The notes beneath the pieces were generated by a model. The model did not search any database. It had not been told where the DNA came from and saw nothing but the letters and a program-made list of their open reading frames with translations. Made by a program: the position numbers and the translations under genes. Shown here piece after piece: positions 1 through 44,573 of a stretch of DNA of 44,573 bases; the first letter of the stretch is position 1; the number at the start of each line of letters is the position of its first letter. The DNA comes from an uncultured Acidobacteriota bacterium (GTDB lineage: Bacteria; Acidobacteriota; UBA6911; CAINFC01): assembly GCA_903847975.1 (NCBI GenBank), contig CAINFC010000142.1:1-44573 (forward strand), in the 5' to 3' direction.

Positions 1-80
1 AGGTAGTTACGTCACAAATTGCGTCACAATCGCCCATTTTGTGTCTGGGTGAATCGCCGTAAGTTGTTGAAAAGAAAGAG

Positions 81-154
81 TACGCCCAGCAGGACTCGAA
101 CCTGCGACCCTCTGCTTAGAAGGCAGATGCTCTATCCGGCTGAGCTATGGGCGC
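81..154 (-). tRNA. tRNA-Arg (anticodon UCU)
   Basis: Read on the minus strand, this 74-nt segment folds as a standard cloverleaf. The acceptor stem pairs GCGCCCA with TGGGCGT (one G-U pair at the end), the anticodon loop is CTTCTAA, and the T-loop is GTTCGAGTC. The anticodon TCT reads AGA and should accept AGG by wobble, so it is tRNA-Arg. The discriminator base is A, and CCA is not encoded. The gene is transcribed away from the protein gene that starts at 220. Confidence 0.95.
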
Positions 155-180
155 CCGCTGCGCAGATTATAGCAGGAGCA

Positions 181-219
181 GGCTGATTTTTCAGCCCTAT
201 CTGTGCTATTTTTAAGTGG
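181..219 (+). promoter_or_regulatory. hairpin and extended -10-like element before the gene at 220
   Basis: A perfect hairpin, GGCTGA-TTTT-TCAGCC, occupies 181-196. It is followed by TGCTATTTT (204-212), which fits an extended -10 (TGnTATAAT-like) and ends 7 bases before the ATG at 220. No Shine-Dalgarno sequence is visible before that ATG, so a leaderless transcript is possible. No good -35 is seen. The function is inferred. Confidence 0.35.
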
Positions 220-2136
220 ATGAAGTATTGTCCCCACTGCCGGCGCCGCATACCGGACCACTTCAAGGAGTGTCCGTTCGACCTGACACCCCTGGCCCCC
301 TGGCCGGCGGAAAACAGGACACCCCCTGCGCCTTCTCCTCCGACAGGCAGGGAAGCCGTCCCGGAAATCCGGGTGCCGACCTTCTCGCCGAAGCCGTTTA
401 CGCCGGCTCCCGGCATCTCCCTGGCGGCCGCGCGGACCCCGTCCGACAGCGGCTGGCTGTGGCGAATCGCCGGCGCTTTCCTGTTCCTGCTCCTGATGGG
501 GGGCGTCTCCTTTTCCGCGGTTTTCCTGGTGGTCTACTTCCGGCCGAAGCACACCCTGATCTCGGTGAAAAGCGAACCGGCCGGAGCGTGGGTCTACCTG
601 GACGAAACCCGCCTGGGGACCACGCCCATGGAAGGGAAGGTGGTTCCCCTGGGCGTCCACCGCCTGCGGATCAACAAGCGCGGATTTTTCGAGGCCTCCC
701 GGGTTCTCCACCTGAGGGAGGGGCTGGAGGAAAGAATCAAGGAAACCCTGGAGCCGGTTTCCGGCCGGGTCCTCACCCGCGAGGAAACCCGGCAGATCGA
801 GGACTGGACCCGCCAGGCAGAACGCACCCTGGAGGAAAAGATCTATTTCCCGCCCCCCGCCGAATACAATACCGCTACCCTGTGCCGGCGCATTCTCGAA
901 ACGGACCCGGAAAACGGGTTCGCCCTGGAAACCCTGAAAAAGCTGACCGACCAGACCCGCGAAGCCGCCGAAGCCGCCTTCCAGAAAGCCAACTGGCGGG
1001 AAGCGGAAAAGCACTACGCCGGATTGCTGCTGCTGGCCCCGGAAGACACTTCGATTCAGTACCGATTGGAGGAGCTGCGAGCCGGAATCCAGAAATCGGA
1101 GGAGCAGCGGCGCAGCAGCATACAGGCCCTGGCCCAGCGCACCGACGAAGCCCTGGCCGCCGATCGCCTGGCTCCGCCGGCGGAAGGGAATGCCTATGAC
1201 CTGATCCGCCAGCTGCAGCGCCTCGATCCGCGCAGCGAATTCGCCGCCGGGGCCCGCGCCCGTTTGGCGGAGCGAGCCCGCGAGCTTTCCCGGAAACTCT
1301 CTGCCGAGGCCCGGTGGGCCGACGCCCAGCGGATTCTGTACTACGCCGCCCAGCTGTCGCCGGAGGACGCGGAGCTCAAGGCACAGCTGGAAACCGCGCA
1401 AAAGGGCGCCGCCGGCGCCCGCCAGGCCAGCGACGAACGCGCCCGGCAGGCGGAGCTGCAGCGCCAGCAGGAGCTGCGGCGGCAGGAACTGCAGCGCTCC
1501 GTGCGTAGCGCCTTTCAGGAGGGGCGCTACGAGCAGGCGATCGAGGACATGCTGCAACTGGAAAAGCTTTCCGCCCTGGACGAGGAAATGGTCTTCCTTC
1601 TGGGGAGCGCGCTGCAGCGCACCCGGCAGTACCGGCGCGCGCTGCAGGCATTCGAAAGCTGCGTGGCGCTGAACCCGAAGCGGGCCGAGGCCTACCTGCA
1701 GATGGCTCTGATCTGCCAGTCGGCGCTGAAGGACCCGGACCGGGCCGAGAAATATTTCCGCCGCCTGCTGTCGCTGGGCGGCAGCGGCGAATACGATCCC
1801 CCGCGCATACAGCGCCTGCTGCAGGACATGCAGCAGCAGGCCATGATGGCCCAGCGCCTCAGCCAGCCGCTGGAGACCGAGCACCGCCACGCGATCGGAT
1901 CCTGCCAGGGCCGGATCATCTGGGGCGGAGTCACCATGCAATACTGGAGCAGCGAAAAGTCCCACAGCTTCCTGCGCCCCTACAGCCAGATACGGAAAGT
2001 GGAGCGGCGCCCGGACTCCGTCGAGATTCAGTTTCCGGACAAAAAATTCACATTCCGCTTTAAAAACCCGGAAGATGTAAAATGGGTAGTGGATTGGCTT
2101 TCGGAAAAAAGAAATCCCGGTCGAGGTAACCCATGA
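220..2136 (+). CDS. zinc-ribbon, PEGA-domain and TPR membrane protein
   Basis: This 638-residue protein has an N-terminal zinc ribbon (CPHC at residues 4-7 and a partner Cys near 18), a proline-rich linker and one membrane segment near residues 85-108 (LFLLLMGGVSFSAVFLVVYF). A PEGA domain follows (about 113-165; SEPAGAWVYLDETRLG...TP), then long helical TPR-like repeats to about residue 560. The end is a compact beta-rich stretch (IRKVERRPDSVEIQFP) resembling a PH-like fold. Zinc-ribbon plus PEGA architecture is common in acidobacterial envelope proteins, and PEGA domains are thought to bind surface-layer or peptidoglycan partners. The domain order suggests a cytoplasmic ribbon with an exported PEGA/TPR part. 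The stop overlaps the next start by 4 bases (ATGA), so the two genes are probably co-translated. The exact role is unknown. Confidence 0.8.
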   Translation: MKYCPHCRRRIPDHFKECPFDLTPLAPWPAENRTPPAPSPPTGREAVPEIRVPTFSPKPFTPAPGISLAAARTPSDSGWLWRIAGAFLFLLLMGGVSFSAVFLVVYFRPKHTLISVKSEPAGAWVYLDETRLGTTPMEGKVVPLGVHRLRINKRGFFEASRVLHLREGLEERIKETLEPVSGRVLTREETRQIEDWTRQAERTLEEKIYFPPPAEYNTATLCRRILETDPENGFALETLKKLTDQTREAAEAAFQKANWREAEKHYAGLLLLAPEDTSIQYRLEELRAGIQKSEEQRRSSIQALAQRTDEALAADRLAPPAEGNAYDLIRQLQRLDPRSEFAAGARARLAERARELSRKLSAEARWADAQRILYYAAQLSPEDAELKAQLETAQKGAAGARQASDERARQAELQRQQELRRQELQRSVRSAFQEGRYEQAIEDMLQLEKLSALDEEMVFLLGSALQRTRQYRRALQAFESCVALNPKRAEAYLQMALICQSALKDPDRAEKYFRRLLSLGGSGEYDPPRIQRLLQDMQQQAMMAQRLSQPLETEHRHAIGSCQGRIIWGGVTMQYWSSEKSHSFLRPYSQIRKVERRPDSVEIQFPDKKFTFRFKNPEDVKWVVDWLSEKRNPGRGNP

Positions 2137-2939
2137 GGATTTATGGTCTGAACAGTAAATTTCGGCTTCCCGGTCTTCTACCGGCGTGGAGGATCTGGCT
2201 GCTTGGCCTTCTCACCCTGCCGCTGGCGGCCCAGGGGTGGCCTCCGCCCTGGCAGGCGCTGGGGCGCATGGTGGCCGCGCAGCAGAGCAACTCCGGCATC
2301 TACCGTGATCATTCCTCCTACCAGCAGAAAATCACCCTCACCCGGCTGGAGATGGAAAAGGGAAAATGGCAGGAAACCACCACCTCCCGGTTCCGCTACA
2401 CCATGGAAACCGCACCCAATGCCCGCCGTGAGGTCCAGATGCAGGTGATTTCCGTGACCGACGGTGAGGGCAAACCGCTTCCAAACGAGGCCAGAGACGC
2501 CGGAATTCTGTCCCGCCCGATATTCTGGGAAGAGCTTTTTTTCCCCTTCTATCCCGAAAAGATGAAGCGGCTGGAGATCCTGGAGATTGAAGAGAAGGAG
2601 GAAAACAGTGCGCCCGTCCGGGTGGTGCACTTCGGCGTGCGCGAGGAGATGAAGCAGTTTCCGGCCATGGAAGGCTGGGCCCACGTCTCCCCGTCGACGG
2701 GGGAAATGCTGCGCCTGGAGCTTCGCCAGGTGGAACGGCTGGAAACCCTGGATCCGGGCGGCAAGGGGCTGACCATCTCCCGCCTGGATGCCGACTATGC
2801 CTCGCCGGAGCCGGGCATCCGGGTGCCGTTTTCGGTCACCCTGGAAGGCGCATCCAAAGCCAGGCCGTTCAAGGGGAGCTTCCGGATTCGCTACCAGGAG
2901 TCGGCCCATATGCCGGCGCAGGATTTGCCTAAGCCTTAG
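2133..2939 (+). CDS. secreted protein of unknown function
   Basis: The 268-residue product has a likely Sec signal peptide (hydrophobic LLPAWRIWLLGLLTLPLAAQG, cut near residue 35). The mature part is rich in beta-forming segments and charged residues, with no motif I recognise. Its pattern of paired strands (YQQKITLTRLEMEKGKW, FRYTMETAP) loosely recalls LolA/LolB-type periplasmic lipoprotein carriers, but there is no lipobox and the match is not convincing. Its start overlaps the stop of the PEGA/TPR protein, so the two may work together in the envelope. Confidence 0.7.
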   Translation: MRIYGLNSKFRLPGLLPAWRIWLLGLLTLPLAAQGWPPPWQALGRMVAAQQSNSGIYRDHSSYQQKITLTRLEMEKGKWQETTTSRFRYTMETAPNARREVQMQVISVTDGEGKPLPNEARDAGILSRPIFWEELFFPFYPEKMKRLEILEIEEKEENSAPVRVVHFGVREEMKQFPAMEGWAHVSPSTGEMLRLELRQVERLETLDPGGKGLTISRLDADYASPEPGIRVPFSVTLEGASKARPFKGSFRIRYQESAHMPAQDLPKP

Positions 2940-2959
2940 AGAATGGGGGGGAAAAGTCT

Positions 2960-3295
2960 GTGAAAATCGGAATAACGGAATTTATCGATTGCGCCCATTT
3001 TCTGCCGGAACACGACCGCTGCTGCCACCTTCACGGGCACACCTACAAGGTGGATGTAGCAATTGCCGGAGATCATGGGGCCGGCATGGTCATGGATTTT
3101 TCCGAGCTGAAAAAGCGGGTCAAGGAGTGCCTGGCCGAGTACGACCACCATTCCTGGAACGAGTTCCTGGACTTCCCGTCGGTGGAAAACATCTGCGAGC
3201 TGCTTTTCTCCCGCTTGAAAACCGTGCTGGGGAAACCCCTGGCGGTCCGCGTAGGGGAGGGGGAGGGAAAGTGGGCCGAACTGTCCGAACTTTAG
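2960..3295 (+). CDS. queD: 6-pyruvoyl-tetrahydropterin synthase / QueD family enzyme
   Basis: This 111-residue protein starts at GTG (2960), preceded by a G-rich ribosome site. It carries the zinc ligands of the PTPS/QueD fold: H13 (CAHFLP) and H25 and H27 (HLHGHTY). A Cys at position 21, four residues before HGH, is the catalytic Cys position of 6-carboxytetrahydropterin synthase. The YDHHSWNE segment supplies the conserved Asp-His pair. QueD converts dihydroneopterin triphosphate to 6-carboxytetrahydropterin for queuosine/7-deazaguanine synthesis. No queC, queE or folE lies nearby, so the pathway assignment rests on the motif. The length is slightly short for the family. Confidence 0.88.
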   Translation: MKIGITEFIDCAHFLPEHDRCCHLHGHTYKVDVAIAGDHGAGMVMDFSELKKRVKECLAEYDHHSWNEFLDFPSVENICELLFSRLKTVLGKPLAVRVGEGEGKWAELSEL

Positions 3296-3302
3296 TTCGG
3301 AC
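3283..3302 (+). terminator. perfect hairpin over the queD stop codon
   Basis: GTCCGAAC (3283-3290), loop TTTA and GTTCGGAC (3295-3302) form an 8-bp perfect stem that contains the queD TAG. No T-run follows, so it is not a standard intrinsic terminator; it may act as a mRNA 3' stabiliser or pause. A weaker second inverted repeat (AATGCC 3333-3338 with GGCATT 3350-3355) lies before lpxB. Confidence 0.4.
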
Positions 3303-3430
3303 TACCGGTAAACGGAAATGCATGGTACAAATAATGCCTTTTGCGCGGCGGCATTTTGGCCCGGCGCTTACTTTTCAGGGCAAGGAAACCGGTGAAGACA
3401 GGAACGGCGGGAAAAACCATAGATAATCCG

Positions 3431-4654
3431 ATGAAACAGCTGCTCATCGTTGCCGGAGAGCCTTCGGCCGACGCCTATGCGGCCAGGCTCATCGAGGAGC
3501 TCCATCACCTGGACACGGCGGCGGAGCTGCAGGTTTGCGGTCTGGGCGGGCCGGGGATGGAGCGGGCCGGGGCACACCTGCTGCACGATTACCGCAAGCT
3601 GGCGCACATCGGCCCCTGGGAGGCCATTTTTCACCTGCCCCAGTACCTGCGGGTTTTTCAGGATCTTTTACGATGGGCCGAAACCCACCGGCCTCCCGTT
3701 GCCGTGCTGCTCGATTTTCCGGATTTCAACCTTCGTCTGGCCCGTCGGCTGAAACTTTTAGGGATCAAAGTATTCTATTACATCAGCCCGCAGGTTTGGG
3801 CCTGGCGGCCCGGGCGGGTGAAAGAGATAAGCCGGTGGGTTGACAGGATGTTTGTGATTTTTCCGTTTGAAGTCGATTTCTATAAGCGGCACGGGGTGGA
3901 TGTGCAGTTTATCGGACATCCCTTGTTGGAAAACGCGGACAAGGGGCCCCGGAAAGGCGTGCTGCGCCGCATGCTGCGCATCCCGAAGAACGTTCCCCTG
4001 GTTACCCTTTTTCCGGGCAGCCGGAGCAAGGAAGTGCGGCGGATTCTTCCCCCGATGCTGAATGCCTGCACTCTGATTGCCGGCCAGCGGACCTGCCATT
4101 TTGCCATTGTCAAGGCTCCGAACCTGGACGAGGATCTCCTGCAGCATGTCTGGCAGGAGACGGCGCATCATAACCCGCAGCTCTCCGAGGAGAGCCTGCC
4201 CATCTCCCTGGTGGATGTCGACCCGGAAGAAGCCCTGGCGGACAGCGATGCGGCCATGGTCAAAAGCGGCACTTCCACGCTGCAGGCCGCCCTGGCGGGA
4301 ACCCCGTTCGTCATGATTTACAAGCTGTCCTGGCCGAGCTGGATGGTTGCCCGACTGATGGTTCGCAGCCCGTTCGCCTGCATCGTCAACCTGATTGCCG
4401 GCAAGGAGGTGGTCCCCGAGTTCCTGCAGAGGGACGCCCAGGCCGAAGAGATCGCGGCGGAGATCCTGCACCTGCTGGACAGTCCGGCCGCCAGGGAATC
4501 GATGCGCGACGAGTTCCAGGCGATCCGCGCCCGGCTGGGCACACATCAGCCTTCCGCGTTGCTGGCCTCCATTCTGGCGACGGAACTGGAGCTGAAGAAA
4601 AACCCGCGCCTCTGGCATTTTCCCTCGCAACCCATCTCGCAATTCATTCATTAG
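3431..4654 (+). CDS. lpxB: lipid-A-disaccharide synthase
   Basis: LpxB joins UDP-2,3-diacylglucosamine and lipid X to make the lipid A disaccharide at the inner membrane. The product begins MKQLLIVAGEPSADAYAARL, the diagnostic LpxB opening, and contains YISPQVWAWRPGR, FPFEVDFY, VQFIGHPLLE, FPGSRSKEV and KSGTSTLQAAL, all hallmark segments of this GT-B (GT19) enzyme. At 407 residues it is near the usual 380-400. An in-frame start 30 codons upstream would add residues with no family counterpart, so I chose 3431. No lpxA, lpxD or lpxK is beside it. It shows that the host has an outer membrane with lipid A-type glycolipid. Confidence 0.95.
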   Translation: MKQLLIVAGEPSADAYAARLIEELHHLDTAAELQVCGLGGPGMERAGAHLLHDYRKLAHIGPWEAIFHLPQYLRVFQDLLRWAETHRPPVAVLLDFPDFNLRLARRLKLLGIKVFYYISPQVWAWRPGRVKEISRWVDRMFVIFPFEVDFYKRHGVDVQFIGHPLLENADKGPRKGVLRRMLRIPKNVPLVTLFPGSRSKEVRRILPPMLNACTLIAGQRTCHFAIVKAPNLDEDLLQHVWQETAHHNPQLSEESLPISLVDVDPEEALADSDAAMVKSGTSTLQAALAGTPFVMIYKLSWPSWMVARLMVRSPFACIVNLIAGKEVVPEFLQRDAQAEEIAAEILHLLDSPAARESMRDEFQAIRARLGTHQPSALLASILATELELKKNPRLWHFPSQPISQFIH

Positions 4655-4668
4655 ATGGAAATGCAGCC

Positions 4669-6756
4669 ATGTTTTTTTCGAGTCTTTTCGCGTCCGGTCC
4701 TTTCGGGAACAGGTTTTTCGGGCTCGCGCTGCTGGTGTGCCTGACGGCAGCCCCTTTTTCCCACGCACAGAGAACTCCTACGCTGAAGAATCCGCCGCCG
4801 GCCAAAGCCGCGGCGCCGGATACCGCGGCCGCCTCGCCGGCCGATGCCCTGGAATACGACATCCAGGTGGAGATCCTGCCGGAGACCCACCGTCTGAAGG
4901 CACAGGTGACCATCGAATTCCTGGCCGCCGCCCCGCTGAGGGAGCTGGTTCTGGACCTGAATCCCAACTGCAGCATGACCCAGGTGCTCAATGCCCAGGG
5001 GCGCGAGGTGGAGCATCGCCAGGACAGCTACGACACCTTCACGGTCAAGGTAGTCTTCCCGGAGCTCGTGCCGGAAGGCTCCCGGTTTCCCCTCAAATTC
5101 ATTTACGAGGGGGTTTTTGAAAAAGGACGGCGGCGCTCGATGAGCACCATTCAGGAAGCGGAGGCGGTGATCGCCGAGGAAGGCACCTATCTTCCCTTTG
5201 CCGCCCGGTGGCTGCCCATCAACCGCTTCCCCACGGACCGGGCCTCCTCGCGGATGACCGTTTCCGTGCCCCTGGGCTACGAGGCCCTGGGGGAGGGCCG
5301 GATGCTGCCGACCCGCACCGAGGGGCTGCACGAAATCTTCCCCTCGGAGTGCCGCCAGCCCCACCTGCCGGGCAGCCTGGTGGTGGCGCCCTACTACCCG
5401 AAGGCCATCGAAAAGAACGGACTCAAGGTGGAATATCACCTGGCCGAATCCAACCTCGGGTCCGCCGAAACCCTGGACGGCCTGATCCGCCCGCTGGTGG
5501 CCTATTTCGAATCGACCCTCGGGCCCCGCCCCTGGGAGGGCTCTCTTGAAGTGGTGGAGGTACCCAACGAATATGATTATTTTCCCGGGGCCCCTTCCGT
5601 CGTCTACCTGAGCAGCTCGCTGGTCAAAGCGGTTAAGCCGGATGCGACCGTGATCACCCGGAAAATAGCCGGCCAGTGGTGGCATCACGCCCTGCCGGTT
5701 TCTTCGCCGGAGCAGGCCTGGCTTCGCGAAGCCTTCTGCTATTACGAAGAGGTTCTGCGGCTCGAGAAAAGCAAGCAGATCGACAAGGCGCGGGAGCTGA
5801 TGGGGGAGCTTCGGGTGATGGCCCTGGAGGGCGAGGGGAAATCCGCGCTGGCCAATGCCTGGCGGCTGGGCTACATGACCGACCACTACCTCAACCTGGC
5901 CGGGGGCAAGGGAGCCTGGATCCTGCACATGTTGCGCAAAATGATGGGGGACGAGCCCTATGAAAACCTGATTGCCCGGTGGAAGACCAATTTCGGAGCG
6001 CTGAAGCCGCAGACCGAATCCTTCCAGGACCTGGCGGCCGCCGCCTTCAAGGACAAGCTGGACTGGTTCTTCGCCCAGTGGGTCGATTCCATGGGCGTGC
6101 CGCAATTCGACCTGGAGTTCCTGGTTTACAAGACCCGTAGCGGCTTCCGCATTTCCGGGTCCGTCAAGCAGGACAAGGACCTTTTCCGGATGCCGATGGA
6201 GGTCGGCATTCAGTCGGATTCCAAAACGGAGCGGACGCCGGTCATGGTCAGCGGAAAGCGCAGCGATTTCCGGATGAACTCGGAGGCCAAGCCGACCAAC
6301 CTGGTTGTGGATCCGGATTCCAACGTTCTGCACGACTCCCCGGAGCTGAAAGTGGCTGTCTTTCTCTCCAAGGGACGCAAGCTGGCGCAGCGCCAGGAGT
6401 TCGTCGAGGCGGTGCAGCAGCTGGAGGAGGCCCTGGCCCTCGATCCCCGGCGCTCATTGGCCAACTACTACCTCGGAGAAGTATTTTACGAGCAGTGGAA
6501 CCTGCAGAGCGCGGCCAATGCTTTCCGGGAAGCTCTGAACGGCGATCTGAATCCCAAGTGGATCGAAACCTGGTGTCATATTTACCTGGGCAAGATATTC
6601 GATGTTCTCGGACAGAGAGACCGCGCCGTGGCCGAATATACCAAGGCGGTGAATACCAAGGACGATACCAACGGCGCCCAGGCGGAAGCCAAGAAATACA
6701 TGAAGCAGCCCTTTACCCGGCCGCGAACCGTGATGGGTGCGCCGAGTCAACCCTAG
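4669..6756 (+). CDS. exported M1 peptidase-like protein with TPRs, catalytic site lost
   Basis: This 695-residue protein has a signal peptide (cut near residue 33). It continues with the beta-sandwich N-domain of M1 aminopeptidases (YDIQVEILPETHRLKAQVTI), an M1-like catalytic region and C-terminal TPRs (about 570-680). At the place of the zinc motif it reads R331-K-I-A-G335-Q-W-W. The third ligand Glu of the family is present as E354 (WLREAF), exactly 23 residues after the first motif position as in HExxH-x18-E. Thus both His and the catalytic Glu are replaced (H to R, E to K, H to G), and a zinc peptidase activity is not expected. The KGAWILHMLRKMMGD helix of M1 proteins is retained. Probably a binding or scaffold protein in the periplasm. 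It follows lpxB by 14 bases. Confidence 0.85.
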   Translation: MFFSSLFASGPFGNRFFGLALLVCLTAAPFSHAQRTPTLKNPPPAKAAAPDTAAASPADALEYDIQVEILPETHRLKAQVTIEFLAAAPLRELVLDLNPNCSMTQVLNAQGREVEHRQDSYDTFTVKVVFPELVPEGSRFPLKFIYEGVFEKGRRRSMSTIQEAEAVIAEEGTYLPFAARWLPINRFPTDRASSRMTVSVPLGYEALGEGRMLPTRTEGLHEIFPSECRQPHLPGSLVVAPYYPKAIEKNGLKVEYHLAESNLGSAETLDGLIRPLVAYFESTLGPRPWEGSLEVVEVPNEYDYFPGAPSVVYLSSSLVKAVKPDATVITRKIAGQWWHHALPVSSPEQAWLREAFCYYEEVLRLEKSKQIDKARELMGELRVMALEGEGKSALANAWRLGYMTDHYLNLAGGKGAWILHMLRKMMGDEPYENLIARWKTNFGALKPQTESFQDLAAAAFKDKLDWFFAQWVDSMGVPQFDLEFLVYKTRSGFRISGSVKQDKDLFRMPMEVGIQSDSKTERTPVMVSGKRSDFRMNSEAKPTNLVVDPDSNVLHDSPELKVAVFLSKGRKLAQRQEFVEAVQQLEEALALDPRRSLANYYLGEVFYEQWNLQSAANAFREALNGDLNPKWIETWCHIYLGKIFDVLGQRDRAVAEYTKAVNTKDDTNGAQAEAKKYMKQPFTRPRTVMGAPSQP

Positions 6757-6851
6757 GGGGGGCGGCCTTTCCAGGCCTTCCTGCGCTTTCAGCCGGGGGG
6801 TGTCTGGCGCGGCCGGACTTTTTTATTCGCTTACTCTCAAGGAGGGACCGT

Positions 6852-7967
6852 ATGACAGGTGGCAGGCAATCGAAGATTCTGTGGCTGGCGGCTTTTATTG
6901 CTTTGGAAACGGGTTTTCCTCCGTTACTGGGTCAGGAAGAGACGGGATCCTCCGCCGCGGCGGAAATTGCCATCTCCGCACCGGTGGGAATACTGCGGCT
7001 GCCCGAAGGAACGCCCGCTCATATACCGGCTCCGCGCCTGCCGGCGGCCGCCCAGGCCGGGGCAGGATCTTCCTTCGCGGTTACTTATCTTGCCGAAGGT
7101 GTGCCGGACAATTCGCCTTACGGATCGTCGACCTGCACCGCCTGGACCGATCCGGCCAAAGCTGCCTTCCAATTTGCCACAGCCACATGGGCGCCCCTGA
7201 TCAATTCCGGGGTACCGATCCGGATCAATGCCTGCCTGGCCAACCTGGGCTCTTCCCCTTTTCTCAATTACGCCTGGATTTCCGCCGGCAAAAACACGCC
7301 GAATGTTCCCCTCCTGGATACCTGGTATCCGTCCGCGCTGGTCAATTCCCTGGCAGGCTATAACTTTGTCAGCGGCTCCCAGGACATTTACATTACCATT
7401 AACAACTCCGTTTCCTGGTACTTCGGTACGGACGGAAACACTCCTTCCGGTAAGTACGACCTGGTCACCGTTTCCATGCAGAGCATTTTCAGCGGGCTGT
7501 ACGGATCGATCACCATGACCTATGGTAAATCCTCCTGCGGGGATGATACATGGGGGTGCTGGGGGCAGGGGTTGAGCCGCTCTCCCGGAGTGTACGACCG
7601 GTTTACGGAAAACAGTCTCGGGCAGAAGCTGCTCAATACTTCACTCTTCCCCAATCCGTCGGCTCAGCTCGGAGCCCAGCTCACCGGGGGAAACCTGTAC
7701 TTTAACGGCCCCAATGCCAATGCGGCCAACGGGGGCGCGCGGGTAAAAATTTATGCGCCGGCTCCCTGGGTGGATGGAGCCAGCTACTCCACCCTGGACT
7801 ACAACACCTTCAAAAGCACGCCGAACGAGTTCGGGATTTTCGGCCTCGGTACCGGCACCTCCATTCATGATCCCGGACCGGTGGTTCTCGGACTGCTCAA
7901 GGATATCGGCTGGCCTTCCGTCGTGATCCAGACGCACAGGGTCAGCCTTCCCTTGATCCGCCGTTAG
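6852..7967 (+). CDS. secreted matrixin-like protein with degenerate zinc motif
   Basis: The start at 6852 is set by a strong ribosome site (AAGGAGGGA, 6839-6847), and a signal peptide ends near residue 28. The 371-residue product resembles a group of secreted bacterial proteins that I recall as having a YDLVTVVLHEIAHGLNF-type metalloprotease motif, followed by VYDRF, NLYFNGPNA and DPGPVVLGLLKDIGWP segments. Those flanking segments are all here. At the motif, however, the sequence is Y202-D-L-V-T-V-S-M-Q210-S-I-F-S214-G-L, so the two His and the Glu are absent. It is likely an inactive relative. The family comparison is from memory and needs an alignment. It lies 95 bases after the M1-like pseudo-peptidase. 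Confidence 0.75.
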   Translation: MTGGRQSKILWLAAFIALETGFPPLLGQEETGSSAAAEIAISAPVGILRLPEGTPAHIPAPRLPAAAQAGAGSSFAVTYLAEGVPDNSPYGSSTCTAWTDPAKAAFQFATATWAPLINSGVPIRINACLANLGSSPFLNYAWISAGKNTPNVPLLDTWYPSALVNSLAGYNFVSGSQDIYITINNSVSWYFGTDGNTPSGKYDLVTVSMQSIFSGLYGSITMTYGKSSCGDDTWGCWGQGLSRSPGVYDRFTENSLGQKLLNTSLFPNPSAQLGAQLTGGNLYFNGPNANAANGGARVKIYAPAPWVDGASYSTLDYNTFKSTPNEFGIFGLGTGTSIHDPGPVVLGLLKDIGWPSVVIQTHRVSLPLIRR

Positions 7968-7970
7968 CGT

Positions 7971-7992
7971 CCAAGGGCGGTTCTGCCCTTGG
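7971..7992. terminator. hairpin between convergent genes
   Basis: CCAAGGGC (7971-7978), loop GGTTCT and GCCCTTGG (7985-7992) form a perfect 8-bp GC-rich stem three bases after the stop of the matrixin-like gene and 16 bases before the rsmI stop. Its place between convergent genes suggests a shared transcription end, though no T-run follows on either strand. Confidence 0.5.
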
Positions 7993-8007
7993 GAGCGCGT
8001 GGGGGGA

Positions 8008-8853
8008 TCAGGATTCAATCAGCCGGCGGTAGATTTCGCGGGCCGGGAATCCGGTTTCCGCGGCGGTTTGCCGGGAGGCTTCCTTTTTGCTCAGGTTTTC
8101 TGCGGCTATTTTCTGCCGCGCCTTTTCCACGGCCAGGGGAAGATCTTCGGCAGCGGACTCCCGGGCGACGGCTCCCTTGACGATCAGGGTGATTTCGCCC
8201 TTGATTTCCCTGGCGGCTATCTGCGCGGCCATCTGCGCGGCGGGGGCTTCCAGGGTTTCCTCGAAATGCTTGGTCAGCTCGCGTCCCAGGAAAACGGTCC
8301 GGTCGCCCAGAATAGAGTGGATGTCCTGAAGGCACTCCGCGGTGCGCAGCGGGGACTCGTAGAAGACCAGGTTCCAGGGGACCTCTTTCATCAGGGCGAG
8401 GGCTTTCTGCCGCTTTCCCCGGGAGGCGGGCAGGAAGCCGACGAAAAGGTAGGGCTCTCCGGCAAAGGAGCTGCAGGATAGCGCGGTCAGAACCGCGGAT
8501 GCCCCGGGGATGGATACCACCGGGATGCCGCTGGAGCGGCAGCTGCGCACCAGGAGGGCGCCGGGATCGGAAAGGGAAGGGGTGCCGGCATCGCTGACCA
8601 GGGCCACCGACTTCCCGCTCTGCAGCATCTCCTGCAGGCTCTGCAAGCGGTGCCGCTCGTTGAACTTGTGGCAGCTCTGCACGCGCGTGGAAATCCCGAA
8701 ATGGTGCAGCAGCAGCGAGGTGCGGCGGGTGTCCTCGCAGGCTACCAGGTCGACCTCCTTCAGAATGCGCAGGGCGCGAAGGGTAATGTCTTCCAGGTTC
8801 CCGATGGGAGTGGCTACGACATAGAGCACGCCCGGATGTGAGGCCGCTGTCAT
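8008..8853 (-). CDS. rsmI: 16S rRNA (cytidine-1402-2'-O)-methyltransferase RsmI
   Basis: RsmI adds the 2'-O-methyl group to C1402 in the decoding centre of 16S rRNA, using S-adenosylmethionine. The 281-residue product contains the family signatures LYVVATPIGNLEDITLRAL at the N-terminus, ACEDTRRTSLLLHHF, and the SAM-site SDAGTPSLSDPG. The middle PLRTAECLQDI and the RELTKHFEE segment are also typical. Length matches the family (about 285). The start is 15 bases after the pdxJ stop, so it is the last gene of a leftward operon. Confidence 0.96.
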   Translation of the reverse strand: MTAASHPGVLYVVATPIGNLEDITLRALRILKEVDLVACEDTRRTSLLLHHFGISTRVQSCHKFNERHRLQSLQEMLQSGKSVALVSDAGTPSLSDPGALLVRSCRSSGIPVVSIPGASAVLTALSCSSFAGEPYLFVGFLPASRGKRQKALALMKEVPWNLVFYESPLRTAECLQDIHSILGDRTVFLGRELTKHFEETLEAPAAQMAAQIAAREIKGEITLIVKGAVARESAAEDLPLAVEKARQKIAAENLSKKEASRQTAAETGFPAREIYRRLIES

Positions 8854-8868
8854 CGGCTCCCCGGGGGG

Positions 8869-9612
8869 TCAGCTTCTCGGGCTCTGCAGCAGGTGGACCA
8901 TTTCCCGGACTGCCTGGTCGAGCCCCACCAGCGCTGCGCGGGCGATGATGTTATGCCCGATATTGAGCTCTTCGATTTCCGGCAGGGCGGCGATCGGACT
9001 TACGTTCCGGTAGGTCAGTCCGTGGCCGGCATAAACCGCCAGCCCGCATTCCACGCCCGCTCGCGCGGCGCGGACGATCCGCTCGAGCTCCTGAAGAAAA
9101 GACTCTCCTCGGAGGTGGAGGCCTTTGGGCACCGCTTCCGAATAGCTGGCCGTGTTCAGCTCGATGATTTTGGCCCCGAGTTCCGCGGCCTTGTGAACCT
9201 GCCCCTCCACCGGGTCAATGAACAGGCTGATGTCGATTCCCGCCGGCCGGGCGTGCCGGATGAAAGCGGCCACTTCGGCGGCCGTCGACAGCAGGTCCAG
9301 CCCTCCCTGGGTGGTAATTTCGTTGGGGCTTTCCGGAACCAGGGTGACCGTGTCGGGGCGGATCTCCAGGGCTGCCTGGAGCATGGCCTCGTTGGGGGCC
9401 ATTTCCATATTCAGGCGGGTGGTTATGGTTTCCCGCAGCCGGCGGGCATCGGAGTCCTGAATATGACGCCGGTCTCCCCGCAGGTGAATCGTGATTCCAT
9501 CCGCCCCGGCCAGTTCGGCGAGAATCGCCGCGGCGACCGGGTCCGGTTCGGGCGCCCGGCGTGCCTGGCGGATGGTGGCAATATGATCGATATTAACGCC
9601 CAATCGTGTCAT
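8869..9612 (-). CDS. pdxJ: pyridoxine 5'-phosphate synthase
   Basis: PdxJ condenses 3-amino-2-oxopropyl phosphate with deoxyxylulose phosphate to give pyridoxine phosphate. The 247-residue TIM barrel opens with LGVNIDHIATIRQAR and has the active-site strand TIHLRGDRRHI (H43, R45, H50), the TLVPE strand and the AGHGLTYRN loop near the C-terminus. In the strand, the usual LRED is LRGD, a small change beside the catalytic residues. The start overlaps the stop of the upstream glycosyltransferase by 4 bases (ATGA). A PdxA homologue at 15309 lies in a different operon and is probably not its pathway partner. Confidence 0.95.
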   Translation of the reverse strand: MTRLGVNIDHIATIRQARRAPEPDPVAAAILAELAGADGITIHLRGDRRHIQDSDARRLRETITTRLNMEMAPNEAMLQAALEIRPDTVTLVPESPNEITTQGGLDLLSTAAEVAAFIRHARPAGIDISLFIDPVEGQVHKAAELGAKIIELNTASYSEAVPKGLHLRGESFLQELERIVRAARAGVECGLAVYAGHGLTYRNVSPIAALPEIEELNIGHNIIARAALVGLDQAVREMVHLLQSPRS

Positions 9613-10493
9613 GGGTTTCCTCCTGTCGCATTTCGATTTAAGGGATCCGGGTCTTCCGTGGAGAACCGATACACCTTTTTCCAGGCATTCCTTCGAATTC
9701 GGGCAATTTCCTGCATCATCCGCAAGGCGTCCCCCAGAAAGTGGACCTTGGAGTCAGAACAGTGGGACCAGAGGGTCGGCGTTTCCAGTACGCGCAATCC
9801 CATGCGGCGGGCCAGGAAAAGAATTTCCACGTCAAAGGCAAATCCTTCCAGCTGCTGCTGCCGGAAGGCCGGGAGAAAATCCTTCCGCCCGAAGGCCTTG
9901 AAGCCGCACTGCGTGTCGTGAAAGGGGAGGCCGGTCAGCATCCGAACCAGCAGGTTGAAGAACTTCCCGCCGTATTCGCGAAAAAAAGGCTGATGAACCA
10001 CGATCCTGGCTCCCCGAATCGCACGGGAGGCAATGACGCCATGGTATTTCCCTTCCCGGATCGGGTCGATCAGCTTGGGCGCCTCCTCGATGGGTGCGGA
10101 TAAATCGCTGTCGGTGAAAAGTACGATCCGGCCGGCGGCGGACAGAAAGCCCTGCCGGACACTAAAGCCTTTTCCGCGGTTCGTGCCGTTGCGGATCAGT
10201 CTCATGGGTTGCCGGCATCCGCATGTCTCGAAGTAATTCTGAACCAGGGAGGCAGTGCCATCCCGGGATCCGTCGTCGACGACCAGGATTTCCCATGAGA
10301 AATAGGTGGATTCCGCGAAGTGGCGGATGCGCTCCAGCGTGGGCACGATCCGGCGCGCCTCGTTGAACGCGGGAATCACGAAGCTGACTTCGCACTCCTC
10401 GGGCGCGACGGAAGCCAGGGAGCCGGTGGGTGCCTTTTTTTGGCTGTCCTTATTTTGGGTGTCCTGAGGCTTATCCTGAGGCTTATTGGGCAT
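9609..10493 (-). CDS. family 2 glycosyltransferase, dolichyl-phosphate glucosyltransferase-like
   Basis: This 294-residue GT-A enzyme has VSFVIPAFNEARRI at residue 36 onward, VVDDGSRDGT, NRGKGFSVRQG, the metal-binding FTDSDLSAP and FHDTQCGFKAF. These segments are typical of the dolichyl/polyprenyl-phosphate beta-glucosyltransferase (Alg5-like) branch of GT2. No C-terminal membrane helices are seen. It probably transfers a sugar from a nucleotide donor to a polyprenyl phosphate or glycolipid. The first 30 residues are a polar, low-complexity tail (KPQDKPQDTQNKD) encoded by intergenic-type repeats, not by family sequence. It lies 21 bases after the DsbA-like gene and overlaps pdxJ by 4 bases. 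Confidence 0.88.
   Translation of the reverse strand: MPNKPQDKPQDTQNKDSQKKAPTGSLASVAPEECEVSFVIPAFNEARRIVPTLERIRHFAESTYFSWEILVVDDGSRDGTASLVQNYFETCGCRQPMRLIRNGTNRGKGFSVRQGFLSAAGRIVLFTDSDLSAPIEEAPKLIDPIREGKYHGVIASRAIRGARIVVHQPFFREYGGKFFNLLVRMLTGLPFHDTQCGFKAFGRKDFLPAFRQQQLEGFAFDVEILFLARRMGLRVLETPTLWSHCSDSKVHFLGDALRMMQEIARIRRNAWKKVYRFSTEDPDPLNRNATGGNP
10442..10486. repeat. GGGTGTCC-type repeat cluster inside the glycosyltransferase start
   Basis: On the plus strand this holds GGCTGTCCTTATT (10442-10454), GGGTGTCC (10457-10464) and a 12-bp tandem duplication, CCTGAGGCTTAT (10463-10474 and 10475-10486). The GTGTCCTTATT motif is the same as that repeated at 12421-12477. The tandem duplication encodes the KPQD-KPQD tail of the glycosyltransferase. 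Confidence 0.7.
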
Positions 10494-10514
10494 GGCGAGG
10501 AAAGGACGGAGGAT

Positions 10515-12104
10515 CTATTGGGTGGACGGCCTGGCCGGAGCGGTTGCCGCCGGCTTGGCGGCTGCCGCCAGTTCCCGGTCGATCGCCTGCTTGAAGCCGT
10601 CGAGGGAAAGGATTTCCAGCTTCCTTCCGTTGATGTAAAAGGAGGGCGTGGAGGTCAGCCCCACCCGCTTGGCTTCTTCGATATCCTCTTCGATGATCCG
10701 GTCGTACCGGTTGGCGGCCAGATCCGCTTTGAGGCGGGCAATATCCATCCCCACCGCCTGGGCGAAGCGGATCAAATTGGGCTCGCTCAGGTCCTGCTGG
10801 TTTTGATAAAGCAAGGCGGTATACTCGAAGTATTTCCCCTGAGTGAACGCGCTTTGGGCTGCCTGGGCCGCCTTGCGGGCATAGGTGTGCCCGATGATCG
10901 GAAATTCCCGGGCCACCAGGCGGACCTTGGACCCGTAAAGCTCGAGAATCTGCTTGATGACCGGCTGTATCCGGGCGCAGAACGGGCATTCGTAGTCCGA
11001 AAACTCGACGATGGTCACCGGAGCGGTGGCCGGCCCCTTCGCGGGTCTGCCCTGGGTGCCAACCTTGTAGACCGGCTCGATGATGCCGGGCAGCGAATAC
11101 TGGATGGTGGCCCGTTTGGAGAAATCCAGGAACAGGCGCTGCTCCTGCTGCCGGAGAGCATCCTGGCGGAGGTAGTTGGCGATATTCCCCCGGACCTGTT
11201 CGAGCGGCTGGGGGATCTGGGCACGGTTGTCGTTGTAAAACTTTTCCACCTGCTCGGAGGTAGCCATGGGAGCCTTGTCCAGAATCTCCTGGTTGACCAG
11301 TACCTGCGGGGTCAGGTTGCGGCGGGCGGCCTCGCCTTCCAGCATGATCAGGAAAACCCTGCGATCCACGGCCTGCTTGCGCAAATCAAAAATCTGCTTC
11401 TTGATGTCGTAGAGCTGCGATTTGAGGAATTCATCGAGATCCATGCGGCGGATGGGTTCTTCATCGAGCACGGCCAGCACCCGCTGTCCTTCGGCGTCGG
11501 CGGTGTTGGCGTTGCTAATCAGCGTCAGCCGGTGGTTTTTCTTCAAGCTTTCCGCCAGGGCCTTGGTTTCCTCCTGCCGCTTCTGATCCTTCAGCAGGGC
11601 ACTCACTCTCTGGCGGTAGGCGGGCACGGTCTTGTCCGCAGGGTTTTGCGGCGGATTCTTGGCATTCCAGGCGTCGATTTCCGCTTCGGTGGCTTCCTTC
11701 AGTTTGGGGTCCACGTTGCGGCTAAGAAAATCCAGGCGGCTGAGGCCGGCCTTTTTGGCCTCCTTGTCAATGATCCGGGACTGGATAAGCATGTCCAGTC
11801 CCTGGATCCGCAAGTCCTTCATTTTCTGCAGCAGGGGATCGATCTGGGGTGCCAGCAGGGCTTTGAATTCCGTATCGTACACCTTGACGCCGTTTACGGT
11901 GGCCCACAGCTGGGGTCCGGAGGGAGGAGGAACGTCACATCCGCAGTCTTCCTGGGTGGGTGTCGCCGGCTTGTTTCCGGAAGGGATGGCCTGCGGAATG
12001 ATTGGAGCTGCCGGCAGGCTTGTTACTGCCAGCAGGAGCTGCAGGCAAAGCCGGGGGATTCCGGTGCGCCGGGGCAAACAGAACAAATTCGAGATTCTTT
12101 TCAT
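10515..12104 (-). CDS. exported SurA-like/DsbA-like thioredoxin-fold protein
   Basis: The start chosen is the ATG at 12104 (AAGGG 6 bases upstream); a TTG two codons earlier is less likely. The 529-residue product begins with an export signal (LCLQLLLAVTSLPAAP). It continues with a long helical region like SurA N-domains (VNGVKVYDTEFKALL ... LLQKMKDLRIQGLDMLIQSRIIDKEAK) and a second set of helices. It ends with a DsbA/DsbG-type thioredoxin domain (PF13462-like) from about residue 350, with FSDYECPFC giving C373-P-F-C376, and the cis-Pro loop TSTPSFYING. It should act as a periplasmic thiol oxidase or disulfide isomerase, with the N-terminal part holding unfolded clients. No peptidyl-prolyl isomerase domain is visible. 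Confidence 0.87.
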   Translation of the reverse strand: MKRISNLFCLPRRTGIPRLCLQLLLAVTSLPAAPIIPQAIPSGNKPATPTQEDCGCDVPPPSGPQLWATVNGVKVYDTEFKALLAPQIDPLLQKMKDLRIQGLDMLIQSRIIDKEAKKAGLSRLDFLSRNVDPKLKEATEAEIDAWNAKNPPQNPADKTVPAYRQRVSALLKDQKRQEETKALAESLKKNHRLTLISNANTADAEGQRVLAVLDEEPIRRMDLDEFLKSQLYDIKKQIFDLRKQAVDRRVFLIMLEGEAARRNLTPQVLVNQEILDKAPMATSEQVEKFYNDNRAQIPQPLEQVRGNIANYLRQDALRQQEQRLFLDFSKRATIQYSLPGIIEPVYKVGTQGRPAKGPATAPVTIVEFSDYECPFCARIQPVIKQILELYGSKVRLVAREFPIIGHTYARKAAQAAQSAFTQGKYFEYTALLYQNQQDLSEPNLIRFAQAVGMDIARLKADLAANRYDRIIEEDIEEAKRVGLTSTPSFYINGRKLEILSLDGFKQAIDRELAAAAKPAATAPARPSTQ

Positions 12105-12154
12105 TCTCAACCCTTAAATAATTGCGGTTTTAAACCATTCCCTCATCCGGTTTG

Positions 12155-12252
12155 TGGCGGAGGTGTGTGGGAATCGAACCCACCGGGGACTACTCCCGTA
12201 GCCCCCCACTGGATTTGAAGTCCAGGCGGGACACCAGCCCCAATGCACCTCC
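12155..12252 (-). tRNA. selC: selenocysteine tRNA (anticodon UCA)
   Basis: On the minus strand this starts GGAGGTG and ends CACCTCCG followed by encoded CCA (98 nt with CCA, 95 without). The anticodon arm is CCTGGACTTCAAATCCAG, with anticodon TCA, nearly identical to the E. coli SelC arm. The long variable arm (about GGGGGCTACGGGAGTAGTCCCC), the T-arm GTGGGTTCGATTCCCAC and discriminator G73 are all tRNA-Sec features. The eighth acceptor pair would be a C-A mismatch. It carries Sec to UGA codons with SelB. No selA, selB or selD is in the window. Confidence 0.95.
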
Positions 12253-12270
12253 GCACCGGGTGAACTCCAA

Positions 12271-12279
12271 AGTATAACA
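12271..12279 (-). promoter_or_regulatory. extended -10 promoter element for tRNA-Sec
   Basis: The minus strand reads TGTTATACT, which matches an extended -10 (TGnTATAAT) with one change. It ends about 18 bases before the tRNA 5' end, so transcription would start near 12264. No convincing -35 is seen. This would let the tRNA be made separately from glcDF. Inferred from sequence only. Confidence 0.45.
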
Positions 12280-12302
12280 TTGTCCAGGCGGCTATGGAAA
12301 CC

Positions 12303-12477
12303 AAACACTGGGACACAAACACTGGGACATCCACTTAAGCAAACACTGGGACATCCACTTAAGAAACCAAAACAACACTGGGACATCCACTTAAGGCTCC
12401 ATCGGATCTTTCAGCGATCCATGGGTGTCCTTATTCGTTGTTATGGGTGTCCTTATTCGTTTGTCCTTATTCGTTTG
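12303..12477. repeat. repeat cluster between tRNA-Sec and glcF
   Basis: Three near-identical units, AACACTGGGACATCCACTTA plus AG, lie at 12318-12339, 12342-12363 and 12374-12395, after a partial one at 12303-12316. In opposite orientation, TGGGTGTCCTTATTCGTT occurs at 12422-12439 and 12444-12461, and TGTCCTTATTCGTTTG recurs in tandem at 12448-12463 and 12462-12477. The last copy includes the glcF stop codon. Unit spacing is irregular and there are no spacers of equal length. These are members of the GGGACA(T/C)CC family seen in five other places in the window. Confidence 0.85.
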
Positions 12478-13723
12478 CCAGCACTTCCAGGGTATGCATT
12501 ACTCGCATGGCAGAGCCCTGCTGCTTGAGTCCGTCGCTGAGCTGCATCATGCAACCGGGACATCCACTAACAACAGCCTGTGCGCCGGTCCTTAGAATAG
12601 CGGCGGTTTTCCCCCGGTTGATCCCCATGGAAGTTTCGTAATGATGAACATTAAAAGTGCCGCCGAGGCCACAGCAGCGGTCGGCACCCTCCATTTCCAC
12701 CAACTTTACTCCCGGTGCATGCTTCAGAAGATCCCGCGGATCCTTTGTCACTCCCCGGGCCCGCAGATGACAAGGGTCATGATAGGTCACGGCAAGGGGC
12801 TCGCCTGAACCGGATCCCCGGGGCTGCCAACCCAGCCGGGTGAGGAGTGTGCTGGCATCCAGAGTCTTTCCTGCGATGTGCTCCGCCTGGCCCTGCAGTT
12901 CCGGAAAAGCCTTTCCCAGGACAGCGGGGTAGAACTTATGGAGAGCTCCGCCACAGCTGGCGCAGGCGCTGACCACAAAGTCGGCAGAAAAAGACCCCAG
13001 TGCCGCAAGGTTCTTTTCTGCCAGCCGGCGGCTGGTTTCCAGATCGCCTCCAGAGAGGGCAGGGAGCCCGCAGCATTGCTGACCCTTGGGAATAAAGATC
13101 GTACAGCCCATACCTTGCAGCAGGGCAAGAAGGGCTTCGCCGATCTGCGGGTACACAAAATTGTTCATGCAGCCGACAAAAAAGACGACAGAGGGTGCGC
13201 CAGGTTTTCCAGGTAGAACCTCCGGGCAGCTTGAAAGAAAAGGCTTGGATGCCAAGGGCGGTATGTGGCGGTTGTTCCCCAGGAAGGGTACAGGAAACCG
13301 GAGGCGTAGCCCGGAGGTGGCTGGAATCTTCCGGAAGACCAGGGGTGATAATAAGTAAGCTATGGCAGCCCCCAGCCTCATCCCTCGAGGGAAGCGGAGC
13401 ACGGTGGAAACCGCTCGAGCCAGAAAAGGAAGGCCACGCTTCTCCGCCAGAGCTTCCCGGGCACCAATCACGATTTCATCGGTGGCCACTTCGTTGGGAC
13501 AGTTCATGGTGCAGTTCCCGCAAAGCAGGCAGTTGGCCATGATCTCGCGCGTCAAACCATCCCACGGCAGATCCTGGTGGAGGAGATGCTGTGCAACGGC
13601 GATTTTACCCCGAGCTACGGCCGGTTCCCTTCCTGTCTCCAGGAAGGCCGGGCAGTAAGCACGGCAGGCTCCGCACCGGACACATTTCTTCATCTCCTTT
13701 TCCAGCCGACGCAGGGAGTCCAC
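12467..13723 (-). CDS. glcF: glycolate/2-hydroxyacid oxidase iron-sulfur subunit
   Basis: This 418-residue subunit has two 4Fe-4S ferredoxin motifs (C14, C17, C20, C24 and C65, C68, C71, C75). Two CCG domains follow (VVFFVGCMNN ... QQCCGLPALSGG; CHLRARGV ... DRCCGLGGTF; GCPGCMMQL). It passes electrons from the FAD subunit to the quinone pool or another carrier. It starts at GTG 13723; its ribosome site GAGGT overlaps the glcD stop (GAGGTAAGCCCGTG), so the pair is tightly coupled. The C-terminus ends in LANE, whose codons form part of the downstream repeat array. A D-lactate dehydrogenase iron-sulfur subunit is the main alternative. Confidence 0.88.
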   Translation of the reverse strand: MDSLRRLEKEMKKCVRCGACRAYCPAFLETGREPAVARGKIAVAQHLLHQDLPWDGLTREIMANCLLCGNCTMNCPNEVATDEIVIGAREALAEKRGLPFLARAVSTVLRFPRGMRLGAAIAYLLSPLVFRKIPATSGLRLRFPVPFLGNNRHIPPLASKPFLSSCPEVLPGKPGAPSVVFFVGCMNNFVYPQIGEALLALLQGMGCTIFIPKGQQCCGLPALSGGDLETSRRLAEKNLAALGSFSADFVVSACASCGGALHKFYPAVLGKAFPELQGQAEHIAGKTLDASTLLTRLGWQPRGSGSGEPLAVTYHDPCHLRARGVTKDPRDLLKHAPGVKLVEMEGADRCCGLGGTFNVHHYETSMGINRGKTAAILRTGAQAVVSGCPGCMMQLSDGLKQQGSAMRVMHTLEVLANE

Positions 13724-13727
13724 GGGC

Positions 13728-15143
13728 TTACCTCAAGGAAGGGGGAAAAGGGGCCGCTTCATTGGCTTCGGGAAAAATCTTCCCCGGATTCAGGATATTA
13801 TGTGGATCAAAAGCCCGCTTGATCGTTTTCATGAGGGCCATCTGTTCCGGGCCCATTTCCATGGCCAGGAAGGGCTGCTTGGCAAGACCAATACCGTGTT
13901 CTCCGGAAAGCGTCCCTCCGGCGTTCAGGGTCGCGCGGAATATTTCGCGGATCGCTTCCTGTGCTTTCTGCTCCATGCCGATAACCTGCTTGTCTATCAT
14001 GATGTTGACATGGATATTCCCATCCCCGGCATGGCCGAAATTGACGATTGGGACGTCATATTTTTTCTGAACTGCTTCGATTTGGCGGAGGATTTCAGGG
14101 ATCTTGCTGCGTGGCACGACGATATCTTCGTTGTACTTGTCCGGGTTGACGTCGCGCAGCGAGGGAGACACCGACCGGCGCACCTTCCAGATCTGCTCCG
14201 CCTCGGGGGCATCGCGTGCCACTCGGAATTCAACCAGATCCAAAGGGGAGATCAACGCACGGATCTGCTCCGATTGTTTTTCGATCAGGTCGCGGTCGCC
14301 GTCCACCTCGATAATCAGCAGGGCCCGGGCCGTCGAAGGAATTCCCAGATGAAAGCGGCGCTCAACGCATTGGATGGTGGGGTGGTCCATGAATTCCAGT
14401 GTGGTGGGAATAATTTTCCCCCGGATAATGGTGGAAACCGCTTTGGCCGCACCGTCGATGGAGCCGAAAATTGCCAGGATCGTCTTTTTAGCCTCGGGGA
14501 GGGGCAGCAGCCGGAAAATGATCTTGGTGATGATTCCGAGCGTCCCTTCACTTCCGCACATCAGCTTGGTGAGGTCATACCCGACAACCCCCTTGTAGGT
14601 TTCGCCCCCGGTACGGATGATATCCCCGTTGGGCAGAACCACCTCCAGGCCCATCACGAAATCCTTGGTGACGCCGTATTTCACGGCGCGCGGGCCGCCG
14701 GCGCACTCGGCCACGTTGCCTCCCAGGGTGGAAAACTTGAGAGAGGCAGGATCGGGCGGGTAGAAGAGGCCCAGTTTTTCGACTTCCTGCTGGAATTTTT
14801 CGGTGACTACTCCAGGTTCCACTTCGGCCACCAGGTTGTCGGTATCAATGCGCAGGATGCGGTTCATGCGCGTGGTCACCAGGACCACCCCCCCCCCTTT
14901 GGGAAGGGATCCGCCGGTAAAGCCGCTTCCGGCTCCGCGAGGAAACACTGGAAATTTTTCCGCGTTGGCAAGCCGGAGAATGGCGGCTACTTCCCCGGGG
15001 TCCGCAGGGTGGACCACGGCGTCGGGGAGGAATTCCATCTGGGTGGCGTCATAGCCGTAACAAACCAGATCCTGCCGTGCCGTAAGGAGGTTTGCCTGAC
15101 CTACAATCCCGATCAGTTTTTCAATGGTTCCTTTGTTCAGCAT
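13728..15143 (-). CDS. glcD: FAD-linked glycolate/D-lactate oxidase subunit
   Basis: This 471-residue protein is of the FAD-binding type 4 (PCMH/VAO) family. It has VFPRGAGSGFTGGSLP and DPASLKFSTLGGNVAECAGGPRAVKYG for FAD binding, YDLTKLMCGSEGTLGI, and the C-terminal NFGHAGDGNIHVN and SGEHGIGLAK active-site segments. It oxidises glycolate, D-lactate or a related 2-hydroxyacid, giving electrons to GlcF. The start at 15143 (MLNKGTIEKL) is the family start; further in-frame sequence upstream crosses the promoter region and the pdxA gene and is not used. Its divergent neighbour is a sugar-acid operon, which suggests a 2-hydroxyacid from that pathway as substrate. Confidence 0.9.
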   Translation of the reverse strand: MLNKGTIEKLIGIVGQANLLTARQDLVCYGYDATQMEFLPDAVVHPADPGEVAAILRLANAEKFPVFPRGAGSGFTGGSLPKGGGVVLVTTRMNRILRIDTDNLVAEVEPGVVTEKFQQEVEKLGLFYPPDPASLKFSTLGGNVAECAGGPRAVKYGVTKDFVMGLEVVLPNGDIIRTGGETYKGVVGYDLTKLMCGSEGTLGIITKIIFRLLPLPEAKKTILAIFGSIDGAAKAVSTIIRGKIIPTTLEFMDHPTIQCVERRFHLGIPSTARALLIIEVDGDRDLIEKQSEQIRALISPLDLVEFRVARDAPEAEQIWKVRRSVSPSLRDVNPDKYNEDIVVPRSKIPEILRQIEAVQKKYDVPIVNFGHAGDGNIHVNIMIDKQVIGMEQKAQEAIREIFRATLNAGGTLSGEHGIGLAKQPFLAMEMGPEQMALMKTIKRAFDPHNILNPGKIFPEANEAAPFPPSLR

Positions 15144-15308
15144 GCTTGTGTCCCAGGTAATCAATGCGGCAATAAATATTCCCTTTTTTAGTCCGGATAA
15201 AGTATGTATGCAGGGCGGAAATAATTCAAGAACCCCCAAATCATGAAAAAGAATTGAATGGTAGAATGATGGCAAAAATAGAATGGCGTTAAGTAAAGGG
15301 TGTTGGAA
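15144..15308. promoter_or_regulatory. divergent promoter region glcD / pdxA2
   Basis: These 165 AT-rich bases separate the divergent glcD and pdxA2 genes and must hold both promoters. TTGAAT (15254-15259) and TAGAAT (15279-15284) lie in the pdxA2 direction but with 19-base spacing, so the assignment is weak. AAAGGG (15295-15300) is the likely pdxA2 ribosome site. No clear operator is seen. Confidence 0.4.
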
Positions 15309-16403
15309 ATGCAGGATAAGTTTAAACCTCTGGTTGGGATTAGCATGGGGGATCCGGCGGGAATCGGGCCCGAGATTGTAGCCAAAACGGTGGCGGATCC
15401 GGCGGTTCAAGTGCTTTGCCGCCCGGTGGTGATCGGTGACGCCAAAGTCATGGAGCAGGCGATTCGTTTGGCGGGCGTCCCCTTGGAATGCCGCGTTGTT
15501 CGTTCCGTTTTGGACGCCTTCCCCAAAAGAGCCAAAAGGGACACCCATCATTTTGATGCTTGCCAGGAAAAAGTGGGTGTCCTTAATTTAATCGATCTTG
15601 AAAACGTGGACCTGCCCCAGGTGGCGGTCGGCCAGATTTCGGCTGCCGCTGGTCACGCCGCTTTTGAAGCCGTCAGGAAAACGATTGAGTTGGCTATGGC
15701 GGGTGAACTGGATGCAACTGTTACAGCTCCCATCCACAAGGAATCGATCAATCTGGCGGGACATGCCTTTGCCGGACACACCGAAATTTACGCTCACTAT
15801 ACAGGCAGCAAGGACGTAGCCATGATGTTGGTCTCCGGACCCCTGCGGGTGGTTCATGTCACCACCCATGTTTCCCTCCGCCAAGCCTGTGATTTGATTC
15901 GGAAGGAAAGGGTTTTCCGGGTGATCCGTTTGTTTCATGAAGCCCTCCAGCAACTGGGAATTGTGCACCCGCGTCTGGCTGTGGCCGGGTTGAACCCGCA
16001 CGCCGGGGATGGGGGGCTGTTCGGAGACGAAGAGATCCGGGAGATTGCCCCGGCGGTCGAGGAAGCGGTCAGGGAAGGGATTCGGGCAGAAGGTCCCCTA
16101 CCTCCCGACACGATTTTTTCCTTTCTGCGCGGCGGATACTATGACGGTTGCGTGGCAATGTATCACGACCAGGGTCATATCGCCTTTAAGATGGCAGAAT
16201 TCGAGTGGGATAACCAAAGCCAGGTTATGAAAAGTGTCCGGGGGATCAATGTCACTTTAGGGCTGCCCATCGTACGTGTCTCGGTGGACCACGGAACTGC
16301 CTTCCCGATTGCCGGGAAGGGAGTGGCCCGCCATGAAAGCATGGTGGAAGCAGTCGAATATGCCGTTACGCTGGCGCGAAGAAGAGCCCGCCGAAATTTG
16401 TGA
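15309..16403 (+). CDS. pdxA2: PdxA2-type 4-phosphotetronate dehydrogenase with repeat-derived insertion
   Basis: This 364-residue protein of the PdxA family has LVGISMGDPAGIGPEI at the N-terminus. Three metal ligands are visible: HAFAGHTE, LNPHAGDGGLFG and MYHDQGHIAFK. PdxA oxidises 4-phosphohydroxythreonine in B6 synthesis, but the DUF1537 kinase that follows 7 bases later defines the PdxA2 context: oxidation and decarboxylation of 4-phospho-D-threonate or -erythronate to dihydroxyacetone phosphate. ATG 15309 is preferred over GTG 15300 by ribosome-site spacing. Near residues 75-92 (KRAKRDTHHFDACQEKV), a segment bounded by an inverted GGGACACCCA / TGGGTGTCC pair interrupts the family pattern and looks like an in-frame repeat insertion. 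Confidence 0.85.
   Translation: MQDKFKPLVGISMGDPAGIGPEIVAKTVADPAVQVLCRPVVIGDAKVMEQAIRLAGVPLECRVVRSVLDAFPKRAKRDTHHFDACQEKVGVLNLIDLENVDLPQVAVGQISAAAGHAAFEAVRKTIELAMAGELDATVTAPIHKESINLAGHAFAGHTEIYAHYTGSKDVAMMLVSGPLRVVHVTTHVSLRQACDLIRKERVFRVIRLFHEALQQLGIVHPRLAVAGLNPHAGDGGLFGDEEIREIAPAVEEAVREGIRAEGPLPPDTIFSFLRGGYYDGCVAMYHDQGHIAFKMAEFEWDNQSQVMKSVRGINVTLGLPIVRVSVDHGTAFPIAGKGVARHESMVEAVEYAVTLARRRARRNL
15538..15585. repeat. inverted GGGACACCC repeat pair within pdxA2
   Basis: GGGACACCCA (15538-15547) and TGGGTGTCC (15574-15582, in the context AAAAAGTGGGTGTCCTTA) face each other 26 bases apart within the coding sequence. Both match the repeat core found in intergenic clusters at 12.3, 25.5 and 28.7 kb. 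The reading frame is kept. Confidence 0.75.
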
Positions 16404-16410
16404 GGAGCGG

Positions 16411-17589
16411 GTGAATAGGCAATCTGAAAAGATCCTGGTGGTTGCCGACGACCTGACCGGTGCCGCTGAACTGGCCGGAGTCGGCCTGCGCTACGGCATG
16501 CTTGTCGCTCTCGGAACCTGTCTGCCGTCGGAGGCGGAGACGGATTTGACGGTCATTGATACCAAATCGAGGTCGCTTTCGGAAGAAAATGCGGTCCGGG
16601 CACTGGACGGTCTGGCGCGGCAGATACATTCTAGCAAACGATGGGATCTCATTTACAAGAAAACAGATTCGGTTCTTCGGGGGCATGTAAAGAAGGAGCT
16701 GGAATCTCTTTTAGAAGGACTGGGCATTCCCGCAGCCCTGCTGATTCCGGCTAATCCCTCCTTCGGTAGGACCATTCAGTCAGGCCGCTACTTTCTGGGC
16801 GGAGTGCCGTTGCACAATACCGACTTCCGGCAGGATCCGGAATATCCCCGCACGACCGATGACGTCCTGGCTCTGCTCAACGAAAATAAAGTGGATGTCC
16901 ATTATCTGCCTTGCGGTAGGCCGCTTCCCGGCAGTGGCGTAGCTATCGCCGAGGCCAAATCCGCAGCGGACCTCCGTCTTTGGGCCAGGCATGTGACACA
17001 TTCCGTCTTGCCAGCCGGTGGTGCTGAATTTTTTCAGGCCATTCTGGAAGCGACGGGAAGGAGCGAGATCCGGAAGGAAAAAGAGCTGTTCCCACTGGCA
17101 GGGAAGAAGGTCCTTTTAATCTGCGGGACAGCCAGTTCTTACAGTCATGGCCGAAGAACGGAATGGAAGCGTGCCGGACTTCCTGTCCTGGAACTTCAGC
17201 CTGACGACTTCTTGGATGATGCGAGTGGGTGTAGAAATCTGCCCCGTTGGGTGGATGGTGTCCGTGAAGCCTTTGCCCGAAAGGATTTTGTAGTCGCCGG
17301 AGTTGCGTTGCCGGTTCACCCGGGAGCGGGACCAGCCCACCGAATCGCAGAGGGGATGGCTCTTGTCTTTTCTGAAGTCATCAGAAAGGAACAGCCTGAG
17401 GAACTGCTGATCGAGGGGGGGGCAACGGCCACGGTTCTTTTCGAGCATCTGAACTGGTCTTGTTTCCAGCCTTTGGAGGAACTGGCGATGGGTGTAACCC
17501 GCCTTTGCCCCAAAGACCGTATGAAGCCGGTTGTAACTCTCAAACCGGGCAGTTACCCATGGCCCGATCAACTTTTATTCCCAGGTTAG
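16411..17589 (+). CDS. four-carbon acid sugar kinase (DUF1537)
   Basis: This 392-residue protein has the DUF1537 signatures VVADDLTGAAELAG at the N-terminus, TDTKSR-like VIDTKSRSL, YKKTDSVLRGHVKKEL, and IPANPSFGRTI, with a C-terminal nucleotide-binding part (LLIEGGATATVLFEHL, PVVTLKPGSYPW). The family phosphorylates D-threonate, D-erythronate or related acids at O4 (DtnK/OtnK), feeding PdxA2. It starts at GTG 16411, with GGAGCGG just upstream and the pdxA2 stop 7 bases before. The exact stereochemistry of the substrate cannot be told from the sequence. Confidence 0.88.
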   Translation: MNRQSEKILVVADDLTGAAELAGVGLRYGMLVALGTCLPSEAETDLTVIDTKSRSLSEENAVRALDGLARQIHSSKRWDLIYKKTDSVLRGHVKKELESLLEGLGIPAALLIPANPSFGRTIQSGRYFLGGVPLHNTDFRQDPEYPRTTDDVLALLNENKVDVHYLPCGRPLPGSGVAIAEAKSAADLRLWARHVTHSVLPAGGAEFFQAILEATGRSEIRKEKELFPLAGKKVLLICGTASSYSHGRRTEWKRAGLPVLELQPDDFLDDASGCRNLPRWVDGVREAFARKDFVVAGVALPVHPGAGPAHRIAEGMALVFSEVIRKEQPEELLIEGGATATVLFEHLNWSCFQPLEELAMGVTRLCPKDRMKPVVTLKPGSYPWPDQLLFPG

Positions 17590-17592
17590 CCT

Positions 17593-18720
17593 ATGGATGC
17601 ACGTGAGCGTTTTTTAGCCACTCTTCTTTTTCAATCTCCGGACCGGATTCCTTTCGAACCGGGGCGTCCGCGGGAAAAAACCCTGCACCGGTGGCATAGC
17701 GAAGGCCTGCCGGAAAGCCGCCCCTGGTTCGAATATCTGACCGAGCTTCTGGGTATTCACCCCGACCCCTATGACGTAGAACTTCTACAGCCTGGGGTCA
17801 ACTTCCGGATGATCCCTACCTTCGAAGAAAAGGTCCTGGAACACAGGGACAGCCACTTTATTGTCCAGGACTGGATGGGGAATATTACCGAGATTTCGGA
17901 TGAATACGATTACACCTATATCCGGTCGCCAAAGGATTTCGTAACCCGGAAATGGCATTCCTTCCCGGTCAGCGGCCCCGAGGATTTCGAGCAAATGAAA
18001 AAGCGCTACAACCCCGATGAAGGGACGCGTTATCCGGATGACTTCAAGGAAAGGCTGAAAGTGCTGAAGGAACGACGCCATCCGACTTGCCTGAATTTTT
18101 CGGGTCCTTTCTGGCAAATGAGAGAGTGGTGCGGTTTTGAGCCACTCTGCATGATGTTCGTGGAGCAGCCCGATTTTATTCGGGAGATGGCCTCTTTCTG
18201 GACGGAGTTCATTTCCAGGGTTATGGCTCCGGTGCTGGAAGCCGGGGTGGTTGATTGTCTTCTGATTAATGAGGACATGGCTTACAAGGAAAAGTGCATG
18301 ATCAGCCCGGCGATGACCCGGGAGTTCCTGGCACCCTCCTGGAAAAGGTGGTCCCGCGAAGCCCGACAGGCCGGCGTGCCGATAATCGATGAAGATTCGG
18401 ACGGGATGGTCGCCGGATTGATCCCAATCTGGATTGAGTCCGGGATCAACTGTTGCTGTCCGATGGAGGTGGCGGCCGGAAACGATATTGTTGCCTACAG
18501 AAATCGGTATGGCAAGCAGATCGCATTCCGGCAAGGAATCGACAAGAGGAACATAGCCAAGGGCGGAAGGGTTCTGGAAGAGGAGCTCAGCCGGATATTT
18601 CCTGTCGTTCAGTGTGGCGGATTTATCCCCGGGTGCGACCACGGTGTTCCCCATGATATTTCCTGGCCCCATTTTGTCCGGTACGCGGAAAGGCTGGCGG
18701 AGTGTACCGGGTGGCTCTGA
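17593..18720 (+). CDS. uroporphyrinogen decarboxylase-like (MtaA/CmuA-type) protein
   Basis: This 375-residue barrel protein belongs to the URO-D superfamily branch often found in sugar clusters. It has RERFLATLLFQSPDRIPF at the N-terminus, the LLINEDMAYKEKCMISPAM segment, GINCCCPMEVAAG, and GGFIPGCDHGVPHDIS near the end. True HemE residues for heme synthesis are not evident. Members of this branch include corrinoid-dependent methyltransferases, and many have no known reaction. It begins 3 bases after the kinase, so it belongs to the same operon and may act on the same sugar acid. The substrate is unknown. Confidence 0.8.
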   Translation: MDARERFLATLLFQSPDRIPFEPGRPREKTLHRWHSEGLPESRPWFEYLTELLGIHPDPYDVELLQPGVNFRMIPTFEEKVLEHRDSHFIVQDWMGNITEISDEYDYTYIRSPKDFVTRKWHSFPVSGPEDFEQMKKRYNPDEGTRYPDDFKERLKVLKERRHPTCLNFSGPFWQMREWCGFEPLCMMFVEQPDFIREMASFWTEFISRVMAPVLEAGVVDCLLINEDMAYKEKCMISPAMTREFLAPSWKRWSREARQAGVPIIDEDSDGMVAGLIPIWIESGINCCCPMEVAAGNDIVAYRNRYGKQIAFRQGIDKRNIAKGGRVLEEELSRIFPVVQCGGFIPGCDHGVPHDISWPHFVRYAERLAECTGWL

Positions 18721-18772
18721 GGCAAGGCGGAAATTAGTTCTCTTTCGTATAGGGACTGAAAAGGAGGTCTTC

Positions 18773-20749
18773 ATGTGCCGGATCGGAGAAAACGGCGGGC
18801 AGCAGGTGATCCGACTTGTTTTTATTGTTGTCATTTTTTCTATCCTTCCGGGTTGTGTGCGGGCGGTAGATATTCCTTCCATTCAATTAGACGCCGGAAA
18901 GACAGGGGAGCCGGTTTCCCCATTCATCTATGGCCAGTTTATCGAGCACCTGGGCCGGTGTATTTATGGTGGCATCTGGGCCGAAATGCTTGAGGACCGT
19001 AAGTTTTATTTTTCCGTTACCCAGGAGCACAAACCTTACAAAATGAACCCCGGAGATAAACAATGGGACGCTCCACCTTTTCCTGAACTGGTTGCCTCTC
19101 CGTGGCGCTGGACAGGTAGGGGTTCCGTGCAAATGGTCCAGGAAAAGAGATTTGTGGGAGAACATTCCCCCCAAATAACGATTGCAGAGGGATTGGCGGG
19201 AATTGAACAGGCAGGGTTGGGGCTCGTCAAGGGGAAAAAATATACGGGATATATCTGGCTGGCAGGAGATGCATCCTCCGCACCCATTCGCATCAGCCTT
19301 GTCTGGGCAAGATCCGGCGAAAAGCAATCCCGTCAATCGGTGGATATCAGCCGAATTTCCGGGGAATATTCCCGGGCCTCATTCCAGTTTATTGCCGGAG
19401 AATCGACGGAAGACGGCGTCCTGGAAATTGCGGGGTTGGGCAGAGGGAATTTTCGTGTGGGTGCGGTTTCTCTCATGCCGGCGGATAACGTACAGGGATT
19501 TCGTGCCGACGTACTGCTGTTGCTGAAACAGCTCAATTCTCCGATCTACCGATGGCCCGGCGGTAATTTTGTCAGCGGCTATAACTGGCGGGATGGAATC
19601 GGAGACCGTGATCGGCGCCCACCGCGGAAGAATCCGGCCTGGACGGGAGTGGAGTCCAATGACGTTGGCCTGCACGAATACCTTGCCTTCTGCCGCCTCC
19701 TGGGTGCCGAGCCTTATATCGCTGCCAATACCGGGGCGGGAACTCCGGAGCAGGCCGGTGAAGAGGTTCAGTATTGCAACGGATCTGCGGAAACGCCTCT
19801 CGGAAAGCTGCGTGCACAGAATGGGGAGGCGGCTCCTTTCCGGGTGCGCTATTGGAGCGCTGGCAACGAAATGTACGGCAAGTGGCAGATCGGACACATG
19901 CCGCTTGCCGATTATGTCCGAAAGCACAACCTGGTCGCTGAAGCCATGACCAAGGCAGACCCGAACATCAAGATCATTGCTGTTGGAAGTGTCGGCTCCT
20001 GGGACGAAACGATGCTCAAGGAATGTGCCGGCCATATGAGTCTGATCAGCGAACATTTCTACTGTAAGAGCAAGACGGACCTGGCGGCTCACGTGGCCCA
20101 GATTCCGGATAACATCCGAAGGATAGCTGAAGCGCATCGGCGGTACCGCGCAACAATTCCAGGTCTGCAGGAAAAGGACATCCGTATTGCCCTGGATGAA
20201 TGGAATTTCTGGTATGGACCTTACATTTATGGGGAACTGGGAACCCAGTATTTTCTGAAAGATGCTCTGGGTATCGTTGCCGGCATCCATGAATATGCCC
20301 GCCAGTCGGATATGATCTTCATGGCCAATTATGCCCAGACGGTCAACGTGATCGGGGCCTTGAAAACCAGCAAAACTGCGGCTGTCCTGGATTCGACCGG
20401 CGTGGCCCTGGCGTTGTACCGAAAAGAATTTGGCGTTATCCCGGTAAAAGTGGAAGGGTATACCAAGCCACACGATGTGATGGCTGCCTGGAGCGCTGAT
20501 CGTCGGGCACTGACGGTGTCGGTTGTCAATCCTACGCACCAGGAATATGGTTTTTCCTTGCAGCCAATTGGGGTTAGCCTGGCTTCCAGGGGAACGGTTT
20601 GGGTGTTAACGGGTCCGGCGGAATCTTCCTGCAACATTCCCGGAAAAGAGCCCCAGGTAACAGTCAAGGAGAACAGGCTGGATGTTGGGGATGGCAAGCT
20701 GACCGTAGCTCCGCTCAGCGCTGCTCTTTTCCGGTTGGTCGTAAAATAA
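18773..20749 (+). CDS. GH51 alpha-L-arabinofuranosidase, exported
   Basis: The start at 18773 follows a strong AAGGAGGT site. The N-terminus has a hydrophobic stretch ending in a possible lipobox (ILPGC), which would make it a lipoprotein, or else a plain Sec signal. The 658-residue product has the GH51 opening (VSPFIYGQFIEHLGRCIYGGIW), a carbohydrate-binding-like insert, YRWPGGNFVSGYNWRDGIG, the acid/base motif WSAGNE (E366) and the nucleophile motif DEWNFW (E476), then a C-terminal beta-sandwich. It should release L-arabinofuranose from arabinan, arabinoxylan or arabinogalactan. It follows the URO-D-like gene by 52 bases and ends 11 bases from the convergent transposase-like gene. Confidence 0.93.
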   Translation: MCRIGENGGQQVIRLVFIVVIFSILPGCVRAVDIPSIQLDAGKTGEPVSPFIYGQFIEHLGRCIYGGIWAEMLEDRKFYFSVTQEHKPYKMNPGDKQWDAPPFPELVASPWRWTGRGSVQMVQEKRFVGEHSPQITIAEGLAGIEQAGLGLVKGKKYTGYIWLAGDASSAPIRISLVWARSGEKQSRQSVDISRISGEYSRASFQFIAGESTEDGVLEIAGLGRGNFRVGAVSLMPADNVQGFRADVLLLLKQLNSPIYRWPGGNFVSGYNWRDGIGDRDRRPPRKNPAWTGVESNDVGLHEYLAFCRLLGAEPYIAANTGAGTPEQAGEEVQYCNGSAETPLGKLRAQNGEAAPFRVRYWSAGNEMYGKWQIGHMPLADYVRKHNLVAEAMTKADPNIKIIAVGSVGSWDETMLKECAGHMSLISEHFYCKSKTDLAAHVAQIPDNIRRIAEAHRRYRATIPGLQEKDIRIALDEWNFWYGPYIYGELGTQYFLKDALGIVAGIHEYARQSDMIFMANYAQTVNVIGALKTSKTAAVLDSTGVALALYRKEFGVIPVKVEGYTKPHDVMAAWSADRRALTVSVVNPTHQEYGFSLQPIGVSLASRGTVWVLTGPAESSCNIPGKEPQVTVKENRLDVGDGKLTVAPLSAALFRLVVK

Positions 20750-20760
20750 AAAGGTATCCT

Positions 20761-21816
20761 TCAGGTACCAAAGAGGATTCGGCAGATTCGAATACCCTGG
20801 AACCAATTTAGTCCCGATGCCTTGGCGTGAGCCATAATGTGGCTTGCCCGGCCCAGGATTCTTCGAAAAAGACTATCGTAGTTGTCCAGAGATTGGGTCC
20901 AGCAGGTAACGTTAATGGATAAACGTTCCAGAATGGGAGCCAACTCCAACGGGATGGAACCCTTTCCCGTGGATGACTTTTCTCGTCCGACGGCGTCAAG
21001 GATATCAAAATATTCCTTTTCATCAAGTTTCTGAAAAACTCCTTTCCGGGAGAAACGATCCGTCAGCGGACAAAGCCAATCCGGTTCGCCACCGGTTTCC
21101 TGCTGTATTGCTGAAGTGATGCCTGGCGGCATATCCGGGTTCTCAGGAGAATGGGGCTGGCCTTGGGCCGCCTTGCGAAAAGCCTGAATGCGTTCGCAGG
21201 CCGAGGTGAACCAACTTTCTTCGGGAGTTTTTGCTTCGCCTGCCCGAATCGGGTTCAGGTCAACATATGCCAGGCAGGTCAATAGGGCCGCTTCGTCGAT
21301 CAACAATTTGCACTTAAAACGACCTTCCCAGAATCGTCCCTTGCACTGGTCTTCCTGGTTTGCCATCCTGGCAATGCGTTCATCCAGACAACGCATGAAC
21401 CAACTTAAGTCGTTTAATCGTTGTCTTAGGCATTCAATCCTTTCCGCATCACGGGTGAGTGGCTCGATTATTTCGTGAGAGGGTGTCCAGTCTGCCTTCC
21501 CCTTGAAAAGCGGGGGTGGGAAAAGACGCAGCCACCGGCATGCGATCTCTTGTGGGGAAAGATTTCCGGCAATATCGGGTCTGGTCCGTAGAATGATATG
21601 AATATGGTTGCTTTGAACGGAATATCCGATCACATCCAGGACGAATATTCTGCTGAGAAAAACCATTCGGCTTCTTATCCAACCCCTTCGGTGCTCGAAA
21701 TTTTTACCGGATTGGCAGTCAAAGCCGCAAAGGAAAGCCCGGCGGACGCATCTTGTCATGCAATGGTAGCTTCTGACTTGGTCTTTTTCGACGATCTGTT
21801 TTCGTGCATTGGCCAT
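20761..21816 (-). CDS. REP-associated tyrosine transposase-like protein (RAYT, Y1 family)
   Basis: This 351-residue protein has the IS200/Y1 transposase fold features of RAYTs: RSYHCMTRCVRRAFLCG at the N-terminus, the HUH metal motif SNHIHI (H71, H73), and YVDLNPIRAG containing the likely catalytic Y184. The large C-terminal half follows the pattern of long RAYTs (about 350 residues). Y1 enzymes nick single-stranded DNA at hairpins; RAYTs act on dispersed REP repeats and are normally not mobile themselves. ATG 21816 has GAGGA upstream. A GGGACATCCA repeat lies about 85 bases upstream, and the same repeat family is spread over the neighbouring 18 kb. No terminal inverted repeats or second gene of an insertion sequence are seen. 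Confidence 0.87.
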   Translation of the reverse strand: MANARKQIVEKDQVRSYHCMTRCVRRAFLCGFDCQSGKNFEHRRGWIRSRMVFLSRIFVLDVIGYSVQSNHIHIILRTRPDIAGNLSPQEIACRWLRLFPPPLFKGKADWTPSHEIIEPLTRDAERIECLRQRLNDLSWFMRCLDERIARMANQEDQCKGRFWEGRFKCKLLIDEAALLTCLAYVDLNPIRAGEAKTPEESWFTSACERIQAFRKAAQGQPHSPENPDMPPGITSAIQQETGGEPDWLCPLTDRFSRKGVFQKLDEKEYFDILDAVGREKSSTGKGSIPLELAPILERLSINVTCWTQSLDNYDSLFRRILGRASHIMAHAKASGLNWFQGIRICRILFGT

Positions 21817-21880
21817 AAAAAATCCTCAAAATGTGATTCCTCCGATCTTAATAACGGAGCGAGCCGGAAGTTTGCGAAAT

Positions 21881-21920
21881 GGAAAAACGGGGAAAAACGG
21901 GGACATCCATTTTTTTCTGT
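21881..21920. repeat. repeat upstream of the RAYT gene
   Basis: A 10-bp tandem, GGAAAAACGG (21881-21890, 21891-21900), runs into GGACATCCATTTTTTT (21901-21916). Together they contain the GGGGACATCCA core of the window-wide repeat family in the region between the divergent RAYT and LamG-like genes. Confidence 0.75.
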
Positions 21921-22034
21921 TAATCTGCTCGGTTCCGGTGGGGCGTGAGGGGCAGCAAAAGTGACTGTCCTTTATTTTTCTTTTGCTTTACAATCATTGA
22001 TGAAATGTATGTGAAACGCACGGAGAGCAATGCT

Positions 22035-22712
22035 ATGCAGCAAAACCACTTCAGGATTATCAGAAACATCGCCGGCCTTGCGGCCTTGATTTTAGCTTCT
22101 TCGATTTCAGGACAGGCACAGAACACATTGAAGCCCGATTTAAAATCCATCCCCCAGGGGGTCCGGTGGAAGGGGGCAATATCTCTTGTCAAGCTGGTGG
22201 AAAAGGACAATCATCCAGCGGCAGAATTCAATCAGGCCGGGGCCCACCTGGTCTGGTTAAACGGATTTCAATTTGACCAGGGGACCATCGAATTTGACGC
22301 CAAAGGGCAGAGCGCCCCGCCGCAAAGCAGCTTTATCGGTGTGGCATTCCATGTTGTTGATGAAAAGAACTACGATGCCGTCTATTTCCGGCCATTCAAT
22401 TTCCGTGCCGCAGAGACCGAGCGAAAAATCCATGCCGTGCAGTACATATCAGAACCGGAATGGCCCTGGCAGCGGCTGCGTCAGGAAAAGACCGGCCAGT
22501 ACGAAAAACCCATCGATCCGGCTCCAGATGGTGACACCTGGTTTCATGCCCGAATCGTTGTGACCCGTCCCAAAATTACGGTCTTTGTCAACGGTGCCTC
22601 CACGCCGTCCCTCATTGTTGACCAGCTTGCAGACCGCAAGGACGGCAGCGTCGGACTCTGGTGCAACGGCTACGGCGTTATCGCCAATCTGTCAATTACC
22701 CCCGCTCCATAA
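22035..22712 (+). CDS. secreted LamG/DUF1080-like carbohydrate-binding protein
   Basis: The start at 22035 is chosen for the GGAGAG ribosome site; an in-frame ATG at 22005 is possible. A signal peptide (IAGLAALILASSISGQAQ) precedes a single concanavalin-like beta-sandwich of about 200 residues: FQFDQGTIEFDAKGQ, SFIGVAFHVVDEKNYDAVYFRPF, DTWFHARIVV and VFVNGASTPSLIV. These are the strands seen in DUF1080/3-keto-disaccharide hydrolase-type and LamG domains. No catalytic residues can be assigned, so binding is as likely as hydrolysis. The next gene, a fucosidase, starts 26 bases later. Confidence 0.75.
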   Translation: MQQNHFRIIRNIAGLAALILASSISGQAQNTLKPDLKSIPQGVRWKGAISLVKLVEKDNHPAAEFNQAGAHLVWLNGFQFDQGTIEFDAKGQSAPPQSSFIGVAFHVVDEKNYDAVYFRPFNFRAAETERKIHAVQYISEPEWPWQRLRQEKTGQYEKPIDPAPDGDTWFHARIVVTRPKITVFVNGASTPSLIVDQLADRKDGSVGLWCNGYGVIANLSITPAP

Positions 22713-22738
22713 TTTGCATCCGGGAGGAAATCAAGATT

Positions 22739-23929
22739 ATGACCCTCATTTCCCGTCGTTCTCTGCTTCTTGCCGGTCCGTCCTGCGCCCTGGTTTCCCT
22801 CCGAGCGGCCCCTCCTATTCCTTCGTACCTGAAAAAGCATGAGAGCCTGCTTTTCCAGAACCCCAAAACCGCTGGCCTGACCTGGTTCAGGGAAGCGCGG
22901 TTCGGTCTCTTCATGCACTACGGCCTGTACAGTATCCCTGCACGGGGCGAATGGGTGATGTACCAGGAAGCCATCCCGTTGGCTGAATACGAGAAGTTTA
23001 AGGAACAATTCCGGGTCGAAAAATTTGATGCCGATTTCATCACCGACCTGGCCTGTGAGGCGGGAATGAATTATGTCAACATCACCGCACGGCACCATGA
23101 CAGTTTTTGCCTGTTCGAATCCAGGCACTCCGATTACACCAGCGCAGCCAGTCCGGCCCGCCGCGACCTGGTCAGGGAGCTGGCAGACCAGTGCCGTAAA
23201 AAAGATCTGGGCCTGTTTCTCTATTATTCCTATGCACTTGACTGGCGTCACCCTTATTTTTATCCACGTAAATTCAGCTCCATCGCCCGCCCGGACTACA
23301 AGAATCCAGAGCCCCGCTATCTTTGGAAAAAGGACGAGGATTTCGCTCGCTACATCGACTTTGTCCACGCTCAGATCCGGGAGCTGCTGAATAACTACGG
23401 TCCCCTGGCCGGCCTCTGGCTGGACCCAATCATGGGATATTACGCCCGGCCGGACCTCTTCCCGATCCGGGAAACCTACTCGATTATTCGCAGCCTGCAG
23501 CCACAGGCGCTGGTTTGCTTCAAGCAGGGAGCCAATGGTACCGAGGACTTTGCCGCTCCCGAGCGCACCGGCCAATCGCTGGCGGACCGCGTCCTCAAGC
23601 AGCATGGGCCGGAAAAGGCCAAAGTTGCCGCGGAAGCCTGGGAGGCCAACCGGAACAAGCATAACGAGATCTGCGACACTCTTCAGCCTCGGGTCTGGGG
23701 ATACAAGCGAGACGACGACCGGCAGCACCTCGATGCCGAAGAGGTGCGAAGAAGGCTGGGCCTGGCCTTCGGACAGAGCTGCAATTTGTTGATGAATACC
23801 GGTCCTCTGGCCGACGGATCCATCCACCCGACCGACGTGAAAACCCTGCGGGAAGTGGGCCGTCGCATCCGCCAGGAAGGCTGGCCGGCACCGATTTCGC
23901 CTGCGCCCCCAAAGGCTCCTGCAGATTGA
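22739..23929 (+). CDS. GH29 alpha-L-fucosidase, Tat-exported
   Basis: The start at 22739 follows GGGAGGA. The N-terminus MTLISRRSLLLAGPSCALVS has a twin-arginine pattern. The 396-residue enzyme has the GH29 segments WFREARFGLFMHYGLYS, GMNYVNITARHHDSFCLF, DLVRELADQCRKK and GPLAGLWLDPIMG, where D229 is the likely nucleophile, and SCNLLMNTGPLADGSI near the end. It cleaves alpha-L-fucose from glycans. It is compact and lacks the extra C-terminal beta-sandwich of many GH29 members. The stop codon overlaps a strong promoter for the following gene. Confidence 0.9.
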   Translation: MTLISRRSLLLAGPSCALVSLRAAPPIPSYLKKHESLLFQNPKTAGLTWFREARFGLFMHYGLYSIPARGEWVMYQEAIPLAEYEKFKEQFRVEKFDADFITDLACEAGMNYVNITARHHDSFCLFESRHSDYTSAASPARRDLVRELADQCRKKDLGLFLYYSYALDWRHPYFYPRKFSSIARPDYKNPEPRYLWKKDEDFARYIDFVHAQIRELLNNYGPLAGLWLDPIMGYYARPDLFPIRETYSIIRSLQPQALVCFKQGANGTEDFAAPERTGQSLADRVLKQHGPEKAKVAAEAWEANRNKHNEICDTLQPRVWGYKRDDDRQHLDAEEVRRRLGLAFGQSCNLLMNTGPLADGSIHPTDVKTLREVGRRIRQEGWPAPISPAPPKAPAD

Positions 23930-23954
23930 CACTCGGGTGGCGACCTTTTACAAT
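23926..23954 (+). promoter_or_regulatory. consensus sigma70-type promoter, probably leaderless
   Basis: TTGACA (23926-23931) is followed by a 17-base spacer and TACAAT (23949-23954). The ATG of the next gene lies at 23961, just 6 bases after the -10, which would make the transcript start at or near the start codon. TTGACA overlaps the stop codon of the fucosidase gene, and no Shine-Dalgarno sequence is seen. Confidence 0.6.
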
Positions 23955-23960
23955 CTGGGT

Positions 23961-25478
23961 ATGAATACATATCAAAAGAGAACGGCTGTCCTCCTCCTGT
24001 CATTTTTCGTATATCTATCCTTGCCGGCTCGGATTTTCCCGGCCCCCCTGAAAGGCCGAGGCGTGTGGGCTAATCCCCGCGACGCCGGCCAGACCGAAGC
24101 CTCCGTCGCCGCTTTTGCCGAGCAGCTGGCTGCTGCCCATATCAATACGGTCATCATGGAATTCAAAAGCTCCGGCGGGCTGAGCTGGCCGAGCCGCAAG
24201 TTCCCGGAGGCCGTTCTGCCGGCTTACCGCAACTTCGACCTGCCGGCCATTCTGATCCGCGAATGCCACAAGCGCAGCATCGCGGTTCATGCCTGGTTCT
24301 TCGATTTTGCCGAGGGCGCCGATTCCTTTGTGGCCAAAACCCACCCGGAGTGGCGTGCGCTGAGCCCGGCGGGAAAGCCGACTTCCGACGAAATACTGCG
24401 CGGCAGCCCCTACCGCATGAGCTGGATGTGCCCGGCGCGAAGGCCCGGATACACCGACCAATGGCTAATCCCGGTAATTGCCGAGTTCGTGGAGATGTAC
24501 GAGGTCGATGCCATTCATCACGACTACGTGCGCTATCCGGGGGACCTGGCCCCTGATACCTACTGCTTCTGCGATTACTGCCTGCAGCATCTTCCGGAAT
24601 ATGCCTACTACCTGTCGCCGACTTTTCCCGAAAAGCCCCTGCTGCCGGCGGCATTTGACCGGCCCCACCTGGAAGCCCACTGGGAGAAAAGCTCCCGTAT
24701 CCTGCCCTCGAACTGGGATCAGTATTCACGGGAAATGAAAAGCCGTTTTCTTCTGACCGGCAGTTCCTTCCCGGGTGGGAACCATGACTTGGACTATTTC
24801 TTCTACGAGTACCGCATCCACTATGTCCTGGAATTCGTCCGCCAGGTTTACGAGACGGTGAAGAAGATCCGGCCGAACATCGAAGTTTCAGCGGCGGTCT
24901 TCAAAAATCCGTTGCAGAGCGGGCGCTTCATCGGGCAGGACTGGCGGCGTTTCGCCCCCTGGGTTCATTATGCCATGCCGATGGACTACCGCAGTCACTT
25001 CAGCGGAGATCACGAAACCTATCTGGCACTGCTCGCGGAAACCGTACGGCTGCAAAAGGCCTGGGCACAGGACTTCGCCCACCTCTGGATCGGAGTCGCC
25101 ACCATCGGCATCTATGACGAAGAGCGACAGCCGCTACAGCGCCTGATGCGCCTCATGCGGGATGAATCCTCCCCTCCCGCAGCCCTGTCTGCTGACTTCG
25201 GCCTGGTTGCCAATAAAATACGCCCGGTCAATCCGGAGCTGCATGCTGCCCTGGCCAAATTCCTGGAAAACGGCCAGGACCGGGCTGCCGTTCGTCAGAA
25301 GCTGGAAGAGTTTTTGGCCAATCTGCCTGCCTCCTATGTGCCGCCGGAGAAATTCGTGCGCACCCTGCAGGCGGTTCGCGACCAGCAGGCCGAGGGGATC
25401 GTCATCTTCTCGGCCGGGGGCCTCCGCAGCGCAGGGCTCTGGGAAGCTGTCGGAAAATTCTTCTCCTCCAGCCAATAG
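23961..25478 (+). CDS. GHL10 (DUF187-like) glycosidase, secreted
   Basis: This 505-residue product has a signal peptide (AVLLLSFFVYLSLPARIFP) followed by a GHL10-type TIM barrel. Family segments include GVWANPRD, ITTVIMEFKSSGG-like INTVIMEFKSSGGL, AVHAWFFDFAEG, the active-site WMCPARRPGYTDQW and VDAIHHDYVRYPG, where acidic residues sit at strand ends, and VSAAVFKN. The family (DUF187, Glycosyl hydrolase-like 10) includes enzymes thought to cleave bacterial or host polysaccharides, but substrates are mostly unknown. It could act with the adjacent fucosidase on a branched glycan. Confidence 0.85.
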   Translation: MNTYQKRTAVLLLSFFVYLSLPARIFPAPLKGRGVWANPRDAGQTEASVAAFAEQLAAAHINTVIMEFKSSGGLSWPSRKFPEAVLPAYRNFDLPAILIRECHKRSIAVHAWFFDFAEGADSFVAKTHPEWRALSPAGKPTSDEILRGSPYRMSWMCPARRPGYTDQWLIPVIAEFVEMYEVDAIHHDYVRYPGDLAPDTYCFCDYCLQHLPEYAYYLSPTFPEKPLLPAAFDRPHLEAHWEKSSRILPSNWDQYSREMKSRFLLTGSSFPGGNHDLDYFFYEYRIHYVLEFVRQVYETVKKIRPNIEVSAAVFKNPLQSGRFIGQDWRRFAPWVHYAMPMDYRSHFSGDHETYLALLAETVRLQKAWAQDFAHLWIGVATIGIYDEERQPLQRLMRLMRDESSPPAALSADFGLVANKIRPVNPELHAALAKFLENGQDRAAVRQKLEEFLANLPASYVPPEKFVRTLQAVRDQQAEGIVIFSAGGLRSAGLWEAVGKFFSSSQ

Positions 25479-25512
25479 CCGATTCATAAACGGGCCGTGC
25501 CTCAGGGCATTC

Positions 25513-25650
25513 TTGACAATTAATGGGTGTCCCCATATTTTTTGACAATTAATGGGTGTCCCTGTACACCCCCGATAAAGTGGGTGTCCCTGTACACCCC
25601 AGGTGTCCCTGTACACCCCCGATAAAGTGGGTGTCCCCGTACACGCCCCG
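25513..25650. repeat. GGGTGTCCC repeat cluster before the beta-helix gene
   Basis: TTGACAATTAATGGGTGTCC occurs at 25513-25532 and 25542-25561. A 36-base unit is then repeated exactly, at 25555-25590 and 25602-25637 (period 47). It begins GGTGTCCCTGTACACC and ends AAAGTGGGTGTCCC. GTACACCC is repeated inside the cluster. The core is the complement of the GGGACACCCACTT motif at 28.7 kb. The first TTGACAATTAAT with TATTTT 17 bases later (25536-25541) also resembles a promoter. Confidence 0.85.
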
Positions 25651-25707
25651 TACACCCGAATGGAAGCGGCGCTCCCATAACCAGGAAATCAGGAAAGGTT
25701 GTCCATC

Positions 25708-28656
25708 ATGTTATCCGGTTGGAAACGATCTGTTTGGATAGGGGTCATTATTCTTTCGGGCCTGTCTCGGACGCTGGCCGATGGAAGGCTTTTGCGGGGG
25801 GAAGCCTGGAAGGATTTCGCCCTGACCCAGAAAAAGGCCGATTTCTATGTGTCGCCCGGCGGAAATGACCGCTGGTCGGGAACTCTGGCCGAACCCGATC
25901 CGGCCGGGACCGACGGCCCGTTCCGGACGATCGCCCGCGCCCGCCAGGCGGTCCGGGAGCTCAAGAAAACCTGCTTCCTGCCAAAAAAACCGGCCCTGGA
26001 CAGCCGGTTCATCGGGTCCCCTCATCCCTATGGGACAGGCCGGGACATCCTGGTCCTGATCCGCGGAGGGATTTATCCGTTGGATGTCCCGTTGGTCTTT
26101 GGCCCGGAGGACGGGGGGGAGCGGGTGGAAACGGATCTGCCCACCGGGGCTTTCGAGTTTCACCAGCTGAAAGACTGCTACGTCACCTATGCCTCCTATC
26201 CCGGGGAAACTGCGGTGATTTCCGGAGGGGAGCGCGTCGCCGGCTGGCAGAAAGCGGAAGGGAAAAAATGGAAAGCGCCGACTGCTTTTGCCGACGTGGA
26301 GGCGCTGTTTGCGGACGGGAAGAGGCAGACCCTGGCCCGGGCGCCCAACGAAGGCTTTTTCCTGACCGACGGTCAGCCGACCGAACCGGCCTCCTTCCGC
26401 TTTTTTCCCGGGGATCTGCAACCCTGGCCGAATCTGCCCGGCCTGCGGCTAACCATGGTTGTCCGCTGGGCCAGCATCCACGCTTCCCTCTCGCGCATCG
26501 ATCCGGACACCCGCACGGCTTTCCTGTCGAAACCGGAAGCGGGAATGCTGAACGTGCCTCCGAGGTACTATGTCGAAAACCTGGCTGAGCTGCTGGATGC
26601 GGAGGGGGAGTGGTTTTTCGACACCGCTTCCCGCGTGCTTCACTATATGCCGCCTGGCGGCATCGAAGACCCGAATCGCGCCGTGGTGCTGGTACCCCGC
26701 CTGGCCAATCTCCTGCGCGCCGCCGGCAGCCGCGAGAAGCCGCTGCGCAACCTGCGGCTCTACGGCCTGACCTTTTCCGTATCACGTCCTGGCGACCAGG
26801 CCGCGCTGCATTTCGAGTACGCCAAGAACTGCGAGCTGCTGCGGAACACCATCGAAAACGTAAGCCAGACGGCGGTTCACTTCGGCCTCGGCTCCTACGG
26901 CAACCGGATCCAGGACAACCGTGTGCGCCAGGTCAACGGGGCCGGCATATCGGTTTACGGGTCGCCCCGCCCGGAGCACTGGAACGATATGGTCCGCGAT
27001 AACCTCGTGTCCGGCAACGAGGTGACCGGCCTGCGGCCGGCACAGGTGGGCATCCGCACGGCCAATGCCTCGCGGACCACTATCTCCCGCAACTTCGTCT
27101 CCGACACCGGCAGCTACGGGATCACGGTGGGCTCCTGGCCCAATGTGGAGGAAACCAGCGACGGCAGCCATCTCGTCGAGTACAACCACGTTTCCTTCAC
27201 CAACATGGCCCGCGACGACGAGGGGGCCATCGCCGTTTACGGGCTGAGTCCGGGCTCGGTGGTCCGCGGAAACCTGATCCACGACGTGCGCCCGGCGGCC
27301 ACCAACGAGAATGTGGGCTTCTTTTTTCAGAACATGGCCAGCGGATGGACGGTCGCCGAAAATATTTTCTATAACCTGAAGCAGGCCGAAATGAAGCTCT
27401 GCGCCGCCTACCTGGAAAATAATCAATACCGGGACAACCACTCCCTCGAAGCACCCGCCGCGGAGCCGGAAAAGTTCCTGCGCGGCGCGCCGGCATTCGA
27501 ATACGGCAGCCTGGAAACGGCGGCCCCCGAGGGGTGGAACACCGGCAGCCCGGTGCGCATCCGCGCCCGGGTCCGCAACCAGGGCTCCACGGGGCACGGG
27601 GAGGTCTTCCTATACGTGGACGGCAGGGTGGTCGACCGCCGGCTTTTTCCCGTAATTGCCGGCAGCTCCCGCGATGTGGAGTTCCTGCACCGGTTTTTCC
27701 GACCGGGCCGGCACTCGGTGGCCGTCGGGACCGCGCCGGAAAAGCACATCGACCTGGCTGGCGAGGAGATCCGCGTTCTTTACGAGAACCTGCAGTCGGA
27801 TGCCTCGGAGGTCCCCGCGGGAGATTTCGTAACCGTGCGGGCCGTTCTGCGGAACGTGAGCCCGGAGCCGCTCCGCTGGAAGACGGAACTCCGGGTGGAC
27901 GGCAGGGCGACCGAAACCAGGGAGCTGCTGTTGCCACCGGGGGAGCCGGTGCCGGTGGATTTCCGCTTCCGTCCTGAAGCCGGCCGCCATGAGGTTGCCG
28001 TGGGGACCCATCCGCCTGTAGTTGTACGGGCGTTTGAGCGGAAAAAAGTGGAGAAGCAGCCGTCCGCGATCCGCACTTTCTGCTCGGCCACCGCCCGGCC
28101 CTGCGCCTTCGATTTTTCCGCGGAGAAGGATACATGGCGGATCACGGCGCGCGGAACCGATTTCCTGCATGCCGAGGATTCCTACGGCGCGATTTTTCTG
28201 CCCCGGACGGTTTCCGGCAACTTTGTGGCCACGGTCCGCGTGGCGGAGCTGGAGCCCGGGGTGAGCGACTGGTTCCGCGCCGGAATTTTCGTGCGCAACG
28301 ACCTGGCCCGGAGCAACGAAGCCGGCCGGGGCAGTTCCGGATCCTTTCTGCTGTTCACCACCCCGAAGCGCATCGGGGCGCAGTGGGACGAGTTCGGGGA
28401 CGGGGCGATGCACAACTCCCGGAGCTTCAACTATGAGTCCGGCCGGACGATGCCTGTCTGGCTCAAACTGGTGCGTCACGGAAACCGCTTCTCCGGGTAT
28501 TACAGCTTCGACGGCCACGAGTGGGTTCTCTGCCGGGAGTCGGGTGACCTGGCCGGCCTGGCGCCCGTGCTCGATATCGGCCTGGCGGCCGGCACCAACG
28601 ACGGCCGGCCTTCCGGGGTGCTTTTCACCGGGTGGCAAATCGAACAGGAAAAATAG
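25708..28656 (+). CDS. large exported beta-helix glycan-active protein
   Basis: ATG 25708 is preferred over TTG 25699 because AGGAAAGG lies 9 bases upstream. The 982-residue product has a signal peptide (VWIGVIILSGLSRTLADG). The first two thirds form a right-handed parallel beta-helix: it opens FYVSPGGNDRWSGTLAEP and FRTIARARQAVRELK, with runs such as LLRNTIENVSQTAVHFG, SRTTISRNFVSDTGSYG and GSVVRGNLIHDV. These openings are shared with the GH141 and pectate-lyase-like families. About 620-780 are CARDB/Ig-like strands (PVRIRARVRNQGSTG). The last 190 residues are a DUF1349/LamG-like sandwich (SGNFVATVRVAELEPG, FRAGIFVRND). A glycoside hydrolase or lyase for cell-wall polysaccharide is likely; the catalytic residues cannot be named. 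Confidence 0.83.
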   Translation: MLSGWKRSVWIGVIILSGLSRTLADGRLLRGEAWKDFALTQKKADFYVSPGGNDRWSGTLAEPDPAGTDGPFRTIARARQAVRELKKTCFLPKKPALDSRFIGSPHPYGTGRDILVLIRGGIYPLDVPLVFGPEDGGERVETDLPTGAFEFHQLKDCYVTYASYPGETAVISGGERVAGWQKAEGKKWKAPTAFADVEALFADGKRQTLARAPNEGFFLTDGQPTEPASFRFFPGDLQPWPNLPGLRLTMVVRWASIHASLSRIDPDTRTAFLSKPEAGMLNVPPRYYVENLAELLDAEGEWFFDTASRVLHYMPPGGIEDPNRAVVLVPRLANLLRAAGSREKPLRNLRLYGLTFSVSRPGDQAALHFEYAKNCELLRNTIENVSQTAVHFGLGSYGNRIQDNRVRQVNGAGISVYGSPRPEHWNDMVRDNLVSGNEVTGLRPAQVGIRTANASRTTISRNFVSDTGSYGITVGSWPNVEETSDGSHLVEYNHVSFTNMARDDEGAIAVYGLSPGSVVRGNLIHDVRPAATNENVGFFFQNMASGWTVAENIFYNLKQAEMKLCAAYLENNQYRDNHSLEAPAAEPEKFLRGAPAFEYGSLETAAPEGWNTGSPVRIRARVRNQGSTGHGEVFLYVDGRVVDRRLFPVIAGSSRDVEFLHRFFRPGRHSVAVGTAPEKHIDLAGEEIRVLYENLQSDASEVPAGDFVTVRAVLRNVSPEPLRWKTELRVDGRATETRELLLPPGEPVPVDFRFRPEAGRHEVAVGTHPPVVVRAFERKKVEKQPSAIRTFCSATARPCAFDFSAEKDTWRITARGTDFLHAEDSYGAIFLPRTVSGNFVATVRVAELEPGVSDWFRAGIFVRNDLARSNEAGRGSSGSFLLFTTPKRIGAQWDEFGDGAMHNSRSFNYESGRTMPVWLKLVRHGNRFSGYYSFDGHEWVLCRESGDLAGLAPVLDIGLAAGTNDGRPSGVLFTGWQIEQEK

Positions 28657-28658
28657 AG

Positions 28659-28822
28659 AGAATGGGGACATCCACTTTTCCCGAGGAGAATGGGGACACC
28701 CACTTTTCAGCAGAAGAATGGGGAAGGAGAATGGGGACATCCACTTTCCCCGGGGACGTAGATTGGGGTGAGAATGGGGACACCCACTTTTCAGCAGAAG
28801 AAAGGGGACACCCACTTTTCGG
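28659..28822. repeat. five-copy GGGGACA(T/C)CCACTTT repeat cluster
   Basis: Five copies of GGGGACAYCCACTTT lie at 28664-28678, 28692-28706, 28733-28747, 28776-28790 and 28804-28818, all in the same direction; three are followed by TTC and two of those by AGCAGAAGAA. Start-to-start spacing is 28, 41, 43 and 28 bases. The cluster fills the space between two convergent genes. The sequence beside the cluster (AAGGGGCTGTCCCCG near 28846-28860) holds a short palindrome. Confidence 0.9.
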
Positions 28823-28872
28823 AACTGAGATTGGGTGACGTAGCGAAGGGGCTGTCCCCGGTCGGCGGGTTT

Positions 28873-29598
28873 TCAGGCGCGGGCGCGGGAAACCCGGGCG
28901 CGGATCCGGTCCATGGCATCCTTAGCAGCGGCCTGGCGTTCCCGCAGCAGCTTCAGGTTGCCCGGCGACTGCCGCATGGCCTCGATGATGAGCATCTCCG
29001 CGGCGATGTACTCGTCACCGACATCGGCCACCTCGGCGGCGATCTCCTTGGGAATGGTGGTCACCCCGTTGCAGTCGCCGTGCAGCAGATCGTCCGGGTA
29101 GATGGCAATCCCCCCGACATGCACGGGGATGTAAATCTGCGGGATGTGGGAATAGCCGTGGGAGCAGGCTGTCCCCGCGGTGAAGACCGGGAAGCCGATT
29201 TTCCGCACCTGGTCCAAATCGCGCCCCGTCCCGCTGGTGATCAGCCCGGCGGCCCCGAAGGCCTGGTAGGTGGTGCACATGATTTCCCCGAAGGTGGCGG
29301 CCACGCTCGGAGAGTCGAGGTCCTGGAAGACCACCACCGCCGGGCCAGACAGCTCCCCGAAGCGCTCCACCTGCCGGTCCAGCGAGGAATAGGACTCCCC
29401 GCTGCGCGGCGCCAGCGAGGCCCGGAAGGTGGCCGTGGAGGCGAAGCCCACCATCGGGGGCATTTCCGGGAAGGCGGAGGCGATGCGCTGGTCCATGTAG
29501 CCGGCGTGGCGCGGACGCACCTCAAAGACTTCGATGATGTTGCAGATGGTCGGCGTGTCGAACCGGCGGAGCTTTTCGAGCGTGGTGGCGGAGATCAT
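28873..29598 (-). CDS. RraA-like / HMG aldolase-family protein
   Basis: This 241-residue protein is of the RraA/demethylmenaquinone methyltransferase-like fold, which includes 4-hydroxy-4-methyl-2-oxoglutarate and other pyruvate aldolases. Seen are RFDTPTICNIIEVF at the N-terminus, VVVFQDLD, TSGTGRDLDQVRKIGFPVFTAG (the RD loop that carries the metal/substrate ligands) and GDCNGVTTIP at the end. It probably cleaves a 2-keto acid made from the sugar processed by the upstream NagB-like and Gfo/Idh genes. It starts 7 bases after the nagB stop and is the last gene of that operon. An RNase E inhibitor role is less likely in this context. Confidence 0.83.
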   Translation of the reverse strand: MISATTLEKLRRFDTPTICNIIEVFEVRPRHAGYMDQRIASAFPEMPPMVGFASTATFRASLAPRSGESYSSLDRQVERFGELSGPAVVVFQDLDSPSVAATFGEIMCTTYQAFGAAGLITSGTGRDLDQVRKIGFPVFTAGTACSHGYSHIPQIYIPVHVGGIAIYPDDLLHGDCNGVTTIPKEIAAEVADVGDEYIAAEMLIIEAMRQSPGNLKLLRERQAAAKDAMDRIRARVSRARA

Positions 29599-29605
29599 AG
29601 CTTTT

Positions 29606-30394
29606 TTATCCTTTTTCCTTTAGGACTTCATGAAGAAGGGAGGCGCTGTCGGGGTCCAGAAACAGAACGGAACCCTCCCTGGTGCGAATGACCGAGGCCG
29701 GGCATGCCTGGCTGATTTCCCCGTTCAGGGTGCGAAAAACGGCCTGCGCCTTGGTGGGCGCCGGCACCACGGCAAAAACATGTCGGGCGGCCATCAGGGC
29801 CGGAACCGTCAGGGTGATGGCCTGCTGCGGCACGTCCTCCAGCCGCTCGAAGCACTTGTCGTTGACCTGCTGGCGGCGGCAGGCGATGTCCATCTCCACG
29901 ACCTTAACCCGGAGCGGATCCTGGAAGAAGGCCACATGCGGGTCGTTGAAGGCAATGTGCCCATTTTCGCCGATTCCCAGGCAGGAAATGTCGGTGGGGT
30001 GCTCTTCCAGCAGCCGGGCATAGCGCCGGCATTCCCCTTCGACGTCGGCCGCCGTTCCGTCGATATACCAGGCTGCCTTCAGGCCGACCCTGGAAAACAG
30101 CCGCTCGCGCAGGTACCAGCCGAAGCTGGCCGGCGAATCCAGGGGCACGCCGACATATTCGTCCATGTGGAAGCCGTTGACCCGCGACCAGTCGATTCCC
30201 GGTTCGGCGGCCAGCCCGTCGATGAACTCGTTCTGGGAAGGCGCCGACCCGAGGATGATGTTGACCTCCTCCCGGGACGCCAGCAATCTGCGGATGACCC
30301 CGGCGACCTCGCAGGCCGCGGCCGCGCCCATTTCGGCGCGGTTCGGGTAGATACGGACGGTCAGCCGGTCGCGGGAAAATTCAGTGTGGCGCAT
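29606..30394 (-). CDS. NagB-like glucosamine-6-phosphate deaminase family protein
   Basis: This 262-residue member of the NagB/6-phosphogluconolactonase fold has NGFHMDEYVGV (D78, matching NagB D72) and CLGIGENGHIAFNDP. In E. coli NagB the second motif is VDGHIAFNEP, with catalytic D141, H143 and E148; here these align with N144, H146 and D151. The proton-transfer residues are thus altered, while substrate phosphate contacts such as NIILGSAPSQNEF look plausible. It may deaminate or isomerise an amino-sugar phosphate other than glucosamine-6-phosphate. It lies 14 bases after the Gfo/Idh gene and 7 before the RraA-like gene. Confidence 0.82.
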   Translation of the reverse strand: MRHTEFSRDRLTVRIYPNRAEMGAAAACEVAGVIRRLLASREEVNIILGSAPSQNEFIDGLAAEPGIDWSRVNGFHMDEYVGVPLDSPASFGWYLRERLFSRVGLKAAWYIDGTAADVEGECRRYARLLEEHPTDISCLGIGENGHIAFNDPHVAFFQDPLRVKVVEMDIACRRQQVNDKCFERLEDVPQQAITLTVPALMAARHVFAVVPAPTKAQAVFRTLNGEISQACPASVIRTREGSVLFLDPDSASLLHEVLKEKG

Positions 30395-30408
30395 GGCGGT
30401 GCCGCTCC

Positions 30409-31767
30409 TCAGACCGTTACTTCCCAGCCCTTTTCGTAGGTGCGGGTCCAGTGGGTCATGGCCTCGGGGTCATCGAGAATGCGGCCGTTTTTCGGGTTGA
30501 CCTTAAGAGAGCGGCCCATGCGCTGGGCGATGATCCCCAGCTGGATCAGGAGGTTGCTCTTGTGGTTGGGAACGATGCCGGAGTTGAGCTTTTCGCCCTT
30601 TCGTATGGCGTCGAAAAAGTTCTGGAAGTGCAGCGCATCCAGCTTTTCCGAAGGATTCATCTTTTCGGTCGGATCGGCCTTGATCTGGCTGCGGACCTCC
30701 TTGACCATCTGGTCCTTGTTGTCGTAGATCCAGTAGTCGTTCCCTCCGCCGATGACCAGGGTGCCCTTCTCCCCGAAGAACATCACCCCCACCGACTCCC
30801 CTTCCAGCTTATGCGGGTTGCTGCTGTGGTCTTCCCAGGTCACCGCGGTGCGGTTGTCGAACTGCATGCTGATGACCTGGGTGTCGGGCACCTCCCAGTC
30901 GTCTCCGAGGAAGGCATAGCGGCCGCCGACCGAGGTGACCAGCGTCGGGTACTCGAGGTCCATGCCCCAGCGCAGCAGGTCCATGGTGTGCACGCCGTTG
31001 GCCAGCGCTTCGCCCAGCCCCCAGTGCCAGAACCAGTGCCAGTTGTAATGGACGATGTTGTCCCTGTAGGGCACCCGCGGCGCCGGCCCCTGCCAGAGGT
31101 CCCAGTCGAGCCATTCCGGCACCGGCACCTGCCTGCCCACCCCGATCGGCTGGCGGCTGTTGGCATACCAGCTTTTGCCGAAGTAGACCCTTCCGATGGT
31201 TCCCTCTTTGAGCTCCTGGATTCCCTGGACCACGTTGGGCCAGGAGCGACGCTGGTTGCCGACCTGCAGGACGCGCCGGTACTTGGCTTCCGCCTGAATG
31301 AGCATCTCTCCTTCGGCCGGGGAGTAGCAGCAGGGCTTTTCGAGGTAGACTTCCTTGCCGGCGCGCATCGCCAGGATGGCCGCCAGGGCGTGCCAGTGGT
31401 CGGGAGTGGCGATGAAGACGGCGTCGAAATCCTTCGACTCCACCATCCGGCGCACGTCCTTCTCGGTCTTCACCGTGTTGCCGGCGATTTCCTGGATCCG
31501 CGCCGCGCAGGTGGCCAGGGCCCGGGTGTCGACATCGCACAGGAAGGTGACTTCGCAGCCTTCCTGCTTGGCGAAGTTGGAGGCCAGGGCCAGCCCGCGG
31601 GAGTGAATGCCGATGCCCCCCATGCGGATTTTTTCATTGGCGCCCGGAATGTTCGCGTAGCTCCGGGCGGTGAAGCCGGGCAGCGCGCCGCCTACCGCCA
31701 GCAGGGATGCGGCCGAAGCGCCGGTTTGAAGAAAGTCCCTTCTGCTTTGCACTCGATGGGTTGTCAT
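30409..31767 (-). CDS. Gfo/Idh/MocA family oxidoreductase, Tat-exported
   Basis: The start at 31767 is supported by AGGAAGG upstream; a further ATG-like start 9 codons earlier would only lengthen the leader. The N-terminus MTTHRVQSRRDFLQTGASAA is a Tat signal, so the 452-residue NAD(P)-dependent enzyme probably acts in the periplasm. The Rossmann part (IRMGGIGIHSRG), FIATPDHWHALAA and the EKPCCYSPAEGE catalytic-lysine motif are typical, as is the C-terminal open sheet (VMFFGEKGTLVIGGG). Such Tat-linked Gfo/Idh proteins often oxidise sugars or act as glycosidases via a transient 3-keto step. It lies 13 bases after the MFS gene. Confidence 0.88.
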   Translation of the reverse strand: MTTHRVQSRRDFLQTGASAASLLAVGGALPGFTARSYANIPGANEKIRMGGIGIHSRGLALASNFAKQEGCEVTFLCDVDTRALATCAARIQEIAGNTVKTEKDVRRMVESKDFDAVFIATPDHWHALAAILAMRAGKEVYLEKPCCYSPAEGEMLIQAEAKYRRVLQVGNQRRSWPNVVQGIQELKEGTIGRVYFGKSWYANSRQPIGVGRQVPVPEWLDWDLWQGPAPRVPYRDNIVHYNWHWFWHWGLGEALANGVHTMDLLRWGMDLEYPTLVTSVGGRYAFLGDDWEVPDTQVISMQFDNRTAVTWEDHSSNPHKLEGESVGVMFFGEKGTLVIGGGNDYWIYDNKDQMVKEVRSQIKADPTEKMNPSEKLDALHFQNFFDAIRKGEKLNSGIVPNHKSNLLIQLGIIAQRMGRSLKVNPKNGRILDDPEAMTHWTRTYEKGWEVTV

Positions 31768-31780
31768 GACTGTTTCCTTC

Positions 31781-33073
31781 CTATTTCTTTTCACCGGCGG
31801 AGCCGGGAACGGTTCGGATGATGCCCAGCCTGCCGATGAGCAATTGTACCAGGATAAGCGCCAGCGGATAGAGCCCGGCGCAGGCGATGAAAATGGGGGA
31901 AAACCCGTAGAGGTCGACCACCTTGCCGATGTAGAGCTGCGACAGGGCGCCCATCAGCGAGCCCAGCGCCCCGCCCAGCCCGGTGACGGTGCCCACCGCG
32001 TTTTTGGGAAAGACCTCGGCCGGCAGGGCGATGTTGCCCCAGCCGGCATGGCAGAAGGTCATCCCGGCGACGATGGCCAGGGCCAGCGCCGGCTGGCTGA
32101 TCTGCGGGGCGGCCACGCAGAAGACCAGCATCAGCAGGGTCATCACCGACATGGTGGTTTTGCGGGCGGTGTTGAGCTCCCAGCCGCGGCTGATCAGGTA
32201 GCGCGGCGAGGCGCCCATGAACAGGTTGCCGAGGGCGGCCACCGCGTAAGGGATCCAGACGAACATGCCGATCTGCTTCAGGTCGAAGCCGTGGCGGTTC
32301 TGGAAGTAGAGCGGCATCCAGAAAAGCAGAAAATAGCTGATCGGGTCGGTGAGCGCCCGCACCAGCACGCAGCCCCAGGTTTCCTTCATCCGCAGCAGGC
32401 TCAGCAGCGGGGCGGCCTTTTCGCTGAGGTTGTCTTTGGGCTGGTCGGAGAGGATCATCCGCCGCTCCTCCTCGCTGATCCTCGGGTGATCCCCGGGCAG
32501 CTGGAAGAGAGCCATCCAGGCAGCCACCCAGACGAAGCCCAGCGCGCCGGTGACCAGGAAGGCGGCCTGCCATCCCCACTGCACGGCGATGAAGGAGACG
32601 ATCGGCGCGGCGGCCATGGAGCCGAAGGCGGTGCCGGCGTTGAATATGCCGATGGCCAGGGCCCGGTCGCGCATCGGGAACCACTCGCTGACCGCCCGCA
32701 CCCCGCCGGTAAAGCTGCCCGGCTCGAAGACCCCGAGCAGGAAGCGGAAGAAGGAAAACTGGGTGACGGTGGCCGCGAAGATGTGGGCCATGTTGGCCAG
32801 CGACCAGCCGGAGACGAAGATGGTAAAGCCCTTCCGCGTGCCGACGTAATCGATGATCCGCCCGCTGACGGCATACATGATCCCGTAGCTGATCAGGAAC
32901 CAAAAGTTGATCTCGCCGTAGTTGGCGTTGGAGAGGTTGAGTTTTTCCTTGATGGTGCCGATCAGCACGGAAAGCGTCTGGCGGTCCAGGTAGTTGAGGG
33001 CCGAAGCCAGGCAAAGCAGGATGGCGATGTACCACCGCAGGTAGGGAATGGCTTTTTTACGGGTATCGTTCAT
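31781..33073 (-). CDS. MFS transporter, hexuronate/sugar-acid (ExuT-like) type
   Basis: This 430-residue protein has twelve hydrophobic segments. It opens with YIAILLCLASALNYLDRQTLSV, the anion:cation symporter (ACS) signature, and continues with GRIIDYVGTRKGF (loop 2-3 motif), GVFEPGSFTGGVRAVSEWFP and a central charged loop (EEERRMILSDQ). ACS members import hexuronates, galactonate, gluconate and similar acids by proton symport. The start at 33073 is set by GGTGA 8 bases upstream. It heads a four-gene operon with the Gfo/Idh, NagB-like and RraA-like genes. Confidence 0.88.
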   Translation of the reverse strand: MNDTRKKAIPYLRWYIAILLCLASALNYLDRQTLSVLIGTIKEKLNLSNANYGEINFWFLISYGIMYAVSGRIIDYVGTRKGFTIFVSGWSLANMAHIFAATVTQFSFFRFLLGVFEPGSFTGGVRAVSEWFPMRDRALAIGIFNAGTAFGSMAAAPIVSFIAVQWGWQAAFLVTGALGFVWVAAWMALFQLPGDHPRISEEERRMILSDQPKDNLSEKAAPLLSLLRMKETWGCVLVRALTDPISYFLLFWMPLYFQNRHGFDLKQIGMFVWIPYAVAALGNLFMGASPRYLISRGWELNTARKTTMSVMTLLMLVFCVAAPQISQPALALAIVAGMTFCHAGWGNIALPAEVFPKNAVGTVTGLGGALGSLMGALSQLYIGKVVDLYGFSPIFIACAGLYPLALILVQLLIGRLGIIRTVPGSAGEKK

Positions 33074-33293
33074 GGCTTGATTCACCGGAATGGCTCGCAT
33101 GGGCCGGAATCTGGCCCGGGCGGAGGCCGTTGTGTGCCGAATAAATCTGAATCGGGATCAGCGACATAGGAGCATTGTAGTGGGTAGGCCCGCCGGAGTC
33201 AAGCCGCAAGAAGGGGCTTTTCCATTGCCGGCGCCCGGGATAAAATGACAGGGACGAGCCGGCCGGGAGAGCCGGGTCGCATCGAGAGGGAAA

Positions 33294-33836
33294 ATGCTAT
33301 CGGAAAAAAATACGATATTGGTCGTCGTGGACGTCCAGGGCAACCTGGCGCAGCAGATGGATGAAAGGGAAGCGCTGTTCCGGAACCTGCGGAAACTGGT
33401 GCAGGGAGTCGTAGCTATGGGAATGCCCGTGCTGTGGCTGGAGCAGAACCCGGCGCGGCTGGGGGAGACAGTTCCCGAAGTGGCCGGGCTGCTGCGGGAC
33501 CGGGCTTCCCCGATCGCCAAGATGTCCTTCAGCGCCTGCGGCGAAAAGGCGTTTCTGCAGGAGCTGGCTTCGAGCGGCCGCCGGCAGGTTTTGCTGGCCG
33601 GGATTGAAACCCACGTCTGTGTGTACCAGACCGCCGTCGATCTGCTCCGCGAAGGGTACGAGGTCAGCGTGGTCTCCGATGCGGTCTCCTCCCGCACCGC
33701 GGCCAACCGGTGCCTGGGGCTCTCGCGCATGCAGTCGGAGGGGGTGCGGCAGACCGGTGTGGAAATGGCGCTCTTCGAGCTGCTGCGCACCGCCGGGCAT
33801 CCCGCCTTCCGGGAAATCCTCGGCATTGTGCGATGA
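33294..33836 (+). CDS. isochorismatase-family cysteine hydrolase
   Basis: This 180-residue protein has the catalytic triad of the isochorismatase/nicotinamidase superfamily: D13 (VVVDVQG), K76 (IAKMSFSAC) and C109 (GIETHVCVYQTAVDL), with a cis-peptide-type GIETH segment and a VVSDAVSSR strand. The family hydrolyses amides such as nicotinamide, or isochorismate. GAGAGGG lies just before the ATG. It is transcribed away from the MFS operon, and the reaction is not clear from the context. The 193-base gap before it (33101-33293) must hold divergent promoters, but no clear element is seen. Confidence 0.87.
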   Translation: MLSEKNTILVVVDVQGNLAQQMDEREALFRNLRKLVQGVVAMGMPVLWLEQNPARLGETVPEVAGLLRDRASPIAKMSFSACGEKAFLQELASSGRRQVLLAGIETHVCVYQTAVDLLREGYEVSVVSDAVSSRTAANRCLGLSRMQSEGVRQTGVEMALFELLRTAGHPAFREILGIVR

Positions 33837-33909
33837 CGGCGGCACTTCCGGACAGCCCGGCAAAAAGTCCGGCATCGACCCGTAACCCTCTCCCAAACGA
33901 AATCCGGTT

Positions 33910-33981
33910 GGAGAGCAAGCTTTCGCTTGCCTGCCCCAAGCAGAATCCCGCTCGCACGGCGCCGCCGGAAGGCGGAACTCC
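33910..33981. repeat. REP-like palindromic unit, intergenic
   Basis: Two perfect hairpins lie 31 bases apart: GCAAGC-TTTC-GCTTGC (33915-33930) and CCGCC-GGAA-GGCGG (33962-33975), bounded by GGAG (33910-33913) and CTCC (33978-33981). The arrangement resembles paired palindromes in REP/BIME elements. It is unlike the GGGACAYCCACTT family. It sits between the isochorismatase-like and kinase genes; the remaining sequence of this 294-base gap shows no coding features. Confidence 0.5.
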
Positions 33982-34130
33982 TTACAAATTTTTTACGGGC
34001 CGGATCCGGATCGACTCGTGGGAATTCCCGGGAACTCCCGGCTTTTTCAGGGCGGACATTTTTGGCCTGCCGGGGAAAAAGGGGTAAAATAAGGGAAAGA
34101 CGAAAACTTGTATTCCGCTGCTTCCATAAT

Positions 34131-36776
34131 ATGGATACTACTAAATCGGAATCGATCCGAGCGAAAGCGGGCCTGATCGGAGAAATCCTTTCCCACTACC
34201 GGATTATCGAAAAGCTGGGCCAGGGCGGCATGGGGGTGGTTTACCACGCCGAGGACCTCCGCCTCGGCCGCTCCGTAGCTCTGAAGATCCTGGCCCCGGA
34301 GCTGGTCGCCGAGGAAAAGGCGCGGCAGAGGTTCCTGCAGGAAGCCCGGGCCGCGGCCATGCTGGATCACCCCAACATCTGCACCATTTACGAGGCGGAG
34401 CAGGTCAGCGAAGACTTCTTCGTCATTTCCATGGCTTACTACTCCGGTCAGACCCTCAAAAACCGGATTGCCTGCGGCAGGCTGCCCGCGGAAGAAGCGC
34501 TGGACCTGGCCATCCAGGCGGCGCGGGGCCTGGCCAAGGCCCATGCCCATGGCGTCCTGCACCGGGATATCAAGCCCTCCAACCTGCTGATCACCGAGGA
34601 CCGTCGGCTGAAAATCGTCGACTTCGGGCTGGCCAAGCTGACCACGGAAGCGAAGCTGACCACCACCGGACGGGCTATGGGTACCGTGGCCTACATGTCT
34701 CCGGAGCAGGGGCGCGGCGAGCAGGTCGGCCCGGAAGCGGATGTCTGGTCCCTCGGTGTGGTCCTCTATGAAATGCTCTCCGGGGAGCTCCCTTTCAAGG
34801 GCAGCTTCGAGGTGGCTGTCCTGCAGTCCATATTGAAGGATAAGCCGGTCACCCTGGGCCGCCTGGTCGACGGCGTTCCCCTGGACCTGGAGCGGATCGT
34901 CGAGCGGGCGCTCGAGAAGCAGGCCAGAAAGCGGTATGCCGACGCATCGGAAATGCTGGCCGATCTCGAGAATCTCAGTAAAAAGGTAAACTCGGGCAAG
35001 ACGTGGTCCCAGCCTTCCCCCAGGCGGCTGGATTACCGGCGGAGCCGCTTCCTGGGTTACCTTCTCTCCGCCGTCGCCGGAGCTGCCCTGGTGGCGTCGG
35101 TATGGTGGCTGCTGCCGCAGGAGGAATCCTCTCGCTTCCCCCTGACCCAGCCCAGGCTGGTCCGAAGCGGAGACGGCTGGCAGGACGATCCCGCCCTTTC
35201 GCCCGACGGCACCCGCATCGCCTTTGCTTCCAGCCGGGAAGGCAACCGGGATATCTACCTGATCGGAGTAAGGGGAGGAAACCCGGTGCGTCTGACCCAT
35301 GACCCCGCGGACGAATACCGCCCGACCTGGTTTCCGGATGGAACGGCGATCGCCTTTGTAAGCCGGAAGGGCGGTACTTCCGGCATCTGGAAGATGGATC
35401 AGATGGGCGGCGGCGCCATTCTTCTGGTTGGAGAAGGGGCCTCGGATCCGGCGATTTCGCCGGACGGGAGCCGCATCGCCTTTTCCATCCCGGGGCCGAG
35501 CGGGGACAACCGGATCGGGCTGGCCTCCCTGCACGATCCGGCCGGAATCACCCTGCTCACCGGAGAAGAGGACGGGCTGTGGTCCCACCGGTCCCCCAGC
35601 TGGTCTCCGGACGGCCGTTCTCTCTGCTATCAGGACCAGCAGGATCTCTGGCTGGTTTCCGCGGCGGGTGGTCCGGCGCAACGCCTGACGAGGGAGGGGA
35701 AGCGCGACCGCCGGCCGGTCTGGTCGGGCGACGGGAAGTACATCCTGTTTTCTTCCTGGCGCGACGATACCCTCGCCCTGTGGCGCGTCCCGGCCGGCGG
35801 AGGGTCTGCGGAGCGGCTCACCCTGGGCAGCGGCTACGAGCAGGCCCCCAGTCTGTGCCGGGACGGATCCCGGCTGGCCTTCGCCACGCAGATGATTCAC
35901 CGCGAGCTGTTGCTTCGCGATATGGATTCGGGAAAGGAGGTGAAGCTGCAAAGCGGAATAAAGACGGACCTGGAGGTAGCCATCTCCCCGCAAGGGGATC
36001 GCCTGGTGGATGCCTCCCTTCACGGAGGCAACAGCGTCAACCTCTGGATGCAGGCACTGGAGGGGGACCGCCCGATCGGGTCGCCGGTCCGGCTGACCGA
36101 TGATCCGGGCTCGGCCTCCCATCCGGTCTTTTCTCCGGACGGGCAGTGGATTGCCTACTACCGCATCAATGACCGGCAGCGGGATATTTACGTGATCTCC
36201 GCTTCGGGCGGCCGTCCGCAGCGGATTACGGATGACCCGGCGGCGGACATCCACCCTTCCTGGTCCCCGGATGGAGCGAAACTAGCCTATTCCTCCGAGC
36301 GCGGCGGGAGCAGCCGGATCTGGGTCATCCCGGTTCGGGAAGGTCGTCCGGCCGGCGAGCCCGTTTGCCTGACGGATGGAAAATGGACCGCCCGTTTGCC
36401 GGTCTGGTCGCCCGACGGAAAGAAAATTGCCTACCTGGGAAGCCGGGGAAGCCAGTGCGAGGTCTGGATCATGCCTCAGGGCGGCGGTCCGGATGGAAGG
36501 CAAATCACGAACGGTGCGGAAGCGCAGCACCTTCGGTGGGACGCGGATACGAATTCTATCCTGGTCAGCGGAAACTGGGGGGGGAGCAATTTTGTTCTGA
36601 AAAGGGTGTCTCCGGACGGCAGGAATGTCGCTCTCCTGGTGCCGGAGGTCAATTTCGGTCCCCTGTTCTTTTCCGCCACCTTTGACCTGACACAAAAAGG
36701 AAAAAAGCTTCTTTATTTCAGCGGAGATATCCAAGGCGCAATATGGATTCTTGAGTTGCAGAATTTGACCCGTTAA
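34131..36776 (+). CDS. Ser/Thr protein kinase with TolB-like beta-propeller
   Basis: This 881-residue membrane protein starts at ATG 34131. The kinase domain (about 22-285) has GQGGMG (G-loop near 30-35), K52 (VALKIL), catalytic HRDIKPSN (H144, D146) and DFG (D164); an activation loop with many Thr residues (LTTEAKLTTTG) precedes the APE-like YMSPEQGRG. A single membrane helix lies at 308-329 (LGYLLSAVAGAALVASVWWLL). The outer region is a propeller of PD40/TolB-type blades (SPDGTRIAFASSREGNRDIY, SWSPDGAKLAYSSERGG). The outer propeller probably senses a ligand and signals to the inner kinase. The small gene 36806 begins 29 bases later, so they may be co-transcribed. Confidence 0.93.
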   Translation: MDTTKSESIRAKAGLIGEILSHYRIIEKLGQGGMGVVYHAEDLRLGRSVALKILAPELVAEEKARQRFLQEARAAAMLDHPNICTIYEAEQVSEDFFVISMAYYSGQTLKNRIACGRLPAEEALDLAIQAARGLAKAHAHGVLHRDIKPSNLLITEDRRLKIVDFGLAKLTTEAKLTTTGRAMGTVAYMSPEQGRGEQVGPEADVWSLGVVLYEMLSGELPFKGSFEVAVLQSILKDKPVTLGRLVDGVPLDLERIVERALEKQARKRYADASEMLADLENLSKKVNSGKTWSQPSPRRLDYRRSRFLGYLLSAVAGAALVASVWWLLPQEESSRFPLTQPRLVRSGDGWQDDPALSPDGTRIAFASSREGNRDIYLIGVRGGNPVRLTHDPADEYRPTWFPDGTAIAFVSRKGGTSGIWKMDQMGGGAILLVGEGASDPAISPDGSRIAFSIPGPSGDNRIGLASLHDPAGITLLTGEEDGLWSHRSPSWSPDGRSLCYQDQQDLWLVSAAGGPAQRLTREGKRDRRPVWSGDGKYILFSSWRDDTLALWRVPAGGGSAERLTLGSGYEQAPSLCRDGSRLAFATQMIHRELLLRDMDSGKEVKLQSGIKTDLEVAISPQGDRLVDASLHGGNSVNLWMQALEGDRPIGSPVRLTDDPGSASHPVFSPDGQWIAYYRINDRQRDIYVISASGGRPQRITDDPAADIHPSWSPDGAKLAYSSERGGSSRIWVIPVREGRPAGEPVCLTDGKWTARLPVWSPDGKKIAYLGSRGSQCEVWIMPQGGGPDGRQITNGAEAQHLRWDADTNSILVSGNWGGSNFVLKRVSPDGRNVALLVPEVNFGPLFFSATFDLTQKGKKLLYFSGDIQGAIWILELQNLTR

Positions 36777-36805
36777 CCCATTCATTTTCAATGCAAGGAG
36801 GATTT

Positions 36806-37114
36806 ATGGCCAGGAAGCAGAAGGAAGCAGTTCCAATCAAGGATGTATCCAGGGAAGTATCGGAGGCGCTGACAGTCGTTGCCGGAAAGTACAAGGAAAT
36901 CAATGTCCTGTTGAAAAAGTGCTGCTCCATGGAAGTGATTGCCAAAATTAAAGGTCCGTACAGGGACTCGGGGGATCCCATTGGAAATTGCGCTGTTCCG
37001 GATGAGCAGGGAGTGGACTTCACGGTGGGGAATGTTCAAACGGTTATCCAAAACCACATGGAATGCGATCGTGCCATCCTTCCTCTCATTAAGAAAGCAG
37101 GTCGGAAAAAGTGA
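36806..37114 (+). CDS. small Cys-containing protein, possible radical SAM substrate
   Basis: This 102-residue protein starts at ATG 36806 with a near-perfect AAGGAGGA site 4 bases upstream. It is highly charged, with Cys at 39, 40, 62 and 87 and many Lys; no signal peptide or known domain is seen. DNA composition is visibly more AT-rich than its neighbours. The adjacent radical SAM/SPASM gene begins 18 bases downstream and is in the same frame; only the TGA at 37112 separates them. Small proteins next to SPASM maturases are often peptide precursors (RiPPs), and the Cys residues fit thioether or other modification, but no leader/core split is evident. It could also be a free-standing regulator of the kinase. 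Confidence 0.6.
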   Translation: MARKQKEAVPIKDVSREVSEALTVVAGKYKEINVLLKKCCSMEVIAKIKGPYRDSGDPIGNCAVPDEQGVDFTVGNVQTVIQNHMECDRAILPLIKKAGRKK

Positions 37115-37132
37115 CGCCCGGCATGTCCGGTC

Positions 37133-38389
37133 ATGGCAGAAAGCAGCTCTCGGATGCGGGAAGGGGAACCATCGCCGGCCTCAGGCCTGAAAGCGCTCCA
37201 GGCGCTGGAGCTGGTGCTGACCGCTTCCTGTAACCTGGGCTGCGGCTACTGCTACCAGAACGTAAAAAATCCCGGGCGCATGTGCTGGGAGGTGCTGCAG
37301 CCGGCGCTCGGGCTGCTTTTCGATTCCGCCCCGAAGAAAATGGATGTCCTTTTCCTGGGCGGGGAGCCGCTGCTGGCCAAAGCGCTGCTGCACCGGGCCG
37401 CGGAGTTTATCCGTAAAAACCGGCCGCCGGGCAAACGGTTCCGACTGCAGGTCGGAACCAACGGGCTGCTTCTGGACCGGGCAACGGCCGATTTCCTGGT
37501 CCGCGGCGGCTTCGAAATCCGGCTGAGCTTCGACGGAATCGCTGCCGCCCAGGATCTTCGAGGCCGGAACACCTTTCGCCGGCTGGACCGGCTGCTGGAC
37601 CGCCTTCGGGAAGAGCACCCTTTCCATTTTGCCCGGCGGGTGGTTCTCTGCCTCTCCGTTTCCCCGTCAACCGTCGGGCATTTACCGGAATCCGTCCGGT
37701 ATTTCTTTTCCAAGAACGTTTCCCGGATCCTGATCACGCCGGTCCTGAACGGAGACGCCGAATGGCGGCTGGAGCGGATCGCGGAGCTGGACCGGGCCTT
37801 CCGGCAGGTGTTCGACGACAGCGTGCGGCTGTGGAAACGGAAAAGGAAAATTCCGGTCCAGCTTTTTCGCAAATCGGGTTTGTTCGGTTCCGGCGGATCC
37901 GGGCAGGAGAGGGAATGCGGCTTCCTGAAGGGGCTGTCGCTCACGGTCATGCCGGACGGCCGGCTCTTCGGGTGCACGGTGCTGGCGGAGGGCTACCAGC
38001 GCTACCCGGACCAGCCGCTTTTCGCGGAGAGCGTGGCGGCGGCCCTGCGGATCGGCGATCTGCGCGGGCCGGGGCTGGAGGAAAGGTACGCGGCGTTCCT
38101 CGATGCCGCCCGTCGAAGCAGGATGTTCAGCCACCGGGCGGAGAAGCACTCGGGCTACGGCACCTGCCTCGATTGTTCCTTTCTGACGGAATGCCGGCTC
38201 TGCCAGGCCTCCTGCCGCTATGTGCCCGGCAACCGGGATCCGCTGCGGGTGTCCGATTTCGGGTGCGCCTTCCACCGGGTTTCGCTGCAGTACCGCCGCC
38301 TCTTTCCGGTGCGCGTCACGCCCCTCGAGCGGCTGTTGCTCACCTCCCGCGCCGTTTCGCCCCGTGGGGCGCACACGCCAGAGCCGTAA
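37133..38389 (+). CDS. radical SAM/SPASM-domain protein
   Basis: This 418-residue enzyme has the radical SAM cluster C33-x3-C37-x2-C40 (SCNLGCGYCYQN), the SAM-binding LFLGGEPLLA, and a strand LSFDGIA. The C-terminal region has a set of Cys for auxiliary clusters: ECGFLKGLSLTVMPDG and LFGCTVL, then CLDCSFLTECRLCQASC and FGCAFH. This is the SPASM pattern of anaerobic sulfatase-maturing and peptide-modifying enzymes. No sulfatase lies in the window, so the small Cys-containing protein just upstream is the most likely substrate. No strong ribosome site is visible at 37133, consistent with translational coupling to the upstream gene. Confidence 0.88.
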   Translation: MAESSSRMREGEPSPASGLKALQALELVLTASCNLGCGYCYQNVKNPGRMCWEVLQPALGLLFDSAPKKMDVLFLGGEPLLAKALLHRAAEFIRKNRPPGKRFRLQVGTNGLLLDRATADFLVRGGFEIRLSFDGIAAAQDLRGRNTFRRLDRLLDRLREEHPFHFARRVVLCLSVSPSTVGHLPESVRYFFSKNVSRILITPVLNGDAEWRLERIAELDRAFRQVFDDSVRLWKRKRKIPVQLFRKSGLFGSGGSGQERECGFLKGLSLTVMPDGRLFGCTVLAEGYQRYPDQPLFAESVAAALRIGDLRGPGLEERYAAFLDAARRSRMFSHRAEKHSGYGTCLDCSFLTECRLCQASCRYVPGNRDPLRVSDFGCAFHRVSLQYRRLFPVRVTPLERLLLTSRAVSPRGAHTPEP

Positions 38390-38486
38390 GGCACGCCAGA
38401 AACGGACCCGTCAACCGCTTTTCATACCTCTGTCAGACAGCATCGAAATAACCGGATGGCTTCTTTCTTCCTTCCTGATCTTCCCG

Positions 38487-38518
38487 TCTTCCTGTGAAAA
38501 AAAGGGTTTACAGGAAGA
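38487..38518. terminator. inverted repeat between convergent genes
   Basis: TCTTCCTGT (38487-38495) pairs with ACAGGAAGA (38510-38518) over 9 bases, with a 14-base A-rich loop. On the minus strand this would be followed by a pyrimidine-rich stretch. It lies between the stops of the radical SAM gene and the ABC ATPase, and may end transcription from both sides. The rest of the 216-base gap is purine/pyrimidine tract without other features. Confidence 0.4.
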
Positions 38519-38605
38519 AAGGAAGGGCGGGAAGAAAAGAGGGATGGCCTGTCGCCAGCAAACGGGGGGGGATTTATTGTCGCGGCGGCCGGCCGGATTT
38601 TTCCC

Positions 38606-40114
38606 TCAGGATTCCGGGCCCGCGATGGCCGCCTGCAGAAGCGACTCGGGCGTCCATTCCCCGGCCGCCCGCACCGGGCCGAGCCGACCGCGGCTCATGA
38701 CTGCCATCCGGTGGCACATGCCGAAGAGCTCCGGCAGATAGGAGCTCACCAGCAGGACGCCCTTCCCCCGGGCGGCGCACCCGGCGATGGTTTCGTAAAC
38801 CCACGCCTTGCTGCCGATGTCCACGCCGCGGGTGGGCTCGTCGAGCAGCAGGATGTCCGCCTCCTGGTGCAGCAGCCTGGCCAGGGAAACCTTCTGCTGG
38901 TTGCCGCCGGAGAGCCTGCCCGCCGGCTCGTCGGGCGATTGGGCCCTGACGCCCAGTCGCTCCATCCAGCGGGCCGCCTGCTCCTTCCGCCGCTCCAGGT
39001 CCAGCCATCCCATCCGCGCATAGCACCGGCTGCGGGTCAGCGTCACGTTGTCGGCAATCGGCATCGGCAGCAGCAGCCCCTCTTCCTTGCGGTCCTCGCT
39101 CAGGTAGCCGAACCCCTGTCGGAGCCGGTCGGCGGGCGTCTGCCGGACGGGCGCCTCCGTCCCGTCCCCCAGTATCACGCGGCCCCCGGCGGCCGGCAGC
39201 AGCCCGAAAAGGGTGCGCAGCAGCTCGGTGCGCCCGGATCCGGCCAGACCGGCAATGCCCAGGATTTCCCCGGCGTGCAGCTCGAACCCCGCGTTTTTCA
39301 GCAGCGGCGGGGCGCGCAGCTCCCGGACCGAGAGCACCGCTTTCCCCCAGTCGGGCGTTTGGCGGGAGGGGAACAGCTGCGCGATTTCTCTCCCCACCAT
39401 CCGGGCGATAATCGCTTCGTCCGAAATTTCCGCCAAGGGGGCGGTCAGCACGCTCCGGCCGTCGCGCAGCACGGTGCAGCGGTCGGCCACCTGGCGCACC
39501 TCCTCCAGGAAGTGGCTGATATAAATCAGGCTCACCTGTTCCTGCTTCAGCCGCCGGATCAGGGAAAAGAGGGCCCGGGCGTCCTCCTGCGAAAGGCTGC
39601 TGGTCGGCTCGTCCATCAGCAGGATGGCGGTGCGCGCCGCCAGGGCGCGACCGATCTCCACCACCTGCTGCGCCGGCAGAGGCAGTTCGCCCACCCGCCG
39701 GTCGGGCGAAAGCTCCGGATGGCGGAAGGGGTCCAGCACTTCGCGGGCGCGGCGGCGCATGGCCTGCCGGTCGAGGAGTCCGCGCCGGCCGGGCTCCATC
39801 CCCAGGAGGATATTTTCCGCCACCGTCAGGTGCGGGCAGAGGGAGAGCTCCTGGTGGATCAGGACGATCCCCTGCTTCCGGGCCTGGAAGGGGTCCGCCG
39901 GCCGGAACTCCCTGCCGCGCAGCTCCATCGTTCCGCGGTCCGGAGCCAGCTCCCCGGAAAGGATCTTCATCAGGGTGCTTTTGCCGGCCCCGTTCTCCCC
40001 GATCAGGGCGTGCACTTCCCCCGGAAGCAGCTCCAGGCTGACCCCGTCCAGCGCTCGGGTGGCGCCGAAGCTCCGGGCGATGCCCTCGATGCGCAGAACC
40101 GGCCCGGAATTCAC
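38606..40114 (-). CDS. sugar ABC transporter ATP-binding protein (RbsA/XylG/MglA type)
   Basis: This 502-residue protein carries two ABC domains in tandem. The first has Walker A GENGAGKST (39-47), the Q-loop VLIHQELSL and Walker B AILLMDEPTSS. The second has the family-typical altered Walker A (GLAGSGRTEL), YLSEDRKEEGL, signature LSGGNQQKVSLARLL and Walker B ILLLDEPTRGVD. This is the CUT2 class for monosaccharides such as ribose, xylose or galactose. It starts at GTG 40114. Its partner, a CUT2 membrane permease, is not present in the window. It lies 25 bases after the substrate-binding lipoprotein gene. Confidence 0.93.
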   Translation of the reverse strand: MNSGPVLRIEGIARSFGATRALDGVSLELLPGEVHALIGENGAGKSTLMKILSGELAPDRGTMELRGREFRPADPFQARKQGIVLIHQELSLCPHLTVAENILLGMEPGRRGLLDRQAMRRRAREVLDPFRHPELSPDRRVGELPLPAQQVVEIGRALAARTAILLMDEPTSSLSQEDARALFSLIRRLKQEQVSLIYISHFLEEVRQVADRCTVLRDGRSVLTAPLAEISDEAIIARMVGREIAQLFPSRQTPDWGKAVLSVRELRAPPLLKNAGFELHAGEILGIAGLAGSGRTELLRTLFGLLPAAGGRVILGDGTEAPVRQTPADRLRQGFGYLSEDRKEEGLLLPMPIADNVTLTRSRCYARMGWLDLERRKEQAARWMERLGVRAQSPDEPAGRLSGGNQQKVSLARLLHQEADILLLDEPTRGVDIGSKAWVYETIAGCAARGKGVLLVSSYLPELFGMCHRMAVMSRGRLGPVRAAGEWTPESLLQAAIAGPES

Positions 40115-40139
40115 ACGGCGCCCCCCATCGGGAAGAAGG

Positions 40140-41126
40140 CTACGGCTCGACGGCCGGCGGATGAATCCATTCCTGGATGTCCGGGGCGTTCATGTTTTCG
40201 GCCGTCACCATGACCACCCCGGTGTCGATCCGCTGCGGCACCGCCTTTCCCTGCAGGTGGTCCAGCATGCTTTTGACTCCCAGGTAGCCCATCTTGTACG
40301 GGTTCTGCACCAGCAGCCCGTGAATCTCCCGCCGGGCCATGGCCTCCAGGAAGGCGTTGGTGGCGTCGAATCCGACCAGGGTGACCTTGCCCGCCTTCCC
40401 GGCGTCCTGCAGGGCCAGCAGGAACCCGGCGGTGGTGGATTCGTTGGGGCAGAAAATCCCCTGGATCTCATCTCCCAGGCGCTGCAGCAGGTTTTCCGCG
40501 GCCCGCTTGGCGGTCTCGCGGGTGGCCCCGGCGTACTGGTCGGCGGAGAGCACAACGATCCCCGGGTGGTGGCTCTTCATCTTGGCGAGGAAGCCCTCCT
40601 CGCGGGCCGTGGCGCTGGCCGATCCCTCCTGGAAGCGCAGCAGCACCACCTTGCCGCTGTCGAACAGCAGCGAGGCCAGGTGCCCGGCGGCGATCTCCCC
40701 GCTGCGGAAGTTGTCGGTGGCCACGAAGCTCAGGGTGTTCGGGCTGTCCAGGGCCGAATCGATGATCACCGCCGGGATGCCCGCCTGCCGCGCTTCCTCC
40801 ACCGGCCGCACCAGGGCCCGGTTGTCCAGCGGGGCCAGCACGATGCCGTGCACCCCCTGGCTGACGAAGCCCTCCACCACCTGGATCTGCTGCTCGCGGT
40901 CGTCCTCCCGCAGCGGGCCCTTCCAGGTGAGGCGCACCTTTTTATCTCCGCGGTTCTGCTCTTCGGCGGCCTTGCGGGCCCCGGCATGCACCGATTTCCA
41001 GAATTCCATGTTGGTAGCCTTGGGGATCACCGCGATCCGCAAGGCGTTCCGGTCGAAGCCCCAGTCGCACCCTGCCGGCAGCAGGGCGGCCAGCAGGGCG
41101 GCGGCCATCCGGATTTTTTTCTTCAT
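40140..41126 (-). CDS. sugar-binding lipoprotein of a CUT2 ABC transporter
   Basis: This 328-residue protein starts at ATG 41126 (GGGAA upstream). It has a lipoprotein signal (MKKKIRMAAALLAALLPAGC) and a Peripla_BP_4 fold: IAVIPKATNMEFWKSVHAGARKAAEE, VHGIVLAPLDNRALVRPVEEA, GIPAVIIDSAL, FVATDNFRSGEIAAGHLA and IQGIFCPNESTTAGFLLAL. These match ribose/galactose-type binding proteins. It should capture an unidentified sugar in the periplasm. It lies between the SIS-domain gene and the ABC ATPase gene. Confidence 0.92.
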   Translation of the reverse strand: MKKKIRMAAALLAALLPAGCDWGFDRNALRIAVIPKATNMEFWKSVHAGARKAAEEQNRGDKKVRLTWKGPLREDDREQQIQVVEGFVSQGVHGIVLAPLDNRALVRPVEEARQAGIPAVIIDSALDSPNTLSFVATDNFRSGEIAAGHLASLLFDSGKVVLLRFQEGSASATAREEGFLAKMKSHHPGIVVLSADQYAGATRETAKRAAENLLQRLGDEIQGIFCPNESTTAGFLLALQDAGKAGKVTLVGFDATNAFLEAMARREIHGLLVQNPYKMGYLGVKSMLDHLQGKAVPQRIDTGVVMVTAENMNAPDIQEWIHPPAVEP

Positions 41127-41154
41127 ACAGGTTCCCATCTGCGGCCATCGGCGT

Positions 41155-41916
41155 TCAGGCGGGGAAAATGCGCCGCTTGTATTCCTCCAGAGCCGCTTCC
41201 AGCCGCTCCTTCGGCGTTCCTTTTCCCGGGGCGTTGTGCGAGGGGTGGATGTAAAGCGGAACCCCCCGCGCGGTCAGGATTTCGGCGATGGTGGCCACCG
41301 TCATCCACACCACGGCCACGAACCCCACGGTGGACAGCGGGCCGATCTTTTCCGGCACCCCGGGCAGCTCCTGCGCGGCGTCTTCCGCCGGGACGCAGGT
41401 GTCGATCACCGCGTCGGCCAGCTCGAACAGCTTGTAGCCGCTGGAGTGCCGGGCCTTCGCCTCGGCAAAGGCCGCCGCCGACCCGGTGGCCACCACCTTC
41501 AGCCCCTGGCGCCGGGCCTCGAGGGCCACGTCGATGTTCACCTGGTTCAGCCCGGAGTGCGAGAAGATCCAGAGCGTGTCGCGCCGGTCGAGCGCGTGGC
41601 TCTTCATGATCTCCGTGCCATAGCCCTCCACCCGCTCCAGGAACACGAACTGGTTGACTCCCATGTCGCCGACGATGTGCGTGAAATAGGACAGCGGGGT
41701 CTCGATGATCGGGTGGAAGCCGACGAAGCTCCCGATGCGCGGATACATCTCCTCCACCGGCAGCGTGGCGTGCCCGCACCCGAAGGTGTGCACCCAGCGC
41801 TCCGCCTGGATGGAGTCGGCCATCCACTCCGCCGCCCGGCAGATGGGTTCCGTCTGCGTGGCGCCGATCCGGCTCATGGTCTGCTGCGCTTTTTCCAGCC
41901 ACTGGAAGGCAATCAT
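41155..41916 (-). CDS. SIS-domain phosphosugar-binding protein
   Basis: This 253-residue protein has a SIS fold: RWVHTFGCGHATLPVEEMYPR at the N-terminus and TLWIFSHSGLNQVNIDVALEARRQGLKVVA, the phosphosugar-binding strand-helix. It resembles the UPF0309/SIS group found near sugar-kinase genes. Such proteins isomerise or hydrolyse sugar phosphates, or bind them to regulate genes; here there is no DNA-binding domain. It lies 27 bases after the MFS gene and 28 bases before the lipoprotein gene. Confidence 0.87.
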   Translation of the reverse strand: MIAFQWLEKAQQTMSRIGATQTEPICRAAEWMADSIQAERWVHTFGCGHATLPVEEMYPRIGSFVGFHPIIETPLSYFTHIVGDMGVNQFVFLERVEGYGTEIMKSHALDRRDTLWIFSHSGLNQVNIDVALEARRQGLKVVATGSAAAFAEAKARHSSGYKLFELADAVIDTCVPAEDAAQELPGVPEKIGPLSTVGFVAVVWMTVATIAEILTARGVPLYIHPSHNAPGKGTPKERLEAALEEYKRRIFPA

Positions 41917-41943
41917 AGGTATTTCCTTTCGTTTTATCGGAGT

Positions 41944-43173
41944 TCAGCGGGCCCCCCCAAGGGGCGCCCGGCAGGAGTTGAGTTTCCGGCTGACCAGGGC
42001 GAACACCAGGGCCTGCAGCAGGAGAGCTGCGGGCACGATGGTCAGGGAGGCGCTCAGCCCGACCCGGTCGCCGAGCAGGCCGGTGAGATAGGGAAGGGTC
42101 ATTCCCCCGGAAAGGGCCATGACCAGGCAGATGCTGAAGGCGGTGCCCGAGAGCGAGCTGTAGCGGTCGCCGGCCATGCCGAGCACCAGGGGGAAGACAC
42201 TGGAGAGGCCGGTCCCGGTGAGGACCAGGCCCAGCACCGACGCGGCCAGGCCGCTTCCCCGGAAGAGCAGCAGCGAGCCCGCCAGGGTGATGCCCATGGA
42301 GGCGGCGAGCAGCGCCCGGCTGGAAAAGCGCTTCAGCAGCAGCGGCAGCAGGATGCGCACCGCCATCATGGCCAGCCAGTAGAGGGAAAGGCAGACCACC
42401 GCCCGCGAGGGCTCCAACCCGAGCTTTTCGGTAAACAGCGTGGAGGACCACCCGCCGACGGTCATCTCCATTCCGCTCTGAAAAAAGAGCATCCCCCCGA
42501 GCAGCAGCAGGACCGGCTCGCGGGCCAGGGTCCATACTTCAGCCATGGGCAGGCCGTGCGATTTCTTGGGCGGCGGGAAGCGCAGCGCGCCGAGGAAAAC
42601 GATCGGCGCCAGGATCAGCGCCCCGGCGGCGGCGATGATCGCCCGGCTGGGAACGGCCGCGGAAAGCGAGCCGTAGGCCAGCGGCGTGCCGAAGGCTCCC
42701 AGGCCGAAAAAGACGCCCAGCAGGCTCAGCCCGGAGCTGCGCCCTTCGGCGCTGAGGTCGGCGACCAGCGCGCTGGTGCCGCCGTTGATCACCCCGCCGC
42801 CCAGCCCCACCAGGAAGATCGCCGGGAGAGCCCAGAAAAAGACGGGGGTCCAGGCCAGCAGCTCCAGGCCGGCAAGCATCAGCGAGCAGCAGACGATCAG
42901 CAGGATCTTGTAGCCGTAGCGGTCCACCACCGGGCCGAAGACCAGCGATCCCAGCAGCGCGCCCAGGCTCATCCAGGTAAAGAGGGTGCCCCCCTCGGCC
43001 TTGCTGAGCTGGAAGCGGTCGGTGAGCGCCGGCAGCACCGCGCCGAGCAACGAAATGCCCACCCCGAAGAGCAAAATGGCCAGGAAGCAGGCGGCCAGCA
43101 CCCCGCGGCGCCGGAACGGCCGGGGCCCGGCCGGCGGGCCGTCGTAAGGGAAGCGGGTCGGGGTGCCGGGCAT
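41944..43173 (-). CDS. MFS transporter, FucP-like
   Basis: This 409-residue protein has twelve hydrophobic segments. It opens with AACFLAILLFGVGISLLGAVLPAL, with the loop GPVVDRYGYKILL between segments 2 and 3, GLGGGVINGGTSALVADL, and second-half motifs LLGGMLFFQSGMEMTVGGWSS and TGTGLSSVFPLVLGMAGDR. These suggest the FHS (FucP-like) family of sugar symporters, which includes fucose, glucose and N-acetylglucosamine carriers. It lies between the ROK and SIS-domain genes, 9 bases after the ROK stop. Confidence 0.85.
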   Translation of the reverse strand: MPGTPTRFPYDGPPAGPRPFRRRGVLAACFLAILLFGVGISLLGAVLPALTDRFQLSKAEGGTLFTWMSLGALLGSLVFGPVVDRYGYKILLIVCCSLMLAGLELLAWTPVFFWALPAIFLVGLGGGVINGGTSALVADLSAEGRSSGLSLLGVFFGLGAFGTPLAYGSLSAAVPSRAIIAAAGALILAPIVFLGALRFPPPKKSHGLPMAEVWTLAREPVLLLLGGMLFFQSGMEMTVGGWSSTLFTEKLGLEPSRAVVCLSLYWLAMMAVRILLPLLLKRFSSRALLAASMGITLAGSLLLFRGSGLAASVLGLVLTGTGLSSVFPLVLGMAGDRYSSLSGTAFSICLVMALSGGMTLPYLTGLLGDRVGLSASLTIVPAALLLQALVFALVSRKLNSCRAPLGGAR

Positions 43174-43182
43174 CCTTGGTCC

Positions 43183-44142
43183 TTAATCCCCGGGATGCAG
43201 CGCCAGCCAGGCGGCCCCGTACAGGGCCGACAGGCGGTCGAGGCGCGAGGCAGCCAGCCGCACGGCGCGCATGCTTTCCGGCTGGGCCCAGAGGCGGGCT
43301 TCGGCGGCAATGCGCTCCAGGAAGCGGACGGCGGGGCCGAACAGCCCGCCGCCGAAAAGAACGATTTCCGGGTTGAAGAGGCTGACCAGGTTGGCGACGG
43401 CCATTCCCCAGCAATCGATGGCCTGGTCCAGGATGCGCACCGCCGTCGGATCCTCCTGCAGGTAGGCGTCGAAAACCTGCTGGAACGGGACCGGCCCGGC
43501 CGGCAGCGGATGGCCGCCGAAATTCCGGTCCCCCTCCCGGGAGAGGGCCAGCCGAACCTGGCGCGATATCCCCGTGCCCGAGGCGTAATATTCGAAGCAG
43601 CCGGCCTCGGCGTATTCGCGCCGGTACGGGCGGCGCAGGGCCATCCAGCCGACGGCTCCCGCCGCTCCGCCGGCGCCCCGCAGGGTCTTTCCGTCGAGCA
43701 GGATTCCCGCGCCGATGCCGGTGCCCACGGTAAGGAATAGGGCGCTGCGGCATCCCTGCGCGGCCCCGAGCCAGGCCTCGCCCCGTATGCCGCAGGCCCG
43801 GTCGTCCTCGATGCGCAGGCAGGAGATCGCGGAGGCTTCCGGCATGGCCCGCAGTTCCTCCCGCAGGGGGTAGCGGTTCCAGCCGGGAATATTGGGGGCC
43901 CAGACCCGGCCCTCTTCCGGGTAGTAAATGCCGGGTATGCTGACGCCGAGGCCGTCGGGCGTAGAGCCCGCTTCCGCGGCCAGGCCGGCCAGCCGCCGGA
44001 CTTCGGCCTGCAGCAGCGCGCCGGCCTCCTCTCCCTTTCGCCCGGCCAGCGGCACTTCCCGGTGGCCGCAGAGGGTGCCGTCCGATTCCACCAGGGCTCC
44101 GGCCAGCTTGGTTCCCCCGAGATCGAGCGCCATTACGGTCAT
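43183..44142 (-). CDS. ROK-family sugar kinase-like protein with reduced zinc site
   Basis: This 319-residue protein has the ROK phosphate-binding DLGGTKLAGALVES at the N-terminus, a DGLGVSIPGIY segment, IEDDRACGIRGEAWLG (catalytic Asp region) and LTVGTGIGAGILLDG. The usual zinc-binding GHM...CxCGxxGCxE is here GWMALRRPYRREYAEAGCFE, so the His and two of the three Cys are missing while GCFE stays. Structural zinc binding is thus unlikely. It may still phosphorylate a hexose or amino sugar, in line with the neighbouring SIS and NahK-like genes. No DNA-binding domain is present. It heads the leftward operon. Confidence 0.86.
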   Translation of the reverse strand: MTVMALDLGGTKLAGALVESDGTLCGHREVPLAGRKGEEAGALLQAEVRRLAGLAAEAGSTPDGLGVSIPGIYYPEEGRVWAPNIPGWNRYPLREELRAMPEASAISCLRIEDDRACGIRGEAWLGAAQGCRSALFLTVGTGIGAGILLDGKTLRGAGGAAGAVGWMALRRPYRREYAEAGCFEYYASGTGISRQVRLALSREGDRNFGGHPLPAGPVPFQQVFDAYLQEDPTAVRILDQAIDCWGMAVANLVSLFNPEIVLFGGGLFGPAVRFLERIAAEARLWAQPESMRAVRLAASRLDRLSALYGAAWLALHPGD

Positions 44143-44148
44143 GCCCTA

Positions 44149-44178
44149 TTTTACTTTTAAAACCGGCCGGAAGTAAAA
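44149..44178. promoter_or_regulatory. inverted repeat, candidate operator
   Basis: TTTTACTT (44149-44156) and AAGTAAAA (44171-44178) are perfect inverted half-sites, 22 bases centre to centre (two helical turns). They flank CCGGCCGG and lie in the gap between the divergent ROK and NahK-like genes. The symmetry and place fit a repressor-binding site; no matching regulator is in the window. Confidence 0.45.
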
Positions 44179-44241
44179 GAAATCGGATATTATGATGTCG
44201 GAGCGGCCCGCGCCCGGGCCGTCGGCGAGGGAAAAAAGCAT

Positions 44242-44573
44242 ATGAATATGGATATCGCGGAAATCGTCAGGCATTTTCAGCTGGAGGGGGAGTACCTGGA
44301 CGGGGCTCCCTATGGCAGCGGCCACATCAACGACACCTTCCGGACCCGCTGGCGGCGGGACGGCCGGGAGGTCCCCTCGCTGCAGCAGCGGATCAACCAC
44401 CGGGTGTTCCGGGATCCCGCCCGGCTGATGGAAAACGTCCTGCGCGTCACCCGCCACCTGGCGGAGAAGCTCTCGCGGATTCCGGGCGCCGACCCGCGGC
44501 GCGAAACCCTGACGGTCATCCCGGCCCGCGACGGCCGGCCCTGCCACGTCGATGCCGGGGGGAACACCTGGCG
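44242..44573 (+). CDS. NahK-like N-acetylhexosamine kinase, cut by window end
   Basis: The first 110 codons of a rightward gene are seen, starting at ATG 44242 after GAGGGAAAAAA. APYGSGHINDTFRTRW, LQQRINHRVFRDP and LMENVLRVTRHL are the N-terminal features of the NahK branch of the aminoglycoside phosphotransferase (APH) fold, where ATP-dependent N-acetylhexosamine 1-kinases are found. The C-terminal catalytic half lies outside the window. It is transcribed away from the ROK-MFS-SIS-ABC operon. Another sugar kinase of the APH fold is the alternative. Confidence 0.82.
   Translation, partial: MNMDIAEIVRHFQLEGEYLDGAPYGSGHINDTFRTRWRRDGREVPSLQQRINHRVFRDPARLMENVLRVTRHLAEKLSRIPGADPRRETLTVIPARDGRPCHVDAGGNTW

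Follow-up and report, generated by a model that had tools for sequence, protein, structure and literature searches.

The kinase, small-protein and radical SAM genes

The window, the whole stretch of 44,573 nucleotides analysed here from an uncultured Acidobacteriota bacterium, holds three co-directional genes on the forward strand in the order kinase, 102-residue ORF and radical SAM gene. The first (34131–36776) encodes a receptor Ser/Thr protein kinase of 881 residues, the cassette-specific orthologue discussed below, in which a kinase domain (Pfam Pkinase, 7.6e-50) with HRDIKPSN and DFG motifs is combined with a PD40/TolB-like propeller (PD40, 7e-61) and one transmembrane segment near residue 310. 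Its stop at 36776 lies 29 nt 5' of the small gene, in agreement with an earlier sequence-only reading of this locus that had placed a receptor-like Ser/Thr kinase at this distance upstream. The second gene (36806–37114) encodes a small Cys-containing protein of 102 residues, a candidate substrate or precursor with no family match. As that reading had described, it is preceded by a strong ribosome-binding site (AGGAGG, 36796–36801, 4 nt 5' of the ATG) and encodes four cysteines, namely Cys39-Cys40 (36920–36925, in the context CCSMEV), Cys62 (36989–36991, NCAVPDE) and Cys87 (37064–37066, ECDRAI). The third gene (37133–38389) encodes a radical SAM/SPASM enzyme of 418 residues. It starts 18 nt past the small-gene stop and is without a Shine-Dalgarno site of its own. 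Both features fit the previously suggested translational coupling of the enzyme gene to the small gene, but fall short of proving it.

We consider the small gene to be real because Markov shuffles of the gap between the kinase and enzyme genes gave an ORF of at least 102 residues in only 1.6% of cases, and because an ORF in the same position, on the same strand and of the same size class is found at 13 of 13 related loci. We found no real relatives of its product in its own genome or in 60 genomes of the phylum, where two weak matches both contained internal stops, and no match among plasmids, PHROGs, Pfam or NCBIfam. These searches gave no sign of a small protein that is common apart from the enzyme, an outcome that would have spoken against the pairing proposed in the earlier reading. 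A PDB match with an E-value of 0.88 was discarded as chance, and the predicted structure of the protein alone (pLDDT 42) is not interpretable.

As read from their translations, the genes on the 5' side of the trio are an isochorismatase-like gene, an MFS transporter and an oxidoreductase, and a sugar ABC importer and amino-sugar genes follow on the 3' side. Because these flanks consist of metabolism and transport genes, we take the kinase, the small gene and the enzyme alone as the cassette. The flanking genes at 29606–31794 and 38606–44142, again judged from translations, resemble amino-sugar catabolism and include a deaminase-like gene, an oxidoreductase, an ABC importer, a binding protein, a SIS-domain protein, an MFS gene and a ROK kinase. 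Elsewhere in the window, between 12000 and 24000, the GC content falls to about 0.51–0.57 compared with 0.60–0.70 around it, possibly marking a foreign segment.

A SPASM enzyme close to peptide-modifying maturases

The assignment of the third gene to the SPASM-type radical SAM enzymes, already made from the bare sequence, was confirmed by its cysteines. The radical SAM cluster motif CX3CX2C (C33, C37 and C40; 37229–37252) and seven cysteines of the SPASM region (C262, C281, C345, C348, C354, C357 and C378; 37916–38266) are all invariant in an alignment of 23 relatives. The Pfam Radical_SAM model matches at 3.8e-11; the Pfam SPASM model gives no match to the window enzyme despite the seven SPASM cysteines. 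Among the NCBIfam models the best is PapB (NF047865; 9.9e-30, 103.9 bits), which does not reach its curated cutoff of 340, followed by tungsten-cofactor, Nif11, DynA and QhpD-type maturases. PapB was the top family for all three enzymes tested, with scores between 104 and 146 bits. The QhpD model (TIGR03906) gave 55.7 bits for the window enzyme and 90.8 bits for the enzyme of genome G027, below its cutoff of 453. A search with the single enzyme sequence against the genome contigs returned no match.

An AlphaFold model computed from 23 sequences (pLDDT 84) has CteB, the SCIFF maturase (PDB 5WGG/5WHY), as its closest fold, with a Z-score of 33.1 and 3.1 Å over 339 residues of the predicted structure. 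Further fold matches were anSME, ChlB, TigE and SuiB, all of them, like CteB, SPASM enzymes that modify peptides or proteins. CteB differs from the window enzyme in its precursor, in its gene neighbours and in the stretch that precedes the shared core, about 90 residues long in CteB and only about 20 in the window enzyme. Since the alignment starts at CteB residue 90, there is no space for a fused N-terminal RRE of about 80–90 residues, and such a domain is absent. The pVip model reached 38 bits over residues 27–141 only, with no full-length viperin match; because the full SPASM domain with its cysteines is present, the enzyme is not a viperin.

Distribution and inheritance in the phylum

With the enzyme profile at an E-value of 1e-40 or better, matches were found in 20 of 396 genomes of the phylum, falling into two groups. 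Group 1, to which the window belongs, comprises 13 loci in 12 genomes, and at these loci a kinase-PD40 gene lies directly 5' on the same strand, followed by the small ORF and then the enzyme. The gene pair noted in the window therefore does recur in other genomes. The small ORF of group 1 measures 74–137 residues and occurs at all 13 loci, in 12 of them behind a Shine-Dalgarno-like site.

The kinase had been regarded as a mere neighbour of the pair, a view that the comparison of genomes corrects. Although a group-1 genome may contain up to 33 kinases matching the window kinase, the best match genome-wide was the kinase beside the enzyme in 9 of 9 other group-1 genomes searched. These enzyme-adjacent kinases scored 458–692 bits at 38–43% identity, over the full length except in G018, compared with 388 bits for the best other kinase; two group-1 kinases are incomplete, that of G067 because of a contig end and that of G018 because of a masked stretch. 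A kinase profile run on the 396 genomes gave 1201–1280 bits for the cassette kinases, 762 and 819 for the fragments and 668 or less for all others. As this profile had been built from the same cassette kinases, we left them out one by one; the full-length cassette kinases then still scored 929–1085 bits and a 573-residue fragment 678, with the best paralogues elsewhere at 687 or less. For the G067 kinase, which had no part in building the profile, the score per residue was about 1.4 bits, versus about 0.8. Kinase and enzyme orthologues occupy an identical set of 12 of the 396 genomes, and kinase distances rise with enzyme distances (r 0.36, a value reached in 25 of 2000 permutations). Mean identity among the cassette kinases is 39% in the propeller, little below the 42% of the kinase domain. 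By these sequence comparisons, the kinase, the small gene and the enzyme are a unit inherited together, of which the kinase is an integral, orthologous member. Carriers of the cassette turn up in scattered families, a pattern suggesting that the complete unit has been transferred or lost.

The small proteins behave differently from their neighbours: the flanking proteins share a mean identity of 34–39% across the group-1 loci, whereas the small proteins can barely be aligned, the window protein aligning to the others with z of 2.2 at most. They contain between one and six cysteines, whose positions vary between loci, so that the conservation of cysteines looked for in the small protein was not found; in G067 and G196 the single cysteine sits at the extreme C-terminus. 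The window protein has the PapB spacing in Cys39-x3-Glu43 and Cys62-x3-Asp66, as well as Cys87-Asp88. We rejected CX3(D/E) as a shared motif of the clade, as it occurs in 3 of 13 group-1 proteins with 3.4 expected in shuffles and hence at chance frequency. The pattern C-x(1,4)-P, present in 8 of 13 with 5.8 expected, is not significant in this clade.

In the maximum-likelihood tree of the enzymes, group 1 (99) is sister, with a support of 89, to group 2 (98), an Aminicenantes-type family of over sixty enzyme matches. Of 142 genomes of that class, 49 carry such an enzyme. Here the precursors adjoin the enzyme and have a conserved leader and a variable core with cysteine, for example PCPGARP, SCNGRPIADRS and GCPRETPIIR. 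A model built from the leaders alone, with the cores removed, found 38 distinct ORFs in group-2 loci, and all 38 have a cysteine within the last 22 residues; 10 of the matches lie outside the training set, two further ones listed being copies of training loci. C-x(1,4)-P is found in 26 of 33 sister-clade sequences with 12.2 expected (0 of 2000 shuffles), a set less fair than that of the leader model because it was chosen partly by eye and by cysteine. The leader model gave E-values above 0.1 with the group-1 small proteins and, since these can barely be aligned among themselves either, we do not regard a leader as demonstrated in the window clade. Profile comparison of the group-1 N-termini with the sister leader gave a probability of 2% and a score barely exceeding all 15 shuffles, and homology was not accepted on this basis.

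A sensor or regulator lies within 1.5 kb in 38 of 45 group-2 loci. These proteins are Reg_prop propellers with a Ser/Thr kinase or with histidine kinase/receiver/AraC or SpoIIE output, zinc-ribbon kinase-TPR proteins and wHTH-TPR proteins. At L135 (4982–5185), L180 (4780–4977) and L186, precursor and Reg_prop kinase share a strand and are about 30–90 nt apart, with the enzyme gene divergent from the precursor, so that the linkage of peptide and kinase can be separated from mere co-transcription with the enzyme.

A possible cross-linked partner of a receptor kinase

The three genes would make up one functional cassette in which the small protein is, very probably, the substrate of the enzyme, judging from the family, fold and clade of the latter. 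SAM would be cleaved at the CX3CX2C cluster to give a 5'-deoxyadenosyl radical, which would take a hydrogen from an acceptor residue in the small protein, and a cysteine thiol would then close onto this acceptor, most likely as a thioether. This chemistry is favoured because the closest matches in family and fold, PapB and CteB, are thioether formers; thioether formation is known for PapB, CteB and QhpD (PMC9413430, PMC8326336, PMC7876137), and PapB joins Cys-Xn-Asp/Glu pairs while tolerating varied spacing (PMC9413430). The cross-linked protein might modulate the receptor kinase in one of two ways, by serving the propeller as ligand or cofactor or by acting on the output side of the kinase, as its regulator or effector. 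It is the conserved linkage that points to a signalling role. On balance, we lean slightly towards this whole reading, with the small protein cross-linked by the enzyme and its modified form taking part in signalling together with the orthologous receptor kinase.

The idea that the small protein and the SPASM enzyme form a modification pair has gained from the 13 loci that keep the pairing and from the clear precursors of the sister clade, with the substrate role and the product themselves inferred from these comparisons. For group 1, the precursor argument is by analogy, from the position of the small genes and the kinship of the enzymes with group 2. We count against the proposal that the window-clade small proteins barely align with each other or with the sister leader model, that their cysteine positions vary, that CX3(D/E), the PapB motif, is at chance in the 13 proteins, that neither a protease nor an exporter belongs to the cassette, and that the small protein may be a partner and not a substrate. 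Extended to the phylum, the proposal would give each receptor, be it a propeller Ser/Thr kinase, a Reg_prop hybrid kinase, a kinase-TPR or a wHTH-TPR protein, its own fast-evolving peptide as a ligand or effector, cross-linked by a dedicated PapB-like radical SAM enzyme, a tentative generalization that we hold to be possible rather than probable.

The small protein might instead be a folded subunit, for example of a kinase complex, stiffened by internal Cys-Asp/Glu thioethers. QhpD makes three such thioethers in QhpC (PMC7876137), and this pair of quinohemoprotein amine dehydrogenase likewise consists of a protein of about 100 residues with cysteines and acidic residues and an adjoining SPASM enzyme. 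The 102 residues of the window protein show no evident division into leader and core, its three Cys-Glu or Cys-Asp pairs would suit such bonds, and QhpD is among the top models for the enzymes of the window and of G027. We nevertheless think this unlikely, because a single cysteine at the extreme C-terminus, as in G067 and G196, and small proteins that cannot be aligned are unlike a structural subunit, the QhpD cutoff is not reached, and neither QHNDH dehydrogenase subunits nor other qhp genes were seen in the cassettes. That the small proteins are so poorly conserved speaks for a further model, in which the small ORF encodes a kinase chaperone or regulator and the enzyme modifies something else, such as the kinase propeller; since enzymes of this kind stand beside clear precursors in the sister clade, we find this quite improbable.

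A hypervariable peptide beside a conserved enzyme, and tandem cores in the sister clade, would also be expected of an ordinary secreted RiPP, an antimicrobial or cell-cell peptide whose production the kinase only regulates. Genes for a secreted peptide usually come with a protease or exporter, neither of which is part of the group-1 cassette, and one would not expect a purely regulatory kinase to have orthologues at every locus of the clade. Moreover, the same enzyme-peptide pair is accompanied by sensors of differing fold, as one would sooner expect of a peptide in the service of the sensor than of a secreted toxin, and we judge this explanation improbable. Anti-phage defence, in which the kinase and the radical SAM enzyme would correspond to kinase-associated viperins or PD-T4-6, has very little to recommend it: the PADLOC PD-T4-6 model matches the kinase domain with 292 bits and pVip the enzyme weakly, but the PADLOC kinase matches reflect the common kinase domain only, and the surroundings resemble sugar metabolism and transport rather than a defence island.

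Among known systems, the PapB or ranthipeptide maturases (NF047865; freyrasin) resemble the cassette in that a SPASM enzyme adjoins a small Cys-containing precursor, and differ in that the window-clade enzymes score far under the cutoff, CX3D arrays are missing and the genes are joined to sensor proteins. We place the system among known kinds rather than calling it wholly new, because TOMM clusters precede it in pairing a large Ser/Thr kinase with modified-peptide genes (TIGR03903; Haft 2010, PMC2887384). TOMM clusters, unlike the window cassette, make azoles from Cys, Ser or Thr without a radical SAM enzyme, and TIGR03903 matched the window kinase with 141.8 bits, in the kinase domain only and short of its cutoff of 705.75. 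In open-licence papers we found no description of Acidobacteriota or Aminicenantes radical SAM peptide systems or of kinase-linked ranthipeptides. The evidence suggests a receptor kinase unit that incorporates a radical SAM peptide system of the PapB-like kind, apparently undescribed in that literature.

Genomes of Acidobacteriota carry numerous propeller Ser/Thr kinases, and to our knowledge the ligands and targets of these are almost all unknown. A cassette tying one orthologous receptor kinase to a dedicated small protein and a peptide-modifying enzyme offers a concrete way to learn what these receptors sense or what they control. If the proposal is true, radical SAM peptide chemistry would extend from natural products into receptor signalling.

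For enzymology, the sister family is a source of many further cores that are short and have a single Cys. At L045, a precursor (214–708, forward strand) in which an 18-residue unit around GCEGGKPVIK occurs six times in tandem lies beside a PapB-like enzyme (800–1900) and makes an attractive multi-core test substrate. L184 has two precursor genes (3007–3234 and 3904–4155) separated by a piece of another radical SAM ORF; in the second gene, the core GCLGRPIADR occurs twice in tandem. The 161-residue precursor of L185 (412–897), with two leader-core halves, is apparently duplicated. In a Sumerlaeota sequence (L044, 5035–5790), a 251-residue ORF ending in DFDCG/NFDC repeats, just 5' of a PapB-like SPASM enzyme, is probably another precursor of the ranthipeptide type.
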